This document shows, one piece after another, positions 1-64,000 of a stretch of DNA of 64,000 nt. The DNA comes from a virus, in IMG/VR virus record IMGVR_UViG_3300034102_003517, positions 1 through 64,000 of that record. One strand, written 5' to 3'. The notes beneath the pieces are model-generated. The model searched no databases, was not told the origin of the DNA, and saw nothing but the letters and a program-made list of their open reading frames with translations. The translations under genes and the position numbers were made by a program. Each line of letters begins with the position of its first letter. The stretch's first letter is position 1.

Positions 1-147
1 GCACAAGGAGCGACAGGCGGACCTGGACCTCAAGGAGCACAAGGACCAACTGGACCTGCGGGATTAGGGGCAACTGGAGCCCAAGGGGCTCAAGGTGCAA
101 CGGGAGGTCCTGGTCCACAGGGGGCACAAGGGGCCCAAGGTGCAGGA
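1..147 (+). repeat. Collagen-like Gly-X-Y coding repeat
   Basis: Direct reading shows a run of 9-bp-based degenerate repeats (GGA/GGT/GGG, then CCT/GCA/CAA, then CAA/ACT/CCA) encoding Gly-X-Y triplets. The run begins before the window. Such repeats are prone to length change by recombination. Confidence 0.85.
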
Positions 148-702
148 TTTACATCAATTTCTCCAACTACTGCTAATAATATTTTAGTTGCAAACGGTAC
201 ATCGAATTCAGCGAACTCAAGTGCCGCCTTTACCATTAATACAGGTGCTAACTTGTTTAGAGCTAATACTAGTTCAACAACCTTATTAGAGGGTGAATGG
301 AGATTAGCGACTGATCCGACCACACTCATGACTATCGATGATTATTATGGCGAACTTGTAACATTTGGTGGTAGCGGAACCTCAACTAAATATAATGTAT
401 ACTATTGGACAAGTGGTTCAGCATGGGCACTTGCGGATGCTGATAGTTCTGCAACCGCTCAGGGTCTACTTGGAATGGCGATAGGTGTTCAATTCAACTC
501 GGGTATGATGTTACGAGGTTATGCATATAGATCGGCATGGAACTGGACTCCAGGTCAAGTGTTGTATTTATCAACTACCGATGGAGATATAACATCCACT
601 CAACCATCGGGCACTAGTGACATAGTAAGAGTTGTTGGTTATGCGATTTCAGCTGATATAATTTACTTTAATCCTTCACAAGATTGGATTGAATTAGTAT
701 GA
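1..702 (+). CDS. Collagen-like tail fibre protein, 5' end outside the window
   Basis: The reading frame is open from base 1 and stops at 700-702, so the N-terminus is missing. About 49 residues of Gly-X-Y collagen-like repeats (GAQGAQ, GPQGAQ, GATGG) lead into a Ser/Thr/Asn-rich globular region with a SPTTANNILVANGT stretch. The C-terminal 100 residues contain a VLYLSTTDGDIT...RVVGYAIS pattern that I know from phage fibre and head-decoration C-termini. Collagen repeats in phage fibres form triple helices, so this is inferred to be an elongated trimeric host-contact fibre. It stands before another Pro-Thr adhesin gene 7 bases downstream. Receptor unknown. Confidence 0.85.
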   Translation, partial: AQGATGGPGPQGAQGPTGPAGLGATGAQGAQGATGGPGPQGAQGAQGAGFTSISPTTANNILVANGTSNSANSSAAFTINTGANLFRANTSSTTLLEGEWRLATDPTTLMTIDDYYGELVTFGGSGTSTKYNVYYWTSGSAWALADADSSATAQGLLGMAIGVQFNSGMMLRGYAYRSAWNWTPGQVLYLSTTDGDITSTQPSGTSDIVRVVGYAISADIIYFNPSQDWIELV

Positions 703-709
703 TGTTAAT

Positions 710-1162
710 ATGGGTAATATAACTAAACTTAATGATGTATTATGTGGTAATATAAATGCGGTTAATAATTTATTAGCGGGTGCTGGTGGAGATATAAAAT
801 TTTGGGATGACAACCCATTTTGTCCAACACCTACCCCAACACCAACACCAACACCAACACCTGGAGGACCAACACCTACTCCAAGACCAACACCTACTCC
901 AACACCTACATGTGTACCTGACTGTTGTCCTGCTAACTTATGTTTTGACAGAGATGATTGTAGAAAGTCTTGTGAGTGTAATGATATAAGAAGTGTTTAT
1001 TTGAAACGAACTTGTCAGGATGACCCATGTTTATTAGCATTTGCCACTGGAATATTTGATGAGGATCAATGTACTACTCCAGCACCAAGTGGATTTTATT
1101 CAGATGGGAACGATTGTTACCAATGGAATGGATCTACTTTAGTTTATCAAGGTCCTTGTTAA
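710..1162 (+). CDS. Small adhesin with Pro-Thr linker and Cys-rich C-terminus
   Basis: 150 residues. Residues 1-38 form a small N-terminal segment (NITKLNDVLCGNINAVNNLL), followed by an extended PTPTPT linker of about 30 residues and a C-terminal domain with about a dozen cysteines (CVPDCCPANLCFDRDDC and onwards). It lies 7 bases after the preceding fibre gene on the same strand. The same linker type recurs in the genes at 11138 and 62064, which suggests a family of modular fibre-tip proteins. The Cys-rich domain was not recognised; disulfide-stabilised or metal-binding are both possible. The virion role is inferred from context and composition. Confidence 0.75.
   Translation: MGNITKLNDVLCGNINAVNNLLAGAGGDIKFWDDNPFCPTPTPTPTPTPTPGGPTPTPRPTPTPTPTCVPDCCPANLCFDRDDCRKSCECNDIRSVYLKRTCQDDPCLLAFATGIFDEDQCTTPAPSGFYSDGNDCYQWNGSTLVYQGPC
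826..912 (+). repeat. Hexanucleotide-type Pro-Thr coding repeat
   Basis: Tandem CCAACA/CCTACT units encode alternating Pro and Thr, interrupted once by GGPTPTPR. The same repeat class occurs at 11500-11594 and 63946-64000. Confidence 0.85.
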
Positions 1163-1166
1163 CTTC

Positions 1167-1173
1167 TATTTAT
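1167..1173 (+). promoter_or_regulatory. TATTTAT element upstream of the 1209 gene
   Basis: TATTTAT lies 35 bases before the ATG at 1209, in the gap after the fibre gene. It is one of the recurring intergenic copies proposed here as a phage late promoter. Confidence 0.35.
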
Positions 1174-1208
1174 TTAACTTAAACATTTCATATTTTTACA
1201 ATAAAAAT

Positions 1209-1793
1209 ATGCAAATATCCACTTATATTATTGATGACTTTTACTCAGATGTTGATGAAGTTAGAAAGTTCGCACTACAGCAAGATTACCCTGTAAGTGG
1301 TAATTATCCAGGTAGGAGAACCAAATCTTTTTTAAACGATTCTATGAAAGATGTTATAGAATCTGTTGTATTCCCATATTATGGAAAAGTAACTTATTGG
1401 TCTGAAGAACAATATACAGGGTCATACCAATTTACAACATCTAAAGATCGTAGTTGGATCCACGCAGATCAAACAACTAAATGGGCTGGAGTATGTTATT
1501 TAACCCCAGATGCTCCACTAAGTTCAGGCACTGGTTTATTTAAACATAAACCAACAGGTCTAACAATGGCACCTAAAAATGAGGACGGATCCTATAATAT
1601 GGATATATTAAATCAAATATATAAAGATTCACAAGACATGACTAAATGGGAATTAGTTGATAGAATTGGAAATGTTTATAATCGTTTGGTTCTTTATAGG
1701 GGTGATCATTTTCACATTTCCTTGGATTATTTTGGTCAAGACATTTATGATGGCCGTTTATTTCAAACATTCTTTTTTGATACTGAAAAATGA
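1209..1793 (+). CDS. 2OG-Fe(II) oxygenase-like protein (DUF6445 type)
   Basis: 194 residues. The pattern WIHADQ ... WAGVCYLTP ... GTGLFKHKPTG ... RLVLYRGDHFHIS ... GRLFQTFFF resembles DUF6445-type double-stranded beta-helix proteins of the 2-oxoglutarate/Fe(II) oxygenase class. The HAD triad and the later His in GDHFH are the likely iron ligands. Substrate unknown; members commonly sit beside glycosyltransferases. Its stop codon overlaps the start of the following GT2 gene (ATGATGA), so the two are probably translated together. Function is by family resemblance only. Confidence 0.7.
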   Translation: MQISTYIIDDFYSDVDEVRKFALQQDYPVSGNYPGRRTKSFLNDSMKDVIESVVFPYYGKVTYWSEEQYTGSYQFTTSKDRSWIHADQTTKWAGVCYLTPDAPLSSGTGLFKHKPTGLTMAPKNEDGSYNMDILNQIYKDSQDMTKWELVDRIGNVYNRLVLYRGDHFHISLDYFGQDIYDGRLFQTFFFDTEK

Positions 1794-3040
1794 TGAAAAC
1801 AAAAAAACCATCCGCGATCGTTTATGGTTGGAGGGAGTTAGGTACATTCACTCTAACATCTGATGTATATTATGAAGAAAATCTTTTAGAGGAAGTTATA
1901 ATTTATTCATTACCTTTTAGCGATGATATAATTAAAGATTTTTCGGTTTACCAACCTGATATTATCATGGGTTGCGACAACAGAGTTTCCTCAAATAATA
2001 AAATTATTTCGAATAGAATAATTAGATATTTAAGTTTTCCACCCGACAATATTTTAGCAAATGATGTTGTATGCCAATCAACATTTAGAAATTGTCAAAA
2101 TATTAGACCTAAGTTTTCAATCTTCACACCAACTTTTCAAACAGGTAGAAAAATAATCAGAACTTATGAAAGTATAAAAAATCAAACCGTCGATGATTGG
2201 GAATGGGTTATTGTTGATGATTCAAATGATGGTACGACTTGGAATATTATAAAAGATATATCTGAAAAAGATTTTAGAGTGAAGATACACCGCATATTAC
2301 CCCAAAGTAACGGTAATATTGGTTTGGTTAAACATCGAGCGACATCACTTTGTAATGGTGAATGGTTAGTTGAGTTAGATCATGATGATACATTAATTTC
2401 AACATGTTTAGAGGAATGTCATAAAGCAAGTTTACAGTTTCCAAATGCTGGTTTTATGTATAGTGATGTGTGTGAACTTTATGAAGATGGTGAGATGAAA
2501 ACTTATGATCATGACTATTCAGGTAATTGGTATGCCAGACACGATAACTATTTTGACTTTGGGTATGCAGGTCACACTTATGTGGAGGTCGATGGAAAAA
2601 CATATATTAATCATCATTATCCCGATATTAATCCCCTCACAATTAGGTTTAATATTAGTATGCCAAATCATGTTAGGGTTTGGAAAAAAGGAGTGTATGA
2701 TAAGATCGGAGGTCACAATACTCATACACCCGTTGCGGATGATTATGAATTGATTGTTAGAACATTTTTAAATACTGAAATAGTACACATTAAAAAGATG
2801 TTATATCTACAATGGAACGATAGAAATAGTACTGTGGATAATAACTCAGTAGATATTAATCGTAGATCAAGACTGATTAGAGATTTTTATGATAATCAAA
2901 TACACAATAGAATATTAGAGTTAGGTAAAAAAGATTGGAATTGGGATGATTCGGTAGGACACTCTCAGAAATTTCAGAACATGATCTACACCAAAAAATA
3001 TTATCAAGAAGAAGAAATATTAAACAAAATTTATGAATAG
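1790..3040 (+). CDS. Family 2 glycosyltransferase with N-terminal extension
   Basis: 416 residues. A GT-A domain starts near residue 107 (PKFSIFTPTFQTGRKI, then DDWEWVIVDDSNDGT) with the metal-binding DXD-type motif in LVELDHDDTL. The first 105 residues are not recognised and may be a separate acceptor-binding or docking domain. The ATG overlaps the previous stop and the end overlaps the next glycosyltransferase start (ATGAATAG), giving a tightly coupled operon. Sugar donor cannot be read from the sequence. Confidence 0.85.
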   Translation: MMKTKKPSAIVYGWRELGTFTLTSDVYYEENLLEEVIIYSLPFSDDIIKDFSVYQPDIIMGCDNRVSSNNKIISNRIIRYLSFPPDNILANDVVCQSTFRNCQNIRPKFSIFTPTFQTGRKIIRTYESIKNQTVDDWEWVIVDDSNDGTTWNIIKDISEKDFRVKIHRILPQSNGNIGLVKHRATSLCNGEWLVELDHDDTLISTCLEECHKASLQFPNAGFMYSDVCELYEDGEMKTYDHDYSGNWYARHDNYFDFGYAGHTYVEVDGKTYINHHYPDINPLTIRFNISMPNHVRVWKKGVYDKIGGHNTHTPVADDYELIVRTFLNTEIVHIKKMLYLQWNDRNSTVDNNSVDINRRSRLIRDFYDNQIHNRILELGKKDWNWDDSVGHSQKFQNMIYTKKYYQEEEILNKIYE

Positions 3041-4178
3041 ACCAACATTAGCATTTGCTACGATGTGTAAAAATGAAGAACACATCATCGGAACCGTATT
3101 AGATGCGGTTGCACCATATATAGATTATTTGGTTGTTGCCGATAACGGATCGACTGATAGAACATTAGATATTGTACAAGAGTTCATGGATCGTACAGGT
3201 ATACCTGGTGAAATTCATCGTGATGAGTGGTTTGGTTTTGATAAAAACAAAAACATGATGATGGAATATGTTTTTGATAAAACTGATTATGTTTTACATT
3301 TAGATGCTGATGATATTTTAGCAGGTGACTTTTCTTTTGGGTTTGATGATGTTGGTTATGACAATTATTTCATGATGATGAAACGAGGAACCTCAACATG
3401 GAAGGCAACCGTAATTTACAACAACAGATTAAGGTGGAAATTCTGTGGCGTTGCACACACAATAATTAAATGTTTAGATAAAGACCATTACACGACTGGT
3501 GATTTATCCAATCGTGGTTATGTGATTGCGGATGGTGTTGGGTCAAGAGCCTTTGACCCTAAGAAATATTATTACGACGCTGAAAGACTCCAAAAACAAT
3601 TTTGGGATACTTTGATTGACGATCCTGATGGTTTGAATTATAGATCCGTATTCTACGCGGCCCAAAGTTTTATGGACTATGGTATGTTTGAAGAAGCGTT
3701 AAAGTGGAACAAACTATATACCAACTTAAAAGACGCTTGGGTGGAAGAATTGTTTGAGTCTCAGATGAGAATTTCAATATGTATGATGAAATTAAATTTT
3801 GATCGAGAAAAAATATATAACGAAATGTTAAGGGCTATTAATATATTTTCGGACAGAGCCGAACCACACTATAAAATAGGTTTATATTTTAATCAGATTG
3901 GTGACTTTGAGATGGGTTACAAACATTTGAAAATTGCCAAAAATCTTTCCCTTGAGGATGTAAAAAAGAAATATATACTATTTGTGGATGACACCTCGTA
4001 TAATAATTATGTTAATGATGAGTTATCGGTTTCTTGTTATTGGACTCAGAGATATGATGAAGGTTTATATTTGTTAAACAACATTATTAACGATCCGTTA
4101 TTTGAGGGTCACAAAGATAGGTTAACCACAAACTATAACTTCTTTATGGAAAAAATTACTATTAATGAAACAAACTGA
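3033..4178 (+). CDS. Family 2 glycosyltransferase with TPR-like C-terminal half
   Basis: 381 residues. The N-terminal GT2 domain shows TLAFATMCKNEEHIIGTVLDAV, ADNGSTDRT and the DXD motif in LHLDADDIL. The second half is helical and resembles the TPR-containing tails of this subfamily (RSVFYAAQSFMDYGMFEEALKWNKLY, EPHYKIGLYFNQIGDFEMGYKHL). It overlaps both neighbours, as expected for translational coupling. Likely a cytosolic glycan or protein glycosyltransferase; acceptor unknown. Confidence 0.85.
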   Translation: MNRPTLAFATMCKNEEHIIGTVLDAVAPYIDYLVVADNGSTDRTLDIVQEFMDRTGIPGEIHRDEWFGFDKNKNMMMEYVFDKTDYVLHLDADDILAGDFSFGFDDVGYDNYFMMMKRGTSTWKATVIYNNRLRWKFCGVAHTIIKCLDKDHYTTGDLSNRGYVIADGVGSRAFDPKKYYYDAERLQKQFWDTLIDDPDGLNYRSVFYAAQSFMDYGMFEEALKWNKLYTNLKDAWVEELFESQMRISICMMKLNFDREKIYNEMLRAINIFSDRAEPHYKIGLYFNQIGDFEMGYKHLKIAKNLSLEDVKKKYILFVDDTSYNNYVNDELSVSCYWTQRYDEGLYLLNNIINDPLFEGHKDRLTTNYNFFMEKITINETN

Positions 4179-5367
4179 TATTCTTATTATTGGTGGTGGT
4201 GTGACTGGTTTATCCTTAGCGTCTTTTTTAAATGGGAAAGATTATCTAATCATAGAGAAAGATAATGAGTTAGGTGGTTATTGTAAAACAACAATCAGAG
4301 GTGATTATGTATGGGATTATTCGGGACATTTTTTTCATTTTAGAAATGAAGAAATTAAAAACTATGTTTTATCTGAAATTGATTGTGAATTGTTAGAGGT
4401 TAATAAAATAACCGACATTGATTATCAAGGTAAGATTATTAATTTTCCTTTCCAACACAACATATCCCAACTTAATAAAGAAGAATATGACGAGTGCCTA
4501 ACTGACCTTAAAAATTGTGGACCTGAAGATAGATCTACATTTAAGAATTATGTTAGAACAACTTTAGGGAATGGTATTTGTGATAAGTTTATTATACCCT
4601 ACAATGAAAAATTATATGCTTGTGATCTTAACCAACTCGAGTTTGATTCCATGGGTAGATTTTTTCCAAAACCACCACAAGAAAATATTAATATAAGTTA
4701 CAATGACACATTTATTTATCCAATAAATGGTAGTTATGAATACATCAAATCTATATTAAAGAGGGTTGATCAAAGTAAAATACAATTAAATACTAATGTT
4801 ATAGATATAGACTTATCTAATAAAATTGTTAGAACAAATATCGGAGACATAAGATTCAACAAATTAGTTAGTACTCTACCATTAAATAAATTATTAGATT
4901 TAACAAAACAAAGATATAATTTATCGGCCAATAAAGTTGCGGTTTTTAATTTAGGTTTTGATAAAGGTTCTGACATAAAAACTCATTGGAGATATTACCC
5001 AAATGAAGAGGTTTTTTATAGGGTTGGTTTCTATAACAATATTTTAGGTCAGGAAAAATTGAGTTTGTATGTTGAGATTGGTTTGGAAAAAGATGATTTA
5101 GTTGACGAGATTGATTTACTTGACACCGTACTTAATGATTTAAGGAAGACAAATGTCATATCCGATCATAAACTTGTCGACCACCAATTTCTAATCATGA
5201 ACCCCGCATATGTGCATATAACTAATGACTCAAAAAATACTTACAATCGATGGTGTGAAAAACACAACCCAAAAAATATATTTTCAATAGGTAGGTACGG
5301 TGAGTGGACATATTGTTCAATAGAGGACAATATACTTAAATCAAAAGAAATTTCATCTTATCTATAG
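4165..5367 (+). CDS. FAD-dependent oxidoreductase, UDP-galactopyranose mutase/protoporphyrinogen-oxidase-like
   Basis: 400 residues. A dinucleotide-binding Rossmann motif opens the protein (DILIIGGGVTGLSLASFL), followed by the acidic ribose contact in LIIEKDNELGGYCKT, the substrate-side motif DYSGHFFHF, and a C-terminal FAD-binding signature SIGRYGEWTYCSIEDNIL. This layout fits the amine-oxidase/UDP-galactopyranose mutase fold. In a glycosylation operon, ring contraction or another sugar redox step is plausible, but exact chemistry is inferred. The start overlaps the previous GT2 by 14 bases. Confidence 0.75.
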   Translation: MKQTDILIIGGGVTGLSLASFLNGKDYLIIEKDNELGGYCKTTIRGDYVWDYSGHFFHFRNEEIKNYVLSEIDCELLEVNKITDIDYQGKIINFPFQHNISQLNKEEYDECLTDLKNCGPEDRSTFKNYVRTTLGNGICDKFIIPYNEKLYACDLNQLEFDSMGRFFPKPPQENINISYNDTFIYPINGSYEYIKSILKRVDQSKIQLNTNVIDIDLSNKIVRTNIGDIRFNKLVSTLPLNKLLDLTKQRYNLSANKVAVFNLGFDKGSDIKTHWRYYPNEEVFYRVGFYNNILGQEKLSLYVEIGLEKDDLVDEIDLLDTVLNDLRKTNVISDHKLVDHQFLIMNPAYVHITNDSKNTYNRWCEKHNPKNIFSIGRYGEWTYCSIEDNILKSKEISSYL

Positions 5368-5945
5368 TGGTCACCACCAACCCATAACACAAAACTTCTT
5401 CTAGTACCTTTGGTCACTTGGGTTACTCTATGCATCATGTAACTTGGAAAAATAAAAACAACTCCAGCACCTTTTTCGGCGTTAACAACATCGTCACCAC
5501 CTCTCCATAACTGTAAATCTCCACCATCATACTCACTTGGATCTGAAAGTTGAACGGTCAAAGAAACCTTTCTACTTGATCCGATACCGGGCCCAATATC
5601 TTGATGCCAATCATAATGACCACCTGCGGTGTCATAATATTCGGTATACTGAATTAACTCGGGAGCTGATATCAGATTAAACTTCCAAACCTCTCTGTTT
5701 GCGGTGCTCGCCATGTCGAGTAGTTTTTCATATAACCACATCCACTCATCTGTTTTTGGTATCCACTTAACGGACGAACTTCTAATTTTTTTAATTATCT
5801 CAGGATTATCATTTCCAAAAACAGTGGCTTCACTGAATGGTAAATTAGAAACACCTTCATGTACTTTGATTAATTCTTCCTTACTAAACCCATTTTGATA
5901 CCAATAATAATTTTGCGGGTCTATTTTGTTTTCCTTAAATTCCAT
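5358..5945 (-). CDS. 2OG-Fe(II) oxygenase, prolyl-hydroxylase-like (PKHD type)
   Basis: 195 residues. It contains the HxD...H facial triad (HYDWHQD near residue 117, then the His in SYMMHRVTQV) and a 2-oxoglutarate-binding Arg in RRSFVLWVGG, with the typical DYxGGDLQLW-like strand (EYDGGDLQLW). The family hydroxylates proline or small molecules using Fe(II) and 2-oxoglutarate. It converges with the flavin oxidoreductase gene (10-base 3' overlap) and directly follows the large glycosyltransferase gene on the minus strand. A hydroxyl created on a virion or host protein could serve as a glycan attachment point; this is speculation from context. Confidence 0.85.
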   Translation of the reverse strand: MEFKENKIDPQNYYWYQNGFSKEELIKVHEGVSNLPFSEATVFGNDNPEIIKKIRSSSVKWIPKTDEWMWLYEKLLDMASTANREVWKFNLISAPELIQYTEYYDTAGGHYDWHQDIGPGIGSSRKVSLTVQLSDPSEYDGGDLQLWRGGDDVVNAEKGAGVVFIFPSYMMHRVTQVTKGTRRSFVLWVGGDHYR

Positions 5946-8881
5946 TAGTTTCTATTGTCTATATAAATTATTACTTCACAATACCAATCCAAGAAATGGT
6001 CATTCCATAAATCCCATTTAATATCAACACCATCAACAGAAAAAACTTGATAGTTATTAAATTGTGGTAGTATATTATCTCTAAACCATCTGAACTTACA
6101 GTTATGAAAATTCTCATTAACCCTCATATGGAATTCAGTTACAATTTTTGGTATGGTTTTTAAAAACTCAATATTACTTGGTTGAAATACATCGTATTCC
6201 CCTCCCTCACAATCACATTTTAAGAAATCAATATGGTTTATATTATTTTCCTCTAAGAACTCTTTAAATGTAAATGTTGGTACATTTTCAGAAACATCGT
6301 CCCAAGTGATTGTTAGATGTTTTTTATCTGTAATTGCACCTCTAATAATTTTTACATTAGGTTTATTAAGATTTTTTTTGATAACCTCAACTTGAGAATT
6401 TAGGGGTTCAACAACATAACACTGTTTTGGGTTATTAGGGAGAATTGAATATGTGAACGGACCTAAAGACCCCCCTAAGTCTACAACAACATCATTTTCC
6501 TCAACCGTAAAAAATCTATCGTACATATTACCATAACCCATTTCTTCAATTGTTGCGTCAACATACCAATTATCTTTTCCACCCCAATCAAATCCTTCTA
6601 ATTTATTTTTTCTTTCTTCAACCACTTCTTTATTTATTATTTTATTTATTTCTTTTACTACCATATCGGAGCTTATTCTTTTGGTACACTCAAACATTCT
6701 GTCTGTATTTTTATGTAACGGACACCAGTTCCAATCACCCGCATCTAATCTTTCTGAATTAAAACATCCATGACAAACATTTTCGTTAATAACTCTGTAA
6801 GTATCTAAAGTTGTTTCCGCCCATTTTTCACTAAACCCTGAGATTAAAACCACAGGTAATTCACAAGCCCAAGCCAACCAACTTAATCCTGAACCTAAAC
6901 CTATAAAAAACTCACATGTAGATAAATCATTAATCACTTCTTGTAAGTTTCCACCTTTATAGATTGTTACGCCTTTTGGGTAATTATTACCCATGTAACC
7001 ATCACCTTCTCTTGAGTATATCATACACTCATACCCCAAATTATTTAAATAATCTACAACTTCTTGCCATCCATTCGGGTTGTTCCAATACTTTGATTGT
7101 GCCGTGGAATGAAATCCTATACCAACCTTTTTTCTTTTTTCAACTTTTGGTAGATTAAGGTTTGGTCTGATTTCAATATAATCTAACCCCAATATATCTG
7201 TTGCTGTTTTTTGAAGTGGCTGTCTTCGAATATCATTTTTATGTACATTTGAATTGAAGGTCCCATCTTCATTATAGAACCAACCTAATCTATATTGTGC
7301 ATAGATGTTATTAACTGAATCACCAGGTTTTACAAATTCTATTTCGGAATACTGATCAACAAATAGCTCATTCATAAATGTTGATGCAATCAAATGGCAA
7401 TTATGTTTTTTTCTGAACTCTTCGCAATAAGGGATCCAAGCCATTGTGTCACCCAAAGATTTGGACCCAAATGAAATATAAACTCTTCTATTTTTTAAAC
7501 TCAAAATATCAAAATAAAATGTTTCACCATTTTCTTTTATTTCGGTTCTCCATTCTGTGAAATATTCACGATTTAATTTTACCCAATGTTTTATTGGTAA
7601 TTTGTTTGTGTACACCAACTCATTATTTTGATTATCATAAACCGATATTTCCATGTCATTTGTTGAATCACCTAAAATTTCAATGTATGGATTTACAACA
7701 AAATGTTGGTTAACCGTATAATCATTTTTTATTGGTTGATTCCCCATATGTGGTGTGTTTTTAACTTCAGTATAAAATGACATTAACTCATCACCAAAAT
7801 CATAACCACTTTCAATTTTATAAGAACTTTCTGAATTAATGACTGAAACTAATTTTTCGGAAATACTTTCAAATGTGTCTTCATTTGCAATACTAGTAAT
7901 GTAGTTATCAAACATTCCCATGTATTGTGGTAAATTTCTTGTTAAAATTTTCATTCCATAGTTGACCGCTTCTCTTACTACAAGTGGATTACATTCCCAT
8001 GTCGAATTAAACATGAGAACATCACAAGACATCATAAATGAGTCCACATCATTTCTTTCTCCCCAAACTGTAACATTTTTGGGTAAATTATTCATGATAG
8101 GACCCCAATAGTTTTCGAAGTTAGGTGCTTGATTTCCAACAAAATGGAAATGTAAGTTTGGGTGTGAATCCTGTAAAAGTCTTGCCACCTCAATACCCTC
8201 TTTTTGATTTTTACCTTCCGTCCAAAGACCAACATTTAAAATATGTGTCTTCGTTGGGTCGATTCCCAAATTAGTTCTTTCGGTCATTTTTTTTAATAGT
8301 GGAATTCTGTGATCTTCATAATATATTTCAAGTTCCTCTAAAATTGGTTTTACTTTATCTTCGTATGGGAACATTAAAAGTTTTTTTGGTGATATCGTTT
8401 GATTAAACGATACTTTTTCATGATACGGCGTAACTAAACAATAATAATCAGGATGTAGTTTCTTTTTGTTATTTGCATCAAACCAAACATTGTGACATGT
8501 CTCAACAATTTTCCAAGTTCTAAAATTATCATAAAGTTTATTCAAAAGATCTATAGGTATCCTATTAAAACTTTCGAACGCCTCAGGTATCTCTTCTGCG
8601 TGAACAATATCAATATTTCTATCTTTTATGATTTTTATTAAATCATACTTTTTTTGTGTATCTGTAGTATCACCTAAACTATAAAAGTTGTGTTGACCAA
8701 TTAGATTTATGATTTTGTTTCTTTGTACAACATATGTGTCACTAAATTGTGAATATTCAACAACTACTATTTCAATTTTATCTGAATGTTTTTTAAGAGA
8801 CTCGATTCTTTTGAGTACAAACTGTGGCATCCCTCCTGTTGAAAGGTGGGGAGTTAAATAAAGAAGTGTAATTTTTTCCAT
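5945..8881 (-). CDS. Three-domain GT4 / BAHT-like heptosyltransferase / FkbM methyltransferase protein
   Basis: 978 residues. Residues 1 to about 365 form a GT4-type glycosyltransferase (LSTGGMPQFVLKR, later ILNVGLWTEGKNQKEGIEVA and ECNPLVVREAVNYG). Residues of about 470-750 resemble bacterial autotransporter O-heptosyltransferases of the TibC/AAH class: SFGSKSLGDTMAWIPYCEEF, GIGFHSTAQSKYWNNPNGWQ, FIGLGSGLSWLAWA, and the iron-binding cysteines in CHGCFN, NWCPLH and FECTK. Residues of about 785-978 are an FkbM-type SAM methyltransferase (VVVDLGGSLGPFTYSI, DFLKCDCEGGEYDVF). The fusion suggests processive glycosylation followed by O-methylation. Its 3' end abuts the oxygenase gene. Confidence 0.85.
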   Translation of the reverse strand: MEKITLLYLTPHLSTGGMPQFVLKRIESLKKHSDKIEIVVVEYSQFSDTYVVQRNKIINLIGQHNFYSLGDTTDTQKKYDLIKIIKDRNIDIVHAEEIPEAFESFNRIPIDLLNKLYDNFRTWKIVETCHNVWFDANNKKKLHPDYYCLVTPYHEKVSFNQTISPKKLLMFPYEDKVKPILEELEIYYEDHRIPLLKKMTERTNLGIDPTKTHILNVGLWTEGKNQKEGIEVARLLQDSHPNLHFHFVGNQAPNFENYWGPIMNNLPKNVTVWGERNDVDSFMMSCDVLMFNSTWECNPLVVREAVNYGMKILTRNLPQYMGMFDNYITSIANEDTFESISEKLVSVINSESSYKIESGYDFGDELMSFYTEVKNTPHMGNQPIKNDYTVNQHFVVNPYIEILGDSTNDMEISVYDNQNNELVYTNKLPIKHWVKLNREYFTEWRTEIKENGETFYFDILSLKNRRVYISFGSKSLGDTMAWIPYCEEFRKKHNCHLIASTFMNELFVDQYSEIEFVKPGDSVNNIYAQYRLGWFYNEDGTFNSNVHKNDIRRQPLQKTATDILGLDYIEIRPNLNLPKVEKRKKVGIGFHSTAQSKYWNNPNGWQEVVDYLNNLGYECMIYSREGDGYMGNNYPKGVTIYKGGNLQEVINDLSTCEFFIGLGSGLSWLAWACELPVVLISGFSEKWAETTLDTYRVINENVCHGCFNSERLDAGDWNWCPLHKNTDRMFECTKRISSDMVVKEINKIINKEVVEERKNKLEGFDWGGKDNWYVDATIEEMGYGNMYDRFFTVEENDVVVDLGGSLGPFTYSILPNNPKQCYVVEPLNSQVEVIKKNLNKPNVKIIRGAITDKKHLTITWDDVSENVPTFTFKEFLEENNINHIDFLKCDCEGGEYDVFQPSNIEFLKTIPKIVTEFHMRVNENFHNCKFRWFRDNILPQFNNYQVFSVDGVDIKWDLWNDHFLDWYCEVIIYIDNRN

Positions 8882-8933
8882 AGTAAAAAAATAAAATATA
8901 GATTTTAATTGTGAAGTATCTTATTCTTATAAT

Positions 8934-9863
8934 GTGAAAGAAATATGTTTAGATATAACTGGTTGTAGAGCATTAGGGGACACACTATGCTCGACACCAA
9001 CAATTAAAAAACTATATAATTCTTATGGTAAAAAAATATCTATAATAACTAACATACCTGAGTTATTTCAATCAAATCCATATGTGGAAAATATTTTTGA
9101 TGGTTCTACAAATCAGGATCAATTAAAAGAAATGTACCATGTAATTAATACATTTGATATTTCATATAAATCTGATGGTATATGTAATAAACATAATGCC
9201 ATGGATATAAGACAGTTTCATGCGATCTCTTTAGGGTTTATGTTAAATAAAGATGAAATGACTTTAGATTATTTCCCAAGAGATGTTATCCTCCCTGATT
9301 TACCAAAAAAATATGTTTTAATCCATCCTGTACAAAATTGGGATTCGAGAACTTGGACTGCAAAAAATTGGCAAATGTTAACTCAGTTATTAAATGAAAA
9401 AGGAATTTATGTTATTTCCGTAGGTAAAGATTCTTCTGAATTAGGTGGTTCAAATGTTGACAAACCTATTTTTAATTTCCCAATTAAAATTGGTTATAAC
9501 TTGATGAATCAAACAAGTTTAGATCAGACTTGGCATTTATTAAATAACTGTTCTTGTTTTGTAACAATGGATTCAGGTCTTTTACATTTGGCAGGGACTA
9601 CAGATTGCGAAATATTACAATTAGGAAGTTCAATAAATCCTGAATTTAGATCACCATACAGACACGGATCCCAAGAATATAAATATCATTATGTTAGAGG
9701 TGGTTGTGGATTAAATTGTGCGTCGGATGTTAAATACGGGGTTAGAGAATGGGGTACAATACAAGGGGTCCCATCTTTAGTGGGTTGTTTAGAAAGAAAA
9801 GAAACTTTTGAATGTCACCCATCGGTAATTCAAGTTTATAATAAGGTAATAGAATTGATTTAG
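8934..9863 (+). CDS. Family 9 glycosyltransferase (heptosyltransferase-like)
   Basis: 309 residues with a GTG start; the ATG two bases earlier runs straight into TGA. N-terminal DITGCRALGDTLCSTPTIKKLY and C-terminal VLIHPVQNWDSRTW, FVTMDSGLLHLAGTTDCEILQLG match the two GT-B halves of ADP-heptose transferases; in GT9 the Asp-Ser-Gly region binds the nucleotide-sugar. It is divergently transcribed from the three-domain protein, which has a related heptosyltransferase-like domain. Donor sugar not determinable. Confidence 0.85.
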   Translation: MKEICLDITGCRALGDTLCSTPTIKKLYNSYGKKISIITNIPELFQSNPYVENIFDGSTNQDQLKEMYHVINTFDISYKSDGICNKHNAMDIRQFHAISLGFMLNKDEMTLDYFPRDVILPDLPKKYVLIHPVQNWDSRTWTAKNWQMLTQLLNEKGIYVISVGKDSSELGGSNVDKPIFNFPIKIGYNLMNQTSLDQTWHLLNNCSCFVTMDSGLLHLAGTTDCEILQLGSSINPEFRSPYRHGSQEYKYHYVRGGCGLNCASDVKYGVREWGTIQGVPSLVGCLERKETFECHPSVIQVYNKVIELI

Positions 9864-9867
9864 TTGG

Positions 9868-9874
9868 TATTTAT
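9868..9874 (+). promoter_or_regulatory. TATTTAT element upstream of the LamG adhesin
   Basis: TATTTAT stands 15 bases before the ATG at 9890, in the short gap following the GT9 gene. No Shine-Dalgarno is present. Confidence 0.4.
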
Positions 9875-9889
9875 CTAATAAAAGATTAG

Positions 9890-10855
9890 ATGCCAAACGC
9901 AATTAAATATTCAACCACAGGTGATACACTCTCATTAAAGAAGGGTAATATATTCTTTGGTGTTGGTGATGTTGGAAAAGGACCTTCAAGTGCAACAACA
10001 TATTATAATGGGGTTACTCCTTCTGCCGGTGGTTACACAATATATTCATATAATGCAAGTCAGGTATCTAGGTTGAGTTTTCATTCTGCAAATAACGATG
10101 CTGCACTTATCGCATATACAAATGGAGTTTCAGGTCAAAATTTTAATACCGCTACGCAATGTTTAAATTGGTATGCAACGCAAACAAATTATGTTTGTGT
10201 TAATAGAGATTATGATGCTATTAGTTCTAATGGTTTAATTTTGAACTTGGATGCGGGATTTACCCCGTCATACACCACTTCAGGAACCACATGGTATGAT
10301 TTGTCGTATGGGGTTAATGATGGGACATTAACCAATGGGCCCACTTTTAACTCCTCAAACGGAGGTAGTATCGTATTTGATGGTGTTAATGATTGTGTTG
10401 TAGTTAATTCCAATGCTAATATACTTTCATATAGTACTTATACAAAAATCTCATGGTTCTATATAACCAGTTATCTTTATAACATAATTAGTGGTGGTAA
10501 TAATGGTCAACATGCTTTTTGGTTAGCGGGTACAAATAAACTACATGCCGGTCACAACGGACAGTGGTCAACCGTTGTAAGTACGACTTCTTTATCTTTA
10601 AACACTTGGTATTTTGGTGCTGTTACTTTTAACACAACCACAGGATGGAAATTATATGTAAATGGCGCGTCTGAGTCAACTTCTAGTAGTACATCAACAT
10701 TTAATGGTGGTAGTGAAATACTTGTCGGTGCTTATGGTACAGGTTCTAATGTTTTTGGAGGTAGAATTGCAATTGCTCAAGTATATAATAGGGTATTAAG
10801 CGATGCTGAAATATTACAAAACTTTAACGCACAAAAATCGAGATTTGGATTATAA
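9890..10855 (+). CDS. LamG/concanavalin-like adhesin (tail fibre protein)
   Basis: 321 residues. Residues of about 110-321 form a LamG-like jelly roll: SNGLILNLDAG, TWYDLSYGVNDGTLTNGPTF, GGSIVFDGVNDCVVV, KISWFYI, LNTWYFGAVTFNTTTGWKLYVNG, and the closing GRIAIAQVYNRVLSDAEILQNF. The N-terminal 105 residues are probably the virion-attachment part. Such domains bind carbohydrates or surface proteins. It is followed by two more small virion-like genes on the same strand. Fibre role is inferred from fold and context. Confidence 0.85.
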   Translation: MPNAIKYSTTGDTLSLKKGNIFFGVGDVGKGPSSATTYYNGVTPSAGGYTIYSYNASQVSRLSFHSANNDAALIAYTNGVSGQNFNTATQCLNWYATQTNYVCVNRDYDAISSNGLILNLDAGFTPSYTTSGTTWYDLSYGVNDGTLTNGPTFNSSNGGSIVFDGVNDCVVVNSNANILSYSTYTKISWFYITSYLYNIISGGNNGQHAFWLAGTNKLHAGHNGQWSTVVSTTSLSLNTWYFGAVTFNTTTGWKLYVNGASESTSSSTSTFNGGSEILVGAYGTGSNVFGGRIAIAQVYNRVLSDAEILQNFNAQKSRFGL

Positions 10856-10871
10856 TTATAAATAAAAAGAT

Positions 10872-11138
10872 ATGGCAACTTTAGAAGAATACGACAACAG
10901 AAGATTTATGATTTTTAATGTGAGTGAGTTAGGTCAAATCGACTTCTCAACCGTATTAGAAACATCTGCAGAAACTGTGAGAAAATCAGTCAATGAAACA
11001 AAAACATTTGTTAAATGGGACGGTACGATACCATCTTGTGTTAACAACTTAACAACAAAAGAAGGTCCATACACATATGATGAAATTTTGGTGATTCTAT
11101 CAACTCCTGAATGGACATCACCGATGCCAACTATCTAA
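10872..11138 (+). CDS. Small conserved-looking protein in fibre cluster
   Basis: 88 residues beginning MATLEEYDNRRFMIF. Not recognised. It contains an even mix of strand-forming residues and no membrane segment. Its TAA overlaps the ATG of the next gene (TAATG), so it is probably translated together with that adhesin; a chaperone or small fibre subunit is possible but unproven. Confidence 0.6.
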   Translation: MATLEEYDNRRFMIFNVSELGQIDFSTVLETSAETVRKSVNETKTFVKWDGTIPSCVNNLTTKEGPYTYDEILVILSTPEWTSPMPTI

Positions 11139-12019
11139 TGCCAACACTAAGACCATTTGCATATAACCCATCAAGAGTTTCTATTTCAGGAACAACACAA
11201 ATTGGTGATCTATGCGTTGGTACCCCATTTTCGGGGTTTTCAGGTCCACCAGTTTGGTGGAATGGACCTGATGAAGATCTTGGTTATGTTGTTGCCCAAT
11301 CAGTACCTGATAACAGCCAACCTACTAATGTATCGGGTCAAACTGCTTCAGTTGGTTTTTTTAGAACTGATGGTTTTTTAGAAAATGACTTTATTGAGTT
11401 GTCGGAACTTATTTCTTCAGGACAAACATTTAACACAGGAAACGAAGCATATCTATGGTTAAGTGGTAATGGGTATTGGAGTTCTTGGAATTTTGTTGCC
11501 CCTACAGCAACACCTACACCAACGGCAACACCAATACCACCAACAGCTACTCCTACTGCAACACCAACTCCAACCCCAACAACTAATCCTATACCTGAAA
11601 GTGGTGTTACATTCTCACAAGCATTCACAGGGGCGACTGCACCATCATCCGCAATAGAAACTGCTTGGAATACATTTAGAAGTCAATTAACTGGTACTAC
11701 ATACACCCAATTTGTATGGTCAAGTACAAATGGAAATTCAATAACGGTTTCAGATCCAACCTTAGTACAGACCTTAGCGAATGGGTTAAGAACCGCCACA
11801 ATAACTTCAGTAACTATTAATAGTGTGTCTTGGAGAGTTGGTACGGGATGTGGTACACCTAAAATTGGTGGGGTTGCCGTTGAGTTCTCAAACATTGCTA
11901 GTTGTAACGCGGGTAGTACATATGCTCTTAGACCTATGATTAATAATGCTAACTGGGGAGGGACTAATCAAAGTACGGTAGGGGCACCATCTCAAACAAT
12001 AACTTTAACATTTAGTTAG
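11138..12019 (+). CDS. Adhesin with Pro-Thr-Ala linker
   Basis: 293 residues from the ATG at 11138, chosen because it overlaps the previous stop as TAATG; an in-frame ATG at 11111 would add nine residues. The N-terminal domain (residues 1 to about 120) includes PPVWWNGPDEDLGYVVAQ and GNEAYLWLSGNGYWSSWNF. A linker of about 35 residues rich in PTATPT follows, then a beta-rich C-terminal domain (FSQAFTGATAPSSAIETAWNTF ... QTITLTFS). The architecture of N-domain, linker and variable tip is shared with the genes at 710 and 62064. Likely a tail-fibre tip protein. Confidence 0.75.
   Translation: MPTLRPFAYNPSRVSISGTTQIGDLCVGTPFSGFSGPPVWWNGPDEDLGYVVAQSVPDNSQPTNVSGQTASVGFFRTDGFLENDFIELSELISSGQTFNTGNEAYLWLSGNGYWSSWNFVAPTATPTPTATPIPPTATPTATPTPTPTTNPIPESGVTFSQAFTGATAPSSAIETAWNTFRSQLTGTTYTQFVWSSTNGNSITVSDPTLVQTLANGLRTATITSVTINSVSWRVGTGCGTPKIGGVAVEFSNIASCNAGSTYALRPMINNANWGGTNQSTVGAPSQTITLTFS
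11500..11594 (+). repeat. Pro-Thr-Ala coding repeat
   Basis: Degenerate CCTACA/CCAACG/GCAACA triplets encode the PTATPTPT linker of the surrounding adhesin. Composition matches the repeats at 826-912 and 63946-64000. Confidence 0.8.
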
Positions 12020-12021
12020 AT

Positions 12022-12156
12022 ATGATTACTTACGATGTAATAGAAATAGAAACAGAAAACATTGTCCTCTCGGATAAGACTCAGGAGGAATGTTTACAAT
12101 GGATAGAGGATTATGGTAATATTATAGAATATACTATACAAGAACACCAACACTAA
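12022..12156 (+). CDS. Short acidic protein, 44 residues
   Basis: ATG at 12022, two bases after the adhesin stop; TAA at 12154-12156. The product begins MITYDVIEIE and ends TIQEHQH, with 9 Glu and no membrane segment. Its frame is clean and its position directly follows the operon. Its 3' end overlaps the convergent gene by 23 bases. Not recognised; possibly real but small. Confidence 0.45.
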   Translation: MITYDVIEIETENIVLSDKTQEECLQWIEDYGNIIEYTIQEHQH

Positions 12157-12625
12157 AATATACTCGTTCTTTTGAACCTACCATTTGTTTGTACCATTCA
12201 CCATTAGAATCCATCCATACATATGGATCGTTAGGGTCCTCAGTCCACCCATGTTTAGAATAATACTCAGAATCTTTTCTTAATAGATTTGATCTATGTG
12301 AAGTGTGAAATTCTTCCATACCCAACCAATGAGGTAAAACAAACTCACCTTCAATTTGTTCGTGTTCCATTGTGTTTTTAAATCCACGAGAAACCCATAC
12401 ATCAATACTATCATTATAGTATTGTTTTAACGCGTTTACATAATCTTTCCACATAACAGAACATGGGTGATTTAACCAACCCTTATATGGTTTACCATCT
12501 TTTCTAGTGCGACCTGTTATTGCTGAAATTATTTGATATGCTTCTACTCTTTGTTTTCCTAAGCGCTTGTTGTCTAAAGACTCTAAAGACTTTCTGAAAT
12601 CAGTATATGGAAGAAAAGTTTGCAT
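12134..12625 (-). CDS. MSMEG_6728-like protein, possibly related to pyrimidine-dimer glycosylases
   Basis: 163 residues. The opening MQTFLPYTDFRKSLESLDNK, then RLGKQRVEAYQII and GWLNHPCSVMWKDY match my recollection of the MSMEG_6728 family, grouped near the T4 endonuclease V-type pyrimidine-dimer glycosylases. A repair role is therefore possible but not demonstrated; catalytic assignment is uncertain. It is a lone minus-strand gene between fibre and accessory genes. Confidence 0.65.
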   Translation of the reverse strand: MQTFLPYTDFRKSLESLDNKRLGKQRVEAYQIISAITGRTRKDGKPYKGWLNHPCSVMWKDYVNALKQYYNDSIDVWVSRGFKNTMEHEQIEGEFVLPHWLGMEEFHTSHRSNLLRKDSEYYSKHGWTEDPNDPYVWMDSNGEWYKQMVGSKERVYFSVGVLV

Positions 12626-12652
12626 AAAATTAATTTTTTTGAAAAAGTGATA

Positions 12653-12660
12653 TATTTATA
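12653..12660. promoter_or_regulatory. TATTTATA element between divergent genes
   Basis: TATTTATA lies 41 bases before the ATG at 12701; on the other strand it reads TATAAATA, 27 bases before the start at 12625. It could serve either gene. Confidence 0.35.
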
Positions 12661-12700
12661 TGGTAAAGATAATAAAATTAACTTAGAATAAAAAAAAATT

Positions 12701-13174
12701 ATGAAAAAAATTGTTAGACTAACTGAATCCGATTTAGTTAATATCGTAAAAAGAGTAATCGAGGAACAAACTACACCAGCTGTTATTGATGCTGGATATA
12801 GTCGTGATATGCAAGATTACGCTATTGTACTTTCTCAACCAACTATCGCTGGTGGTTCAGGTTACAAGGGAACAGTGACTGCTCAGGTTAAATTCAACGG
12901 AGTTAGAATCAAAGATAATGGATCTCCTGTAACAAAAGGAAACATTGTTCTTTATGCCGCATGTGGTCCTAGCGCCAATCCAGGGGCATTAAGTCCAAGA
13001 AGTTCTGCGGATGTTTTCGAAGGTGGTAGTACTTATGTTTTTGGAAGAGGTAGTGTAGTAGATAAAATGGTTAGAAATTTTTGTCAATCTAAAGGTCAAC
13101 CTAGTTCACCAACTGCAGGAAATGCTGTAAATTACATTGGAGATGCTAAAAAAGCATTATCAATGTCAAAATAA
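12701..13174 (+). CDS. Putative capsid-targeted protein with N-terminal IVRLTESDL peptide (copy 1)
   Basis: 157 residues. Residues 1-23 share the pattern M-x-K-IVRLTESDL-x-x-IV-x-RVI-x-E-Q with the gene at 14362, while the rest of the two proteins is unrelated. The shared peptide is amphipathic and ends in I20-E21-E22, matching the [I/L]-x-E cleavage rule of T4-type prohead proteases. The body is rich in Gly/Ser and beta strands. The gene has its own upstream AT-rich element and a terminator. Inferred, not shown: an internal virion protein delivered with DNA. Enzymatic function not recognised. Confidence 0.65.
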   Translation: MKKIVRLTESDLVNIVKRVIEEQTTPAVIDAGYSRDMQDYAIVLSQPTIAGGSGYKGTVTAQVKFNGVRIKDNGSPVTKGNIVLYAACGPSANPGALSPRSSADVFEGGSTYVFGRGSVVDKMVRNFCQSKGQPSSPTAGNAVNYIGDAKKALSMSK

Positions 13175-13191
13175 TTAAAAAACTAATTGAA

Positions 13192-13222
13192 CAAAAAACC
13201 CTCCGAAAAGAGGGTTTTTTTG
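13192..13222. terminator. Bidirectional rho-independent terminator
   Basis: Inverted repeat ACCCTC-CGAAAA-GAGGGT flanked by an A-run and a T-run, between the convergent genes ending at 13174 and 13235. It can serve both strands. Confidence 0.85.
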
Positions 13223-13234
13223 TTTTGGGTAATA

Positions 13235-13678
13235 TTACATATTTACTACTGCCGCGTAAGTACGGTTATTATCTTTGAAGACTACAATCAAATCTTTGTT
13301 TGTTGATTTCATTTTATTAATTACAAAAGTCATCGTACCAAAATCTTCAGTCACAACATCAAATTTTGTAAAGTATGTCTCATCTTCCAAATTTGTAATC
13401 TTGTATACCACTTCTTTACGGTCTTTTGATCCCGATTCCAAAGTAATATAATTGTGGGTCAATGTTTTTTTATCTAAGTTGATCTCGTAAAGATTAAATC
13501 CATCTGATTGTAGAACTTGACCCACAGTCTTACCCTTTAAAAGATCCTCAGGATTGATATTTTTATTTGTAATGTCAAAATAATCAAAACCACCCAAAGT
13601 ATGGAAGTTCAAATTTGCTTGAGAGAAAACAGTAATTGTTGAGAATAATGCGAAAACTAAGGTCAATAAATTTTTCAT
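13235..13678 (-). CDS. Secreted small protein with Bacteroidota-type signal peptide
   Basis: 147 residues from the ATG at 13678; this start puts a clear signal peptide at the N-terminus (MKNLLTLVFALFSTITVFSQ) and leaves a promoter upstream, while a longer frame would begin upstream of that promoter. The mature part includes NINPEDLLKGKTVGQ, similar to RISPKDLL in the secreted protein at 14763. A TTG-N18-TATCTTTG host-type promoter precedes it. Function unknown; export to periplasm or surface predicted. A superinfection or envelope role is speculation. Confidence 0.75.
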   Translation of the reverse strand: MKNLLTLVFALFSTITVFSQANLNFHTLGGFDYFDITNKNINPEDLLKGKTVGQVLQSDGFNLYEINLDKKTLTHNYITLESGSKDRKEVVYKITNLEDETYFTKFDVVTEDFGTMTFVINKMKSTNKDLIVVFKDNNRTYAAVVNM

Positions 13679-13715
13679 GTTATTTGGTTTAAAGGGTTTA
13701 TGAATGATTACACTA

Positions 13716-13746
13716 CAAAGATAAGACCTTTTTTTGATTTGCAAAA
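13716..13746 (-). promoter_or_regulatory. Bacteroidota-type promoter of the secreted protein gene
   Basis: On the minus strand TATCTTTG (13716-13723) fits the TAnnTTTG -7 element, and TTTTG (13742-13746) the -33 element, with an 18-base spacer. About 37 bases remain to the ATG at 13678. Confidence 0.75.
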
Positions 13747-13803
13747 CACTTTTAAAAATATTTTAAAAAAAATATCCCACCATAATTAAATGATGGGATT
13801 AAT

Positions 13804-14221
13804 TGGTGGACCTAGAGGGCTCCGACTCCCTCGTCCGGCTCGTCTTGTCTAAGAGACAACTACATGTTTAGGATAAGGTTTTTCATACCTTCCAAAATAT
13901 TTGGTTCCTATTTTAACATCGTTACCAAAAACTGTGTCGAGTTCACTTTTGTTACGGTAGACCTCTGAACGAGACCGTTTGTTTCTTTTTGGGTAGAAAC
14001 CACACCTTAAGGATTTCTGTTGCTAGGTTATGTATCCACCGACCCCCCGTTTCCGTACTTAAATTAAGCTACAGTAACTTCTTGAGTTGAGATAAGTCCC
14101 AAAGTCTCAAGGTTGTTTAGCACATTGCCAGTTGTTGTTCGAATCAGTTTTTAACGAGATTAATTCAGTCCCGACATGCTTCTTTTATTCAACCAACGCC
14201 CGTCAAATCCAATATAGGCCC
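13804..14221 (-). ncRNA. ssrA: Transfer-messenger RNA (tmRNA)
   Basis: 418 bases. The 5' end GGGCCTA pairs with TAGGTCC before the encoded CCA, giving a 7-bp acceptor stem with the G3-U70 wobble read by alanyl-tRNA synthetase. Just inside is the conserved TGGATTTGACGGG block, then GCATGTCGGGA, and near the 3' end TAAACATGTAG, all as in bacterial tmRNA. From a resume codon GGC at tmRNA position 93 an open frame of 21 codons begins GNVLNNLETL and ends STQEVTVA before TAA. The tag is longer than the usual ten or so residues and does not end in LAA. The T-arm is atypical: an 8-base loop AGTCGGAG instead of TTCRANY. tmRNA with SmpB rescues stalled ribosomes. A host-type promoter lies 30-odd bases upstream. 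The call is secure; tag frame is inferred. Confidence 0.95.
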
Positions 14222-14257
14222 ATATATCTTAATTGACTACTTCAAAGAATAATAATA

Positions 14258-14288
14258 CAAATATAAATATTATATCCTAAAAAATCAA
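14258..14288 (-). promoter_or_regulatory. Bacteroidota-type promoter of the tmRNA
   Basis: Minus strand: TTG (14286-14288), 20-base spacer, TATATTTG (14258-14265). Initiation a few bases downstream would leave a leader of about 30 bases for RNase P to remove from the tmRNA 5' end at 14221. Confidence 0.8.
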
Positions 14289-14315
14289 ATTAATTAATTT
14301 TTTTACTTAAAACAA

Positions 14316-14325
14316 TATACTTATA
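14316..14325 (+). promoter_or_regulatory. TATACTTATA, variant of the TATTTATA element
   Basis: Lies 36 bases before the ATG at 14362, a spacing like that of TATTTATA before the related gene at 12701 (41 bases). One substitution from the common form. Confidence 0.3.
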
Positions 14326-14361
14326 GAATATAGTAAATAAAATTATATTAAAATATTAATT

Positions 14362-14715
14362 ATGAGTAAAATTGTAAGATTAACTGAAAGTGACTTGAAA
14401 AGAATCGTATCCAGAGTAATCAACGAACAAGAAGTGATGGATTGGGCGCAATATTCTGTAGCTGCGGAAAAAAATAGAAAAGGAATGCGTATTGCTAATA
14501 CTGGAAACAATGGTGCCGACGGAGTCGGGTTTGATTTAAAACAGTGGAGTCAAGATTTAGGATGGATAAATGATAGAAGTGGAAAAGATTATACTTATTC
14601 ATGTAAAACTGGTCAGATAGTGGATGAAAGTAATCAACCTATTTCTTCCATGGTGGTTTCTCAACTAACTTTAAATCACCCTAATTGGAAGGGGACCCTT
14701 AAATCCGATTGTTAA
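14362..14715 (+). CDS. Putative capsid-targeted protein with N-terminal IVRLTESDL peptide (copy 2)
   Basis: 117 residues. Residues 1-23 are nearly identical to the gene at 12701 (KIVRLTESDL, then RVINEQ), with I20-N21-E22 as a prohead-protease-like cleavage site. The remainder (MDWAQYSVAAEKNRKG ... GVGFDLKQWSQDLGW ... LTLNHPNWKGTLKSDC) shows no resemblance to copy 1 and is not recognised. The head-to-head position with the tmRNA promoter and a strong terminator mark it as an independent unit. Predicted virion-internal or processed protein; function unknown. Confidence 0.65.
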   Translation: MSKIVRLTESDLKRIVSRVINEQEVMDWAQYSVAAEKNRKGMRIANTGNNGADGVGFDLKQWSQDLGWINDRSGKDYTYSCKTGQIVDESNQPISSMVVSQLTLNHPNWKGTLKSDC

Positions 14716-14735
14716 AGACTTTAAATTAATTTAAT

Positions 14736-14764
14736 AAAAAAGGTGGGTATACCCACCTTTTTTT
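14736..14764. terminator. Bidirectional rho-independent terminator
   Basis: AGGTGGGT-ATACCCACCT forms a near-perfect palindrome flanked by A6 and T7 runs, between convergent genes ending at 14715 and 14763. Confidence 0.85.
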
Positions 14765-15203
14765 ATTTTATAGATATACTACTTACCTCTTCTAAAATTA
14801 AATTAGATAAGTTATCCTGACCTCCCCAATACCAATAATAATAACATATTGTATCACTTACAAATTGATGGGTAACTAGAGGGAATCCGTCTCTTAAATC
14901 TTTTTCAATAAAGGTTAATTTAATTAAACTTCCTTCAATCTTTTCGACTTTGGTTATACTTAAAGAACTCTGAAGAGAATCATTAATATAAAATTTACAA
15001 ATATTACTATCTAAATCAAAAACTTTTTTATACTTACTTGGCTCACTTGCATACATCGAGGAGGTATCGAGTAATAAATCCTTTGGTGATATTCTACCTT
15101 CAGAAATAAAAAATTTAGTTTTTTCAAATTCAACCGTAATAACTTGTGAAATTGAAAAAAAAGATGATAAAAAAATTAATAGAGTTATAGAAAATTTTTG
15201 CAT
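14763..15203 (-). CDS. Second secreted small protein with signal peptide
   Basis: 146 residues. Signal peptide MQKFSITLLIFLSSFFSISQ, then a mature region with KTKFFISEGRISPKDLLLDT; the ISPKDLL segment resembles INPEDLL in the 13235 protein, and lengths match, so the two may be distant paralogues. A TATATTTG -7 element lies 36 bases upstream. It and its partner flank the tmRNA and the copy-2 gene. Function unknown. Confidence 0.7.
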   Translation of the reverse strand: MQKFSITLLIFLSSFFSISQVITVEFEKTKFFISEGRISPKDLLLDTSSMYASEPSKYKKVFDLDSNICKFYINDSLQSSLSITKVEKIEGSLIKLTFIEKDLRDGFPLVTHQFVSDTICYYYWYWGGQDNLSNLILEEVSSISIK

Positions 15204-15239
15204 GGTTAAAATGGGGTTTTAGAATGTTGAGATTAGATA

Positions 15240-15247
15240 CAAATATA
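15240..15247 (-). promoter_or_regulatory. Candidate -7 element TATATTTG
   Basis: Fits TAnnTTTG on the minus strand, 36 bases before the start at 15203. No TTG was found at the expected -33 distance, so support is partial. Confidence 0.5.
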
Positions 15248-15279
15248 ATATTTTTTTTTAATATATGTTGTTAATAATA

Positions 15280-15286
15280 TATTTAT
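15280..15286 (+). promoter_or_regulatory. TATTTAT element next to the 15293 start
   Basis: Part of TATTTATTTAT; six bases separate the first copy from ATG 15293. If it is a promoter, the transcript would have almost no leader. Confidence 0.35.
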
Positions 15287-15292
15287 TTATAT

Positions 15293-16441
15293 ATGCGAAA
15301 AATATTAGATATTTTTGAACAAGACGAAGATGAGATAGAATTAACCGACTACGAAAAAATTCTTGCTTTAAATAAAAGAAAGATTGACCCATATGAAACT
15401 GATTTTGATGGGTGTGATGGTACTGATTATTCAGACTATTATGAAGTAGGTTATGATGGTATAACTTTCACTTTCCATGATGGATTAGAAGAATACCTAA
15501 GATTTTTTTTCAAAGAAACTTATGGTGATGAAGGTTCAGATGCTTGGTATGAAGCGGGATATCTTGATTCTATGCGTAGAGGTCAATGGGAATGGGATAC
15601 TTGGGATAGAGCAAGTGAAGATTGGAATGATGGGTATATAATTGAATCAATAAACGGTGATCCATTAAAACTTTTATATGAGATATTAAAAAAATATCAA
15701 CCACACTTATTAAATTCTTTTGAGGTTATTGATAATCACGTTAAGTGGAAAGATGGTAAAGAAACGGATAAAATATGTGATTTTATTGAATCTGTAAGTA
15801 GCAGAACAAAGGATGATTTAATAGAGGCTTATGCATATGCAAATGATAGAGCAACGGATGCGGAAGTGCCAAGATATATTGATGAAATATATTGTAATTC
15901 TTTATCTGTTATTGGTATTGAAAATCAATCAAAAAATTGTTATTGGAAATATTTTTTAAGTTGGGGTGACGCCATTATGTTATTTGTAAGATACGGAACT
16001 CCCGAAGATTGTTTGCTGGATATAATGTTTAAAGCAATAGAAAAAGAAGTTACAAACCACGCTTCAGAATATTATGAAATTCAATACGAAGCTTGGAACA
16101 GAGATGTATTTTACGAAGAATTTAATAAAAGAAGTATTAGAGATTTAGAAAGTTTAATGGAAGAGTTAGACGATATGGTTCAAGAGGGTGGAGAAGAAAA
16201 AATGAAAAAATATTTTCAAATTTTAAACACACTAAATGAAAAAATAGGATTTAATCGTAGTAAAAAAATTCCAGGAGGATATGAAATTAGAATATTTGAT
16301 GTTGATAGTGACACTTTAATGGTTAATTATGGTTTACGTAAAGGAAACACATGGGGAGAACCATTTAAAAAAGGGTCCGCCCCATTACGTCGTATCTTGG
16401 ATATGTTGGAAACTCCACCGATTGTTCCTTATATTGATTAA
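15293..16441 (+). CDS. Large acidic protein of unknown function
   Basis: 382 residues, strongly acidic and rich in Asp, Tyr and Trp (FDGCDGTDYSDYYEVGYDG, WEWDTWDRASEDWNDGY). The short N-terminus MRKILDIFEQ contains I7-F8-E9, which would fit the same [I/L]-x-E rule as the 12701 and 14362 proteins. The C-terminal third has GGYEIRIFDVDSDTLMVNYG. The 3' end overlaps the stop of the convergent peptidase gene by four bases. No family recognised; possible DNA mimic because of its charge, which is conjecture. Confidence 0.6.
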   Translation: MRKILDIFEQDEDEIELTDYEKILALNKRKIDPYETDFDGCDGTDYSDYYEVGYDGITFTFHDGLEEYLRFFFKETYGDEGSDAWYEAGYLDSMRRGQWEWDTWDRASEDWNDGYIIESINGDPLKLLYEILKKYQPHLLNSFEVIDNHVKWKDGKETDKICDFIESVSSRTKDDLIEAYAYANDRATDAEVPRYIDEIYCNSLSVIGIENQSKNCYWKYFLSWGDAIMLFVRYGTPEDCLLDIMFKAIEKEVTNHASEYYEIQYEAWNRDVFYEEFNKRSIRDLESLMEELDDMVQEGGEEKMKKYFQILNTLNEKIGFNRSKKIPGGYEIRIFDVDSDTLMVNYGLRKGNTWGEPFKKGSAPLRRILDMLETPPIVPYID

Positions 16442-17490
16442 TACTTTTTAATCAATCTTTCTTTAATAATTTCATAAAGACTTACTAAATCCTCATCGGG
16501 GATAAATAAAAATCCATCGTCATAAGCGTCACTTAATGTGATACCATCTTTTTCTTCATATGCGTCTATACTCCCTAAACGATGAAAAGTTTCTTCAGGG
16601 TAATCAAAAACTTCTTCATCTAAATCTTCCACAAGTGAATTCATTATTAATTGAGGAGTATATTTGATAGGAGCATATTCGTATGTGTATTTTTTAAGTC
16701 CCAATACTGCAACCATCTTCTTTCCTGCTTCAATCGCATTTTTTACATCGTCTAAGGATACAAACTCTTGAACTGAGTGCATATTGTAATAACCACAAGA
16801 CATGTTAATGCAAGAAACATTGATTTTCTTTTTTAGTTGTGAAATGTCGGTGTAAGGGTGAGATTGAACTAACATTTCATTACCAAAAGATTCCGTAATA
16901 ACTTCTAATGTTTTTTCAAAGAACTCACTCTCCCTTTCAAACAAACGAACTCCCGAGCAAATCTCGGTAATTAAGTGATTACCAGGTGCGTCATATTGAG
17001 TGATATAACCAACATTCTGTAAAAAGTTTTCATCACATTTTGATGAACCGTGACATCCTGTTTCTTCTGAAACAAAAAAACCAATTTTTACTTTGTCTAA
17101 TTGTTTTAGTAACTCTAAACAAATAAAAATACCACACTTGTCATCACCACCAATACCTGTTGGGTTACCGTTAGTGTCATAAGCCTTTAATACATCAACT
17201 GGTGTGTTGTCAAAGGATTTACCAAAAGTGTAAGGTCGAGCAAGTTTTTCTTCTTTAACTACTATTTTTTCAATCTTACTGTGTACTGTATCTGTGTGAG
17301 CAATAAACATAGGGTAAAATTCACCTTCCTCTAACACACCTTTTGTCGCGTAGATGTTCATCATTACATCACGATAGAAAGTAACCCCTTCCATATCCCC
17401 CAACTCGTCACAAATAAACTCTACCATATCTTCTTCTTGATATGTCTTGCTTGGGACTGAAAGGAGCTCTTTAAATTTTTCTATGTTCAT
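16438..17490 (-). CDS. M20/M42-type zinc peptidase (peptidase T-like)
   Basis: 350 residues from ATG 17490 (MNIEKFKELLSVPS). This start was chosen because a host-type promoter at 17504-17533 overlaps the longer in-frame start at 17514. Metal and catalytic motifs are visible in order: FIAHTDTV, GGDDKCGIF, FFVSEETGCHG, and near the end NMHSVQEFVSL. This fits di-zinc aminopeptidases that finish the breakdown of short peptides in the cytosol. It lies directly downstream of the ClpC-like gene, on the same strand but with its own promoter. A role in recycling peptides from Clp degradation is inferred from the pairing. Confidence 0.8.
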   Translation of the reverse strand: MNIEKFKELLSVPSKTYQEEDMVEFICDELGDMEGVTFYRDVMMNIYATKGVLEEGEFYPMFIAHTDTVHSKIEKIVVKEEKLARPYTFGKSFDNTPVDVLKAYDTNGNPTGIGGDDKCGIFICLELLKQLDKVKIGFFVSEETGCHGSSKCDENFLQNVGYITQYDAPGNHLITEICSGVRLFERESEFFEKTLEVITESFGNEMLVQSHPYTDISQLKKKINVSCINMSCGYYNMHSVQEFVSLDDVKNAIEAGKKMVAVLGLKKYTYEYAPIKYTPQLIMNSLVEDLDEEVFDYPEETFHRLGSIDAYEEKDGITLSDAYDDGFLFIPDEDLVSLYEIIKERLIKKY

Positions 17491-17503
17491 TGCTGTTTTT
17501 TTA

Positions 17504-17533
17504 CAAATGTACAAAAGTTTTTAACATTTGCAA
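17504..17533 (-). promoter_or_regulatory. Bacteroidota-type promoter of the peptidase
   Basis: Minus strand TTG (17531-17533), 19-base spacer, TACATTTG (17504-17511). It leaves a leader of only about ten bases to ATG 17490. Confidence 0.75.
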
Positions 17534-17535
17534 AA

Positions 17536-19572
17536 TTATTTTTTTCTTTTAATTGGTTTTTTTATTTTAACATCAGTTTTCTTTTCCTTCTCGTTATAAG
17601 TAAGAACAAACTTTGATCCTTTTTCTGGGTTATCTGTAAGGATTTTTTCAGTGATTGCATCATCAATCCATTTCTGTACGGTTCTTTTAAGTATTCTAGC
17701 CCCAAAACGAGTATCCATTCCGACTTCTATTAGATGTTTTTTTAGTGTCTCATCGACATCTACAGAAAACTCTAACTTAGAAATTCTTTCGTAGAATTTA
17801 TTAAGTTCTAAATCAACAATTTTTAACAAATCCTCTTTATTAAGGTCTTTGAAATAAACTATATCATCAAATCTATTGATAAACTCAGGCGGGAATTTTT
17901 TGAATAGCTCTTTTTCCAAAAGTGTTTTGATCTCATCGTCTTTTCTTTCAGTTTTTGCCGTTGTTGAAAAACCGACACCCGTCCCAAAATCTTGTACAAC
18001 CTTAGTTCCCACATTAGAAGTCATTAGAATAATACAATTTTTAAAATTTATTTTTCTCCCATGACCGTCTGTTAACATACCCTCATCCAACATCTGTAAA
18101 AAAACATTGAATATATCGGAATGTGCCTTTTCTATTTCATCTAATAGAATTACAGAGTATGGCTTGTTTTTGATTTTATTCAAAAATGGTGAGCCCTCTT
18201 CAAACCCCACATAACCTGGTGATGTTCCCGTCAATTTGGATGTTGAAATTTTATCTGAAAACTCACTCATGTCTAAACGGATTAAAGCGTCTTCACTGTT
18301 AAACATATGTTTTGCCAATTGTTTTGCGAGTTCTGTTTTCCCGACTCCCGAATTACCAATTAACAGACCACTGAAAATAGGTTTTTTCGGATCGTTTAAA
18401 CCAACTTTATTTCTCTGAATTGCCCTTGCTATTTTACTTACAGCATCATCCTGACCAATAACTTTTGTGTTCAAATTTTCTTTTAAAGAAATAAGTTGTT
18501 GTGTTTCATCTGTAGATATTTTATTCACAGGAATTTTTGTCATTAAAGAAACTACATCATAAACGACATCTTCAGTCACTTCTCTTTTAAACATGTCACG
18601 ATTCTTTTCGAATTTTTGTTTCTCATTTTCTAATTCGGCAAGAACTTTTCTTTCTTTGTCTCGTAAATTAGCCGCCTCCTCATACTTTTGTTTGTTGATG
18701 ACATCTAACTTTTCTTCTTTGATTTTCAAAGCTTCTTTTTTCAAGTCCTCAATAATTTCAGGAAGTTTTACTTCCACTTGAGATCTTGCCCCAACCTCAT
18801 CAATAATATCAAATGCCTTATCTGGAAATTCACGATCAGTAATATATCTATCGGCTAACTCCACACAAAGTTTCATAATATCATCACTATAAATTACTTT
18901 GTGGTAATTTTCATAACTTTCTTTGGATTGTTGAAGAATTAGTAATGTTTCTTCTTTTGTTGATGCGTCAACAATAACTTTTTGGAATCTTCTTTCTAAT
19001 GCCCCATCCTTCTCAATATTTTTTCTGTATTCGTCTAAAGTTGTCGCCCCAATACATTGAAGTTCCCCTCTTGAAAGTGCGGGTTTAAATATGTTTGACG
19101 CATCCATAGAACCTGATGAATTACCAGCACCAATCATAGTATGTATTTCATCAATAAAAATTATAATATCGGGATTTCCATATAATTCTTCCATTATAAC
19201 CTTCATCCTCTCTTCAAACTGACCTCTATATTTTGTCCCTGCCACAACTGATGTCATATCTAACGATACTATTCTTTTGTTTGCTAAATTTTGAGGACAA
19301 TCACCTTCAAAAATCTTTTTTGCAAGTCCCTCAACAATTGCAGTTTTACCACAACCCGGTTCCCCTAAAATAATTGGATTGTTTTTCTTTCTCCTTGATA
19401 AAATTTGAGCAATCCTATTGATCTCGTTTTCTCTCCCTATCACAGGGTCCAACTTCCCTTCTTCTGCCGCCTTAATTAGATCTCTTGAGAAATTATCTAA
19501 TACGGGGGTTTTTGAGGAACTATCTTTAGGTTTGTTTTTTGGTTTTTCGTTTTCGTCTACGGATTCTATCAT
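17536..19572 (-). CDS. clpC: ClpC-like AAA+ unfoldase lacking the N-terminal domain
   Basis: 678 residues. Two AAA+ modules: Walker A GEPGCGKT (70-77) and Walker B IIIFIDE in the first, GNSGVGKT (406-413) and SVILLDE in the second. A coiled region between them carries a UVR motif ([12 protein letters not shown], about 296-307), diagnostic of ClpC/ClpA-type rather than ClpB. The ClpP-docking tripeptide VGF is present at 533-535 in DFGTGVGFS. Bacterial ClpC is usually above 800 residues; the missing part is the N-terminal repeat domain, which binds adaptors. Predicted to unfold substrates into ClpP, which is not seen here and would come from the host. A TTG-N20-TAATTTTG promoter precedes it. 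ClpB is ruled out by the short middle region and the VGF loop. Confidence 0.9.
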
Positions 19573-19588
19573 AACTTCTAATTTGACT

Positions 19589-19619
19589 CAAAATTAAACA
19601 TAAGTTAAATAATAATCAA
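19589..19619 (-). promoter_or_regulatory. Bacteroidota-type promoter of clpC-like gene
   Basis: Minus strand TTG (19617-19619), 20-base spacer, TAATTTTG (19589-19596), 16 bases before ATG 19572. Confidence 0.75.
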
Positions 19620-19633
19620 TTGCCAATCTGTAG

Positions 19634-19640
19634 TATTTAT
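19634..19640 (+). promoter_or_regulatory. TATTTAT element, four bases from ATG 19645
   Basis: Reads TATTTAT-AGTT-ATG. The same 4-base spacing recurs before the genes at 20210, 33382 and (minus) 40175. Confidence 0.45.
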
Positions 19641-19644
19641 AGTT

Positions 19645-19959
19645 ATGAAAGCTTGGAGAAAATTCGTGGATACTTTGGAATTGACAAAAGATTTAGAACA
19701 GAATTATTTTGACATGAGAAAAATATTTCAAAGAGAAGGGTGGACACAAGAAGAGTTGGCAAGTCCAAGATACTTCCCCCAAGACTTATTAAAATTGCAC
19801 TCCGAATTCCAACCAAAAATGCGTGAGATTTTTCAAACAATTAAGGATTATGGTTTTGATGTTGACAGAGACGAAGTTCATTATTATATTATGGATAAAC
19901 TTAGTCATATAGATGACATAACCCCATTAAGAGAACCAGATGGCAATAAAAAGAACTGA
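19645..19959 (+). CDS. Small helical protein of unknown function
   Basis: 104 residues, charged and mostly helical (MKAWRKFVDTLELTKDLEQN, WTQEELASPRYFPQDLLKLH). No motif recognised. Its 3' end overlaps the KTSC gene by 20 bases, suggesting co-translation. Transcribed divergently from the clpC-like gene. Confidence 0.65.
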   Translation: MKAWRKFVDTLELTKDLEQNYFDMRKIFQREGWTQEELASPRYFPQDLLKLHSEFQPKMREIFQTIKDYGFDVDRDEVHYYIMDKLSHIDDITPLREPDGNKKN

Positions 19960-20188
19960 CATAGAAGGCACAAGAATTGTTTGTGAAATCGAATCTTCTA
20001 ACTTGGTAAAAACCGAGTATGATACAGAATCAAAAAAGTTAATAACTACATTTAAAAACGGTTTAAGATATGAATATGAAGATGTTCCGCACAACATCTT
20101 TGCTCAATTTAGATTGTCAGAATCCCAAGGAAAATTTTTCAATTCTCAAATATCAAGAACATTCAAATATAAAAAATTAGATAATTAA
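19940..20188 (+). CDS. KTSC-domain protein
   Basis: 82 residues. The pattern LRYEYEDVPHNIFAQFRLSE followed by SQGKFFNSQISRTFKY matches the small KTSC domain found in phages and bacteria. The domain's function is not established; it has been linked to RNA or nucleotide enzymes by fusion. Starts inside the 3' end of the previous gene. Confidence 0.75.
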   Translation: MAIKRTDIEGTRIVCEIESSNLVKTEYDTESKKLITTFKNGLRYEYEDVPHNIFAQFRLSESQGKFFNSQISRTFKYKKLDN

Positions 20189-20198
20189 TTTTTTATCA

Positions 20199-20205
20199 TA
20201 TTTAT
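20199..20205 (+). promoter_or_regulatory. TATTTAT element, four bases from ATG 20210
   Basis: Reads TATTTAT-ATGT-ATG in the 21-base gap after the KTSC gene. Confidence 0.45.
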
Positions 20206-20209
20206 ATGT

Positions 20210-20983
20210 ATGGCATCCGATAAAAAAATTATTGATAGTTTATACCTACAAAATGAGTTAAACCCAAAAATTTGGTATTTCCCAAAAGAAAAATACATGG
20301 GAGATTCTGAGGGACAAGAAGAAAAACTTAAATCTGAAATCAGAGATCGTTTATTAAAAATCGCAAATATTTTTATAGATTATTTGGATGTTGATTTATA
20401 TGTTGAAGATGTAGTCTTAATCGGATCATTAACAGGATATAATTGGTCGGAATTTTCTGATTTCGACTTACACATCATTTACAACATAGATAAATTAGAT
20501 GGAGATGTTGAATTATACAAAGAACTTTTTAGACTTAAAAAAACTGTATTCAACGCAAAACACGATATCAAAATAAAAGGATATGAAGTAGAGGTTTATG
20601 CCCAAGCATCTACTGACCCCGAAGAGAGTGCGGGGTCCTACTCTATCTTAAGTGACAGGTGGGTAAGGTACCCCAACAAAGAAGAATTTTCAATAGATGA
20701 AAAGGTCTTAAAGGACAAGGTTGATCAATGGGAAACAATAATTGACGGTGTAATAGAAAATGCCGAAGATGAAAGTTTGGAGGATGGTTTGAATCTTTTG
20801 AAGAAATATCGAGAAAAGTTGAGGAAGTATAGAACTTGCGGACTTAAAAAAGAGGGTGAATTTTCTTATGAGAATTTAGTGTTTAAATACCTAAGAAGAA
20901 ATGGGTACTTATCCAAATTAGAAGATTTCAAAAATACATTATCGGATAAAAAATTGTCCTTAGAGCAAGAAAAATCTGAATAA
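20210..20983 (+). CDS. Nucleotidyltransferase-fold protein
   Basis: 257 residues. The segment VLIGSLTGYNWSEFSDFDLHII has the GS...SDxD signature of the polymerase-beta-type nucleotidyltransferase fold, with a further acidic residue in GYEVEVYAQ that completes a metal triad. The C-terminal 80 residues are charged and helical. Family members transfer nucleotides to RNA, proteins or small molecules; the target here is unknown. Confidence 0.7.
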   Translation: MASDKKIIDSLYLQNELNPKIWYFPKEKYMGDSEGQEEKLKSEIRDRLLKIANIFIDYLDVDLYVEDVVLIGSLTGYNWSEFSDFDLHIIYNIDKLDGDVELYKELFRLKKTVFNAKHDIKIKGYEVEVYAQASTDPEESAGSYSILSDRWVRYPNKEEFSIDEKVLKDKVDQWETIIDGVIENAEDESLEDGLNLLKKYREKLRKYRTCGLKKEGEFSYENLVFKYLRRNGYLSKLEDFKNTLSDKKLSLEQEKSE

Positions 20984-21007
20984 TGTAAAAATTACCAATT
21001 AACAATA

Positions 21008-21014
21008 TATTTAT
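21008..21014 (+). promoter_or_regulatory. TATTTAT element upstream of ATG 21029
   Basis: TATTTAT with a 14-base spacer to the start, in a 45-base intergenic gap. Confidence 0.4.
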
Positions 21015-21028
21015 ATAGAAAAATTACT

Positions 21029-21229
21029 ATGTCTACAACTGCATGTACATCTTATTATACTACTACCGTAGTTGGTTATCTTCCGGCTTCTGGAACTACA
21101 GTAGGTACTATTGTGACTTTCAATACTCCGAAACCTGTATGGAACGATACGGTTAAAAATGAGGCGAGTGTTGTTTCTTTACAATGTAATGGAGTTGCCT
21201 TGGGCGGATTTAATGGACTAAACAATTAA
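21029..21229 (+). CDS. Small Thr/Val-rich virion-like protein
   Basis: 66 residues (MSTTACTSYYTTTVVGYLPA ... GVALGGFNGLNN), strongly beta-forming, without charged stretches. Precedes a probable structural gene by 14 bases. Composition is like small phage structural or decoration proteins; not recognised. Confidence 0.6.
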   Translation: MSTTACTSYYTTTVVGYLPASGTTVGTIVTFNTPKPVWNDTVKNEASVVSLQCNGVALGGFNGLNN

Positions 21230-21243
21230 AAACAAATATAAAA

Positions 21244-22536
21244 ATGGGAGATTTAAGACCTCTTGGTAGTGAGAAATTAGAAGGTGTTGAAAAATTAAGA
21301 AGAATTATGGAGATTGCTCGTTATAACGAAGCACCTAAAACTGAAACTAATCCACTTTCCACAACTAACTATACTATTACTTTGGCTGATGGTATGACTT
21401 ATGGTATTGTTAAAGAAAAAACAGGATACATCCTCAAAAAAGGTTTGAACGAGTCTGAAATGGACTATAACGAACCTATGAAACAAAGGAAATATTATAG
21501 ATCATATTCTGAAGCGATGAAAAAACTTAATCTTGTCGCTGCCGAAGTCAACAGGGTAACTGGAAACGAATTTGAAATTCCTCTTATTGGTGAACAAGAG
21601 GCAAAAAAAAAATATGTTTTAAGAACTCCTAAACCTAAATCTGAAGAAATGCCAGCACCGGAACCTGCAATGGAACCGGCACCAATGCCTTCCCCATCAC
21701 CTGAACCACCAGCGGATGCTCCTATGGGATCTGAAATGGGTGGAGAAGAACCAATGGGTATGGAACCTGAAATGGGTGGAGAAGAACCAATGGGTATGGA
21801 ACCGGAAATGGGTGGAGAAGAACCCGTAGATGGTGAAGAGCCAATGGGTATGGAACCTGAAATGGGTGGAGAAGACGATGGTGACGAAGAACCACAAGGA
21901 CCAGCAGGTTTGAAATCAATTCAAAGACTAACAGGTAAATTAAGTCAAAAAATTAGAGCTTTTGATAAAGATCAAGGACTAGATTCTCAAGATATTAAGT
22001 ATGTAATTAATTCTATAATATCTGCAATGGATTTAGATAGTTTAGATGAAGACGATAAAGAAGATATACTTTCTAAATTCGACGAATCTGATGAATATGG
22101 TGCTGAAGGTGAGGGTGAGTTTGACTTGTCAGGAGAAGAAGACTTCGATATGGGAATGGAACCTGAAATGCCAGAACCGATGGACGGCGAAGAGCCGATG
22201 GGAATGGAACCTGAAATGTCTGAACCTGTAGAAACATACACTTTCAAAGAATCTGTAGAAAGTGTTTTATCAAACTATTTTATTATTAATGAAGATGAAA
22301 AAAAAGGTTTAGAAAAAAAATCAAAAAAAGATTTTATAAAATCTAAAATTAATAAAATAGATACATTGAGGGATTTGAGAAAATTAAGTGAAAACAACAC
22401 TCAATACAAAGTTAGTTTGGAATTGATAGAGGAAAATAAAGGAACCAAATTCATTGGTAAAACCAATAAGTCCAACTTAGTTTTTATTAAAGAAGGTAAA
22501 CAAATTAAAGTAACACCAACAGGATCGATTATATGA
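21244..22536 (+). CDS. Acidic repeat-containing protein upstream of terminase
   Basis: 430 residues. N-terminal region of about 140 residues with TNYTITLADGMTYGIVKEKTGYILK, then a Pro/Glu/Met-rich acidic region with repeated MGGEEPMGMEPE units (about residues 165-215 and again near 300-325), and a basic C-terminus (KKSKKDFIKSKINKI) ending in a small beta domain. N-terminal RRIMEIARYNE contains I-M-E. It may be a head-associated or scaffold-like factor given its place before the terminase gene and its acidity, which resembles the scaffold at 29924. Not recognised by family. Confidence 0.65.
   Translation: MGDLRPLGSEKLEGVEKLRRIMEIARYNEAPKTETNPLSTTNYTITLADGMTYGIVKEKTGYILKKGLNESEMDYNEPMKQRKYYRSYSEAMKKLNLVAAEVNRVTGNEFEIPLIGEQEAKKKYVLRTPKPKSEEMPAPEPAMEPAPMPSPSPEPPADAPMGSEMGGEEPMGMEPEMGGEEPMGMEPEMGGEEPVDGEEPMGMEPEMGGEDDGDEEPQGPAGLKSIQRLTGKLSQKIRAFDKDQGLDSQDIKYVINSIISAMDLDSLDEDDKEDILSKFDESDEYGAEGEGEFDLSGEEDFDMGMEPEMPEPMDGEEPMGMEPEMSEPVETYTFKESVESVLSNYFIINEDEKKGLEKKSKKDFIKSKINKIDTLRDLRKLSENNTQYKVSLELIEENKGTKFIGKTNKSNLVFIKEGKQIKVTPTGSII
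21736..21870 (+). repeat. 36-bp tandem coding repeat (MGGEEPMGMEPE)
   Basis: Three to four imperfect 36-bp units (ATGGGTGGAGAAGAACCAAT...) in frame. One unit carries an insertion encoding VDGEEP. A related unit is found again near 22180. Confidence 0.8.
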
Positions 22537-22952
22537 ATTTGATTTATGTAAATGAGCTAGGACCTAATTACAAAGGTGATAACATTTACGAATTTATATT
22601 TTCGGATATTAATGATGTGTGGGGTGAAGATTGGGATGCAACACCATCAGGTGGAAAACCACTCCCCCCTCAAATAGAATTTATAAAAAAGGTTGGGGTT
22701 TTAAGAAACTCAGAAATAGAATTAGAACTGATACAACAGTCTGATTATTTTGGAGTATATGATGCAGTAGATGGTGTTATTGGGTTAGCTTGGGAAAAAT
22801 CTGATTCTGACTCAGTTACATTCAACAAGTATAAAAGATTAGTTTTTCACTTTGGTGAAACAGACGAATCTGTAGAAAACAAACTTTACGAAAGAGATGT
22901 CGTATTAAAATGGGAAAAAAATTTAGTCAAAGATGAAACACATGAATCCTAA
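22533..22952 (+). CDS. Conserved-looking virion or packaging accessory protein
   Basis: 139 residues. Start overlaps the preceding stop (ATGA). Contains IYVNELGPNYKGDNIYEFIF and GEDWDATPSGGKPLPPQIEF. Fold not recognised. Operon position between a scaffold-like gene and the terminase suggests a packaging or neck role, inferred only. Confidence 0.6.
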   Translation: MNLIYVNELGPNYKGDNIYEFIFSDINDVWGEDWDATPSGGKPLPPQIEFIKKVGVLRNSEIELELIQQSDYFGVYDAVDGVIGLAWEKSDSDSVTFNKYKRLVFHFGETDESVENKLYERDVVLKWEKNLVKDETHES

Positions 22953-23451
22953 ATTAGTTAAACTTTTACATGAAGGTTTTTCTATGAATACATTAGAAAA
23001 ACTAAACGAAAACCAGTTAAATGTTCTTTTTAAAAGAATAAATGAGCAAAAAGGTAAGGTAACAGTTTCTTCAGATAAGTTGGGGACTGTCGATCTTAAA
23101 AAAATGACAGACTCAGGTGTTGATGTTGAGGTTAAAGAAGAGGAGACTGAAGTAAAGGAGAAGTCAGTTTCCCAACAACAACAAAAAATAATGGGATTGG
23201 CACTTTCAGTGAAAAAAGGAGATACTGCAAAATCTAAAGTTTCTAAAGAAGTAAAGAAAATGGCTAAAGACATGACTTACAAAGAATTAGAAGACTTTGC
23301 ATCGACTAAAAGAAAAGGGTTACCCAAGAAAAAAGAAACGGACGAAGAAGTTAAAAATCTTGAAGAGGGTATTCTTAGAATATTACAAAATCATTTACCT
23401 CCACATACCACAAAAGGTGAACTTCTCGATGTAATTCGTAGAAGAAATTAA
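22933..23451 (+). CDS. Basic protein directly upstream of the terminase
   Basis: 172 residues, Lys-rich, helical. N-terminal 40 residues include LEKLNENQLNVLFKRINEQK with L-N-E and I-N-E sites like T4-type prohead cleavage sites. Its place six bases before the large terminase is where a small terminase subunit often lies, but no DNA-binding motif was recognised, so this is only a possibility. The C-terminus contains HLPPHTTKGELLDVIRRR. Confidence 0.6.
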   Translation: MKHMNPKLVKLLHEGFSMNTLEKLNENQLNVLFKRINEQKGKVTVSSDKLGTVDLKKMTDSGVDVEVKEEETEVKEKSVSQQQQKIMGLALSVKKGDTAKSKVSKEVKKMAKDMTYKELEDFASTKRKGLPKKKETDEEVKNLEEGILRILQNHLPPHTTKGELLDVIRRRN

Positions 23452-23457
23452 AAATGA

Positions 23458-25233
23458 ATGTCGTTATCGAAAGAACAAATATTATTAGAGTATGCTAAGT
23501 GTGTAAATGATACACCTTACGCCTTAAAAACATATTTACAAACTTACGACAACACACAGTCCAAATATGTTCCATTAGAACTTTTTAATGATCAGGTTAC
23601 ACTTGTTAAAGATTATGACGAGTGTGAAGAAAATATCGCACTTAAATACCGACAAGCCGGTGTTTCAACCGTTACATCCGCATGGGCATCTAAAAGGTTA
23701 GTATTTGCTAAAAAATCAAAACCAGAAAAAATATTGATTATTGCAAATAAAATGGACACCGCTGTAGAGATGGCAAATAAAGTGAGAGCTTTTGTTGAAC
23801 AGTGGCCAAATTGGTTAGGTGTAACATTCTCTAACGAAAAAAATTCACAAAGACATTTTAAATTAACTAACGGATGTGAAGTAAAGGCAGTTGCAACATC
23901 TAAGGATGCTTTGCGTGGGTATACACCTACGATCTTAATCTTTGATGAGGCAGCATATATTAATGCGGACGAAGATTTCTGGTCAGCGTGTATGGCATCC
24001 CTATCTACAGGAGGTAAAGTTATAGTAATATCAACACCAAATGGATTTGATCCAATATATTATTCAATTTACAGTCAGGCGATAAAAGGAATGAATGACT
24101 TTAAAATAACAGAAATGTATTGGTTTCGAGATCCTAGATATTCTAAGGATCTGAAATTAATTAAGTGTGATGATATTGTTCACTATATGTTGAATAGGGC
24201 GGATTATAATGATTCTGAAATCATACTAGACTATACTGAAGTCAAAGTAATTAATAGAGACTTTGAAGAAATAAAGGAAAAAATTAATAAAGGTTACAAA
24301 CCGTATAGTTCTTGGTTTGAGGCTATGGCCAAAAAGTTAAAGTTTGACAAAAGAAAAATTTCTCAAGAATTAGAATGTAATTTTTTAGGTTCGGGTGACA
24401 ATGTTATCCCACCTGAAACGATGAAAAAAATAAAAGAAAACCACATCCAAGAACCTGTTAATAAATTTATGGGAGGTGCACTTTGGCAATGGAAAGAACC
24501 TATTGTTGGTCATAAATATATTATGGGTGTCGATGTATCAAGAGGAGATAGTGAAGATTTTAGTACTATATCAATCATTGATTTTGACTCAAGAGAACAA
24601 GTTTTAGAATATATTGGAAAAATCCCACCCGATGTTTTAGCAGAAATTGCTTTCAAGTGGGGAACTATGTATGGTTCCCTTATCGTGACTGATATAACAG
24701 GAGGGATGGGAGTGTCAACATCAAGAAAATTACAAGAACTTGGATATAAAAATTTATATGTTGATGGGGTAAACCCTGCAGATAAATGGAAGTGGGACCC
24801 AAAGGCTAATGATAAAATTCCTGGTATTAATTTTAACGCAAAACGAGTTCTAATTATTCAATCATTTGAGGAAGCTTTAAGGTATGATTTTGTTGTCAGA
24901 TCACAAAGGTTATTTAATGAATTGAATACATTCGTTTATGTAAACGGTAGACCTGATCACCAAAAAGGACAACATGATGACTTGATAATGTCATTTGCAA
25001 TAGCAATTTATGTTGCTGAAACATCTTTTGCCCAATTAGAAAAAGTAACAGAACAAACAAAGGCAATGTTAGATTCTTGGTCAGTAGAAAGTAATACTTA
25101 TCATAAAGAGTATACAAGTTTTAATCCAAGTTTACCAGTATCACAGAGAGATCAAACAGGATATCAGAGAAACACGGTCACTAAAAGTGATTATGAAAAG
25201 TATTTATGGTTATTCAGTGGTAAAAGGGTTTAG
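23458..25233 (+). CDS. Terminase large subunit (T4 gp17-like)
   Basis: 591 residues, a normal length. ATPase half: Walker-A region LKYRQAGVSTVTSAWAS, Walker B LIFDEAAYI with the catalytic Glu, and coupling motif IVISTPNG. Nuclease half: metal-binding Asp in IMGVDVSRGDSEDFSTISII, second acidic site VTDITGGMGV, and C-terminal GQHDDLIMSFAIAIY. It packages DNA into proheads through the portal. Seven bases follow the previous gene and no Shine-Dalgarno is present. Confidence 0.95.
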   Translation: MSLSKEQILLEYAKCVNDTPYALKTYLQTYDNTQSKYVPLELFNDQVTLVKDYDECEENIALKYRQAGVSTVTSAWASKRLVFAKKSKPEKILIIANKMDTAVEMANKVRAFVEQWPNWLGVTFSNEKNSQRHFKLTNGCEVKAVATSKDALRGYTPTILIFDEAAYINADEDFWSACMASLSTGGKVIVISTPNGFDPIYYSIYSQAIKGMNDFKITEMYWFRDPRYSKDLKLIKCDDIVHYMLNRADYNDSEIILDYTEVKVINRDFEEIKEKINKGYKPYSSWFEAMAKKLKFDKRKISQELECNFLGSGDNVIPPETMKKIKENHIQEPVNKFMGGALWQWKEPIVGHKYIMGVDVSRGDSEDFSTISIIDFDSREQVLEYIGKIPPDVLAEIAFKWGTMYGSLIVTDITGGMGVSTSRKLQELGYKNLYVDGVNPADKWKWDPKANDKIPGINFNAKRVLIIQSFEEALRYDFVVRSQRLFNELNTFVYVNGRPDHQKGQHDDLIMSFAIAIYVAETSFAQLEKVTEQTKAMLDSWSVESNTYHKEYTSFNPSLPVSQRDQTGYQRNTVTKSDYEKYLWLFSGKRV

Positions 25234-25270
25234 TTTATAACTAACCATATTATTTTTTAAGAAAAAAATT

Positions 25271-27091
25271 ATGTCAGAACAAAAATTAACGGTGTGGCAA
25301 AGATTGAGTAGGACTTTTGGTCCTAATGCAACCCTTGACCAACAATCTCCCGTATTCAAATTTGATAAAAAGGAGCTATTAAAGACAACAGATAAATCTG
25401 AGTTTGAAAAAGAAAAATTACAATCTCAGCAGACAATGTATATCGGCCAACAATGGCAAAAAGTAGAAAATAATTTATACCAACAAGCGGTATATTATGA
25501 ACCAACAAGAATGGCGTCATACTATGATTATGAATCTATGGAATATACACCTGAAATTTCTGCGGCATTAGACATTTATTCTGAAGAATCCACAACACCA
25601 GATCAAGATGGACTTATATTAAAAGTTTATTCTGAATCAAAAAGAATAAAATCAGTATTAATCGATCTTTTTGTTAATAAATTGGATATTAACACCAACT
25701 TACCAATGTGGACAAGAAACACATGTAAGTTTGGTGACAACTTTGTATATCTTAAGTTAGATCCTGAAAATGGTATTGTTGGATGTCAACAACTACCAAA
25801 CATTCAAATCGAAAGATTAGAAAAAGGGATGAGGTTTCAACCTGATAAGTACTCACAAGAAATGGAAAACGACGCTTTGAAGTTTACTTGGAAGGAAAAA
25901 AACATGGAGTTCAATACTTGGGAAGTAGCACACTTTAGAATTTTAGGTGACGATAGAAAACTACCGTATGGTACATCGATGCTCGAAAAGGCTCGTAGAA
26001 TTTGGAAACAATTATTACTTTCTGAAGATGCGATGTTAATCTATCGTGTATCTAGAGCACCTGAAAGAAGAGTATTTAAAGTATTTGTCGGTAACATGGA
26101 CGACAAAGATGTTGACCCATATGTACAAAGAGTTGCTAATAAATTTAAAAGAGATCAAATTGTTGATCACTCAACAGGTAATGTCGATATGAGGTATAAT
26201 CAAATGGCGGTAGACCAAGATTATTTCATTCCTGTTCGTGATCCGGCAGCAACCAACCCTATTGAAACATTACCAGGTGGTACGAACTTAGCTGAAATCG
26301 CAGACATTGAGTATATTCAAAAGAAATTAGTTACAGCTCTTAGAATACCTAAGGCTTATTTAGGATTCGAAGAGGCGGTAGGTGATGGTAAAAATTTATC
26401 ATTATTAGATATTCGTTTTGCGAGAACTATCAATAGAATTCAAAAGTCTATGATTGCAGAATTAAATAAAATTGCAATTATTCATCTTTTTTTATTAGGT
26501 TTTGAAGACGAATTAACAAACTTCACATTAGGTTTACACAATCCATCTAAACAATCTGAATTACTTTCAATCGAACTATGGAAGGAAAAAATACTTCTGT
26601 ATAAAGATGCAGTTACACCTATCGCAGACACAGTAGCCCCTGTTTCAGCGTCTTGGGCTAAAAAACATATCTTAGGGTTCTCAGATGAAGAAATAAGATT
26701 AGATATACAACAACAAAGGGTAGAAAGGGCAGTGGCTGCAGAACTTGTAAAAACTGCTGAGAGTATACCTAAAACCGGACTTTTTGATACTATAGACCAA
26801 CTTTACGGTAAAAAAGATGGTGAAGCAACACCTGAAGGAGGTGCGGCACCTGAAGGAGGTGATATGGATATGGGAGGTGGAGATTTAGGCGGAGGAGCCC
26901 CACCACCACCTGAAGGCTCACCATCACCTGAACCTGGAGGGGTAACACCTGAAAGTTTTAATAAAGATGGATTAGATTTAATATTGGAAGATTTGTCATT
27001 ATTTAATTCTGCAGATGTTATAGAATTATCTAAAGGAAGAAACTCGTTGATTGAAATAGATGAAAGAGTTAAATCTTTATTGAATAAGTAA
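25271..27091 (+). CDS. Portal protein (T4 gp20-like)
   Basis: 606 residues. Conserved portal features: MASYYDYESMEYTPEISAAL, IYSEESTT, AHFRILGDDRKLPYGTSMLE, IYRVSRAPERRVFKVFVGN, ALRIPKAYLGFEEAVGDGKNL. The C-terminal 90 residues are Gly/Pro-rich (GGDMDMGGGDLGGGAPPPP), an extension I would not expect in T4 gp20. Forms the dodecameric DNA gate. Placed between terminase and scaffold genes as in T4. Confidence 0.95.
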   Translation: MSEQKLTVWQRLSRTFGPNATLDQQSPVFKFDKKELLKTTDKSEFEKEKLQSQQTMYIGQQWQKVENNLYQQAVYYEPTRMASYYDYESMEYTPEISAALDIYSEESTTPDQDGLILKVYSESKRIKSVLIDLFVNKLDINTNLPMWTRNTCKFGDNFVYLKLDPENGIVGCQQLPNIQIERLEKGMRFQPDKYSQEMENDALKFTWKEKNMEFNTWEVAHFRILGDDRKLPYGTSMLEKARRIWKQLLLSEDAMLIYRVSRAPERRVFKVFVGNMDDKDVDPYVQRVANKFKRDQIVDHSTGNVDMRYNQMAVDQDYFIPVRDPAATNPIETLPGGTNLAEIADIEYIQKKLVTALRIPKAYLGFEEAVGDGKNLSLLDIRFARTINRIQKSMIAELNKIAIIHLFLLGFEDELTNFTLGLHNPSKQSELLSIELWKEKILLYKDAVTPIADTVAPVSASWAKKHILGFSDEEIRLDIQQQRVERAVAAELVKTAESIPKTGLFDTIDQLYGKKDGEATPEGGAAPEGGDMDMGGGDLGGGAPPPPEGSPSPEPGGVTPESFNKDGLDLILEDLSLFNSADVIELSKGRNSLIEIDERVKSLLNK

Positions 27092-27098
27092 TATTTAT
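27092..27098 (+). promoter_or_regulatory. TATTTAT element upstream of ATG 27111
   Basis: Overlaps the end of the portal stop region; 12-base spacer to the start. Confidence 0.4.
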
Positions 27099-27110
27099 TA
27101 AATAAAAACT

Positions 27111-27842
27111 ATGAACACTTTTGGCACTATAAAAACAAAAATAGAAAAAGCATCTATCGGTTTATACGGAAAACCTGAATTTAAATCTTTTTTGAAACAA
27201 TTTAAATCAATGGTTTTAGAAAACAAAGACATTGCTGAGTTATATTATATCTACGATGATTTATCTTCTAACAAGGGTATTAATGAATCTATCGCCGAAG
27301 ATTACATAAATGAAACTGTTGAGTATTCTCAAATTTTAGTTGAAGGTAATTCAAAACATATTACAAAGGTAAGTAATTGGATTGATTCTATTGTATTGGA
27401 ACATACTAATGAATACAAGGATATTGATAATACGATATATAAGAAATCAATCAAAGACCTATCCACGGTTTTAGAATCTAAAAGAAAAATTAAGTCTAAT
27501 ATTATTTTAGAAGAAAAGAAAGAAGATATAATAGAAAGCGTTAACTTACCAATTTCAACAATGGTTAAGGTTGCTGAAGAAAATATTAAATTAGAATTAA
27601 AAAATATTTCAGAATCAGAAAGAAAAGTTATAGAGGAGTTGTCATCTATGTCGGATGAAGAAATCAAAACCGAAATGGACCAACTTAAAGAAAATGTTAT
27701 TTCTAATTTGAAATCTACTTTGAACGAATCGACAGAATCTGATTTAAAATCAACAATAGAAAATACAATCAAAAAAATTAATGAATCACCTTATGATAGA
27801 TTCAATCTTTATAAGTTGAGGGGTTTAAGTCAAGGATTATGA
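27111..27842 (+). CDS. Coiled-coil-rich head protein, possible prohead core component
   Basis: 243 residues, almost wholly helical and rich in Glu, Lys, Ser. Includes several [I/L]-x-E sites (GINESIAED, YINETVEY, KKINESPYD) like those cut by prohead proteases. Located between portal and protease genes, where T4 keeps its core genes gp67 and gp68. Core role inferred from place and composition. Confidence 0.65.
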   Translation: MNTFGTIKTKIEKASIGLYGKPEFKSFLKQFKSMVLENKDIAELYYIYDDLSSNKGINESIAEDYINETVEYSQILVEGNSKHITKVSNWIDSIVLEHTNEYKDIDNTIYKKSIKDLSTVLESKRKIKSNIILEEKKEDIIESVNLPISTMVKVAEENIKLELKNISESERKVIEELSSMSDEEIKTEMDQLKENVISNLKSTLNESTESDLKSTIENTIKKINESPYDRFNLYKLRGLSQGL

Positions 27843-28075
27843 TTAGGTTTTTTAAATCAATGATGGAAGGGGCAAATGGGGGGATTTCCTCTAAAAGGTT
27901 TATTGGTCTTCTTTGTGGATTATCCCTAATTGTAGGATTATTTATATCTATGTTTAGTTGTGGAAAATACGAACCATCATCAACTTTGGTGGATGCTGTA
28001 GGTCTGTTGGCCTTTGGGTGTTTAGGTTTGACTTCAGTCGATTTCTTTACACACAAAAAAGGTGACAACAAATAA
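27839..28075 (+). CDS. Two-helix membrane protein, candidate holin
   Basis: 78 residues. Two hydrophobic segments: FIGLLCGLSLIVGLFISMF (about 21-40) and a second at VDAVGLLAFGCLGLTSVDFF (about 50-70), with a charged C-terminus HKKGDNK. Size and topology fit small phage holins, but no endolysin was recognised in the window. The ATG overlaps the previous stop (ATGA-type) and its stop abuts that of the convergent bS21 gene. Confidence 0.6.
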   Translation: MIRFFKSMMEGANGGISSKRFIGLLCGLSLIVGLFISMFSCGKYEPSSTLVDAVGLLAFGCLGLTSVDFFTHKKGDNK

Positions 28076-28258
28076 CTAGTTATTCTTTTTTTGTAAATAA
28101 GCTGCCTTTTTCTTCTGGTCTCTTTTTGAAACTGAAGGTTTCGTAAACTCCTGTAATTCCCTCAACCTTTCGATTTGTTTTGTTTTATACACTTTAAATT
28201 TATATTGTTTAAGTGCTTGCTCAATAGAGTTAGGGTTTTTTACTGGTACTATAATCAT
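28076..28258 (-). CDS. rpsU: Phage-encoded ribosomal protein bS21
   Basis: 60 residues. MIIVPVKNPNSIEQALKQYK, then FKVYKTKQIERLRELQEFTKPSV and KRDQKKKAAY reproduce the Bacteroidota bS21 pattern (IPVK...ALKRYK...LRxRQxFTKPSV...KAAY). bS21 sits at the 30S platform by the 16S 3' end. In Flavobacteriia it helps hide the anti-Shine-Dalgarno. The gene is the only minus-strand gene in the head module. It is preceded by a perfect Shine-Dalgarno, otherwise absent here, as known for host rpsU in this group, where it allows feedback by bS21-lacking ribosomes. Probably reprogrammes host ribosomes; that is inferred. Confidence 0.92.
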   Translation of the reverse strand: MIIVPVKNPNSIEQALKQYKFKVYKTKQIERLRELQEFTKPSVSKRDQKKKAAYLQKKNN

Positions 28259-28265
28259 ATTTTTT

Positions 28266-28273
28266 TCCTCCTT
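28266..28273 (-). promoter_or_regulatory. Strong Shine-Dalgarno of the bS21 gene
   Basis: Minus strand reads AAGGAGGA; the AGGAGG core is eight bases before ATG 28258. No comparable site was found at other gene starts in the window. Confidence 0.9.
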
Positions 28274-28279
28274 TTGATA

Positions 28280-28310
28280 TAAATATACAAGATTTTTCGA
28301 TTTTTGACAA
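28280..28310 (-). promoter_or_regulatory. Near-consensus Bacteroidota promoter of bS21
   Basis: Minus strand TTG (28308-28310), 20-base spacer, TATATTTA (28280-28287), one base off TAnnTTTG. The same site contains TATTTAT (28279-28285), so host and phage sigma recognition could overlap. Confidence 0.55.
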
Positions 28311-28365
28311 CGATGTTTATTTTTATTATAATTGTATAAAACAAATAAACTTTAAGTTATGAAGA

Positions 28366-28815
28366 ATGAAAAAAGGAAAAACATCGAAATTAAATGTTTT
28401 TGATGATGCTAAATGTTACTATGGTACGGTAGATTCAAAAGAAATGAAATCCATATACATAGTACTACAGACATGGATCCAACCATCAGATGATTATGAT
28501 AATTGGGAAAAAATAACAGGTCATATTAAAAGACAAATACAACACACATTATTAGAAGTATTAGACTTCACATTCTTCGAAAAGAAACAAATAGTCGACT
28601 TAGACTTGAGAACAAGTGGGATACAAAAAGGTAAAAAGAGTTTTTTAAATTTAGAGATTACACTTTTCATTCATAATAAATTTGTAGAATTCAAATCACT
28701 TATTTTAAGAAATAAAATCAAAACACTATTAACTGCAATATACACTGACGATTTAAAAAATTGTAAGTTTTTTACACTTAATAAAACAAAAAATCCAGAA
28801 ATGGTTATTTCCTAA
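28366..28815 (+). CDS. Unknown protein between bS21 and protease
   Basis: 149 residues, mixed alpha/beta (KEMKSIYIVLQTWIQPSDDY, FLNLEITLFIHNKFVEFKSL). No motif recognised. Same strand and module as the head genes; might be a head completion or neck protein. The region 28259-28365 before it holds only the bS21 control elements and AT-rich sequence. Confidence 0.6.
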   Translation: MKKGKTSKLNVFDDAKCYYGTVDSKEMKSIYIVLQTWIQPSDDYDNWEKITGHIKRQIQHTLLEVLDFTFFEKKQIVDLDLRTSGIQKGKKSFLNLEITLFIHNKFVEFKSLILRNKIKTLLTAIYTDDLKNCKFFTLNKTKNPEMVIS

Positions 28816-28822
28816 TATTTAT
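28816..28822 (+). promoter_or_regulatory. TATTTAT element upstream of the prohead protease
   Basis: TATTTATTTAT starting right after the previous stop; 16-base spacer from the first copy to ATG 28839. Confidence 0.4.
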
Positions 28823-28838
28823 TTATTAAAAATAGATT

Positions 28839-29546
28839 ATGAAAATTTTAGGACCGAATGATAGTGGTAAAGGAATACTTGTAGAATGGGATGCTGGATT
28901 CATCAATCCAAATGATGAGAGAAATACCGATATAATAAAAGAATCTTACGGACAGTTAGAACACTCAAAACCTTTTGTGTTCTATGCGACATTACAAAAA
29001 CACGGAGTACCTAACAGAAACGGTAGGGTTTATCCTGAAAACATATTAAGAAGAGAGGCTGATAAGTATAAAGAACTTATTAATAAAGGGATGTCGATTT
29101 CTGAATTAAACCATCCTGAGTCTTCATTAATTGACTTAGATAGAGTATCACATCTTATTACTGACATATGGTGGGAAAACAATGTTTTAATGGGTAAGAT
29201 TAAATTATTAACCACTCCAGGTTTTCACGAAAGAGGTATAGTGTCATCCAAAGGAGATGTTGCAGCAAACATGATGAGACAGGGTGTTACTATGGGTGTA
29301 TCTTCTCGTGGTGTTGGTTCTTTGGTAAAAAAAGGTGAGCAAAATGAAGTACAGGATGATTTTGAATTAATTTGTTTTGATCTTGTTTCTTCACCGTCAA
29401 CGCCAGGAGCTTACCTTTACTTAAACAAGGAAGACCGACCAAAGTATGAAGAAAAACTTGCCGAACATGATAAAAGTAATTTTTCAGGTAGTGGTTTAGA
29501 GAAATCTGTTGACTTAATGAAAAGATTGACCGATTATTTAAAATAA
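28839..29546 (+). CDS. Prohead protease (T4 gp21-like, S77-type)
   Basis: 235 residues. Catalytic His in ISELNHPES (His92) and Ser in VTMGVSSRGVG (Ser155 or 156), plus DLVSSPSTPGAYL, all typical of the T4 gp21 serine protease. It would cleave scaffold and capsid precursors at [I/L]-x-E sites. One such site is present in the major capsid protein here (LINE-A at residue 60). Sits between portal and scaffold genes as in T4. Confidence 0.92.
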   Translation: MKILGPNDSGKGILVEWDAGFINPNDERNTDIIKESYGQLEHSKPFVFYATLQKHGVPNRNGRVYPENILRREADKYKELINKGMSISELNHPESSLIDLDRVSHLITDIWWENNVLMGKIKLLTTPGFHERGIVSSKGDVAANMMRQGVTMGVSSRGVGSLVKKGEQNEVQDDFELICFDLVSSPSTPGAYLYLNKEDRPKYEEKLAEHDKSNFSGSGLEKSVDLMKRLTDYLK

Positions 29547-29557
29547 AAAAACACATT

Positions 29558-29767
29558 ATGGAAGAAAAATATTTTATTGCAAAAATTACAACAGACATGC
29601 CTGATGAGAACACAGGAAAGATTAAAAAAATTAGAGAAGAAAAATTAGTAAAAGGATATTCACCAACTGATGTTGAGGCAAAAGTTACTAAAGTATATGA
29701 ATCATATACAATGGATTGGAGAATTACGGCAATAGTTGAATCAAAAATTGATGAAGTTATTGAATAA
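29558..29767 (+). CDS. DUF4494-like small protein
   Basis: 69 residues. The layout YFIAKITTDM ... REEKLVKGYSPTDVEAKVTKVYE ... WRITAIVESKIDEVIE resembles DUF4494, a small domain I associate with Bacteroidota and their phages. Function unknown. Followed by a terminator, which closes this sub-operon. Confidence 0.65.
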   Translation: MEEKYFIAKITTDMPDENTGKIKKIREEKLVKGYSPTDVEAKVTKVYESYTMDWRITAIVESKIDEVIE

Positions 29768-29794
29768 TTATTAATTATTACTACAAAAATTTAA

Positions 29795-29822
29795 GGGACG
29801 CCAACAGGTGTCCCTTTTTATT
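29795..29822 (+). terminator. Rho-independent terminator
   Basis: GGGACGCC-AACA-GGTGTCCC, an 8-bp stem with one G-U pair, followed by TTTTTATTT. Confidence 0.85.
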
Positions 29823-29881
29823 TATATCTATTTTTTTTTATCTGAAAACCTTAATATAATGATTTTTTTATAATAAGGATA

Positions 29882-29888
29882 TATTTAT
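29882..29888 (+). promoter_or_regulatory. TATTTAT element upstream of scaffold gene
   Basis: TATTTAT after the terminator, 35 bases before ATG 29924. It would begin a new transcript for scaffold and capsid. Confidence 0.45.
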
Positions 29889-29923
29889 CTGTAAAATAAA
29901 CGCGTAACGCATTGCTTAAAATA

Positions 29924-31453
29924 ATGAGTACAGAAAAAACAGGATCGATAGTTGAACAAACCTTATTACAAATTAAGGCTGTTGAAAATGCTATCAGTGA
30001 AAATGCAAAAGGAATACTTGCTTCTACAATGAAACAAGAAATCAGCGAATTAGTTAGAGAGTCTTTAGTAGATTCAAAACAAACAAAAAAACCCCTAAAC
30101 GAACAAGAAGAGCCTGAAATGGAAGAACCTGTAGTTGCGACTGCAGATGACGAAGAAGAAGAGGCTGTAATTGATGTTGAAGACGAGGGGGGAGAACCTG
30201 AATCAGAATATGTCTTTGGTATGGATTCCGAAGATGGTGAAGAAGAAGGTGATAATGAAATGGAAATGCCTCCACTTGACATGACTTCGGCATCACCTGA
30301 CGAAGTTTTGAAAGTTTTCAAAGCTATGGGTGATGAAGATGGAATTATAGTTAAGAAGGATGATGATTATATTCACTTGATCGATGATGAAGATGAGTAT
30401 TTGATTCAAACTGGAGACATGGACGATAATACAGAAGAACCAATGTTGGATTTAGAAGAAAGTGTTATCTACGAAATTGAAATGGAAGAAGGTGATTATC
30501 ACATGGAAGAACAAGAATTTGAAGAAGGTGATTATCACATGGAAGAACAAGAATTTGAAGAAGGTGATTATCACATGGAAGAAATGTACATGGAAGAAGG
30601 AGACTATATGGTTGACTTGGATAATGTACAATTCGGACAAGATGATTTTTCAAATGTTGAAGAAGAATCCATTTATGAAATCGATGAAGAAGATCTTCAC
30701 TCAGTAGTAGAAGCATTTAAAGCAGTAGGAATGGGAATGGGTAAAGTAGGAACAGGAATGGCTAAAACTTCAGTTAATAACAAAGGGTTCAAAGAAGACC
30801 AACCACAAGGCACAAAAGGTGTTGGAATGGGTAAAGCAAGTAAATTTAAATATCCTAAAATTAAACATGGAGTTACTGAAACCGAAACTGAAGAGGCATT
30901 CGAAGGTTGGGATATGGAAGAAGATGTTGATTTGGTAGATATTGAAGCTACTGGAGGTATGATGGAACCTGAAACAACTGAAGCGTCAAGAACTATGACA
31001 TATAGAAGAAGAGCTGAAAGAGACAGAGTGGCAGCACCAAGTCAGTTAAGAAAAGAATCTGTAGAAAGAGAACTTGATTTAATTAAAGAGAAAAACGAAG
31101 AATACAAAAAAGCTTTGAATTTCTTTAGATCTAAGTTAAATGAAGTTGCAGTATTCAATTCAAACTTGGCATATGCTACAAGATTGTTCACTGAACATTC
31201 CACTACAAAACAAGAAAAAATAAATATTCTAAGAAGATTTGATAATGTAGAATCTATCAAGGAATCTAAAACACTTTACAAGTCAATTAAAAATGAATTA
31301 GATGGTAAAGGTGGTGAGATGGTAACTGAGTCAGTTCAGACAAAAGTTAATAGAACACCAGCTAACGGATCATCAACAAACTTAATTGAAAGTAAAACTT
31401 ATGAGAATCCTCAATTCATGAGAATGAGAGATTTGATGTCAAAAATTAAATAA
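29924..31453 (+). CDS. Prohead core scaffold protein (acidic, T4 gp22-like role)
   Basis: 509 residues from ATG 29924 (MSTEKTGSIVEQ); a TTG 12 bases earlier is in frame but less likely. The middle is extremely acidic (DDEEEEAVIDVEDEGGEPES) with tandem EEGDYHMEEQEF repeats, and the C-terminal 130 residues are coiled (VERELDLIKEKNEEYKKALN) ending in QFMRMRDLMSKIK. An L-N-E site near residue 60 and other [I/L]-x-E sites would allow proteolysis. Position between protease and capsid genes matches T4 gp22. Sequence identity to gp22 not claimed. Confidence 0.8.
   Translation: MSTEKTGSIVEQTLLQIKAVENAISENAKGILASTMKQEISELVRESLVDSKQTKKPLNEQEEPEMEEPVVATADDEEEEAVIDVEDEGGEPESEYVFGMDSEDGEEEGDNEMEMPPLDMTSASPDEVLKVFKAMGDEDGIIVKKDDDYIHLIDDEDEYLIQTGDMDDNTEEPMLDLEESVIYEIEMEEGDYHMEEQEFEEGDYHMEEQEFEEGDYHMEEMYMEEGDYMVDLDNVQFGQDDFSNVEEESIYEIDEEDLHSVVEAFKAVGMGMGKVGTGMAKTSVNNKGFKEDQPQGTKGVGMGKASKFKYPKIKHGVTETETEEAFEGWDMEEDVDLVDIEATGGMMEPETTEASRTMTYRRRAERDRVAAPSQLRKESVERELDLIKEKNEEYKKALNFFRSKLNEVAVFNSNLAYATRLFTEHSTTKQEKINILRRFDNVESIKESKTLYKSIKNELDGKGGEMVTESVQTKVNRTPANGSSTNLIESKTYENPQFMRMRDLMSKIK
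30485..30582 (+). repeat. 36-bp tandem coding repeat in scaffold
   Basis: Two complete and one partial, nearly identical 36-bp units starting GAAGAAGGTGATTATCACAT encode EEGDYHMEEQEF. The near identity suggests recent duplication. Confidence 0.9.
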
Positions 31454-31484
31454 ATAAATAAACTCTAAATTAAAAAAAAATAAA

Positions 31485-33311
31485 ATGGGAGCATTATTAG
31501 AATCAGGTCTTGTTGGTAACATCGGGTTGAAACACCTTAAAGTTATCAAAGAAGATACAATTAACAAATGGGATAAATTAGGATTCCTAGATGGTCTTAA
31601 AGGACACATTAAAGAGAACATGGCTCAATTATATGAGAACCAAGCATCTCACCTTATTAACGAAGCGGCTTCAACTGATAGCTCAGGTTCATTCGAAACT
31701 GTAGTTTTCCCTATCGTAAGACGCGTATTCTCTAAATTGTTAGCTAATGATTTAGTATCTGTACAAGCAATGAACTTACCTATCGGTAAATTGTTCTACT
31801 TTGTACCTAAAATCCAAGGTTACCAAGCGGCAGCTAATAACCAAATACAACACTTTCCACCACTTGGTTCACCCGCTACTTTAGTAGGTGATGCTACTGC
31901 AACTCAAGGACAAGGTTACGGATCAACTAGTACATACGGTGGTACTAACTTGTATGACTTATTCTATGAAGGAAATGAGCCAGGATTAGATCCTGCAGGT
32001 TTATTTGACTATTCAAAAGGAGCTTATACGGCAATTACTTCAAGTGCTGTTGGCACTGTAGTTTGGAATGGTTACAATTTAGTGTCTTCTGGTTATTCAG
32101 CAGGTGAGTACAGAAAAGTATTAATCGGTTTATCAGGTTTCTCTAATGCGGGTGCTGGTAAATTAATTGGACCTGATGGTCAGGAAATGGATAATGAAGC
32201 ATTCTTATCTGACTTACAAGTAAATGCTGTACAAGCGGGTGTTAATGGTTTCTCAGGTTTAGGTACTAGTGATATTCTTTTCAGAGTTGTTACTCAAAAA
32301 TATGGTAAAGGTATTGTACAATATGGTACACAAGCAAATACAACTTGGTCATCTACAGGTAACGGAGGTTCTTATGATAACCTTTGTTCACAAGATGGTA
32401 TCATCTATTTAGAGTTGGATCTACAAGTTCCTGCAACTATCGGTACAGGTTCAATTGACGGATATTCAGGGTTCACTTTACCAATTACTGGTCTTGCCAC
32501 TGCAGGAGCTGCGTTTACATGTACATTCAGAAGATACAAAGAATTGGAATTCGAAGATGAGATCGGTGAAGTATCTTTTGACCTTGAGTCAGTTACTGTA
32601 TCTGTTACAGAAAGAAAACTAAGAGCACAATGGTCTCCTGAATTAGCTCAAGATGTATCTGCATTCCACAATATCGATGCTGAAGCTGAATTAACAGCTT
32701 TATTATCTGAGCAAGTGGCGGCAGAAATTGATCGTGAAATTCTTCGTGATTTGAGAAAAGGCGCAGCTTGGACACTTCGTTGGGATTACAACGGATGGAA
32801 AAGAGGTACTACTGCAAATCCATTAACTCAGTACACTCAAAAAGACTGGAACCAAACATTAATCACTGCGATTAACCAAATTTCGGCACAAATCCACAAA
32901 TCTACTTTGAGAGGTGGAGCTAACTGGATCGTAGTTTCTTCTGAAATTTCAGCTATTTTTGATGACTTAGAATACTTCCATGTATCTAACGCTTCACCGG
33001 AGCAAGATCAATACAACATGGGTATTGAAAGAGTTGGTACATTAGCTGGTCGTTACCAAGTTTACCGTGATCCTTACTTCCCACCAAACACAGTATTGTT
33101 GGGTCACAAAGGAACATCATTGTTAGACACTGGTTATGTTTACGCACCGTATGTACCTCTACAATTAACACCTACAATGTATAACCCATTCAACTTTACA
33201 CCAATCAAAGGTATCATGACAAGATACGCTAAGAAAATGGTTAACAACCGTTTCTATGGTAGAATCACAGTTGATGGAGTTAGAACATTTGACTTAAGAG
33301 AATTGAGATAA
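31485..33311 (+). CDS. Major capsid protein (T4 gp23-like)
   Basis: 608 residues. N-terminal propeptide of 60 residues ends HLINE, followed by AASTDSSGSFETVVFPIVRRVF, matching the E65 cleavage region of T4 gp23. Further family marks: LVSVQAMNLPIGKLFYF, VTVSVTERKLRAQWSPELAQD, EAELTALLSEQVAAEIDREIL, GTLAGRYQVYRDPYFP, and the C-terminal RYAKKMVNNRFYGRI. Follows the scaffold gene by 31 bases and is closed by a strong terminator. Codon use looks less AT-extreme than neighbours, as expected for a highly expressed gene. Confidence 0.95.
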   Translation: MGALLESGLVGNIGLKHLKVIKEDTINKWDKLGFLDGLKGHIKENMAQLYENQASHLINEAASTDSSGSFETVVFPIVRRVFSKLLANDLVSVQAMNLPIGKLFYFVPKIQGYQAAANNQIQHFPPLGSPATLVGDATATQGQGYGSTSTYGGTNLYDLFYEGNEPGLDPAGLFDYSKGAYTAITSSAVGTVVWNGYNLVSSGYSAGEYRKVLIGLSGFSNAGAGKLIGPDGQEMDNEAFLSDLQVNAVQAGVNGFSGLGTSDILFRVVTQKYGKGIVQYGTQANTTWSSTGNGGSYDNLCSQDGIIYLELDLQVPATIGTGSIDGYSGFTLPITGLATAGAAFTCTFRRYKELEFEDEIGEVSFDLESVTVSVTERKLRAQWSPELAQDVSAFHNIDAEAELTALLSEQVAAEIDREILRDLRKGAAWTLRWDYNGWKRGTTANPLTQYTQKDWNQTLITAINQISAQIHKSTLRGGANWIVVSSEISAIFDDLEYFHVSNASPEQDQYNMGIERVGTLAGRYQVYRDPYFPPNTVLLGHKGTSLLDTGYVYAPYVPLQLTPTMYNPFNFTPIKGIMTRYAKKMVNNRFYGRITVDGVRTFDLRELR

Positions 33312-33331
33312 TCAATTAAATAATGAATAAG

Positions 33332-33360
33332 AAAAAGGTCAGAGAAATCTGACCTTTTTT
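33332..33360 (+). terminator. Rho-independent terminator after major capsid gene
   Basis: AAAAAGGTCAGA-GAAA-TCTGACCTTTTTT, a 7-bp stem with extended A/T pairing and T-run. Confidence 0.9.
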
Positions 33361-33370
33361 ATTTTAAAGA

Positions 33371-33377
33371 TATTTAT
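33371..33377 (+). promoter_or_regulatory. TATTTAT element, four bases from ATG 33382
   Basis: TATTTAT-TGTT-ATG directly after the capsid terminator; no other promoter is available for this gene, which strengthens the promoter reading. Confidence 0.5.
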
Positions 33378-33381
33378 TGTT

Positions 33382-34107
33382 ATGAACCAACAAGAAAAGT
33401 TTTTTTTATTAAACGAAGTTACCTCAACAAATACAGGGTCAAGAGGAAGTTATGTCGGTCGTTTACAATCAGGAATTAGATATTTTAAAAAGAAAGATTT
33501 AGGTCCGTTTACCGAAAATGTTTCGGACTATAAAAGTCCTGATTTAGAATATGATTCATATGATGGAAAAATGGAAAGAAGTAAAAAACAAATAGGTAAG
33601 AAAGAAAAAATTGCAAAAAAAATCTATAACTATATTAAAAATAACCCCCAATCAACTTTTAGTGATACCGAAGGTAACCCAATAAATCGGTTTCCTGGAA
33701 AAAATACAAATATAGTACCGATTAAAGAATGGGTGGAATTAGATAAAATTAATTTAAATGAAGATTTGGCGGTTTGGTTTGGAACAAAGAAAAAACCTAA
33801 AGGATCAAAACAACCAAAAGGACCATGGGTTAACATATGTAGAAAAGTAGATGGTAAACACCCACCATGTGGAAGACCTGACACATCTAAAGGTGCTTAT
33901 CCTAAGTGTAGGGCAGCTGGTGTTGCTGGTAAAATGAGTGATTCGGCTAAAAAGGCCGCTTGCCAACAAAAAAGAAAGGCCGAGAAAAAAGACACCCAAA
34001 CAGGTAAAGGTCAAAAACCAATTATGACATCATACAAACCAAAAAACAAAAGGACCCAAAATGAGTCCTTAGAAAAAATTATTAAAAATATTTTAAGTTC
34101 ACTTTAA
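33382..34107 (+). CDS. DUF5872-like Cys-containing protein
   Basis: 241 residues. The central part DLAVWFGTKKKPKGSKQPKG, then GPWVNIC, HPPCGRPDTSKGAYPKCRAA and KKAACQQKRKAEKK matches the basic, Cys-containing DUF5872-type domain of large phages. N-terminal FFLLNEV has L10-N11-E12, a possible prohead-protease site. C-terminal helix SLEKIIKNILSSL. Function unknown; likely zinc-binding and nucleic-acid-associated given its charge. Converges with the next minus-strand gene with four bases of overlap. Confidence 0.7.
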   Translation: MNQQEKFFLLNEVTSTNTGSRGSYVGRLQSGIRYFKKKDLGPFTENVSDYKSPDLEYDSYDGKMERSKKQIGKKEKIAKKIYNYIKNNPQSTFSDTEGNPINRFPGKNTNIVPIKEWVELDKINLNEDLAVWFGTKKKPKGSKQPKGPWVNICRKVDGKHPPCGRPDTSKGAYPKCRAAGVAGKMSDSAKKAACQQKRKAEKKDTQTGKGQKPIMTSYKPKNKRTQNESLEKIIKNILSSL

Positions 34108-34571
34108 CAATAAGTTCCTGAACATCTTTTTTGACCATCAAGTCCTTTTATTTTTCCTTTACATACTTGTATTGCGTACCCATTGGCATAAGCTGAAGGA
34201 TACACATCATATTTTGCTTTAGCTGCCGACTTACCTCTTGCACAAAGTTTAGTCCCTGTTTTTTTTCTACCCTCAATCATCATCATATCCTCGTCATCGA
34301 TATTCATAGAAAGTTCCATACCATCTTTTTTTGATTCATTCATCAAAAAATCAAAAACTTGATCCATGTTGTTTTTAGCCTCTGCGATATGATCTTGGGC
34401 CCAATCGTGACCATTTTCTAAAATACTCTCCACCATGTTTGGGTCTAAATCTAACAATAGATCACATTGTCTTCTCATCTGTTGTAAATTAGAAAAAAAC
34501 ATGTATCTTGAATTGTTCATTCTATGATCTTCATTTAATACTTTTCTTATTATTCTTTCTATGTTGCCCAT
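34104..34571 (-). CDS. Protein with short [L]-x-E N-terminus and Cys-rich basic C-terminus
   Basis: 155 residues. The first 14 residues MGNIERIIRKVLNE are amphipathic and end in L-N-E. C-terminal part KLCARGKSAAKAKYDVYPSA, AYANGYAIQVCKGKIKG and RCSGTYC resembles the small basic Cys domains found beside DUF5872 in T4-like phages. Together with its convergent neighbour it may enter the capsid. Not characterised. Confidence 0.65.
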   Translation of the reverse strand: MGNIERIIRKVLNEDHRMNNSRYMFFSNLQQMRRQCDLLLDLDPNMVESILENGHDWAQDHIAEAKNNMDQVFDFLMNESKKDGMELSMNIDDEDMMMIEGRKKTGTKLCARGKSAAKAKYDVYPSAYANGYAIQVCKGKIKGLDGQKRCSGTYC

Positions 34572-34573
34572 AA

Positions 34574-36052
34574 TTATTTTTTATTTACAATTTGGAACTG
34601 AAGTTCCCTTTTATATGTATCGATATTTCTATCAGAATTTACTTTTATATCCACAAAATATTCATTAGGTATCTTATCGGTTGTATCAAACATGAAATAG
34701 TAACCATCTGTTGTTTGGTTTATTCTTGTCCAATCTTGAACCTGAACCTCAGTGTTTGCTCCCTCTCTTACATATATTCTGTAATATGCTTCTATGTTAT
34801 CTAATGGTTGGTTCGATGTGTAAGCCTTCTTGATGGTTATATTTACTTTTCTAACATCCGTGTTTAAAACCTTTTCGTTTTGTTTAATCCCATCAAAAGA
34901 GAACCCATATAACTTAGGGGTTTCAGTGGTAGTTCCTATTTTGATATTACCATATTTCTTCAAAAGAATAAATTCATTTTCGACATCAGGGATTTCAACA
35001 TTGTTCACACTTAATCCACTCCACACATCGTAGAACACACACGGAACTGTATTCGCCGTTAACCCTGAAATAGTTACCTTGTAAACACCTTTCGTTACTA
35101 AACAGGTAGAAAGTCCTGTGAAACCACTTACAGGTTCACCAGCACCATCTATGATGTTTACAAGTGGGTCTTGGTCTAAGTTAATGTAGTTACCATTTTC
35201 ATAAACATATAAAAATAGATCATTATTATTACCTGAATAGAATTGGTTTCGTTGGTCGATAATTAAATCATCATAAGAAGTCTCTAAATATGGTTCATAA
35301 AATGTTTGTGTATGAGGGGAGAAAAACCCAACAGAATAGTTTTCAGTTAATCCTGTGATATTTTCTAATTGCGGATAAAATGCAATACCCCAACCTGTAG
35401 TGCCTGTAATTGTACCATGAATAATACCATTGATTTCTTGAGTCATATCAAACTCAATGTTTTCATTTCCAAATTCAAAATGTTGTCTGTCTACTATAGT
35501 GAGACCTGAGAAATTTAAACCTGTTGTACCTGTTAATGAATTAGTATTATTATAGATTCCATTGTATGACCATCCTGAAAGTGTGGTTGTCTGAAACCAA
35601 TTGGACGGTCTATCAGAAAAAGGTCTATCATTTAAATCCGTCACCCCAAAATCATAGTAATCATAACCAACACCACTGTCCCATTGTTGTGGAACACCGG
35701 TAGTTCCTGAATATTTAGGTATTCTAAATAAAACTAAATCAAATGATGTGGCCCTTCTTCTTCCTTGTGATGTTTTACTATTTAATAACTCATTATCAAA
35801 AAATGAAGTATTTGTCATTTTTAATGTATGTGTCATTGCGGAAGTACAACCCGTAGAAATTACCGATGATTGAATATGATTAGTCAAATTAGTAAGATCG
35901 ATATCAAAAATGTATCTACTATAACCAACCGGCACACTAAGATTATCCACTCTACCATAGAATAATTCAACAATCGGATTTCTTGCCGTATTGGTGTATG
36001 AATTATATATTAGAGTATTAGATTTACTAAAATAAGACTTATATATAGACAT
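34574..36052 (-). CDS. Large beta-rich structural protein
   Basis: 492 residues, rich in Thr, Asn, Gly and Tyr, with an N-terminal segment SIYKSYFSKSNTLIYNSYTN and Ig-like strands (VTKGVYKVTISGLTANTVPC). C-terminal region DTTDKIPNEYFVDIKVNSDR. No charged helices or catalytic motifs. Probably a baseplate, tail or fibre-attachment protein, from composition and neighbours. A TATTTAT element with 13-base spacer precedes it. Confidence 0.65.
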   Translation of the reverse strand: MSIYKSYFSKSNTLIYNSYTNTARNPIVELFYGRVDNLSVPVGYSRYIFDIDLTNLTNHIQSSVISTGCTSAMTHTLKMTNTSFFDNELLNSKTSQGRRRATSFDLVLFRIPKYSGTTGVPQQWDSGVGYDYYDFGVTDLNDRPFSDRPSNWFQTTTLSGWSYNGIYNNTNSLTGTTGLNFSGLTIVDRQHFEFGNENIEFDMTQEINGIIHGTITGTTGWGIAFYPQLENITGLTENYSVGFFSPHTQTFYEPYLETSYDDLIIDQRNQFYSGNNNDLFLYVYENGNYINLDQDPLVNIIDGAGEPVSGFTGLSTCLVTKGVYKVTISGLTANTVPCVFYDVWSGLSVNNVEIPDVENEFILLKKYGNIKIGTTTETPKLYGFSFDGIKQNEKVLNTDVRKVNITIKKAYTSNQPLDNIEAYYRIYVREGANTEVQVQDWTRINQTTDGYYFMFDTTDKIPNEYFVDIKVNSDRNIDTYKRELQFQIVNKK

Positions 36053-36065
36053 TTTACTTTTATCT

Positions 36066-36072
36066 ATAAATA
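36066..36072 (-). promoter_or_regulatory. TATTTAT element (minus) upstream of 36052 start
   Basis: ATAAATA on the plus strand, so TATTTAT on the coding strand, in the 21-base gap between genes; 13-base spacer. Confidence 0.4.
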
Positions 36073-36073
36073 C

Positions 36074-37663
36074 TTAATTAATTCGAATTTTTTTATTTAA
36101 AACTTTCTCGTATGCTTCTTCTAATTTAGTTAAGACTTGATTAACTTGTATACCTGAAGCTTTACTAACAGGTGTTGGGGGTAACATTGGGTATGGGTGG
36201 TCATGGGTAACTAAAAACTTTACAATTAATTGTAATAAATCCATGAGCTCGTCACCCCTCACCATGGAGGATGTGTTGGGGTCAATGTTATTAGATACTA
36301 ATTCAGGACCTATACCGTAAAGAGTATTTTCTAAATTTACCTTGTCTTTTCCTGGAATTTTTGTGTCGTGTGAAAGTAAATATAAACTATCGGCACCTAT
36401 AAGATTGGTAGTATAATTTATATTTTCTACTGTAACTTCTCTTTGGTTTTCGTTAATCACCTCAGTTGGTAAGTCTTTATCAAGATCTTTATTAATAACT
36501 AAACCATATCCTGTAATAACATCAGATGCAGAAGCATAAACTTTTGACATAAGTGTTGACATATTTGTTATTGACATAACATCAATATTTCCCGTGAAGT
36601 TGCTTACAGTTTCTCGTATTGCAAAATCAGGTCTATAATAAAAAACAAACTGATCACCATCTTTTACACTTGTTAGTGTTTGTGGACTATCTTTGAAATC
36701 TTTTACCACTTGATTTACAGTAAGTGCAAAATTATCCATGGATTGTGCGATAATCTGTCTACTATAAATTAAATTAGTGGTTCCTGTATAGTTTGTGCCT
36801 ACATCAAAAACACCCACTTTAAGTTCGTAAGGTTTTATGTCTTCAGGTATTTGGTATATGTAAACACCACCAGTGAATACATCAATATTCGGTGCAACAT
36901 TTGGAGTTATACAATAATACTCAACAATAAATTTAATATATTCGGTTCTTTGATTTATTCTTTGTAATCTTTGCTCTTCACCAAAAGTTATTTTTTTATC
37001 AAACTTAGACATTTGAATAAAAGCCCTTTTATTATTTAATGCGGGAATCTGTCCTTTTTCGAATGGTAAATGTTTGCCGGATCTTAAAAGTAAGTCATTC
37101 TTTTTTAAAATAATATCTGATGTGTCTCTACCCTGTATTGAAATATCTATTGGTTCTGCGAAAATACCACTATTTTGTTCGGGATTTTTGTAAGTACCGT
37201 CAGGATTTTTAATAGGGGGAATACTTTGTTGTGAATTAGCATACCCATCATCTAAATGAGTTCTTGATGATTTACTATTTTCATAACCGATAGTAAGTGG
37301 AGATGAGTAAGTGGCAACCATGTAAAATTTATTTCTACCCGTCCTTCTTCTCCTATCAAAAAAGAATAACATAACTCTCTCATTTTCTTGTGGTATTTGA
37401 TTGATAAAAAATGGTAAAAACGGTAAATAAATGAAAGGATCTTCTTTTGACCAAGGACCGTTAATATCGGATAAACCATCTGGATCAAAGTTTTTCGCAG
37501 CCTTTATTCTTTGGTCATAAGTTTCATCGAGAGCAGAAACTCGTATTCTACCTAACATCAATGGGTCGTTTGTTCCACCAGGTAAAACTTCTCCCCAGTA
37601 AAAATTACGAGTCATCTCGTATTGGTAACTATCTGTTGTTGGTTTGAAATTTTCGTTAGACAT
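36074..37663 (-). CDS. Baseplate central hub/spike protein with gp5-like OB fold
   Basis: 529 residues. The N-terminal region FYWGEVLPGGTNDPLMLGRI, RVSALDE and FINQIPQENERVMLFFFD fits the OB-fold domain of T4 gp5-type hub proteins. No lysozyme domain was recognised. A long middle insert of strands follows, and the C-terminus has a LLQLIVKFLVTHDHPYPMLP segment, as in needle-base proteins, rather than a long repeated spike. Forms the tail tip together with the next upstream genes. Confidence 0.75.
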   Translation of the reverse strand: MSNENFKPTTDSYQYEMTRNFYWGEVLPGGTNDPLMLGRIRVSALDETYDQRIKAAKNFDPDGLSDINGPWSKEDPFIYLPFLPFFINQIPQENERVMLFFFDRRRRTGRNKFYMVATYSSPLTIGYENSKSSRTHLDDGYANSQQSIPPIKNPDGTYKNPEQNSGIFAEPIDISIQGRDTSDIILKKNDLLLRSGKHLPFEKGQIPALNNKRAFIQMSKFDKKITFGEEQRLQRINQRTEYIKFIVEYYCITPNVAPNIDVFTGGVYIYQIPEDIKPYELKVGVFDVGTNYTGTTNLIYSRQIIAQSMDNFALTVNQVVKDFKDSPQTLTSVKDGDQFVFYYRPDFAIRETVSNFTGNIDVMSITNMSTLMSKVYASASDVITGYGLVINKDLDKDLPTEVINENQREVTVENINYTTNLIGADSLYLLSHDTKIPGKDKVNLENTLYGIGPELVSNNIDPNTSSMVRGDELMDLLQLIVKFLVTHDHPYPMLPPTPVSKASGIQVNQVLTKLEEAYEKVLNKKIRIN

Positions 37664-37907
37664 TATTCATTCTTTTTTTGTACTCTTCTTTTAATTTATT
37701 ATAACTGTTTTCAGAAGAATCTAAATGTTTTGTTAGTTTCACAATTAAATCTCTTGTTTTATAAAAATCTTTTGCAATAAAATCTAAGGCAAATTCTAAA
37801 TCTTTATTTGATGAATTTTTATAATCCATCAGAATTTCTAATATTTTGTCAGAATCTTTTTTAGTATGACTTTCCATATCCTTTTGCTGGTTTTGTAGTA
37901 CCTGCAC
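37656..37907 (-). CDS. Small helical protein in baseplate operon
   Basis: 83 residues, entirely charged helix (MQVLQNQQKDMESHTKKDSD ... YNKLKEEYKKRMNNV). Overlaps the preceding gene by 47 bases and the following hub gene by 8 bases, so probably co-translated. The ATG codon at residue 11 would shorten the overlap. Function unknown. Confidence 0.55.
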   Translation of the reverse strand: MQVLQNQQKDMESHTKKDSDKILEILMDYKNSSNKDLEFALDFIAKDFYKTRDLIVKLTKHLDSSENSYNKLKEEYKKRMNNV

Positions 37908-39807
37908 CTAGAGATACTACAGTTAATGGTGGAATATAAATTTCAGTTTTTCCATTCTCAGTTTGTTCCTTATTCATACCTTTTACTAACCCCTCTAACA
38001 TTTGATTCATTAGATTTGGTGTTCCGTCGCCATTATCGTCTGTGGGTATACCTGCCTTTTGTAAATTCTCAATCGCATTTGCGTAAGCTCGTGTGTCGGA
38101 CACACCTCCAAGTAACTTGGATGCCGCTAATGCGAACATGGGTAGACCCAAATTTAATTGTGACAAACCTAAATTTAATAGTTTAAGTATTTCATCTAAA
38201 ATACTTTTACAATTTCTGAAATCAATTACCGCTTGTGCGAGTTGTAATATTACATAAACGATTGTTGAATACATCGCGATTTGTTTGTCCTTGGCTTCAT
38301 TTATAATATCCAATAAAAGTGACTCAACAAGTTTTTTAATTTCTTTTTTAATAATTGCAAATAACTCCTCAACAAATATTGAAAAGATTCTTCTCATTGT
38401 GTTAACTACTAATTTCGAGTATTTTTTAATAAATTCAACTAAATTATTCACAGCAGTATCAAAACCATAAAGTATAGATTTGACCATAATTAAAAATCCT
38501 AACATTACTTTTGGTGATAAAATTGTTTGAAACAGTATGTGTGGTAAATTTAAAATCAATTTTGTAAGCATTTCTGCATTAATGTTCAATGTTGGTATAT
38601 TAAACCCCTGCCAATTATTATCATTTGCAATATCACCTAAACCGTTAAGTAACCCGTTAATTTTGTCCGGTACATCATTAAACGATACAATATCATTTAA
38701 TATGTTAATGGCTGCCTGTTGGTTTACAGGTAAGAGAACTGAATCACAACTTTCAAATTCTATAAGACCTGAAGTGATTAAATTAACACGATTTTCAATA
38801 TTCCTTCTTTGTAAATTACTAACTTCAAAAAAATCTTCATTTATATTATCTAATTCAGGAATTTTTGCAGTACCGGAAACATCTATCTTTTTAGATGGGT
38901 CGGTACATATTCCCATAATCCGTAACAAGAATGAAATGAATGTTTCTAAGTCGGTCACTTCTTCATTAGGGGATTCGATATTGAAACACCCAAGTAAGTA
39001 GTTCAATATATTTGAACTTAAGGTATCTAAATTAAAAATTTCAATACTTGTGAAATAATCAAATAAGAAATTACTTACTGTTTTAGTATTTGTTTGTTGT
39101 AGAAGTGTAATTTTGAAAAAATCTCCAGTTATTGTTTGCTGGTTTGTTACATAAGATGTCACATATTGTATATCAAAAAGTTGTTGTCCAGAAGATCCAA
39201 TAAACCCATTACCATAATCTTGTTGAAAGCTGGTCGAGGACTGCAACCTTTTGTATAGTTCCAAATTCATAGAATATGGTATTGTACCATTTTGAGTTGC
39301 TTCCTTTTCATAAGAAAACTTTACTATAGGGTCTGTAGGGTCTTTTTTTAATATTTTAAATAAGTCTACAGATTTAACCTCAATATAAATTGGTACATTA
39401 ATATATGCATCAAATGTTTGGTTTTCAGAACACCCTAAAGTCGATAACATTTCTTCAACTAGAATTTCTACCATTCTTGATTTTGTGTTTTCTGCGGCCT
39501 GTAAAAAAACCTCCCCTAAAACGCCTAAGGACCCCAACCTGTTATTGATATTTTGAGAACTAGGTAGTACCTCTTTGAATATTTCGAATAGGTCTTGAAG
39601 TACATTAGATAAATTATCGACAGTATCTTTAACTTTATCTTTTGCTTCGTTTACTGCCTGAGTTCTTTTAGTCTTCTTGTCTTCCCTTTCTTTGATATTG
39701 GCTAATCTCTTTTGATCCCTTTTTCTTTTTTTTTCGGCAGCGACAGTTTTATAAGCGTTTATCTTATCATTAATCTTTTCCTTATCTTTACTGTTGTCTA
39801 TGCCCAT
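37861..39807 (-). CDS. Large baseplate/tail protein
   Basis: 648 residues. N-terminal 55 residues form a basic coiled coil (KKRKRDQKRLANIKEREDKK), followed by a helical and mixed body and a hydrophobic helical stretch (residues of about 430-560: IKKEIKKLVESLLLDIINEA). The C-terminus is Gly-rich. It lies between the hub gene and a small gene next to the sigma factor; a baseplate wedge or tape-measure-associated role is plausible but unproven. Confidence 0.65.
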   Translation of the reverse strand: MGIDNSKDKEKINDKINAYKTVAAEKKRKRDQKRLANIKEREDKKTKRTQAVNEAKDKVKDTVDNLSNVLQDLFEIFKEVLPSSQNINNRLGSLGVLGEVFLQAAENTKSRMVEILVEEMLSTLGCSENQTFDAYINVPIYIEVKSVDLFKILKKDPTDPIVKFSYEKEATQNGTIPYSMNLELYKRLQSSTSFQQDYGNGFIGSSGQQLFDIQYVTSYVTNQQTITGDFFKITLLQQTNTKTVSNFLFDYFTSIEIFNLDTLSSNILNYLLGCFNIESPNEEVTDLETFISFLLRIMGICTDPSKKIDVSGTAKIPELDNINEDFFEVSNLQRRNIENRVNLITSGLIEFESCDSVLLPVNQQAAINILNDIVSFNDVPDKINGLLNGLGDIANDNNWQGFNIPTLNINAEMLTKLILNLPHILFQTILSPKVMLGFLIMVKSILYGFDTAVNNLVEFIKKYSKLVVNTMRRIFSIFVEELFAIIKKEIKKLVESLLLDIINEAKDKQIAMYSTIVYVILQLAQAVIDFRNCKSILDEILKLLNLGLSQLNLGLPMFALAASKLLGGVSDTRAYANAIENLQKAGIPTDDNGDGTPNLMNQMLEGLVKGMNKEQTENGKTEIYIPPLTVVSLGAGTTKPAKGYGKSY

Positions 39808-39809
39808 TA

Positions 39810-40175
39810 TTAAAGTTTGTACTTATCAGAATCTTTACTTACATCTTTTGATATAAGAGTTTGTAAAGTGTCTTCATCCATGTCTGATAATGTGAATGAA
39901 TCTTCTTTACTATTGTTTGACTTTTCCCATATAGATGATTGTAATTTTGACAAAGACAATTTCTTTTCTATGGTATCATTAATTATTTTTTGTTGTTCTT
40001 TGATAACCGGTCCAATTACTGTCATGTCTTCGGCGTCTTTCAAAAGACCTAACATTTTATTTTGTATTCTTATCGCTGTAGATCTTTGCTCAACTAATTC
40101 GTTATAGATTTCTTGCATTAACCCCAAAACGGAGTCTTTGTTGAGTAGTATTTCTTTTTTTCTTTGTCTGTTCAT
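39810..40175 (-). CDS. Small helical baseplate-operon protein
   Basis: 121 residues, helical (SVLGLMQEIYNELVEQRSTA ... VIKEQQKIINDTIEKKLSLS). First gene of the baseplate set, with a TATTTAT element four bases before its ATG. Not recognised. Confidence 0.6.
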   Translation of the reverse strand: MNRQRKKEILLNKDSVLGLMQEIYNELVEQRSTAIRIQNKMLGLLKDAEDMTVIGPVIKEQQKIINDTIEKKLSLSKLQSSIWEKSNNSKEDSFTLSDMDEDTLQTLISKDVSKDSDKYKL

Positions 40176-40179
40176 AATA

Positions 40180-40186
40180 ATAAATA
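40180..40186 (-). promoter_or_regulatory. TATTTAT element (minus), four bases from start 40175
   Basis: Coding strand reads TATTTAT-TATT-ATG in the 23-base gap after the sigma gene. Confidence 0.45.
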
Positions 40187-40198
40187 TTATTAACTTAA

Positions 40199-40942
40199 TT
40201 ATTCATTATGAATCTTTTTCAGTGTCTCTAAGTATAAAACTTTGAATTTTTTCAAGTAAATTCTAATCTCTTTTGTGTTCAAATTTGTCATTTCTCTTAA
40301 CGACAGCAACACTATATTTTTATTAAATTTATTGTTATCATTACCAATAAAAATATTCCCATAATTATCAAAAAGCTCTATTAGAGCGTACCCTAATTTT
40401 AGTTCGTTCTCATTATCAACATTTGTTGATACATATAATTTGAGGTCTTTTAAAAAGATCGCTATAATTTTTTCGGCGTCTATTTTTTCAAACTCCATGT
40501 AATAAACCATATCGGGTCTATTTTCTAAAGTTGAGGAAATGTCTTCATATGAAATTTTACGATTGGTTTCTTTTTGGTCTTTTAAAATTTGGCCCATTAG
40601 ATAATTTTTACAAATCGTACCAAAATATGAATATGCTTTTTTATTTTTAGCGGGTTTGAATTTATCCACTTTGGTCATTAAAAATGAATGAGTATCACTA
40701 TGTACATCATTATAATCCATGTCTTTTCTATATAATTTATACCTTCGTATAATAGACTCGATCATTTTGTCGAGTGGTTCACGAAGGTATGTATTATATA
40801 TTTTTTCTTTTTCCTCGTAAGTTTCGGCAACTATATAATTTTTAACCGCTTCTTCTTCACGAACATCAAAATAATTTTTATTTTTTGCTTTCGTCTTTTG
40901 CTTTTCGTCTTGTGGATTGATTGATTCAACACCTAATGACAT
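40199..40942 (-). CDS. Phage sigma factor, late-transcription type (gp55-like)
   Basis: 247 residues. A sigma-70 region 2 pattern spans residues of about 55-125: MIESIIRRYKLYRKDMDYND, then FLMTKVDKFKPAKNKKAYSY and FGTICKNYLMGQILKD, with the aromatic DNA-melting residues. No clear region 4 is seen, as in T4 gp55, which reads a single -10-like element. Its ATG overlaps the stop of the upstream glycosyltransferase. Candidate reader of the TATTTAT elements. Confidence 0.85.
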   Translation of the reverse strand: MSLGVESINPQDEKQKTKAKNKNYFDVREEEAVKNYIVAETYEEKEKIYNTYLREPLDKMIESIIRRYKLYRKDMDYNDVHSDTHSFLMTKVDKFKPAKNKKAYSYFGTICKNYLMGQILKDQKETNRKISYEDISSTLENRPDMVYYMEFEKIDAEKIIAIFLKDLKLYVSTNVDNENELKLGYALIELFDNYGNIFIGNDNNKFNKNIVLLSLREMTNLNTKEIRIYLKKFKVLYLETLKKIHNE

Positions 40943-41754
40943 TAAACCGTTTCTGATACATATTTTATTTCTCTATCAGAAGTGAAAAAATGTTCTTTCT
41001 TTGCCGACTCTAACCAAAATTTAATTTCGTTCTCAGTCAGACTAGGTTGACCATATTTGTAATTCCAAAAAATAGACCCTTCTCTCATGTTCATATGTTT
41101 GTAACCAATTCTTGGAATTGTCATTATTTTAGCTGAGTTGTATGTCAATCTTAAAAGGAACTCATATACAAAAGTTAACTTAATTGAAGGTTTGAAACCA
41201 CCATTTTCATTAAAAGTATTTTTTCTTATAACCATACCACTTGATTGGAAGTTTTGGTATGTCATTAATAAGTCGTTACTAAGGATTCCCATTTCCGAAT
41301 TCATGCTTACTGCGAAAGTTGCTTCATTAGTAAACCCTGCGAACACCCCTTTATCGTCAATATCAATAACCAACGGAAGATACGCATCAACCTCATTACC
41401 ATATGATTTTACATATCTATCTACACTTTTAAACCATATTGAGGAATACTCATCATCAAACTCTAAAATAGAAACCCATTCACCGTTCGATTCATTAACT
41501 CCTAAATTTACCTGAGATGCAAAATCAAATGAACCATTGTTCTCTACTAATTTTACATTAATACCATTAAAATCATATGATTGTAAAAACGACTTTAATT
41601 TTTCTTCGGTTGAGTGTACTACGATTAATTCAGTTATACCAATAATTTGGTTTTCTACTGATTTAACTGACTTACTGAATAAGTCTTCAAAATCTTTTGT
41701 CATAGATGTATTTACTGGTAAGATTACCGAAACATCAAATTTATTTTTTTCCAT
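40942..41754 (-). CDS. Family 2 glycosyltransferase
   Basis: 270 residues. DVSVILPVNTSMTKDFEDLF at the start, then NLGVNESNGEWVSILEFDDE supplies the DXD-type acidic motif. A C-terminal half with VIRKNTFNENGGF fits GT-A transferases. Between the sigma gene and a GT4-like gene, three bases from the latter. Donor unknown. Confidence 0.8.
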   Translation of the reverse strand: MEKNKFDVSVILPVNTSMTKDFEDLFSKSVKSVENQIIGITELIVVHSTEEKLKSFLQSYDFNGINVKLVENNGSFDFASQVNLGVNESNGEWVSILEFDDEYSSIWFKSVDRYVKSYGNEVDAYLPLVIDIDDKGVFAGFTNEATFAVSMNSEMGILSNDLLMTYQNFQSSGMVIRKNTFNENGGFKPSIKLTFVYEFLLRLTYNSAKIMTIPRIGYKHMNMREGSIFWNYKYGQPSLTENEIKFWLESAKKEHFFTSDREIKYVSETV

Positions 41755-41756
41755 AA

Positions 41757-42821
41757 TTAATTATTTTCTGATACTTTTATTTTTTCTAATTGTTCTTCAA
41801 AGATTTGAGATCTGGTTTTTAAATACCCATCAAATAATTCAACAACAGATGATTCGAATTTATCTTGGTCTTGGTATTCTTCTCCTGTTAATGACATATT
41901 AACATGAAGAGTTTCTGATATATTATCCTCTAACCAATTTTGAGTAAAGTTTGCAACAACATCAATAATCTCATTGTAATTATTAACCCATAACCCGTTT
42001 TCTTCAGTCATCCATGTAGGTTTTAAATTAGGGATTTTTCCAATTACAGGGGTTCCTGAAATCATAGACTCTAAAGGGAATGTACCAAACCCACTTTCAT
42101 TATCAACCCAAATGGAAAGATACGATTCTTGTAAAAAGGTTGCGAAATCATCTTGTTTTATTCCTCTCATATCTCTAAATGTGATCCATCTAAATTGTGG
42201 ATATTTAAGGTAAAAACTTTTTATTATTTTTGCAGTGTCTCTTGGTTCTCTGGTGTGGATTGCGATAATTGGTTTTGACGGTCTTTCTTTTTTCTTGAAA
42301 ACTGAAGGAATATTTACATTTAATACATCAAAACTACCTGATCTCATAATTTCTGAAATGTATTTTTTTTGGAAATCTGATGTTGTGATACATTTAGTAA
42401 ACCCGTATTGGGACCATGTCGTACCTGGCGATAATGTCTCTAACATATAGTCATATGCTTGACACAAAACAATTTTAGCACATGGGAAATTTTTTATTTG
42501 TTCCATCACATGTGAGTATAGTTCAGGTATAACAATAAAATCTTCAGGTGAAATTGCTAAGTTTTGACCGTCTATCGGAAGATGTGGAATTTTCATGTAT
42601 TCTTCATCTAACCATTCTGATACACCTGTATAATCTGTAGTTTCGTGAATAATTGTAGGGTTGAATCCATTTTTTAATAAAGTTAGTGCTATGTCGTAAA
42701 TATATCTAACAGATGCCTTTGGATTTCCTTTGGTGTCTTGCACCATAAAGTAGATTCTCGATTTTCTTGATTTAAGGTTCTCAATCGAACCCTCAACCTT
42801 TTGTATTTTTTCTAATTCCAT
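41757..42821 (-). CDS. GT4-like glycosyltransferase
   Basis: 354 residues. N-terminal Rossmann half with RIYFMVQDTKGNPKASVRYI and later DFIVIPELYSH; C-terminal half with IAIHTREPRDTAKII and ESGFGTFPLESMISGTPVIG, the donor-binding motif of GT4 enzymes. A GT-B retaining transferase. Acceptor unknown. Confidence 0.8.
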   Translation of the reverse strand: MELEKIQKVEGSIENLKSRKSRIYFMVQDTKGNPKASVRYIYDIALTLLKNGFNPTIIHETTDYTGVSEWLDEEYMKIPHLPIDGQNLAISPEDFIVIPELYSHVMEQIKNFPCAKIVLCQAYDYMLETLSPGTTWSQYGFTKCITTSDFQKKYISEIMRSGSFDVLNVNIPSVFKKKERPSKPIIAIHTREPRDTAKIIKSFYLKYPQFRWITFRDMRGIKQDDFATFLQESYLSIWVDNESGFGTFPLESMISGTPVIGKIPNLKPTWMTEENGLWVNNYNEIIDVVANFTQNWLEDNISETLHVNMSLTGEEYQDQDKFESSVVELFDGYLKTRSQIFEEQLEKIKVSENN

Positions 42822-42824
42822 GTT

Positions 42825-43133
42825 TTATAAATGTTTTATTATTTTATTCATTAATAATGTATTAAATGCAAATTTAAATGGTAAAGATAAATTTTTAGCA
42901 CTATGAATACCTAAATTCTCATCCATTTCCTCTCTTTCAGTCAAAACGACCTCAATTAAAAATTTGAATGTGTCGTATCTTGTAACACTTATTTGTTGTT
43001 CAGGTTCCTCTGATTTTTCTTCAGTCTCTTTTTTACCTTTTTTAGGTAAAGGTATTTTGGATTTAGTCATACTAACTTGATGTTCTAATTCATCAATGTC
43101 TATATAGTATTTTTCTCCTAAAAAATCTAACAT
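42825..43133 (-). CDS. Unknown small protein
   Basis: 102 residues with a charged centre (PKKGKKETEEKSEEPEQQ) and hydrophobic ends. Seven-base overlap with the HAD-like gene. Operon-linked; not recognised. Confidence 0.6.
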   Translation of the reverse strand: MLDFLGEKYYIDIDELEHQVSMTKSKIPLPKKGKKETEEKSEEPEQQISVTRYDTFKFLIEVVLTEREEMDENLGIHSAKNLSLPFKFAFNTLLMNKIIKHL

Positions 43134-43786
43134 AATTTTAATTTTTTTAGTAATTCGTCAAATTCACCTAAAGACGAAATCTCGTAGTTACACTTAACTG
43201 ATTTATTATATTCTGTAATATATTTTACAACTATTTTATCTGACGGAGCATTTGTTATATTTTCAGGATTTGATGTCAGTAACACATCGACATTATCCCA
43301 CAATCTGTTTTTGGTTGACATGGAATAGAATATTACCGATTCAACTAATGACCCGAATTTTGATAAAAAAAATAATGTCGCTGGTTTAGACCTCCCTATT
43401 TCATCTGAGATTATGATCACATCACATGAATCACGGTGGTCAAGATAAAGATTATTTAACTCATTAAAAGTAAATGTTTCTGATGATCCGGCGTGACCAA
43501 ATATTTGCATTACAAAATCTTCATACATGAAACTATAAAGTTCATCGTTATTTTTAAATTTAAAATGGTCCATTAAATTTAGACTGGTTACATCTGATAA
43601 TATTTCATACTTAAATTCATTTTCTTCATTATGTTCAAAAGTGTTACCGGACATGTCCAAATCAAAAGTTTTACCTAATGATTCTGAGTCTTGCTCCTCT
43701 ATAAAATGTTTCTCATACAGTTGCGTAAACTTTCCTAAAGTATCTCTTAATACACCGTTAACCTCAATTCCTACTCTCTTCGTCAT
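43127..43786 (-). CDS. HAD-like protein with altered motif I
   Basis: 219 residues. VGIEVNGVLRDTLGKF occupies the motif I position of HAD phosphatases, where DxDx(T/V) is expected, but the nucleophilic Asp is Glu. Later IIISDEIGRSKPATLFFLSK fits motif III, and DNVDVLLTSNPENI resembles motif IV. The Glu suggests a weak or lost phosphatase activity. Overlaps the PhoH-like gene by 23 bases. Confidence 0.6.
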   Translation of the reverse strand: MTKRVGIEVNGVLRDTLGKFTQLYEKHFIEEQDSESLGKTFDLDMSGNTFEHNEENEFKYEILSDVTSLNLMDHFKFKNNDELYSFMYEDFVMQIFGHAGSSETFTFNELNNLYLDHRDSCDVIIISDEIGRSKPATLFFLSKFGSLVESVIFYSMSTKNRLWDNVDVLLTSNPENITNAPSDKIVVKYITEYNKSVKCNYEISSLGEFDELLKKLKLC

Positions 43787-44504
43787 ATTTTTCTAATATT
43801 TTACTAATAAGTGGATTTCTCACATTTTTAGCGTTTCTGAAATCATACACGCCGACATCGTTAATATTTTGAAATCGTTGTAATGCGTCGTACAATCCGG
43901 ATTGTTTTTTATCTTTATACCTATCAGTCTGTTCTAAATCTCCCGATATAAAAAATTTACTATTAAACCCGATTCTTGTCAATAGTAGTTTCATTTGATT
44001 AGGTGTTGCGTTTTGGGCCTCTTCAAAAATTAAAATCGAGTTATCGATATTCATTCCCCTCATATATGCTAAAGCGAATACCTCAATAATTTCAGATTCT
44101 TTTAATTTTTCTCTAGCCTCTTTTCCTATGATCTTATTAAGTAGATAGTAGGATGGAAAAATGTACGGGTCTAACTTTTCTTCTAAGTTTCCAGGTAGAG
44201 AACCTAATTTTTCCTCAGCTTCAACTGCGGGTCTTACAATGATTATCTTTTCATAAGAGTTATTTGGGTCCATAAGTAAGTCAACTGCCGCCCTCATGGA
44301 AATATAGCTTTTACCAACACCTGCAGGTCCTGAACATATGGTGATTTGGTTATTAATTAAGATATCGTAATACTCTTTTTGGTTATCTGATAAAAATTTA
44401 TTTTTTTGTTTTCTTTTAATGACTGAATTAATAAAATCTTTTTTTGATATAGTTTTTGGAATTAATGATTCCTCAGGTGTTTGGATTGTTCTTTTTCTTG
44501 TCAT
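43764..44504 (-). CDS. phoH: PhoH-like ATPase
   Basis: 246 residues. Walker A SGPAGVGKSYISMRAAV, then KIIIVRPAVEAEEKLGSLPG, Walker B SILIFEEAQNATPNQMK, and FISGDLEQTDR. The PhoH domain is common in large phages; an RNA helicase/ATPase role has been proposed. N-terminal TRKRTIQTPEESLIPKTISK is an added basic tail. Confidence 0.92.
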   Translation of the reverse strand: MTRKRTIQTPEESLIPKTISKKDFINSVIKRKQKNKFLSDNQKEYYDILINNQITICSGPAGVGKSYISMRAAVDLLMDPNNSYEKIIIVRPAVEAEEKLGSLPGNLEEKLDPYIFPSYYLLNKIIGKEAREKLKESEIIEVFALAYMRGMNIDNSILIFEEAQNATPNQMKLLLTRIGFNSKFFISGDLEQTDRYKDKKQSGLYDALQRFQNINDVGVYDFRNAKNVRNPLISKILEKYDEESRN

Positions 44505-44511
44505 TTATTTA

Positions 44512-45492
44512 TTATTTGTTTTTATAGTAGTTTAACCAATACTCAATCATTTCATCTAACATAGATTCAAAAGTGTATTTTGGTTTCCAACCTAAATCAT
44601 TTGTTAATTTTGAAGAGTCCCCCTTAAGATTTTCAAGTTCTTCGGGCCTAAAGTGTTTCTCGTCAATAACAACATAATCTTTATATTCTAAACCTAAAGT
44701 ACTAAAGGTATACTCACATAAATCTTTTACCGTGTGTGAAACTCCTGTCGCACACACATAATCATTAGGGTTGTCCGATTGTAACATTAACCACATAGCT
44801 TCAACATAATCTTTAGCATGACCCCAATCTCTGGATGCTTCTAAATTACCTATGTGTAATTTTTCTTGTAGACCTAAACTGATTCTAACTGCCGCCTTAA
44901 CCACTTTATTTGTTACAAAATTTGTACCTCTTCTTGGTGACTCATGGTTAAATAAAATACCATTCCATATTTTCATGTTATATGCGTTTCTATAATTTCT
45001 ACAAATATTATATGAGAATACTTTGGCACAACCATAAGGTGAAACTGGATTCATCGGTGTTGTTTCTCTTTGAAGTCCATCCTTATCTATTGAATTACCG
45101 AACATCTCGGATGAAGATGCTTGATAAATTTTAATTTCAGGATTTACAAGTTTAACCGCTTCTAAAATATTCAGAGTACCTAACCCCGTAACATTTGCAG
45201 TGTATATCGGTTGATCGAAAGAAATTCTAACATGCGATTGTGCTGCTAAATTATAAACCTCATCGGGTTTAATTTCACTAATAACTCTTATTAGTGATGA
45301 TAAATCCGTTAAGTCTGCGTAATGCAATATTAATTTGTCAAATACATTATCCAAACGAGAAGTTTGATTTTCAGAAACAGAGTTTCTTTTTAATGTGCCA
45401 TGCACTTCATATCCTTTTTCTAATAATAACTCAGATAAGTAAGATCCGTCCTGACCATTTATACCTGTTATTAATGCAATCTTTTTACTCAT
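44512..45492 (-). CDS. gmd: GDP-mannose 4,6-dehydratase
   Basis: 326 residues, normal for Gmd. NADP-binding ALITGINGQDGSYLSELLLE, the Gmd-specific GTLKRNS and HYADLTD, catalytic Thr/Tyr-Lys region in YQASSSEMFG and PVSPYGCAKVF, then GILFNHESPRRGTNFVTNK and DWGHAKDYVEAMW. Converts GDP-D-mannose to GDP-4-keto-6-deoxymannose, entry to fucose, rhamnose, perosamine and colitose. Here its neighbours favour colitose. Overlaps the ColD-like gene by 8 bases. Confidence 0.95.
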   Translation of the reverse strand: MSKKIALITGINGQDGSYLSELLLEKGYEVHGTLKRNSVSENQTSRLDNVFDKLILHYADLTDLSSLIRVISEIKPDEVYNLAAQSHVRISFDQPIYTANVTGLGTLNILEAVKLVNPEIKIYQASSSEMFGNSIDKDGLQRETTPMNPVSPYGCAKVFSYNICRNYRNAYNMKIWNGILFNHESPRRGTNFVTNKVVKAAVRISLGLQEKLHIGNLEASRDWGHAKDYVEAMWLMLQSDNPNDYVCATGVSHTVKDLCEYTFSTLGLEYKDYVVIDEKHFRPEELENLKGDSSKLTNDLGWKPKYTFESMLDEMIEYWLNYYKNK

Positions 45493-46639
45493 TATTTACT
45501 ATGTTTGAAATTAAATTTATTTGTTCTGATGTTAGATCCTGATGGTTTGGTATATAAAACCCATACTCATTGATCAATTGACAATTAGGTAAATTAACCT
45601 CACCATAATTTTTAATCCACATAGGTTTTTTTGACATATCACCAGCAATTAAAGGCCTAACTTCAATATTATCCTTAATAAGTTTTTCGATGATTTTTAA
45701 TCTATTTTTATTTACAATGGGATATGCAAAATTAGAAATAAAGTCTGTTGGTCTATCTGTTATATTCAGTTGGTTGACATTTATTGAAGATTTATACAAT
45801 TGAAAATTTTTGTTCCTTTTTTCAGTATAGTCATCTAATTTATCTATTGCTCTTAACCCAATAAACGCTTGTAGATCCGTTGATCTTAGATTAAATCCTG
45901 GTAAATAAAATGTATATAGTGAATCAAATTCGCTAATTTTATTTTCGTTTCGTAATTTATTTTGGATTCTTTTTGGTAGGTCTCTATCCCAACCATGACT
46001 TCTCATCATCAATAATGAATAATAAAAATCTTCGTCGTCCGTATTAATAAACCCACCCTCTATTGTACTTAAATGATGTCCAAAATACATCGAAAAAAAT
46101 GATGCAAAGCCAAAAGACCCGAGGTATTTTTCATTATACTTTGATCCCATGCTCTCGCATACATCCTCCAGTAGGATCACATTGTATTTCTCACATAGGT
46201 CAAGAACTTTTTTCATATCAGGAACTAAACCTAATGGTGAGACTAAAATGAATGTAGATGGGTTATGTTGAATAAACAATTTTTCCAAGTGATCTAAATC
46301 ACAAGAAAGATCCTCAAGATTACAATCACATAAAATTGGTTCCATACCTAATATCATAGGTGAACTAACATCGGTTGCCCAACTTAACCCTGGTACAATT
46401 ACTTTATTATTTTTTAATTTGTTGGTGTGTTGTAAAGCCGCTAACGCTAAAAGAATTGCGGAGGAACCTGAATTAAGATAAACCGAATATTTGGTTCCTA
46501 TTTTTTTCGCCCATTTAGATTCTAATTCCCAAGTTAGATCTCCTTTTGTTAGTCTCGGAATCTCGTCTTGTCCTAACCACTCAATTAAAGAATTTATATC
46601 TTCTTTATTGATAGTGTCACTTACTAATTTTATACTCAT
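45485..46639 (-). CDS. colD: ColD-type GDP-4-keto-6-deoxymannose 3-dehydratase
   Basis: 384 residues of the DegT/DnrJ fold: YLNSGSSAILLAL, VPGLSWATDVSSP, LLEDVCESMGSKYN. At the position of the PLP-lysine the sequence is FFSMYFGHHLSTIEGGF, with His188-His189. Replacement of Lys by His is the mark of ColD and RfbH-type dehydratases, which remove the C3 hydroxyl instead of transaminating. With gmd on one side and a GDP-fucose-synthase-like gene on the other, the product is predicted to be the 3,6-dideoxy intermediate of colitose. An aminotransferase such as perosamine synthase is unlikely without Lys. Confidence 0.85.
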   Translation of the reverse strand: MSIKLVSDTINKEDINSLIEWLGQDEIPRLTKGDLTWELESKWAKKIGTKYSVYLNSGSSAILLALAALQHTNKLKNNKVIVPGLSWATDVSSPMILGMEPILCDCNLEDLSCDLDHLEKLFIQHNPSTFILVSPLGLVPDMKKVLDLCEKYNVILLEDVCESMGSKYNEKYLGSFGFASFFSMYFGHHLSTIEGGFINTDDEDFYYSLLMMRSHGWDRDLPKRIQNKLRNENKISEFDSLYTFYLPGFNLRSTDLQAFIGLRAIDKLDDYTEKRNKNFQLYKSSINVNQLNITDRPTDFISNFAYPIVNKNRLKIIEKLIKDNIEVRPLIAGDMSKKPMWIKNYGEVNLPNCQLINEYGFYIPNHQDLTSEQINLISNIVNNE

Positions 46640-46645
46640 AATGTC

Positions 46646-47572
46646 TTATTTTCTTAATTTATCGTAGTTTTGAATAAACCAATCTATTGTTGTTTTAATT
46701 CCATCCGATAATGTCGTAAATTCAAAATTCGAAGGTGCGTCCGAAATTGCAGGTTTCCTCAATTGACCCGTCGGTTTTGTGTTATCAAACAGTATATCAT
46801 CTTTCGAAATATTGAAGTTTTCACAAATTAAATTAGATATTTCCAAAACTGAGTGCTCATTCGGATTTACCGCCATAAAGGGATAGTCACTTTTCCAATT
46901 ATCTAATGACCATAAAATTAATTTTGCTAAATCATCAGAATGAATTACTTGTCTTAATTGTGAACCATCGCCCCATATTATCATTTTTTCTTTATTTTTT
47001 TTTGATTCATACGCTCTATGGATCATAGCTGGAATCATATGTCCACCAAATAAGTTGAAGTTATCGTGTATTCCGTATACATTCGTAGGTACAACTGAAA
47101 CCCAATTAGATTTAAGAACCTTTTTAATAGTGTTTGTTTCGTATCCTGCTAATCTTTTAGCGTAAGCATAACCTTCGTTTGATGGATGAGGTTTACCCTT
47201 GTCAACATCCTGAGGTTTCATTGGAAACTCTATGTTTTTCTCAGGAAATATACAAGTCGAAAGTAAATTCACAAAGTTGGGAACTTCATTTCTAAATGAA
47301 GTCTCCATCACATTATTGTTTATTACGAAATTATCTATAAAAAATCCTTTATTATCGGATAGGTTTGCTTGAACACCTCCGACTTTTGCGGCACAATGAA
47401 TTATTGTATCCACATTACTATGTTTTACATGATAAGAAAAATAATCATGAGTTTTTTTATAGTCTAAAAGATCCACCTCTTCTTTTGTATGGTACACATG
47501 ATCGTCACCTAGTTGTTTTCTTAATGCCGAACCAACTAACCCATTAGACCCTGTAATTAATATCCTACCCAT
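46646..47572 (-). CDS. GDP-L-fucose synthase/ColC-like epimerase-reductase
   Basis: 308 residues from ATG 47572 (MGRILITGSNGLVGSAL). A TTG 30 bases upstream extends into the neighbour and is less likely. Catalytic set as in GDP-fucose synthase: Ser-x-Cys in NLLSTCIFPE (Ser105, Cys107), Y-A-Y-A-K (135-139), His in GGHMIPAMIHRA. Epimerises C5 and reduces C4 of the GDP-keto sugar with NADPH. In this context ColC activity, giving GDP-L-colitose, is likely; GDP-fucose from the Gmd product is the alternative. Confidence 0.85.
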   Translation of the reverse strand: MGRILITGSNGLVGSALRKQLGDDHVYHTKEEVDLLDYKKTHDYFSYHVKHSNVDTIIHCAAKVGGVQANLSDNKGFFIDNFVINNNVMETSFRNEVPNFVNLLSTCIFPEKNIEFPMKPQDVDKGKPHPSNEGYAYAKRLAGYETNTIKKVLKSNWVSVVPTNVYGIHDNFNLFGGHMIPAMIHRAYESKKNKEKMIIWGDGSQLRQVIHSDDLAKLILWSLDNWKSDYPFMAVNPNEHSVLEISNLICENFNISKDDILFDNTKPTGQLRKPAISDAPSNFEFTTLSDGIKTTIDWFIQNYDKLRK

Positions 47573-47591
47573 TTTTTGTTTTTTATTAAGT

Positions 47592-48356
47592 TTATATATC
47601 AATACCGTTAAAATATGTATTGAAGTTATTTTCCCATATTCTTGGTATGGGGGTATTATTTAATTTCATTAATTTAGTATGTGATAAAACCATGTTCTTG
47701 TTTAGAAATCCCGCAGAAATACTAAAAGTACTTGACCCCACTATTAATATATCAGAAGTCACCATCTTTATAAAGTCACCCATAAATTTTCCACCCGAAT
47801 CAGAAGTATAATACTCAATTCTTGGGTCACTCAATTGGATTCCCGACTCACCCCAGCTGAAGATTTTTATTTTGCAATCAGATTCTTTTTCCAAAATAAA
47901 TTCTATCAACTTTTGATATGTTTCACTTTCTATCCATCTATAAGGTTTGTCTTCCTCAAAAATATCTTCACCACGCCTGATGTGTATCGATATAGTACGG
48001 GTTTGGTCCCCTCCAAAGTTAAAGGTATGTGAGGATTTAATTTTTTCTAAAAAGTTTTCTGTAAAATAATTTTCAGAACCTTCATTATAAATTAAATCAT
48101 GACAGAATGGTTTAACCGTACAATCTAAATCCTCAGTTTTAGAAATATCAATATTATTAATAATAGAAAATACAAACTCATTAGATCTAATTAAATCTTC
48201 GTTAAGAAAATTTTTTGAACTAAGTAGTTTTATGTTTTGAATAGGGGAGTGTTTATACGGTATTTTGTGTTTGTCGCAGTATGCTAAACCTGATATTATA
48301 CTAAATAGTTGCGATCCGAACCCGTCTTCACCTCTACTAATTGTCAAACATTTCAT
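47592..48356 (-). CDS. GT11-like fucosyl/colitosyl transferase
   Basis: 254 residues. N-terminal EDGFGSQLFSIISGLAYC is a variant of the GGLGNQ(L/M)FQ motif, and TISIHIRRGEDIF is the GDP-fucose-binding HxRRG motif. C-terminal VTSDILIVGSSTFSISAGFL fits the GT11 SSTFSxW region without the Trp. Likely uses GDP-fucose or GDP-colitose made by the adjacent genes. Donor inferred. The 81-base gap downstream of the next gene contains only AT-rich sequence. Confidence 0.75.
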   Translation of the reverse strand: MKCLTISRGEDGFGSQLFSIISGLAYCDKHKIPYKHSPIQNIKLLSSKNFLNEDLIRSNEFVFSIINNIDISKTEDLDCTVKPFCHDLIYNEGSENYFTENFLEKIKSSHTFNFGGDQTRTISIHIRRGEDIFEEDKPYRWIESETYQKLIEFILEKESDCKIKIFSWGESGIQLSDPRIEYYTSDSGGKFMGDFIKMVTSDILIVGSSTFSISAGFLNKNMVLSHTKLMKLNNTPIPRIWENNFNTYFNGIDI

Positions 48357-48437
48357 ATTTTACTGTATATTTTTTTATTTCAAAATAACATATAAACCCC
48401 ATAAAATAAACACAAGTATTATCTATTTGACTTAGAG

Positions 48438-49268
48438 TTATTGAATTATGTTTACTAACCTTGCGAACGAACTTTTAGGGTTGAAATGTTTAAAGTTACT
48501 TTTTGACAGTAATACCATATCTATGTATGCGTCAATAGTAGCGTCTAAAGGTGTTACAACATTACAAGAATAGTTTGAATTAATATCAGATTTGTAAACA
48601 TTATTTTTTTGGGGTCTCACTTTGATCATTGGGTATTTTACAATTATATTTTTTTCCCAATCGGGGTCGTCGGAACAAAAAAATATATTATTACCATTTC
48701 TTAGTTCTTCATCTATTATAGGAAAGTACGATTCAAGTTTTTCATTTATGAAATCTGTACCTCTTGCGTGGATTCCTACTGTGTCTTTATTTATTTCTAA
48801 ATAACTTTGTAAATCATTTATTTTATCAATTATTTCTTTTTTAGGTTTTAACTTAAAAAAATTTTCTTTGACGGTTTCTTTATCGACATGACCAATAAGA
48901 TCGTTAAAAAAAACAATAGTGTTTTGGTGACTGAGATTATTAATATTAAATAAATGTACGGGTTTAGGAAAACTTCTTTTACTCATATTCAAAAGAGAGT
49001 CTATGGAGTTAATTTTGAATTCATATTCTGACGCAATTAATCCACCCTCACTACCATGAAAATTTTCAACATCAACTAAATTATCTAATTCGGTAAAACT
49101 AAGTGACCCGATATTTTTATTTTCAAAAATATCTTGAAAATCACACATTAATCTCATGGTTTTTGGCCAAACCAACTTAATATTATAATCAAAAATGTTT
49201 TTTATGTTTAAAAACGGGCTTAACCTATTACCCAAACCTCCCGAACAATAAAATATCAGATTACTCAT
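48438..49268 (-). CDS. Fucosyltransferase-superfamily protein
   Basis: 276 residues. FYCSGGLGNRLSPFLNIKNI at the N-terminus and TVGIHARGTDFINE in the middle match the GDP-fucose-dependent transferase superfamily (GT23/GT11-like), with the His-x-Arg-Gly contact to GDP-fucose. C-terminal DATIDAYIDMVLLSKS is typical. Probably transfers a GDP-deoxyhexose. Acceptor unknown. Confidence 0.7.
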   Translation of the reverse strand: MSNLIFYCSGGLGNRLSPFLNIKNIFDYNIKLVWPKTMRLMCDFQDIFENKNIGSLSFTELDNLVDVENFHGSEGGLIASEYEFKINSIDSLLNMSKRSFPKPVHLFNINNLSHQNTIVFFNDLIGHVDKETVKENFFKLKPKKEIIDKINDLQSYLEINKDTVGIHARGTDFINEKLESYFPIIDEELRNGNNIFFCSDDPDWEKNIIVKYPMIKVRPQKNNVYKSDINSNYSCNVVTPLDATIDAYIDMVLLSKSNFKHFNPKSSFARLVNIIQ

Positions 49269-49277
49269 TATAAAAAA

Positions 49278-49922
49278 CTATCTAGGGTCGTACCCCCATT
49301 TTGATATAAAATATCTTGTGTTATGTCCCACAATACTGTCTGATCTATCCCCATTGGCGTACATCTCAGTACCATGATTAACCATAGTACCATTTGACCC
49401 ATCAAAAGATACATAGTTCTCCTTATTGAGTCTATTACCTAAATCCTGATCTTCATGACCATAGTGACCATCAAAATTATTATCAAAGAGACCGATTTCG
49501 TCAATAACCTTTTTTCTAATACCTAAATTTGCGGTACTAAACCATCCGGATGCTAAATCACCATTTGGAAATCTAATTTTTCCCTTACAAACATCAGATG
49601 TATTCAATACATCAACATGAGATTGTACAAAATTACTATCCACAGGAATACAATCGTCGTCTAATAAAATTATGAACGGAGAAACACATAAAGAAACCGA
49701 TTCATTGAATCTGGCGACTCTATGGTACCCATCATCTTTGTTCCAAATATATTTTGTAATGATCGGATGGTCGTTGGGGTTTATAATTGTTTTATTTCCG
49801 TCATCGTTAACTATTAGATTAAAATCCGTGTTGGTTTGTTTGGATAATATATCTAAGGTCTCTATTAACCTATCATTTCTATTGTAGGTTGTAATGCAAA
49901 TATCGACAGTTTTAATTTTCAT
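49278..49922 (-). CDS. Family 2 glycosyltransferase
   Basis: 214 residues. DICITTYNRNDRLIETLDIL, DXD motif in IILLDDDCIPV, and late GHYGHEDQDLGNRL, the galactosyltransferase-type catalytic E-D motif. Its last codons adjoin a GT11-superfamily gene; its start touches the asparagine-synthase-like gene stop. Confidence 0.85.
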   Translation of the reverse strand: MKIKTVDICITTYNRNDRLIETLDILSKQTNTDFNLIVNDDGNKTIINPNDHPIITKYIWNKDDGYHRVARFNESVSLCVSPFIILLDDDCIPVDSNFVQSHVDVLNTSDVCKGKIRFPNGDLASGWFSTANLGIRKKVIDEIGLFDNNFDGHYGHEDQDLGNRLNKENYVSFDGSNGTMVNHGTEMYANGDRSDSIVGHNTRYFISKWGYDPR

Positions 49923-51247
49923 TAGAATCCTATTTTTTCATTTTCCGTAAATGGAAAGTTATATTTTTTTAAATAATAATAAAGAACTGACTTATAATGT
50001 GAATTCTTTAATTCAGGTTTCAACCAAAGAAATTCTTGCACAACCTCTAAGTCTAAAAAGGGGTACCTTGATTCAATTCCATATGAACCAGCAACATACT
50101 CTTCTTTCGCCAAATAAGATTCCATCGAACTATTAAAAAAACTTGGCCAAGGAAAAACGCTTTTTAAATCTTCAGGAAAAAGTCCACCAAAATTACTGTG
50201 GTTATATTTCTTAATACCACCAAAACCATAATCTGAAAAAATTTCATCAGCACCTTGTCCAGACAATAGAATTTTTTTTCCATCTTTAATTGCGTTACTA
50301 CAAACATGTGATAAATGTTTTGCACCATTATCATCAATTAAAGATAACCAATATTCGTTGTAATCACTTGAGTTTGAATAGGTAACAAATTTAAATGTTT
50401 CTGTATTATTTTTTATATAATTGTATGCAACATTGATCTCATCAGTGTTTTTAGTTAGAGATTGTTGCTCATTATTATTTAGTAATGAAAATCTCTGATT
50501 AAGAATATTTGAGTTTTCTGTGCCGATTACGGTATATGATTTGAATTTTACATTTTGGTTTAGTAATTCACAACAAATAGCCCCACTATCATAACCACCA
50601 CTAAGACCTATAAATATTTTTTCTCTAATTCCGTTAGTTCTTTTTTTAATTGATTTCTCAAACGCACTAACCCAATCCTCAAAAGTATCTTTGTTTTGGT
50701 TCGACACATCAAAATTATGAACTAATCTTTTTTCCAATGGAGTCCTTGTTTTTAGGTCGACAATCAAAGTTGTGTTTGGATCCATCTTTAAGATGTTTGT
50801 GTATCCTAATTTTTTTAAAGGGTCACTATATGATGATGTTGCGATACCGTCAGTTAAAGAATAAAAAATTGGTTTAGTTTTAAATGTATCTGTTGATATT
50901 ATTACTATGTTTTTATTGAAATCTACTAAAGTTATAGCAAATTCTCCATCTAGTTTTTTTATGAAGTTGTATCCGTCTTTAATGTATAGAGGTATTAGAC
51001 ATTCCCCATCTGAATTGTAATCACCAAATTCTTTATAGTTATATATTTCACCATTATAAAGACAAATTATGTTGTCTTGTACAAATGGCTGTGTTTTAAA
51101 TTCTCCGGTTATACTCAATAAGTTGTGTAGAAATGAATATCCGTTTTTAACAAAAACATTTGTATTGTCAGGACCTCTAAACTTATTAAAGAAATTAACA
51201 TAATCTACATCTGAGATTTCTTTGTTTGTGAAAATAAAACTACACAT
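49922..51247 (-). CDS. Asparagine synthase-like amidotransferase
   Basis: 441 residues. Cys2 is the class II glutamine amidotransferase nucleophile; LYNGEIYNYKEFGD (63-76) is the glutamine pocket. The synthetase half has the PP-loop LSGGYDSGAICC (215-226) and GQGADEIFSDYGFGG, SRYPFLDLEVVQEF. Slightly short relative to AsnB (about 550). In glycan clusters such enzymes often amidate uronic acids or aminoacylate sugars, so free asparagine formation is not assured. Confidence 0.85.
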   Translation of the reverse strand: MCSFIFTNKEISDVDYVNFFNKFRGPDNTNVFVKNGYSFLHNLLSITGEFKTQPFVQDNIICLYNGEIYNYKEFGDYNSDGECLIPLYIKDGYNFIKKLDGEFAITLVDFNKNIVIISTDTFKTKPIFYSLTDGIATSSYSDPLKKLGYTNILKMDPNTTLIVDLKTRTPLEKRLVHNFDVSNQNKDTFEDWVSAFEKSIKKRTNGIREKIFIGLSGGYDSGAICCELLNQNVKFKSYTVIGTENSNILNQRFSLLNNNEQQSLTKNTDEINVAYNYIKNNTETFKFVTYSNSSDYNEYWLSLIDDNGAKHLSHVCSNAIKDGKKILLSGQGADEIFSDYGFGGIKKYNHSNFGGLFPEDLKSVFPWPSFFNSSMESYLAKEEYVAGSYGIESRYPFLDLEVVQEFLWLKPELKNSHYKSVLYYYLKKYNFPFTENEKIGF

Positions 51248-51249
51248 AT

Positions 51250-51921
51250 TTATTGACCTTTGATTCTTACTTGAGGCATTATCGGATTTTTTCCTAACCC
51301 ACCATTAGAAAACCCCGGTAAAATTTTAATGTCAACACCTGTTTTCCAAATAACAAATGGCATACTTATCTGATCTCTTGATGAATATCTAGAAATTTGA
51401 TCCCACCATCTCAAATTTAATTTTTGTACATTATGAGTATTTTTTCTAATACTTACAGGTAATTCAAACAATCCGTAATTTTCGGGGAACCCTTGAGATC
51501 TATAGTAATTTAGTTGATTGTCGACTAAATTAATATGATCATATTTAAGTCTTTTTATTTCTTCTCCTTCTTGATAAGCACAATTTCTAGATGTGTGGAC
51601 CCAAAGACCTATTTCTGAATCTCCCATGTAATTTTTTATAACTTCAGAGGGATCCATGATAAGGTCGTGAGTGGTATCCATCCAAAACCAATAATCATAG
51701 TTAGGAAAAAAAAGATTAGGCAGTACCTTATATATTTTAGCATTTCTCCTCGACTTATATTCTTCATCTAAAGAAAAATCAATGTGAGGAATTTGTTTCC
51801 ATATCTTGCAGTCGTGTTGCCTGTCAACAAATGCAAAATAATCAACCCCATCAAACTCGATTTCAGGATCCCTCAATGGGTTAGGTAATCCTATATGTGA
51901 TGTTATAACTGCTATTTTCAT
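51250..51921 (-). CDS. DUF616/TOD1-like glycosyltransferase
   Basis: 223 residues. ITSHIGLPNPLRDPEIEFDG, VDYFAFVDR, NAKIYKVLPNLFFPNYDYWF and WMDTTHDLIMD agree with the DUF616 (TOD1/MUCI70) group, a GT-A-like family. Four-base overlap with the epimerase gene. Confidence 0.7.
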   Translation of the reverse strand: MKIAVITSHIGLPNPLRDPEIEFDGVDYFAFVDRQHDCKIWKQIPHIDFSLDEEYKSRRNAKIYKVLPNLFFPNYDYWFWMDTTHDLIMDPSEVIKNYMGDSEIGLWVHTSRNCAYQEGEEIKRLKYDHINLVDNQLNYYRSQGFPENYGLFELPVSIRKNTHNVQKLNLRWWDQISRYSSRDQISMPFVIWKTGVDIKILPGFSNGGLGKNPIMPQVRIKGQ

Positions 51922-52817
51922 AAAGTTTTTTTATATTTTTTCACCCAAGATATTACATTACCTTTAGGAATCCACCCCAACTTGTTTTTAATTTTACTGT
52001 TGTCTGCCAAAGTGATATAAGGTTCTAACCTTTGTTCATTGTAAACTTTTTCTGATTCAAATAAATCTGCAATTTCGTTAATACTATAATTGTCACCGTT
52101 ACCGACATTAAATACATCACCGTTGAAAGATTCTTCATATACTCCGGCTAAATAATTTGCTTCGACAACATCCCCAACATATGTAAAGTCTCTTTTTTGC
52201 TCACCATCGTTGGTTATTGTTAAATGTTTAGATTGTTTATATTGATTAGCAAAGATACCAATCACAGTACAATAAGCCCCTTCATCTAACATACCTTCAC
52301 CATAAACATTGAAATATCTAAGAGATACCGTATCTAAATTGTAGACTTCGGAAAAAAGTTTACAGTATTGCTCTCCAATAAATTTTTGTAATCCATAAGG
52401 ACTCATTGGGTTGGGGTTTGCAGTTTCAGGTGTTGGGAATATGTTAGTATCACCATAGACACTACTTGATGCTGAATAAATAACTCGTTTTACTTTTGAC
52501 CTATGTGACGCAACTAAAATTCTCAATGTTGAATCTACATTCGCCCTATTAAAAGAAATTGGGTCTACAATCGAAGGTTGTACCCTTGCTTTGGCTGCAG
52601 TGTGGTACACCAAATCAACACCTTCCAAATAATTGACTAAAGTTTCCATATCAATTTCTGAAACATCGGATTTTATAAATTCACAGTTATTTGGGATATT
52701 TTCTAATTTACCCGTGCTCAAGTCATCAATTACCAATACTTGATGACCTAAACTTAAAAACTTTTTTACGATATGGTGACCAATAAATCCTGCACCACCT
52801 ACTACACATACTTTCAT
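51918..52817 (-). CDS. NAD-dependent sugar-nucleotide epimerase/dehydratase
   Basis: 299 residues, extended SDR. GGAGFIGHHIVKKFL binds NAD; ASSSVYGDTNIFPT and MSPYGLQKFIGEQYC contain Ser and the YxxxK pair; RYFNVYGEGM and RDFTYVGDVVEANY are UDP-sugar epimerase marks. Likely a UDP-hexose 4-epimerase (UDP-GlcNAc or UDP-Glc). Provides a second donor to the cluster. Confidence 0.85.
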   Translation of the reverse strand: MKVCVVGGAGFIGHHIVKKFLSLGHQVLVIDDLSTGKLENIPNNCEFIKSDVSEIDMETLVNYLEGVDLVYHTAAKARVQPSIVDPISFNRANVDSTLRILVASHRSKVKRVIYSASSSVYGDTNIFPTPETANPNPMSPYGLQKFIGEQYCKLFSEVYNLDTVSLRYFNVYGEGMLDEGAYCTVIGIFANQYKQSKHLTITNDGEQKRDFTYVGDVVEANYLAGVYEESFNGDVFNVGNGDNYSINEIADLFESEKVYNEQRLEPYITLADNSKIKNKLGWIPKGNVISWVKKYKKTL

Positions 52818-52829
52818 TTTAAAAAATTT

Positions 52830-53612
52830 TTATATTACAATCCATTTTGTGGGATAAATGTCCTTGGTTTGTAAATGTTTATTTATTGGTCCAAACCAAT
52901 CGGATGGACATATAACTTTTTTATCTTCATTTTTATTTAACCACGCTCCCCACCAACTGAATGTTGAATTTGCAATTATGTTATGATAACACATTGACAT
53001 TAAATATAGATTTTCAAAATCAGTGTCCCCTTCTATGAAATGGGTATTTTTAAGGAAACTAAAATTTTCTTTACACCATTCTATATCATCTGAAAATATC
53101 AAATACTCACAACCCTCACCAATAATATTAGTTGCTTTTTCATAATAGTCAATTGGTTGTACCGTGTGGGAATCGCTCAACCTCACATAATCCCCCCTCC
53201 TTATGTGAATTGAGCAAGTTTTTTTTTGGAGTAAGTGGAAATATTTTGTAGTTAACTTATTTTCAATTTCATTGGTAGCTGAGAACAAATTTAAAATCTC
53301 ATTCCTATAAACATTAAAATATTTTTCAGATTGGAAATATCCGTATAACATGATGTTGTTATGTGCATTAGGTATTTCATTATAATGAAAACGGGGTTCA
53401 TGGTATAACTGAATATCTGAGGGTATTGACCCAAATTCTATTCTGCTAAAAATATTATTAAAATAATTGTTTATTGGTTTATGTGATCCGTGAGATACAA
53501 CTTTTGGACAGATAAACTTTTTAGAATCCCTTAAAGATGTTGCATATGCCGCTGCGATTTGAAATAGACAGTTACCTAATCCCCCCATTAAATTTGTACT
53601 AATAATATTCAT
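52830..53612 (-). CDS. GT11 alpha-1,2-fucosyltransferase-type enzyme
   Basis: 260 residues. Textbook GT11 motifs: LMGGLGNCLFQIAAAYA, CSIHIRRGDYVRL, CEYLIFSDDIEWCKENF, and IIANSTFSWWGAWLN. Uses GDP-fucose in the family; E. coli O55-type colitosyltransferases belong here too, so GDP-colitose is an alternative. No GDP-fucose pathway separate from the gmd set is seen. Confidence 0.92.
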   Translation of the reverse strand: MNIISTNLMGGLGNCLFQIAAAYATSLRDSKKFICPKVVSHGSHKPINNYFNNIFSRIEFGSIPSDIQLYHEPRFHYNEIPNAHNNIMLYGYFQSEKYFNVYRNEILNLFSATNEIENKLTTKYFHLLQKKTCSIHIRRGDYVRLSDSHTVQPIDYYEKATNIIGEGCEYLIFSDDIEWCKENFSFLKNTHFIEGDTDFENLYLMSMCYHNIIANSTFSWWGAWLNKNEDKKVICPSDWFGPINKHLQTKDIYPTKWIVI

Positions 53613-54307
53613 TATATGATATTATATTTTTTTATGACATAGTTTATCTCATCATTAATGTCTAACCTATAGTTGGAACTAATTTGATTTTCATGTAATC
53701 TATTCGTAATAAGAGTTTCGGGTATTATTGCGGGTAATCCGTATTTAGTGTAAAAATTATAATAAATCTCACAATCCATGAGCATCACTAGATTATCATC
53801 AAAAAGAATGTTAGAATCTTTTCTAAAAGACAAAACGGACGGGGAACTTATTGTGTTTATCCCTCTATATATTGAGTCATTCCAACTTGGGACCATGTAA
53901 TTCCAATACTTACTGTTATTAGAATCTGTGTGATTACACCCATTGACAACCCACATTACATTATCTTCGAATTTAGAAGAGATCATTTCTAATGATTTAT
54001 TGTTAAATAAAAAATCGTCTTGGAACATCACCTTAATAATTTTCCCTTTTGAATGTTTGATTGAGTTGTTGGTGTTGGATGGGCTATTACCAATTTTTTC
54101 TTGGTTAGTGACATAAACTATATTAATATCAGAAGAGTACTTTTTAACCACATCCTGTATTAGGTTAGTTGTACTGTGGTCCGAAATCACAACTTCAAAG
54201 TCTTGGAGTGTTTGAGTTTTAATTGTGTCGAGCAATTTAGACAAATAAACCCCCCCAAAACCATTTTGCTCCCATGTGGGTATACAAATTGAAAATAAAG
54301 GACTCAT
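53612..54307 (-). CDS. Family 2 glycosyltransferase
   Basis: 231 residues. FSICIPTWEQNGFGGVYLSK, VVISDHSTTN, and acidic VMFQDDFLFNNKS in the DXD position. Overlaps both neighbours by one to four bases. Donor unknown. Confidence 0.85.
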   Translation of the reverse strand: MSPLFSICIPTWEQNGFGGVYLSKLLDTIKTQTLQDFEVVISDHSTTNLIQDVVKKYSSDINIVYVTNQEKIGNSPSNTNNSIKHSKGKIIKVMFQDDFLFNNKSLEMISSKFEDNVMWVVNGCNHTDSNNSKYWNYMVPSWNDSIYRGINTISSPSVLSFRKDSNILFDDNLVMLMDCEIYYNFYTKYGLPAIIPETLITNRLHENQISSNYRLDINDEINYVIKKYNII

Positions 54308-55017
54308 AACAATTTATATGGTTTCATATTTCTAATTTTATCGGCAATTTCGTTTACCAACTTAAGATCGACTTTATGATCATTTATGGGATTTTGTTCG
54401 TTATATACATAATTTACATCAGTCATGAATCTATATCTATTTTCTCCGGACATTTCAAGCATCGGGTACATAAAAGATAAATCACCTGTAACTTTCCAAA
54501 ATTCACCATTCTCATCTTTCAGATCAGATTGATCAATTTTTCTCCATAGGAAAGCTCTCCAAGTTCTGATATGAGATGCAGTAAATCTTACATTCCTAAG
54601 ATTATCAAAATTTGTTTGTTTTGAAGAAAAACCGGGTTGACCTGTAGAGTATTTAAAACTTCCATTAGCTATCCACACATTTGGGTTTGAGTAAACATTA
54701 TATATTCTTTCCAAGGCTTTTGAATCAGGTAACCAATCATCTCCGTCTACTTCTACAATTATTTCGTTGTCTTGAATGTTTGGGTTGTTTCTAATTACTT
54801 GGTCGTAGTTTCCTGGCTGATACATCTTTTTTTCATTTTTAATTAAAAGGAATCTATCGTCACCTTTAATCATGTTTTCAACTTTAGAGACACTGTTGTC
54901 TGTAGAGATGTCATCTGTTATATAACATTTAAAATCTGTATGTGTTTGACCCATAATCGAACCAATACACCTTTCAATATAATTTTCAGCATTAAATAAA
55001 GTAGTTACAATTACCAT
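54304..55017 (-). CDS. Family 2 glycosyltransferase
   Basis: 237 residues. VIVTTLFNAENYIERCIGSI, YITDDISTDNSV and IIVEVDGDDWLPDSKAL give a clear GT-A core. Four bases overlap the next gene. Donor unknown. Confidence 0.88.
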   Translation of the reverse strand: MVIVTTLFNAENYIERCIGSIMGQTHTDFKCYITDDISTDNSVSKVENMIKGDDRFLLIKNEKKMYQPGNYDQVIRNNPNIQDNEIIVEVDGDDWLPDSKALERIYNVYSNPNVWIANGSFKYSTGQPGFSSKQTNFDNLRNVRFTASHIRTWRAFLWRKIDQSDLKDENGEFWKVTGDLSFMYPMLEMSGENRYRFMTDVNYVYNEQNPINDHKVDLKLVNEIADKIRNMKPYKLL

Positions 55018-55021
55018 AAGT

Positions 55022-55813
55022 TTAGTTCATTAATAATTTTATCCATTTTTCTATGATTTCAGAATTAGTAATTGACTCTGAATCGTTGTTTGTTGCGAAG
55101 TTTCCTTTAAAAATTGTTCCAGTGGATTCGCATTCATCTTTAACAAGTGATGCAACTTCACTTTTTGAAGAAAGGTAAGCATAATTGATCATGTCGTAAA
55201 TTTTTTGTTTATCCGAAACAAAACCATATTCAACAACCTTATCATTATCGATAAGAGGTTTTACTTTTTTTTCATAATAATTTTGGTCACTAATATTTCC
55301 AAACAAATATATTTTCTCCATACCATCTTCAATTGCTCTCTCGATTGAGACATGGGTTTGTTTGTTCTCATCTATAGATCCCACAATACCCGCAACATTT
55401 TTTACAGATTCATCCTTTTCTTTTTTTTCCAAAACTTCTTTTATGTTTGGTATTATTTCAAAAGGACCATTGTACTGATTATGATATTCTCTCTGTTTAT
55501 TATTTACAAATACAACCGTATCCCAATACTTTTTAATTTTACCAACCTCAAATAAATTTTTTTCGTGACATGATAAAATAATCTTTTTTACATTTGGTCT
55601 ATCACCTAAATTTAAAAAATGAGTTATTACAATATCATTTTCGTATAATCTAAATTTTTCATCTAAAAGTCCTGATTTGCATTTATCTAAATGCCAAGGG
55701 TGTGGACCATAAAAGGTTGTATCTATACCGCTTTCATTAAGTTTATTAGTTAAGTTGATAAATGCGAAAGTTGATCCACCTCGGTCACTCCATCCTGAAA
55801 TTATTTTAACCAT
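55022..55813 (-). CDS. GT-B-type glycosyltransferase (GT4-like)
   Basis: 263 residues, shorter than usual GT4 (350 or more). ISGWSDRGGSTFAFINLTNK at the start; NVAGIVGSIDENKQTHVSIE and YLFGNISDQNYYE belong to the second Rossmann half. C-terminal YLSSKSEVASLVKDECESTG is the donor side. Overlaps the next gene by 8 bases. Confidence 0.75.
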   Translation of the reverse strand: MVKIISGWSDRGGSTFAFINLTNKLNESGIDTTFYGPHPWHLDKCKSGLLDEKFRLYENDIVITHFLNLGDRPNVKKIILSCHEKNLFEVGKIKKYWDTVVFVNNKQREYHNQYNGPFEIIPNIKEVLEKKEKDESVKNVAGIVGSIDENKQTHVSIERAIEDGMEKIYLFGNISDQNYYEKKVKPLIDNDKVVEYGFVSDKQKIYDMINYAYLSSKSEVASLVKDECESTGTIFKGNFATNNDSESITNSEIIEKWIKLLMN

Positions 55814-56897
55814 TTATTATTTTATTGTAACAATTTATTAAATCTCCAACATTTTCAAATTTTGACTCTCTGTACATAACATTACATAACGGGTACAAGT
55901 TAGTGGCTTCTTTTTTAGACACATCGTCAAAAACATGTATAATGTCATAGTATATTTCTTTTATTTTATATAACTTATTAGGTTCAGCAAGAACAAAACC
56001 ATTAGGTGTGTTTGACCCCCATTTACCGTCACCGATTTTAAAACCATTTGGTTCGGTTATTGGGTATAAATTAATTGATTTCCCTTTGAAATGATTAATT
56101 GTTTTTTGGTCCAAGATACCACAGAAACTAACATTATATTTTGTTTGGTTTAAAATATCAAGTAGGGGTTTTGACGACTCATAGTTTTTAGTATAAATTA
56201 GAACCTTTAACCTTGAATTTTTATCTAAATCCATTTTAACTTTCAACGGAAGATTTTCTTTATTATTTTCTGCAAAAATAATTCTGTTTTGTTCCCATTG
56301 GTCATTTGTTGCTCCGATTGATTTGTGAGTTACTCTTACATCATACATAACTCCAATTTTAACACCTCTAATGAAATTTCTAAATGAAAAATCAACATCA
56401 TAAAAGTGAAACCCTTTTATGTTCTCGTTAAATTTTTCTTTGATATTTTTTTTATTTAATGCGATTAAAAGTCCGTCCACCAAAACCACATTTTCAATTT
56501 GATTCCCTAAACTCTCTGAGTATTTTGACTCCCATTTTTTTCCTCCGTGTTCGTGATTAACAATACCTTTCATTTTAGAAAAGTCTTCCCACCATTTAGC
56601 AGATGAGGGTAGTTGAGTTGACCCGGCAAGACCTAAAATACCATAGTCAGTATTTCTTTTAAAATGTTTAATAATTTTTGTACCCCAATTTTTACTATCA
56701 AAATAAATGTCATCATGACACAATACGACGATATCATTTGTCGATTGTTCCAATATCATATTATATGCTTCAGGTAGTGAATACTTACCTTCATTTTCAA
56801 TTGGTATAATCTGCGGATTTGGTACTCCACATGATTTTTTTAATAGTTCAATAAAACCATCATTAATCTTTCTCGTTGAAAATCCTATAGTAATCAT
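55806..56897 (-). CDS. GT2-like glycosyltransferase with C-terminal extra domain
   Basis: 363 residues. N-terminal ITIGFSTRKINDGFIELLKK and DIVVLCHDDIYFDSKNWG carry the GT-A core of the Glyco_tranf_2_5 type, ending with GFHFYDVDFSFRNFIRG and VTHKSIGA. Residues of about 230-363 form an added Rossmann-like part (KVLIYTKNYESSKPLLDIL). Four-base overlap with dUTPase. Confidence 0.8.
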   Translation of the reverse strand: MITIGFSTRKINDGFIELLKKSCGVPNPQIIPIENEGKYSLPEAYNMILEQSTNDIVVLCHDDIYFDSKNWGTKIIKHFKRNTDYGILGLAGSTQLPSSAKWWEDFSKMKGIVNHEHGGKKWESKYSESLGNQIENVVLVDGLLIALNKKNIKEKFNENIKGFHFYDVDFSFRNFIRGVKIGVMYDVRVTHKSIGATNDQWEQNRIIFAENNKENLPLKVKMDLDKNSRLKVLIYTKNYESSKPLLDILNQTKYNVSFCGILDQKTINHFKGKSINLYPITEPNGFKIGDGKWGSNTPNGFVLAEPNKLYKIKEIYYDIIHVFDDVSKKEATNLYPLCNVMYRESKFENVGDLINCYNKIING

Positions 56898-57496
56898 TTT
56901 AAACCTGTTGACCCAAACCCATTATCATTTCTGTCTTTTTTTCCAATCTCAGAAATTTTCGTTAAATTAACCCACTTACCATTTACTACCGGACAGAAAA
57001 CTGCTTGTGCGACTTTTTGACCTTTTTCTATTTTTACCACTTCGTTTGTTGTGTTAAAAATAATAACCTTAACTTCTCCTTGGTAACCACTGTCTACAGT
57101 TCCTGGTGAGTTTAAAACCATTAATCCTTGATTAAGGGCTAAACCACTTTTAGACCTTACTTGTATTTCGTAACCATCAGGGATGTCAAATCTTATTCCC
57201 GTCGGTATTAGATTTCTACCTAATGGTTGTATCTCAATTTCTTGAGAAGCTCTTAAATCAAATCCCGAATCAGATTCATAAGCATATTCAGGATCTTTGT
57301 TGTCGGTACTGTTAGTATATTTTAAATTAACTTTTTTTGTTAAGGAATCTTCAAAATACGAATTTAAATCGTCTTCACTAACACCCATTGATGATAACAT
57401 TTGTTCAGGGCTGCTCATATCAATTCCATTGAATTTTCCTTGCAACTCTTTCATTATCTTAACACTCTCTCTTAAATTTTTAATATTATCAAACAT
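56894..57496 (-). CDS. dut: dUTPase with N-terminal extension
   Basis: 200 residues. All five trimeric dUTPase motifs appear in order: SDSGFDLRA, RSKSGLA, GTVDSGYQGEVKVI, KGQKVAQAVFCPV, NDNGFGSTG. The first 55 residues (FDNIKNLRESVKIMKELQGK and MLSSMGVSEDDLNSYF) are extra relative to the usual 145 or so and appear helical. Hydrolyses dUTP to dUMP, keeping uracil out of DNA. Within a transferase cluster, next to an exonuclease. Confidence 0.95.
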   Translation of the reverse strand: MFDNIKNLRESVKIMKELQGKFNGIDMSSPEQMLSSMGVSEDDLNSYFEDSLTKKVNLKYTNSTDNKDPEYAYESDSGFDLRASQEIEIQPLGRNLIPTGIRFDIPDGYEIQVRSKSGLALNQGLMVLNSPGTVDSGYQGEVKVIIFNTTNEVVKIEKGQKVAQAVFCPVVNGKWVNLTKISEIGKKDRNDNGFGSTGLK

Positions 57497-57497
57497 T

Positions 57498-58223
57498 TTA
57501 TTTTAAAGATTTTAATTTCATTATTGCTTCAATTAAAACATCAACATCCTTTTCACAATATTCTGATATTTCATTTAACATGTTATTGCTCCAATATGCC
57601 TCGTGAACCATCCCACCATTCACAGGTCCATCTTTAGGTGTTGGGATATCTAAACACGCGCACATTAAATCTAGTGATCCAATTGCTGTGTAAGCACCAT
57701 ATTGCCATACTTCTTTAGTATCAATTGCTTTGACTTCCCACGGTTTAGTGTCGTATGAAGGAAGAATTTTAGATGGCTCCAAACCATTTATGATCATTCT
57801 TTTTGCCAACATTGGGATATCAAAGTTCTTTAGGTTATGACCACAAAGATAGAAATCTAATTTGTGGGTTCTATTTAACAAGTTTCTAACCTCAGATAAA
57901 AGTTTCTGTTCATCATCACCTGAAAAAGTTTGTTTTTTTACTTCACCATTGTCTAAAACAAATGCCATAGAAACACAAACTATTTTTGCGAACTCAGGAA
58001 CAAGAGCCGCTCGTTTTTTAAATACTATATCCATGTGTTCCTCTGTGGTCCTACCCTCTCCGAATTCTTTGTCTTCGGGAAATCTTTTTAAAAACCAATC
58101 AAAGTATTTGTCAAACTGATGTGCGACAGTAGGATTGGTTTTTATACATGATTGGTAATCAGGGCAACCACCAACAGTTTCAATATCTAAAAATAAAATT
58201 TTGGTTAAAGGTACATTTATCAT
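57498..58223 (-). CDS. 3'-5' exonuclease, DnaQ-like (PolB exo2 type)
   Basis: 241 residues. ExoI motif ILFLDIETVGG, ExoII CGHNLKNFDIPML, and ExoIII in EISEYCEKDVDVLIEA; TKPWEVKAIDTKEVWQYG is typical of PF10108-type exonucleases. Stand-alone proofreading or repair nuclease. Overlaps the neighbouring GT by four bases. Confidence 0.85.
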   Translation of the reverse strand: MINVPLTKILFLDIETVGGCPDYQSCIKTNPTVAHQFDKYFDWFLKRFPEDKEFGEGRTTEEHMDIVFKKRAALVPEFAKIVCVSMAFVLDNGEVKKQTFSGDDEQKLLSEVRNLLNRTHKLDFYLCGHNLKNFDIPMLAKRMIINGLEPSKILPSYDTKPWEVKAIDTKEVWQYGAYTAIGSLDLMCACLDIPTPKDGPVNGGMVHEAYWSNNMLNEISEYCEKDVDVLIEAIMKLKSLK

Positions 58224-59428
58224 TTTACAAGTGTTTTATATAGTTCAGCTCTGTCTCTTGTCACTTTATTAAGATCGTATGTGTCCTTTACGGTCTCATA
58301 TAATTTTTGACCTAAATCATAAGCCCAATTAGGGTTATCTATTAGTTTCTTCATATATTTTTGCCAATCACTATGATTTCTAACTTCATCAACCAATAAC
58401 GCATTACCATCTGTAAATTCACCATTCTTCAATGCATGTTTTAAATCAATACTATAAGGACCAATGTTAGATGCGATAATTGCCTTTTTGTAAAAACCCG
58501 CCTCAATTACCTTTAATTGTGATTTAACTCTGTTAAAAATGTGATTTTTAATTGGTGCTAACGATACATCGAATAATCTGTAATTAGAAGCATAACTAGT
58601 GACAGGTTTAGTCCATACTCTATGATAAAAAGATTCTTCATCATATGGTTTATCTTCAAATTTCATTAGGAAGTCTTTGTGGGTAGGGTCAACAAACTGA
58701 TAGTTGTTTGTAAAAATTTCTTCGTACCGAGCCCAAACAGTTTCTTCAGGTCTAATAGGTCTTTGTTTTTGTTCTTTAGTTTGTTGGTTAATTTCTGTAA
58801 CTGTCCCTCTGATATCAAACCCACAAAGATACATTTCAAATTTATCTTGTTGAGGTTTTAGTTTACTAATAGTTCCGTCAAGTAATTTCAAATCGTGTAA
58901 GTGAGATGACCCACCTAACCAACCAAATCTAAGTTTGTCACAAGGTTTTGTTTCGTGTTGGAATTGTGGTTCTTTTGGGTTAATTGCGTTAGGTAGCACA
59001 TAAACATTTTTATTTAACTTGCTAATTTCTGCGGCAAAAACAGAAGTTGTTGTTGTCACATGTTGAGCAACTTTTAAGTTGTTCATAATTTTTTGGTGCA
59101 ACTTATTTTCGATAACTAATTGGTGAACTGGATGTTCTTTTGTTGGTAACCAATAATCGTCAATATCGGCAATAGTAACAATACCCAATAAATTTAACTT
59201 TTGTATGAGGTTCACAGAATTATCATAGTCGTGACCTATTGTTCTATGAAAATGAACTATATCGTATTGTTTCCAATAATTTAGATCATTTACTTTAGGT
59301 TCGTAATCAATATCAACATGAAATTCATCTGAATGATTATTTTGTAGACATACATGTGGATCCACACTTCTAAATTTACCAACACCTGTCTTATCTGATG
59401 GTAATACCAATACCTTAATTTTACTCAT
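58220..59428 (-). CDS. GT4-like glycosyltransferase
   Basis: 402 residues from ATG 59428 (MSKIKVLVLPSDKTGVGKFR); an upstream in-frame start at 59479 lies over the neighbour's terminator and was rejected. TIADIDDYWL, VYVLPNAINPKEP, LRFGWLGGSSHLHDL and LKVIEAGFYKKAIIASNIGP match the GT-B donor half. First gene of the glycan block on the minus strand. Confidence 0.85.
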   Translation of the reverse strand: MSKIKVLVLPSDKTGVGKFRSVDPHVCLQNNHSDEFHVDIDYEPKVNDLNYWKQYDIVHFHRTIGHDYDNSVNLIQKLNLLGIVTIADIDDYWLPTKEHPVHQLVIENKLHQKIMNNLKVAQHVTTTTSVFAAEISKLNKNVYVLPNAINPKEPQFQHETKPCDKLRFGWLGGSSHLHDLKLLDGTISKLKPQQDKFEMYLCGFDIRGTVTEINQQTKEQKQRPIRPEETVWARYEEIFTNNYQFVDPTHKDFLMKFEDKPYDEESFYHRVWTKPVTSYASNYRLFDVSLAPIKNHIFNRVKSQLKVIEAGFYKKAIIASNIGPYSIDLKHALKNGEFTDGNALLVDEVRNHSDWQKYMKKLIDNPNWAYDLGQKLYETVKDTYDLNKVTRDRAELYKTLVK

Positions 59429-59466
59429 AAATGAAATTATTTTAAGTAAAAAGTAGGTATTATAAA

Positions 59467-59495
59467 TCAAAAAATCCACCCTTGTGAGGTGGATT
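59467..59495 (-). terminator. Rho-independent terminator
   Basis: Minus strand AATCCACC-TCACAAG-GGTGGATT followed by a T-run; terminates the gene ending at 59501, so the glycosyltransferase block downstream needs its own initiation. Confidence 0.85.
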
Positions 59496-59500
59496 ATTTA

Positions 59501-60124
59501 TTATTGTACTAATTTCTTAACTTTCGTGACCCTACCAATAAAAAGGTGATTTCCTACTTTGAATTGTATGGTATCATTTGAGTTAGTTGTTGACTCAACT
59601 AACATACCTGATTGTCGTAATTCTTCTTGGACAACATCTTTTACGGTATCTCTAACAACATCCCTAATCATAGATTTCATTTCATTCATATTGAAATTAG
59701 ATGGTGATGGTTGTTGTTGTGGATTGGTTGTTAAATTCTTAACTGACTGAGGTTGTTGATCTGATGAACTTCTGTTTAAATTCATCAGCCTTTGTGCTCC
59801 CTCAATGACATCATCACTAATTACTGATCCACCATTCATAGAACTAGGTTGAACAATTGGTTGTTCGATCATTAATTTTTTTATTTCGTCTGGTAATTTT
59901 GAATTTTTAATTCTACTCTCCTCGATAGGTTGTGATGGATCAAAACTTGACCTTTGTGGTGTTGATATTTCACTGGCAAACTCTTGAGGGATATTGTAAG
60001 ACGCTTGTGGAGTTTGGAAGTTCTCTACCATTGGGGTTGATGGGGTCGCGTTACCCCTTTGGATATTACTATGAGCATCCATTATTTTTTTTGACATTGC
60101 TAATTTCTGCATTAAATCTGACAT
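59501..60124 (-). CDS. Gln/Ser/Pro-rich linker protein with small C-terminal domain
   Basis: 207 residues. Low-complexity Gln/Ser/Pro/Asn middle, then an amphipathic helix MIRDVVRDTVKDVVQEELRQ and a C-terminal strand pair TIQFKVGNHLFIGRVTKVKK. Probably a virion or head-neck accessory protein; not recognised. Confidence 0.6.
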   Translation of the reverse strand: MSDLMQKLAMSKKIMDAHSNIQRGNATPSTPMVENFQTPQASYNIPQEFASEISTPQRSSFDPSQPIEESRIKNSKLPDEIKKLMIEQPIVQPSSMNGGSVISDDVIEGAQRLMNLNRSSSDQQPQSVKNLTTNPQQQPSPSNFNMNEMKSMIRDVVRDTVKDVVQEELRQSGMLVESTTNSNDTIQFKVGNHLFIGRVTKVKKLVQ

Positions 60125-60125
60125 A

Positions 60126-60527
60126 CTATGCTATATTTTCTTCGTTATTAAATTTTGCGTTAACCAAAACTTGTATCATAGACCTATCACCATTAGGGTT
60201 ATATAAAGGTCTAACTTCAGTAAAATTATCCATTGTAGGCTTAAATGTAAATATTTTATCTACTCTGAACAACCTCCATCCTGGTAAAATATTACCTTCA
60301 TTGTTTGCTGAGTATGAAGAACCTTCTCTTTCCCAAGCCCTTAAAACTAAATTGTTTTTTTTACTAAAACCTAAACATACGGGTTCTATGGTGCGATAAC
60401 CCTTACCTCCGTTATCTTTACCATTATAATATATTGTAATAACTTTCTTATTTTTTACCGCATCAGTAATATCACTGATCGCAGCAATTTCTGTTATTAG
60501 ACCCTTAAGGTTATTTAGAAGTTTCAT
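60126..60527 (-). CDS. WYL-domain-like protein
   Basis: 133 residues. AVKNKKVITIYYNGKDNGGK, YRTIEPVCLGFSKKNNLVLR and LPGWRLFRVDKIFTF follow the WYL pattern of an SH3-like ligand-sensing fold, without a helix-turn-helix. WYL domains sense nucleic acids or regulate defence and transcription systems. Four-base overlap with the next gene. Ligand unknown. Confidence 0.65.
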   Translation of the reverse strand: MKLLNNLKGLITEIAAISDITDAVKNKKVITIYYNGKDNGGKGYRTIEPVCLGFSKKNNLVLRAWEREGSSYSANNEGNILPGWRLFRVDKIFTFKPTMDNFTEVRPLYNPNGDRSMIQVLVNAKFNNEENIA

Positions 60528-60817
60528 TGAACAATGTAGTATGGGTTGAAAGAATTATATTTATTAACCTTTATGTCATCTTTTCTTTCTGCGACATCGG
60601 TACTCGTACCAATATTTTGGTTGTATATATCTAATTCTACACCAGTACCTCTACCAATTTTATCTCCGTTTGCTAACGCATCAGGATGGACTGGAGAATA
60701 TTGATCTTCAGTGTTGAAGTCATTTCTTGCAAACAATTTTCTTCTTTGTTCGTCAGCAACTGATGACATTGCATTGCTAGGTTGACTGAAATCTAATTTA
60801 TCTGATTGTACTGCCAT
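60524..60817 (-). CDS. Small unknown protein
   Basis: 97 residues, polar (SQPSNAMSSVADEQRRKLFA, EDQYSPVHPDALANGDKIGR). Likely a flexible virion-associated protein; not recognised. Confidence 0.55.
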   Translation of the reverse strand: MAVQSDKLDFSQPSNAMSSVADEQRRKLFARNDFNTEDQYSPVHPDALANGDKIGRGTGVELDIYNQNIGTSTDVAERKDDIKVNKYNSFNPYYIVQ

Positions 60818-60820
60818 TTT

Positions 60821-61270
60821 TTAAAATCCCTTTATTAGTTTATTTATTCGTCTGATTTGATTTTCAACCTTCAATTCGTCGGATGTTGATCCGTGTTTAT
60901 CGTTAAGATTAAAAGAATTCTTTTCGTGTGAATCAAGGTATTGATTGGCCATACCAGCATCAGACTTAATTTTTTTTGCTGAATTATCACCATCTCGCCA
61001 CACTCTTAAAACTTCGTCACACCAAGTTTTCATTCGATCACCCCCATTCAATATGAATGGAGCGTCTTTTTTATCACCACTATAAGAATCAAACCAATTT
61101 TTAATTCTTTTTATTTGTTGGTATGTTGCAACTTTACTTTTTTGAAACTCTTGGTTTCTATTATAACCTTCTGTATTTGAATCGGCAGACACAGAATCAA
61201 AACAAACCTTTAAGTGTTTGATTAAAGTGTCTGGCAATTTTGCAGTTTTATTATATAAGTTACTGTTCAT
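60821..61270 (-). CDS. Helical protein of unknown function
   Basis: 149 residues with KVATYQQIKRIKNWFDSYSG and FILNGGDRMKTWCDEVLRVW. Resembles conserved small proteins of T4-like phages in feel, but I cannot name one. Overlaps the next gene by 11 bases. Confidence 0.55.
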   Translation of the reverse strand: MNSNLYNKTAKLPDTLIKHLKVCFDSVSADSNTEGYNRNQEFQKSKVATYQQIKRIKNWFDSYSGDKKDAPFILNGGDRMKTWCDEVLRVWRDGDNSAKKIKSDAGMANQYLDSHEKNSFNLNDKHGSTSDELKVENQIRRINKLIKGF

Positions 61271-62012
61271 TTTTAATTAGTTCAATTAACTCTTTTACAC
61301 TTATGTTATTATCCTTAGCGACTCTCTTCAAAGATTTAATATTCCTCAAAAGCAAATGGTTAATTTCCTTGCTTTTATTTTTCAAATCATCGTCATTTGA
61401 TTTGTTTACTAATGTGTCTTCTATAATGTCTTTTGATTCATCAATTTCTTTTTCTTTAAGAATAAGTCTATCTATGAAATTTTTTAACTTGGATATTTTC
61501 TTAGGTGCTTTTTTGTCTCTACCTTTTTCTTTTCCTTGGTCTAATGTTCTTTGTGTTGCAGCATCTTTGTCTAAACCTAATTCTTTTTCAAAATACTTTT
61601 CAGTTTCCTTAGCGTCCATAAACTTGGTTTTTTTATAACCAAAGGCTTTCGACATATCTTCTTCTTTTACATGACCTTCACCATAGTAACCATACCACCC
61701 CCTCAAAAGTGGATCTCTTGGGTTTCTAGCTGCTGGCACTATTTGGTCAGTTGTTTTTGTACCGACTCCTGTACTTGCAGGATCCAAAATAGGAATACTT
61801 GACGATAACCAAGTTCCATCCGCATCGATTAATTCGGTAACTTCTTCCTCCTTAGAATCTTCTTTCTCAACCTTAGATTTGAATATGTCATGACTTTTAC
61901 AAGGCATATATTTTCTCTCACCATCTTCGTTATGATAATGAAAGCCTGAGCACCCTAAAGTTTTTGCAACTCTCTCGGCTCTTTCTTTTGTTGAGTATTT
62001 ATAACTTTTCAT
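61260..62012 (-). CDS. Unknown basic/acidic protein, first gene of the minus-strand series
   Basis: 250 residues. N-terminal SYKYSTKERAERVAKTLGCS, then GFHYHNEDGERKYMPCKSHD with two Cys and two His that might bind zinc. Middle WYGYYGEGHVKEEDMSKAFG, C-terminal helices with NINNxIS-type KDNNISVKELIELI. Preceded by a TATTTAT element with a 14-base spacer. Function unknown. Confidence 0.6.
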   Translation of the reverse strand: MKSYKYSTKERAERVAKTLGCSGFHYHNEDGERKYMPCKSHDIFKSKVEKEDSKEEEVTELIDADGTWLSSSIPILDPASTGVGTKTTDQIVPAARNPRDPLLRGWYGYYGEGHVKEEDMSKAFGYKKTKFMDAKETEKYFEKELGLDKDAATQRTLDQGKEKGRDKKAPKKISKLKNFIDRLILKEKEIDESKDIIEDTLVNKSNDDDLKNKSKEINHLLLRNIKSLKRVAKDNNISVKELIELIKNEQ

Positions 62013-62026
62013 TGCAGCTTTTACCT

Positions 62027-62033
62027 ATAAATA
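62027..62033 (-). promoter_or_regulatory. TATTTAT element (minus) upstream of 62012 start
   Basis: Coding strand TATTTAT with a 14-base spacer. Divergent from the copy at 62046 in the same 51-base gap, so both genes flanking the gap have their own copy. Confidence 0.5.
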
Positions 62034-62045
62034 CTTCAGTTAAAG

Positions 62046-62052
62046 TATTTAT
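62046..62052 (+). promoter_or_regulatory. TATTTAT element upstream of ATG 62064
   Basis: TATTTAT with an 11-base spacer to the adhesin start, back to back with the copy at 62027. Confidence 0.5.
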
Positions 62053-62063
62053 CATAAAAAAGT

Positions 62064-64000
62064 ATGCCAACTCAGAATCTTAATTCATATTATTACCCAA
62101 GGTATAGATCAGTTTTGAACTTTGGTCAGTATTTTGACCTTACACTAGCGTCGGATGAAAGGAACTATAATGAGGAGGCGGTATTTTCAAACCTATTGAT
62201 TGGTGAAAATGATGGTAATAGATTGCCAATCAATATTGACCTTTCTAAGTCTGATTGTAGTAGCCAACTAATTATAAATTTTGGTCAATATCTTTCAGGT
62301 AATACCTTATTATCTAAAAATTATTACAACCCAAACGGTGTTGATATAAATTGTTTTTCTGCGTTTACAGGGGTATGTGATGTTGGTTTGGTCGCAACAG
62401 ATAATGGATTGTTTACTGAGATGTCAGGAGAGACTTTGTATTACTCGATGGGTATCAGAAATGATTACAAGTTTCACCCACATTACTACGATAGAAGATT
62501 CAAAATGCATCCTGTGACAGGGTATACATCTTCACCAAATCAAGTATTTTCAGGTAGACCTAAAAATACAATTTATAACATAGTATCTAGATACAGTAAC
62601 TTTGTGGGATATTACCAAGATTTGTACGGTGGATTCTACCAAGGATTTTATAAACTTTTTGGATTTGATTATGAAGTTTTCCCAGAAAGGGTAAATCAAG
62701 GATGGACGGTAGAAATGTTATTAAGACCAAGAAATAATGAGGCATATTCCATTACCACAGGACAAACTTATTTGAATGGAATCTACAGTGGGAATGCTGG
62801 AACTTTTTTTCATTTTGGCACAAGAGCGGAAAATAAATATTATCATTTTGCTTCAGGTAGTCCAGAATCTGATTCGGGGTATACTAGAACATTTACATCA
62901 GGGTTAACTGAAATGAAAACTTGCTCGTGTTCCGATACAGGAGTCACTAATTCTGAATGTCACTACATTTACCCAAAAAGTGCAACAACTGCGTACCATA
63001 ACATTGGGTGTGGGTGTGGGGCTTGTACTGAACAACTTCCCGTACCACCTTTAGATCCTATGTTTGATGTGGTATCCAACGGACTTTCATTGAGGTTCAG
63101 TGGTTGTCCCGCAAACCCAAGAATATGTGTTAAATACATTAAAATCACGGGAGACTGTGTGACTACAGGAACATGTGAAACAACTGGTGTAACTTTTCAA
63201 ACGGGATACACAATTACTGAAGTTTGCACAGAACCTATTTATGATGTCTGTGATTATGTATGTACAGCAATTACTCAGGACCGATGGGTTATGGTAAGTG
63301 CCGTTTTTGAACGATATACAGCAATTGAGGATTGTGACCTATTGAACTTAGGTGGATTGAATGATGTTAGGGTTGAAACATACCAATCAAGTATAAATGG
63401 AACAACTTATAACTTGATAATGCCTCCAGAAACACATTCAGGTGATACGAAAGAAAATAAAGTTTACCAAGTTAAATTTGATCACAAATGGTTCGATGAT
63501 GCATGGTACCGAATGGGAAGACTTAAAATTTATGCTAACGGATATCTATTTTTGGTTATTGAAAATTTTGAAGAGATAATACCAAGAGAATTAAACACCG
63601 AAAAGGAAAAACAAATTGGAGTACCATTTAATATTTCATTTGGGGGAGGGTCTCAAGGATTACACGACCATTTAATATTTTCATCTTCAACTTTACCATA
63701 CGGACCTTATCAACAGGATCCGGAACTATTTCCCAATAACATACTTTCTGCAACAACTTTTAGTGCGTTATCGACAAACATTTTAGTAGAACAAACTTTT
63801 GGTGGATCATTTATGGGAGGTATTTCACAATTTAGAATGTATACCGAACCTTTACAATCTCCTTCTATACAACATAACTTTAGAATATTAGAACAACAAT
63901 ATCAACTTTTCAATTATTGGTGTCCTAACTGTTTGAATCCATCTACACCGACACCAACACCAGGAGCGACCCCTACACCGACACCAACACCAACAATGAC
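62064..64000 (+). CDS. Large adhesin/tail fibre protein, 3' end outside the window
   Basis: At least 645 residues, open to the window end. Starts MPTQNLNSYYYPRYRSVLNF. The middle contains YNIVSRYSNFVGYYQDLYGG and GWTVEMLLRPRNNEAYSI, where a LamG-like jelly roll begins; Cys clusters CSCSDTGVTNSEC and CGCGACTEQ are inserted; DAWYRMGRLKIYANGYLFLV closes the jelly roll. A C-terminal Pro-Thr linker begins at about 63946, so a further tip domain follows outside the window. Same modular design as the genes at 710 and 11138, but larger. Confidence 0.85.
   Translation, partial: MPTQNLNSYYYPRYRSVLNFGQYFDLTLASDERNYNEEAVFSNLLIGENDGNRLPINIDLSKSDCSSQLIINFGQYLSGNTLLSKNYYNPNGVDINCFSAFTGVCDVGLVATDNGLFTEMSGETLYYSMGIRNDYKFHPHYYDRRFKMHPVTGYTSSPNQVFSGRPKNTIYNIVSRYSNFVGYYQDLYGGFYQGFYKLFGFDYEVFPERVNQGWTVEMLLRPRNNEAYSITTGQTYLNGIYSGNAGTFFHFGTRAENKYYHFASGSPESDSGYTRTFTSGLTEMKTCSCSDTGVTNSECHYIYPKSATTAYHNIGCGCGACTEQLPVPPLDPMFDVVSNGLSLRFSGCPANPRICVKYIKITGDCVTTGTCETTGVTFQTGYTITEVCTEPIYDVCDYVCTAITQDRWVMVSAVFERYTAIEDCDLLNLGGLNDVRVETYQSSINGTTYNLIMPPETHSGDTKENKVYQVKFDHKWFDDAWYRMGRLKIYANGYLFLVIENFEEIIPRELNTEKEKQIGVPFNISFGGGSQGLHDHLIFSSSTLPYGPYQQDPELFPNNILSATTFSALSTNILVEQTFGGSFMGGISQFRMYTEPLQSPSIQHNFRILEQQYQLFNYWCPNCLNPSTPTPTPGATPTPTPTPTM
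63946..64000 (+). repeat. Pro-Thr coding repeat at the window edge
   Basis: CCGACACCAACACCA-type hexamers encode TPTPTPGATPTPTPTPT and continue beyond the window; same class as 826-912. Confidence 0.8.

What the first reader, a model, noticed from the sequence alone, without database searches (positions are those of the whole stretch)
12701..14715. Shared N-terminal peptide ending in [I/L]-x-E: a capsid-targeting tag?
The genes at 12701 and 14362 share about 23 residues (IVRLTESDL ... RVI-x-E-Q) but nothing else. The peptide ends with I-x-E, the T4 gp21 cleavage rule, and the phage encodes a gp21-like protease and a capsid protein with LINE-A. T4 internal proteins have short targeting peptides cut this way. 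These proteins may be packed into the head, processed and injected.
Basis: inference. Interest (0 to 1): 0.75.

Follow-up and report, generated by a model that had tools for sequence, protein, structure and literature searches.

The report
Cuttable head-packing tag on phage proteins
Two unrelated proteins of this uncultured T4-like virus of bacteria begin with the same short peptide, which relatives carry on hundreds of unrelated proteins and which looks like an exchangeable label that sends proteins into the virus head and is then cut off, so it could help predict which proteins are injected into the host.

Summary
ORFs 12701-13174 and 14362-14715 share a 22-residue leader (RLTESDL...RVI-x-E) and nothing else. 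The phage encodes a gp21-type (S77) protease and a gp23 capsid protein with LINE|A. The leader is common in IMG/VR, but a first-half pattern hit once in 84,980 prokaryote genomes, on a small phage-like contig. Among 159 leader ORFs, [I/L]-x-E is kept in 156, also in longer leaders, and conservation stops right after the E. Clustering 2,736 ORFs without using the motif found several unrelated leader classes on unrelated proteins; the larger ones carry [I/L/M]-x-E, Sec signal peptides do not. The same passenger occurs behind different leaders, its conserved part starting at or soon after that E (DLAVWFG domain: E in 46 of 46). Best reading: an exchangeable, protease-removed capsid-targeting leader, working like T4's CTS but different in sequence. 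Cleavage is strongly inferred; packaging and injection are inferred from T4 and untested. Against: 20 of 50 tagged records show no S77 gene (they share proteins with this phage and are probably fragments), residues after the cut differ between capsid and leaders, and this genome shows no overall N-terminal enrichment of the motif.

The parts
12701..12766 (+). leader of gene 1, residues 1-22 (MKKIVRLTESDLVNIVKRVIEE), predicted cut after E22
12767..13174 (+). passenger of gene 1 (135 residues, predicted to start at Q23); no Pfam or PHROG match; relatives found only in L017, L063 and near-identical L116
14362..14427 (+). leader of gene 2, residues 1-22 (MSKIVRLTESDLKRIVSRVINE), predicted cut after E22
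14428..14715 (+). passenger of gene 2 (95 residues); no significant family match; only a near-identical copy found (L116)
28839..29546 (+). gp21-type prohead protease (Peptidase_S77), the proposed cutter; has its own I-I-K-E|S near the start
29924..31453 (+). acidic scaffold-like protein between protease and capsid genes; [IL]xE sites 603 in 56 homologs against 501 in shuffles
31485..31664 (+). propeptide of the gp23 capsid protein, ending LINE|A at residue 60 (whole gene 31485-33311)
27111..27842 (+). candidate core protein rich in [IL]xE (274 sites in 27 homologs against 143.5 in shuffles)
33382..34107 (+). gene next to gp23 with a 12-residue leader ending LLNE|V and an internal LNE|DLAVWFG junction before a basic domain; leader differs freely among homologs
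34104..34571 (-). gene with short leader MGNIERIIRKVLNE|D; homologs carry either such a short leader or the RLTESDL leader
22933..23451 (+). DUF3008 protein with an N-terminal part ending LFKRINE|Q (candidate leader, weaker case)

Best explanation
The 22-residue peptide is an exchangeable capsid-targeting leader. It probably forms a short amphipathic helix that docks on the prohead core (inferred) and so brings many unrelated small proteins into the prohead. The phage's gp21-type S77 protease then cuts after [I/L]-x-E (strongly inferred from sequence, not observed), leaving mature proteins that start at residue 23. These stay in the head with the DNA and enter the host at infection (inferred from T4). 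Several sequence-unrelated leaders, and very short ones such as MKKLIKE, appear to do the same job, and the lineage swaps them between passengers.
For: Modular: the leader sits on unrelated proteins (465 ORFs, 294 rest families in a cluster that also takes in two further leader types; 180 rest families by regular expression). Under protein-level constraint: pN/pS 0.28 in residues 2-22, 0.43 in 13-22, 1.09 in 23-33. Sharp end after E22: 0.41 bits, then 3.0, 3.6 and about 4. [IL]xE within residues 18-26 in 156 of 159, also in longer leaders. Clusters built without the motif carry [ILM]xE at residues 10-34 in 263/294, 10/10, 6/6, 5/6, 4/4 families, signal peptides in 3/20. Leaders swapped on one passenger. 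The conserved block starts right after E: DLAVWFG domain 46/46 with L/I/V at P3 in 44; DHH-like enzyme 11/11. Capsid site LINE|A 79/81, LINE|S 2/81. S77 in 30 and gp23 in 30 of the 50 longest tagged records, 29 with both. T4 precedent: L/I-X-E cutting, targeting propeptides of 10-19 residues (PMC9026906, passages); T4 ipII and ipIII both begin MKTYQEFIAE|A.
Against: No proteome. The residue after the cut is A or S in the capsid but Q 48, N 25, S 22, E 19, D 12, A 1 of 150 in leaders. 20 of 50 tagged records show no S77, read as fragments but not proven for each. In this genome [IL]xE is not enriched at N-termini overall (39/146 in residues 4-27 against 38/146, 40/146, 33/140 and 19/131 further in), so short leaders cannot be called by motif alone. 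The ITESQ class shows the motif at residues 16-35 in only 13 of 33 families. The relative immuto has S77 but none of this leader class; it has other leaders. Some passengers look like cell-wall enzymes that could be ordinary endolysins.
Confidence: 0.75

Rival explanations
1. The peptide is an uncut docking helix for an intracellular partner (RNA polymerase, membrane, another phage protein). The conserved E only ends the helix, and the proteins are ordinary host-takeover proteins made after infection.
For: T-E-S-D resembles a helix N-cap (recalled), the model of gene 1 has a helix at residues 9-21 (low confidence), and cleavage has not been observed.
Against: Unrelated leader classes carry the same ending; conserved domains start exactly after E behind leaders of 7-46 residues; the motif equals that of the capsid site.
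Confidence: 0.13
2. The leaders are cut in the prohead, but the proteins are core or scaffold parts lost during maturation, not cargo that is kept and injected.
For: T4 core proteins gp22, gp67 and gp68 are cut at the same motif and largely lost (PMC9026906, passages). Head-module genes here (27111, 29924, 33382, 34104) also carry many [IL]xE sites.
Against: Hundreds of unrelated passenger families, clustered in tandem, fit cargo better than a building block.
Confidence: 0.07
3. The shared DNA is a recombination or translation element copied between genes, with no role for the peptide.
For: Tandem tagged genes (up to 9 in 15 kb) and near-identical leaders within one locus.
Against: Synonymous sites vary widely while residues are kept; different leader classes keep the same protein-level ending.
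Confidence: 0.03

Closest known systems
T4 capsid-targeting sequences (CTS) of internal proteins IPI, IPII, IPIII (and the Alt propeptide)
   Same: Short N-terminal peptide shared by otherwise different proteins, ending L/I-X-E, in a T4-like phage with an S77 prohead protease; passengers vary fast among relatives.
   Different: No evident sequence similarity to MKTYQEFIAE; longer (22 residues) and mostly with two [I/L]xE motifs; several unrelated classes side by side; hundreds of passenger families. Packaging and cutting not shown.
N-terminal propeptides of giant-phage head proteins (SPN3US gp245 substrates)
   Same: Propeptides removed after a short motif ending in E, some only 20 and 24 residues long (PMC10052503, passages).
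   Different: There the motif is A-X-E; only 8 head proteins with N-terminal propeptides were found and no leader shared by unrelated proteins is reported in the passages I saw.
Sec signal peptides
   Same: Exchangeable N-terminal targeting peptides; found by the same clustering as the second-largest class.
   Different: The leaders here have no hydrophobic run (2 of 294 families against 20 of 20).

Membership tests
T4-type capsid-targeting leader (functional sense) | N-terminal peptide shared by otherwise unrelated proteins | tested here: met
T4-type capsid-targeting leader (functional sense) | ends in L/I-X-E, the gp21 cut motif | tested here: met
   156 of 159; 126 of 137 families
T4-type capsid-targeting leader (functional sense) | phage encodes a gp21-type S77 protease | tested here: met
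   in this phage; 30 of the 50 longest tagged records, the other 20 probably incomplete
T4-type capsid-targeting leader (functional sense) | passenger found in mature heads with the leader removed | not testable with these tools
   needs virion proteomics
T4-type capsid-targeting leader (functional sense) | leader alone carries a foreign protein into the head | not testable with these tools
   needs a leader-reporter experiment
Homologues of the T4 CTS sequence | sequence similarity to MKTYQEFIAE | tested here: not met
   by eye against T4 ipI, ipII, ipIII; no alignment score was computed. It may work like a CTS but is not filed as a relative of that sequence
Sec signal peptide | hydrophobic core run | tested here: not met
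   2 of 294 families against 20 of 20 in the signal-peptide class

The most novel reading that the evidence does not exclude
T4-like phages of this lineage use a leader code: several unrelated, interchangeable N-terminal peptides, most with two [I/L]xE motifs (one early, one at the end), each docking on a different core protein, load a large and fast-changing arsenal of cargo into the head. Internal [I/L]xE junctions also release basic domains from longer precursors, so the prohead works as a processing chamber for multi-part cargo. The leaders would be a sequence-only predictor of injected anti-host and anti-defence proteins.
Probability: 0.3. Interest if true: 0.85.

Novelty: new variant of a known kind. 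Interest (0 to 1): 0.72.

Why it matters
T4's internal proteins are injected and counter host defences (IPI blocks a restriction enzyme; IPIII is needed on one E. coli strain; PMC9026906, PMC3012670 and PMC9391042, passages). If these leaders do the same, a simple sequence rule would single out hundreds of mostly unknown proteins as likely injected cargo in uncultured phages that probably infect Bacteroidota. It would also supply short ready-made tags for loading foreign proteins into the heads of such phages. Which proteins travel in the head of this phage group becomes directly testable, with one cultured relative (Flavobacterium phage immuto) at hand that has its own leader class.

Tried and rejected
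Sec signal or lipoprotein leader: rejected, no hydrophobic run. Chance similarity: rejected. DNA-level element: disfavoured by codon variation. Uncut helix: kept as rival. Genome-wide N-terminal enrichment of [IL]xE in this genome: tested and not found. Tagged records without S77 as counter-examples: the six longest examined, the other fourteen compared with this genome's proteins. All share proteins with it, but some very few: G001 1, G039 2, G046 4 proteins, and G002 two of the 24 core queries. A second head-protease profile (phrog_3014) matched 1 of 22 records given, and that one (G045) already had S77.

Led nowhere: structures of the passengers (mean pLDDT 37 for gene 2; 57 for gene 1) and a PDB fold search with the gene 1 model (no match at E<=0.001); phage-collection searches with the peptide (none) and with the whole first protein (five weak matches in the passenger, mostly tail fibre proteins); passenger relatives in IMG/VR (only the near-identical record); papers on a proteome of Flavobacterium phage immuto (none listed that is about its virion). 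The negative control is small: 8 crAss-like records, 3 of them 94-103 kb, plus immuto, 0 of 9 with the leader, and the tool warns that such an empty answer shows nothing.

Choices that shape the counts. One search's pattern required the E; one search's did not, but the 159 rows pool loci of both scans. Among rows in loci fetched only by the later searches, 31 of 42 have I/L at 20 and E at 22, and 42 of 42 have [ILVM]xE within residues 18-26. Class regular expressions were written after seeing the clusters; the clusters were not built on the motif, but most of their loci had been fetched because of the leader. Single linkage merged the RLTESDL, EEKxRILxMH and ITESQ types. A4 holds 149 of 220 tagged families, the longest, chosen with the motif. 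One search was given 44 of the 80 gp23 loci; its record G009 had also been found through the leader. Of the tagged records the 50 longest were tested for S77 and gp23; nine of 61-70 kb that I had first listed, and all shorter ones, were not.

Full report
What was claimed and what is there. The two ORFs are as described. They share 22-23 residues at the very start and nothing detectable after; neither rest finds the other, and no third copy of this leader was found in the 166-kb record at E<=0.001. The record is a T4-like phage: S77 protease and gp23, with the best-covered gp23 relatives in an uncultured 484-kb phage, a Microcystis phage, Flavobacterium phage immuto and Rhodothermus phage RM378.

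The leader is a widespread module. In these, I/L at 20 and E at 22 occur in 146 of 159, and [IL]xE within residues 18-26 in 156 of 159. Longer versions such as RLTESDLHRIIERSVSKILKE|G keep the ending. Entropy is 0.41 bits at E22 and then 3.03, 3.60 and about 4. The leader evolves under protein-level constraint (pN/pS 0.28; 0.43 for residues 13-22, which the second pattern left free), the next 11 residues do not (1.09). The genome collection of 84,980 species gave one hit to the first-half pattern, on a 3.2-kb contig whose neighbouring ORF also begins with a leader-like peptide.

Clustering that did not use the motif. I took 2,736 distinct ORFs from the loci then held, grouped them by everything after residue 30 (1,233 families), and asked which first 32 residues are shared across families. 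The largest class (465 ORFs, 294 families, 176 loci) contains the RLTESDL leader and, by single linkage, two further types (ITEEEKxRILxMH...YLxE and ITESQ). The second class is Sec signal peptides (20 families), a useful internal control. The next are MNKSYSKIRHIQEANxxLExRLLxE (10 families), a 6-family class RFxxLMESxxGNVKPLIxE, a 6-family class of very short ORFs (MNExQKAxxYxxLLNEHT...), whose similarity runs past the motif and which may not be a leader, and the immuto leader NFDLKKFLVENKLTxNSxLIxE (4). [ILM]xE lies at residues 10-34 in 263/294, 10/10, 6/6, 5/6 and 4/4 families, against 59/294, 1/10, 0/6, no data and 1/4 at 40-64; signal peptides show 3/20 against 6/20. The many two- and three-family classes are mixed, some with and some without the motif. 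By regular expression (one ORF per family, 110 aa or more), residues 16-35 hold [IL]xE in 126/137 (RLTESDL), 8/8, 5/5, 3/3, 2/2 and 25/28 families of six classes, but only 13/33 for ITESQ; untagged ORFs 153/595 there and 128/595 at 41-60. Most leaders also hold an earlier [ILM]xE at residues 3-16, which in the RLTESDL class the search itself imposed.

Leaders are swapped. Homologs of window gene 34104 start either MxNLxxIIKKVLKE or with a full RLTESDL-type leader, then run into the same YMFFSNL protein after a short linker; by rule the motif stands before that block in 26 of 33 homologs found, the other seven including one without a leader and several only distantly related. A DHH-like enzyme (Pfam match below its cut-off) starts MKKLIKE|TGIRD or MKIIITESQYKMLIKE|SGIRD; the residue before the conserved block is E in 11 of 11 family members, the twelfth pattern match being unrelated. 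In the gene after gp23 the leader runs 7 to 46 residues up to [IL]xE in 30 of 45 homologs by a strict rule, and 12 of the other 15 show [IL]xE at their junction by eye. Its basic DLAVWFG domain is preceded by E in 46 of 46 distinct junctions, with L/I/V at P3 in 44, while positions further upstream have 2.8-3.6 bits of entropy. This is what a protease site should look like: the mature start and the motif are kept, the removed part is free.

The cutter. All 81 capsid N-termini examined have LINE followed by A (79) or S (2). The candidate core protein near the protease holds about twice as many [IL]xE sites as shuffled sequence (274 against 143.5 in 27 homologs; the scaffold-like protein only 603 against 501 in 56). 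Of the 50 longest tagged records, 30 have the S77 protease (one weakly), 30 have gp23 (one below cut-off), 29 have both. Of the 20 S77-negative records, the six longest share proteins with this phage, five of them including the gp6-like baseplate protein; G010 (274 kb) ends where the head module should lie. The other fourteen share 1-68 proteins with it, three of them four or fewer. I read these as fragments; that is likely, not proven for each. Of 44 records found through gp23, not through the leader, 22 carry the leader although most are short, and the two longest carry 8 and 9 (the 8-copy record had also come up through the leader). A small crAss-like control and immuto itself have none of this class (0 of 9).

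Passengers. Most are unknown: only 13 Pfam families match among 149 tagged proteins of different families. Those recognised are mainly cell-wall enzymes and binding domains (PG_binding_1 in 4, VanY, M23, LysM, lysozyme; similar). The two window passengers are rare and could not be modelled well. Tagged genes cluster, up to 9 in 15 kb and 8 in 8.7 kb, with different leader classes side by side.

Mechanism. Shown by sequence: a modular, exchangeable N-terminal peptide under protein-level selection, ending in the T4 gp21 motif at the point where conservation stops, in a lineage with the matching protease and capsid site. Inferred: binding of the helix to the prohead core, cutting after E22, retention with the DNA, injection. 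The T4 precedent is close: L/I-X-E cutting, 10-19-residue propeptides that target internal proteins, and exchange of internal proteins among relatives (PMC9026906, passages and section 3.1; PMC3012670, passages; T4 ipII and ipIII leaders read from NC_000866). The weakest point is the residue after the cut, A or S in the capsid but mostly Q, N, S, E, D in leaders; sites in the core protein mostly have S and N there, and the SPN3US protease prefers S (PMC10052503, passages), so tolerance is plausible.

Novelty. Searches of the held papers for leader strings found none, and searches on capsid targeting, T4-like and Bacteroidetes or Flavobacterium phages listed no paper that, from its title and abstract start, describes such leaders; these cover open-licence papers only. 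The kind (capsid-targeting leader) is known; the sequences, the multiplicity of classes and the scale are, to my knowledge, not described. Host assignment to Bacteroidota is an inference from the gp23 relatives and from a paper on related-looking lake phages of which I saw passages (PMC9723584).

Noticed in passing
window 13235-13744 (-) and 14763-15203 (-): Two minus-strand genes beside the tagged genes look like small secreted proteins with Bacteroidota-style signal peptides (...VFSQ...SISQ). Signal-peptide ORFs of this kind form a class of 33 ORFs in 28 loci of relatives.
   Followed up: partly
L245:12866-14446 and other members of A4: Peptidoglycan-active domains (VanY, M23, LysM, PG_binding_1) sit behind leaders without a Sec signal: possible virion-borne cell-wall enzymes, or endolysins.
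   Followed up: partly
window 33382-34107: The DLAVWFG basic domain occurs both alone behind a short leader and inside longer proteins, with L/I/V-x-E before it in 44 of 46 junctions (E in all 46): looks like a domain released by internal cutting.
   Followed up: yes
window 40199-57500 (-): Long minus-strand run of genes that read like glycosyltransferases and sugar-nucleotide enzymes (by eye from the ORF list).
   Followed up: no
window about 30460-30710: The scaffold-like protein holds tandem acidic repeats (EEGDYHMEEQEF...), as does the ORF at 21244 (MEPEMGGEEPMG...).
   Followed up: no
record G050, 162839-163456 (L311-L312): A 205-aa ORF resembles the N-terminal part of gp23 alone (tblastn E 4.8e-8): a truncated paralogue or a diverged head gene.
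   Followed up: no

What the first reader, a model, noticed from the sequence alone, without database searches (positions are those of the whole stretch)
13804..14221. Phage-encoded tmRNA with a long, non-LAA tag
The acceptor stem with G3-U70, conserved 5' and 3' blocks and encoded CCA identify a tmRNA. The predicted 21-codon tag ends STQEVTVA, not in the LAA degron that ClpXP/ClpAP read. A phage tag that avoids or redirects host proteolysis would alter the fate of proteins from stalled ribosomes. The T-loop AGTCGGAG is also unlike normal tmRNA, so SmpB or modification-enzyme contacts may differ.
Basis: partly seen in the sequence, partly recalled or inferred. Interest (0 to 1): 0.85.

Follow-up and report, generated by a model that had tools for sequence, protein, structure and literature searches.

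The report
Phage ribosome-rescue RNA with private tag
A large virus of Bacteroidota-type bacteria carries its own ribosome-rescue RNA whose long protein tag differs from every bacterial tag read here, and beside it lies the virus's own protein-unfolding enzyme, with which the tag changes in step, which suggests that the virus labels and destroys failed proteins by its own code.

Summary
RF00023 scores 71.5 bits at exactly 14221-13804 (minus); acceptor stem with G3-U70, encoded CCA, Bacteroidota-type promoter and terminator are present. The 21-codon tag is GNVLNNLETLGLISTQEVTVA (14129-14064). It is no artefact: 168 IMG/VR loci carry 31 versions, all 21-22 residues, nearly all ending EVTVA or QVTVA. 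None of the 9 GTDB hits to the tag-end DNA is a tmRNA, and 30 Bacteroidota tmRNA tags are 9-10 residues ending [LM]AA. All 35 long records with the tag encode the unfoldase, same strand, nearby. Tag class follows the unfoldase clade (53/55 versus 0/88), while the tmRNA's own D- and T-loop types mix across clades. Best explanation: a phage-owned tagging-and-degradation circuit using host SmpB and usually host ClpP. Recognition of the tag by the phage ClpC is inferred, not shown. 'Redirects host proteolysis' is partly supported; 'avoids' is not. The AGTCGGAG T-loop is real (44 tmRNAs, four covarying stems) but independent of the tag. New variant of phage-encoded tmRNA.

The parts
13804..14221 (-). 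phage tmRNA (ssrA) gene, one-piece, 418 nt
   Evidence: RF00023 71.5 bits, E 7.6e-26; 14 related tmRNAs share a fold with compensatory changes in 19 of 47 pairs
14064..14129 (-). tag reading frame GNVLNNLETLGLISTQEVTVA plus stop TAA
   Evidence: frame conserved in 168 loci, 31 peptides; per-codon constraint
14215..14221 (-). acceptor stem 5' strand GGGCCTA (G3-U70 pair, AlaRS identity)
   Evidence: sequence; one search shows pairs 5-442 and 6-441 with compensatory change and GU at pair 3 in 13 of 14
13804..13814 (-). acceptor stem 3' strand TAGGTCC and encoded ACCA
   Evidence: sequence
13815..13832 (-). T-arm: stem GAGGG/CCCTC with 8-nt loop AGTCGGAG instead of TTCRANY
   Evidence: 44 tmRNAs have this loop with four different stems
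14258..14289 (-). Bacteroidota-type promoter-like site TTTG-N20-TATATTTG
   Evidence: TAnnTTTG in 33 of 35 distinct upstream regions of related tmRNAs, 3.2 expected
13774..13799 (-). intrinsic terminator directly after the CCA
17536..19572 (-). ClpC-type AAA+ unfoldase without N domain; pore loops KYRG and GYVG, VGF ClpP-docking loop
   Evidence: ClpC 6em9 E 1.6e-199 aligned from residue 149 of ClpC; Pfam AAA_2, AAA_lid_9, ClpB_D2-small; loop conservation
16438..17514 (-). M20/PepT-like metallopeptidase, 22 nt downstream of the ClpC gene; motifs HTD, GGDDK, EETG, YDAP, NMHS
   Evidence: Pfam M20 and M42 just above cut-off; PepT-like NCBIfam matches well below cut-off; PHROG peptidase; motif count

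Best explanation
The gene is a functional phage tmRNA that works in ordinary trans-translation with host SmpB, host AlaRS and host ribosomes, but appends a phage-specific 21-residue tag. The neighbouring phage ClpC-type unfoldase reads the tag (hydrophobic, ending xVxVA) and feeds tagged chains into ClpP, host-made in most of these phages and phage-encoded in a few. The M20/PepT-like peptidase would break the resulting peptides into amino acids. The phage so rescues ribosomes stalled on broken mRNAs during infection and disposes of the stubs through its own recognition code. Shown: the tmRNA, the conserved tag, the conserved gene cluster, ClpP-docking and pore loops in the unfoldase, and co-segregation of tag class with unfoldase clade. 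Inferred: transcription and charging, tag recognition by this ClpC, delivery to ClpP, the peptidase's role, timing and benefit.
For: tmRNA intact with compensatory changes in 19 of 47 consensus pairs. Tag conserved across unlike tmRNA bodies: 31 peptides in 168 loci, G1, G11, L12, V18, V20 and A21 fixed while codons mostly vary, positions 4, 7, 10 and 13 only hydrophobic. PF17871 unfoldase in 35 of 35 long records with the tag; 94 of 94 scored loci have tmRNA on the unfoldase's strand, 1.9-5.7 kb downstream, with the peptidase on the same strand or flipped. [VIML]GF loop in 91 of 93 unfoldases, KYRG in 93 of 93. Tag class against unfoldase clade 53/55 versus 0/88, while D-loop and T-loop types occur in both clades; tag class needs 5 changes on the unfoldase tree, 9 and 16 on trees of the tmRNA's own 5' and 3' parts. 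NL tags go with [SA]PGYVG in the D2 pore loop, KM and TFA tags with PPGYVG, one exception. Records with short canonical tags lack the unfoldase: W07 ANPEFAMAA and a 210-kb phage. Relatives by capsid protein without tmRNA lack it too. Two other huge phages with ClpC have long tags. Bacteroidota ssrA tags differ.
Against: No biochemical evidence. Tag and unfoldase are physically linked, so part of the co-segregation is shared descent; the peptidase tree fits nearly as well (6 changes with 79 rows). One record (L113/L232) pairs a clade A unfoldase with a KM tag. Only 3 of 35 records encode ClpP and 1 of 38 SmpB, so the circuit needs host parts. The canonical-tag controls are few and mostly prophage edges or fragments. 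Many loci are near-identical contigs.
Confidence: 0.6

Rival explanations
1. The phage tmRNA works normally and the tag is simply read by host ClpXP or host ClpCP; the phage ClpC serves another purpose, such as general proteolysis or virion assembly.
For: Engineered E. coli ssrA variants ending LVA, AAV and SVA are used as degrons (PMC9382460), so a tag ending in VA might still be read. Unfoldase and tmRNA lie near the packaging and capsid genes and may just be neighbours.
Against: It does not explain why the tag is 21-22 residues, conserved along its length and tracks the unfoldase rather than its own tmRNA body; Bacteroidota hosts use 9-10-residue [LM]AA tags.
Confidence: 0.2
2. The tag is a protective or decoy tag: ribosomes are rescued but tagged phage proteins escape host ClpXP because the LAA end is missing.
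For: No LAA end in any of the 31 tags.
Against: A tag that only has to avoid recognition would not need a fixed GL, EVxVA end and hydrophobic positions; the constant presence of a ClpP-docking unfoldase argues for degradation.
Confidence: 0.1
3. Tag, unfoldase and peptidase are markers of one phage lineage that travel together by descent, with no functional coupling; the tag evolves slowly because its ends overlap RNA helices.
For: Linkage within 6 kb; the last codons GTA GCY TAR have almost no synonymous freedom apart from GCT/GCC, and their downstream sequence looks able to pair with them.
Against: Tag amino acids are constrained inside the tag too (G11, L12 with CTT/TTA/CTA codons); the tmRNA flanks on both sides changed type across lineages without the tag.
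Confidence: 0.07
4. The tag is an active peptide in its own right (for example an inhibitor or a membrane or partner-binding sequence), appended to many chains.
For: Regular hydrophobic spacing V3 L4 L7 L10 L12 I13.
Against: No parallel found in the papers searched; the unfoldase linkage is then unexplained.
Confidence: 0.03

Closest known systems
Bacterial tmRNA (RF00023) of Bacteroidota, tags such as GEYNYALAA
   Same: One-piece architecture, G3-U70 acceptor, resume context AACTGGC
   Different: Host tags are 9-10 residues ending [LM]AA; phage tag is 21 residues ending EVTVA; T-loop differs in the window
Other phage-encoded tmRNAs (mycobacteriophages, phage G, Melnitz, huge phages; PMC4131195, PMC9004378, PMC7162821)
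   Same: Phage carries its own ssrA; in about 2% of phage genomes (PMC9004378)
   Different: In the passages of those papers read here no clade-specific long tag and no link with a phage unfoldase is described
Mollicutes ssrA tag (Mesoplasma florum, ends NYAFA) read by Lon (PMC9382460)
   Same: Longer, non-LAA tag matched to a dedicated protease
   Different: Cellular, Lon-based, arises where ClpXP is lost; here phage-borne, ClpC-type unfoldase, different end motif
ClpC / ClpA AAA+ unfoldases
   Same: Two AAA+ rings, ClpC-like middle region, pore loops, ClpP-docking GF loop
   Different: No N domain; phage-encoded beside a tmRNA

Membership tests
tmRNA (RF00023) | matches the covariance model over its full length | tested here: met
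   71.5 bits, gathering 47, model 1-374
tmRNA (RF00023) | alanine-type acceptor with G3-U70 and CCA | tested here: met
   sequence; GU at that pair in 13 of 14 relatives
tmRNA (RF00023) | internal reading frame conserved as a peptide, ending at a stop | tested here: met
   31 peptides in 168 loci
tmRNA (RF00023) | standard T-loop TTCRANY | tested here: not met
   AGTCGGAG in the window and 43 others; most remaining relatives with a readable T-arm have TTCGANN. Not a feature that decides Rfam membership
tmRNA (RF00023) | charged with alanine and tags stalled chains | not testable with these tools
   needs RNA and protein work
canonical ssrA degron (ClpXP type) | C-terminal [LM]AA | tested here: not met
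   all 31 tags end in VA
Mollicutes Lon-type ssrA tag | C-terminal NYAFA | tested here: not met
   definition from PMC9382460
ClpC unfoldase | two AAA+ modules closest to ClpC | tested here: met
   best PDB matches are ClpC; NCBIfam ClpA/ClpB equivalog cut-offs are not reached
ClpC unfoldase | N-terminal Clp_N domain | tested here: not met
   protein starts at the position of ClpC residue 149; no Clp_N among the Pfam families shown
ClpP partner unfoldase | [LIV]GF-type docking loop | tested here: met
   [VIML]GF in 91 of 93
M20 peptidase | metal-ligand motifs of the family | tested here: inconclusive
   Pfam M20 25.5 bits against cut-off 24.6; HTD and EETG found in 79 of 79 relatives, GxDDK in 77; no PDB relative by sequence

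The most novel reading that the evidence does not exclude
Large T4-like phages of Bacteroidota own a complete recognition code for trans-translation: a private ssrA tag and a cognate phage ClpC unfoldase, co-evolving as a lock-and-key pair and orthogonal to the host's LAA/ClpX code, so that nonstop products are degraded under phage control.
Probability: 0.5. Interest if true: 0.88.

Novelty: new variant of a known kind. Interest (0 to 1): 0.74.

Why it matters
Why phages carry tmRNA is open; published suggestions are maintenance of the hijacked machinery, recycling of host proteins (PMC9004378) and sensing of host state (PMC7162821). A tag that changes with a neighbouring phage unfoldase gives a direct, testable answer: phages can install their own protein-disposal code. 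It would also be a natural orthogonal degron/unfoldase pair (compare M. florum tag and Lon in PMC9382460). ARAGORN misses nearly all of these tmRNAs, so surveys that used it would have overlooked them.

Tried and rejected
Chance or assembly artefact: rejected, 168 loci with 31 peptides. Host tmRNA captured at an attachment site: rejected, the tmRNA is about 14 kb inside a 166-kb virus record, tag DNA absent as tmRNA from GTDB genomes. blastn to cultured phages: no match. T-loop oddity as the mechanism: rejected as independent of tag. pN/pS of the whole tag was only mildly informative (0.59 in frame, 0.70 and 1.98 in the other frames). A genome-wide count of the Bacteroidota promoter motif in the window was at chance; only the count upstream of tmRNAs was telling. 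A script for acceptor stems chose wrong ends and was discarded. Canonical-tag control scan returned mostly enterobacterial prophage edges, so only the large records were used. The tag frames of W04 and W06 rest on single sequences and are tentative.

Full report
1. Observation. RF00023 matches the window's minus strand at 14221-13804 over the full model with 71.5 bits; it is the only Rfam match above gathering score in 64 kb. ARAGORN reports nothing. The acceptor GGGCCTA/TAGGTCC pairs fully with G3-U70, CCA is encoded, an intrinsic terminator follows at once, and a TTTG-N20-TATATTTG site precedes it. The tag reads GNVLNNLETLGLISTQEVTVA, 21 codons, 14129-14067. The window belongs to a 166,385-base IMG/VR virus record with T4-type terminase and Gp23 capsid genes.

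2. A conserved family. An 18-mer from the 5' block found 39 IMG/VR stretches, all but two of them tmRNAs of this kind. Because that scan is biased toward EVTVA, a second scan started from the neighbouring unfoldase and recovered the same tags and variants: EQVTVA, EVVVA, ESVSVA, ELVSVA, ELVAVA, EVAVA. In all, 168 loci hold 31 tag peptides of 21-22 residues. G1, G11, L12, V18, V20 and A21 are fixed while their codons mostly vary; positions 4, 7, 10 and 13 take only hydrophobic residues. The last codons have little synonymous freedom; they appear able to pair with the sequence after the stop, so an RNA constraint is added there (not tested pair by pair).

3. Not a host tag. The tag DNA pattern has nine hits in 257 Gb of GTDB genomes, none a tmRNA by Rfam; a longer tag pattern has none. 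Other codings of the same peptide were not excluded. Thirty Bacteroidota tmRNAs, 29 read by ARAGORN and L269 by hand, carry 9-10-residue tags ending LAA or MAA. Bacteroidota as host group is supported by the TAnnTTTG box in 33 of 35 distinct regions upstream of these tmRNAs (3.2 expected; with the -33 TTTG 14 against 0.23) and by a Flavobacterium phage among the nearest cultured relatives; a Microcystis phage scores similarly, so host assignment is likely, not certain.

4. T-loop. AGTCGGAG occurs in 44 tmRNAs with four stems, GAGGG/CCCTC, GTGAG/CTCAC, CGGGG/CCCCG and GTGGG/CCCAC, so the 8-nt loop is real. Most of the others have TTCGANN; 57 could not be read by the script. The loop type changes 16 times on the unfoldase tree and occurs with both tag classes. 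It is a separate curiosity.

5. The neighbourhood. 17536-19572 encodes a ClpC-type AAA+ protein (PDB ClpC, E 1.6e-199, from ClpC residue 149 on), hence without the N domain. KYRG and GYVG pore loops and the ClpP-docking loop QDFGxG[VIM]GF are conserved ([VIML]GF in 91 of 93). Directly downstream, 16438-17514 is an M20/PepT-like peptidase with conserved metal-ligand-like motifs; it has no PDB match by sequence, so its assignment is weaker. All 35 long records with the tag have the unfoldase; in 94 of 94 scored loci the tmRNA lies on the unfoldase's strand 1.9-5.7 kb downstream, the peptidase being on the same strand or flipped. Unfoldase loci with long flanks but no tag hit by the first expression mostly hold tmRNAs too.

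6. Controls. Capsid relatives immuto, Mel-JY01 and RM378 have neither tmRNA nor unfoldase. Huge phage LR756511 has tag ANPEFAMAA and no unfoldase; LR756508 and LR756504 have both an unfoldase and long tags (GVNNADYESAGFTAEDFAQMDGESLYHGSERKPAAV and DNVNSFEQSILNELFAPVEMAVAA, frames tentative); LR745206 has an unfoldase but no full tmRNA match. None of 15 records with canonical NYALAA tags has the unfoldase, but most are prophage edges or fragments; the 210-kb record is the useful one.

7. Co-segregation. Unfoldases at least 78% identical to the window's (clade A) go with 'NL' tags in 53 of 55 loci; those below 70% (clade B) never do (0 of 88). D-loop type GACGGGCG occurs 9 times in A and 22 in B, GACAG 32 and 41; T-loop AGTCGGAG 19 and 19. 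Coarse tag class needs 5 changes on the unfoldase tree, 6 on the peptidase tree (fewer rows), 9 and 16 on trees of the tmRNA's own 5' and 3' parts. In the D2 pore loop NL tags go with [SA]PGYVG, KM and TFA tags with PPGYVG, with one exception, L113. So the tag moves with the unfoldase lineage although the RNA around it has been exchanged. Linkage and shared descent remain a partial explanation, since the peptidase fits nearly as well.

8. Mechanism. Host SmpB is presumably used, since SmpB is in 1 of 38 records; LR756504 has SmpB about 4 kb from its ClpC. ClpP is in 3 of 35 records, with ASMGS, His and Asp motifs visible. Most likely, therefore, phage tmRNA rescues ribosomes with host SmpB, adds the private tag, the phage ClpC unfolds the product into host (or phage) ClpP, and the peptidase recycles peptides. 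The recognition step is inferred. A precedent for a long non-LAA tag matched to another protease is the Mollicutes NYAFA tag with Lon (PMC9382460).

9. Literature. Nine full-text searches found phage tmRNAs (PMC4131195, PMC9004378, PMC7162821) but, in the passages read, no phage-specific tag clade or tag/unfoldase pairing. Subscription journals and preprints are not covered, so novelty is provisional.

Noticed in passing
L245:16349-16764 (-): A GOLLD RNA (RF02032, 314 bits) lies about 1.2 kb from the phage tmRNA in a 126-kb record; both are large phage structured RNAs.
   Followed up: no
L228-L231, L235, L242: The ClpC match spans about 2.5 kb instead of 2.0 kb and the main aligned block starts at residue 74: a possible intron or intein near the first Walker motif.
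   Followed up: no
L223:16307-16519: A 213-nt tmRNA with an internal deletion that removes the end of the tag and the pseudoknots but keeps both ends.
   Followed up: partly
L266 (LR756508 414804-414915) and L267 (LR756511 2250-2386): Huge phages with a full tmRNA also carry short RNAs of about 112-137 nt that look like the tRNA-like domain alone, reminiscent of the DS6A fragment in PMC4131195.
   Followed up: no
L162, L163, L164: Phage-encoded ClpP homologues with Ser-His-Asp motifs in three tag-bearing phages, two of them with the GETFA tag class.
   Followed up: partly
window 44512-58000 (-): Long block of nucleotide-sugar epimerase-like, glycosyltransferase-like and asparagine-synthetase-like genes in a T4-like phage.
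   Followed up: no
window 12701-12760, 14362-14420: Two otherwise different genes begin with nearly the same leader (MKKIVRLTESDLVNIVKRVIEEQ and MSKIVRLTESDLKRIVSRVINEQ), which looks like a shared targeting or processing N terminus.
   Followed up: no
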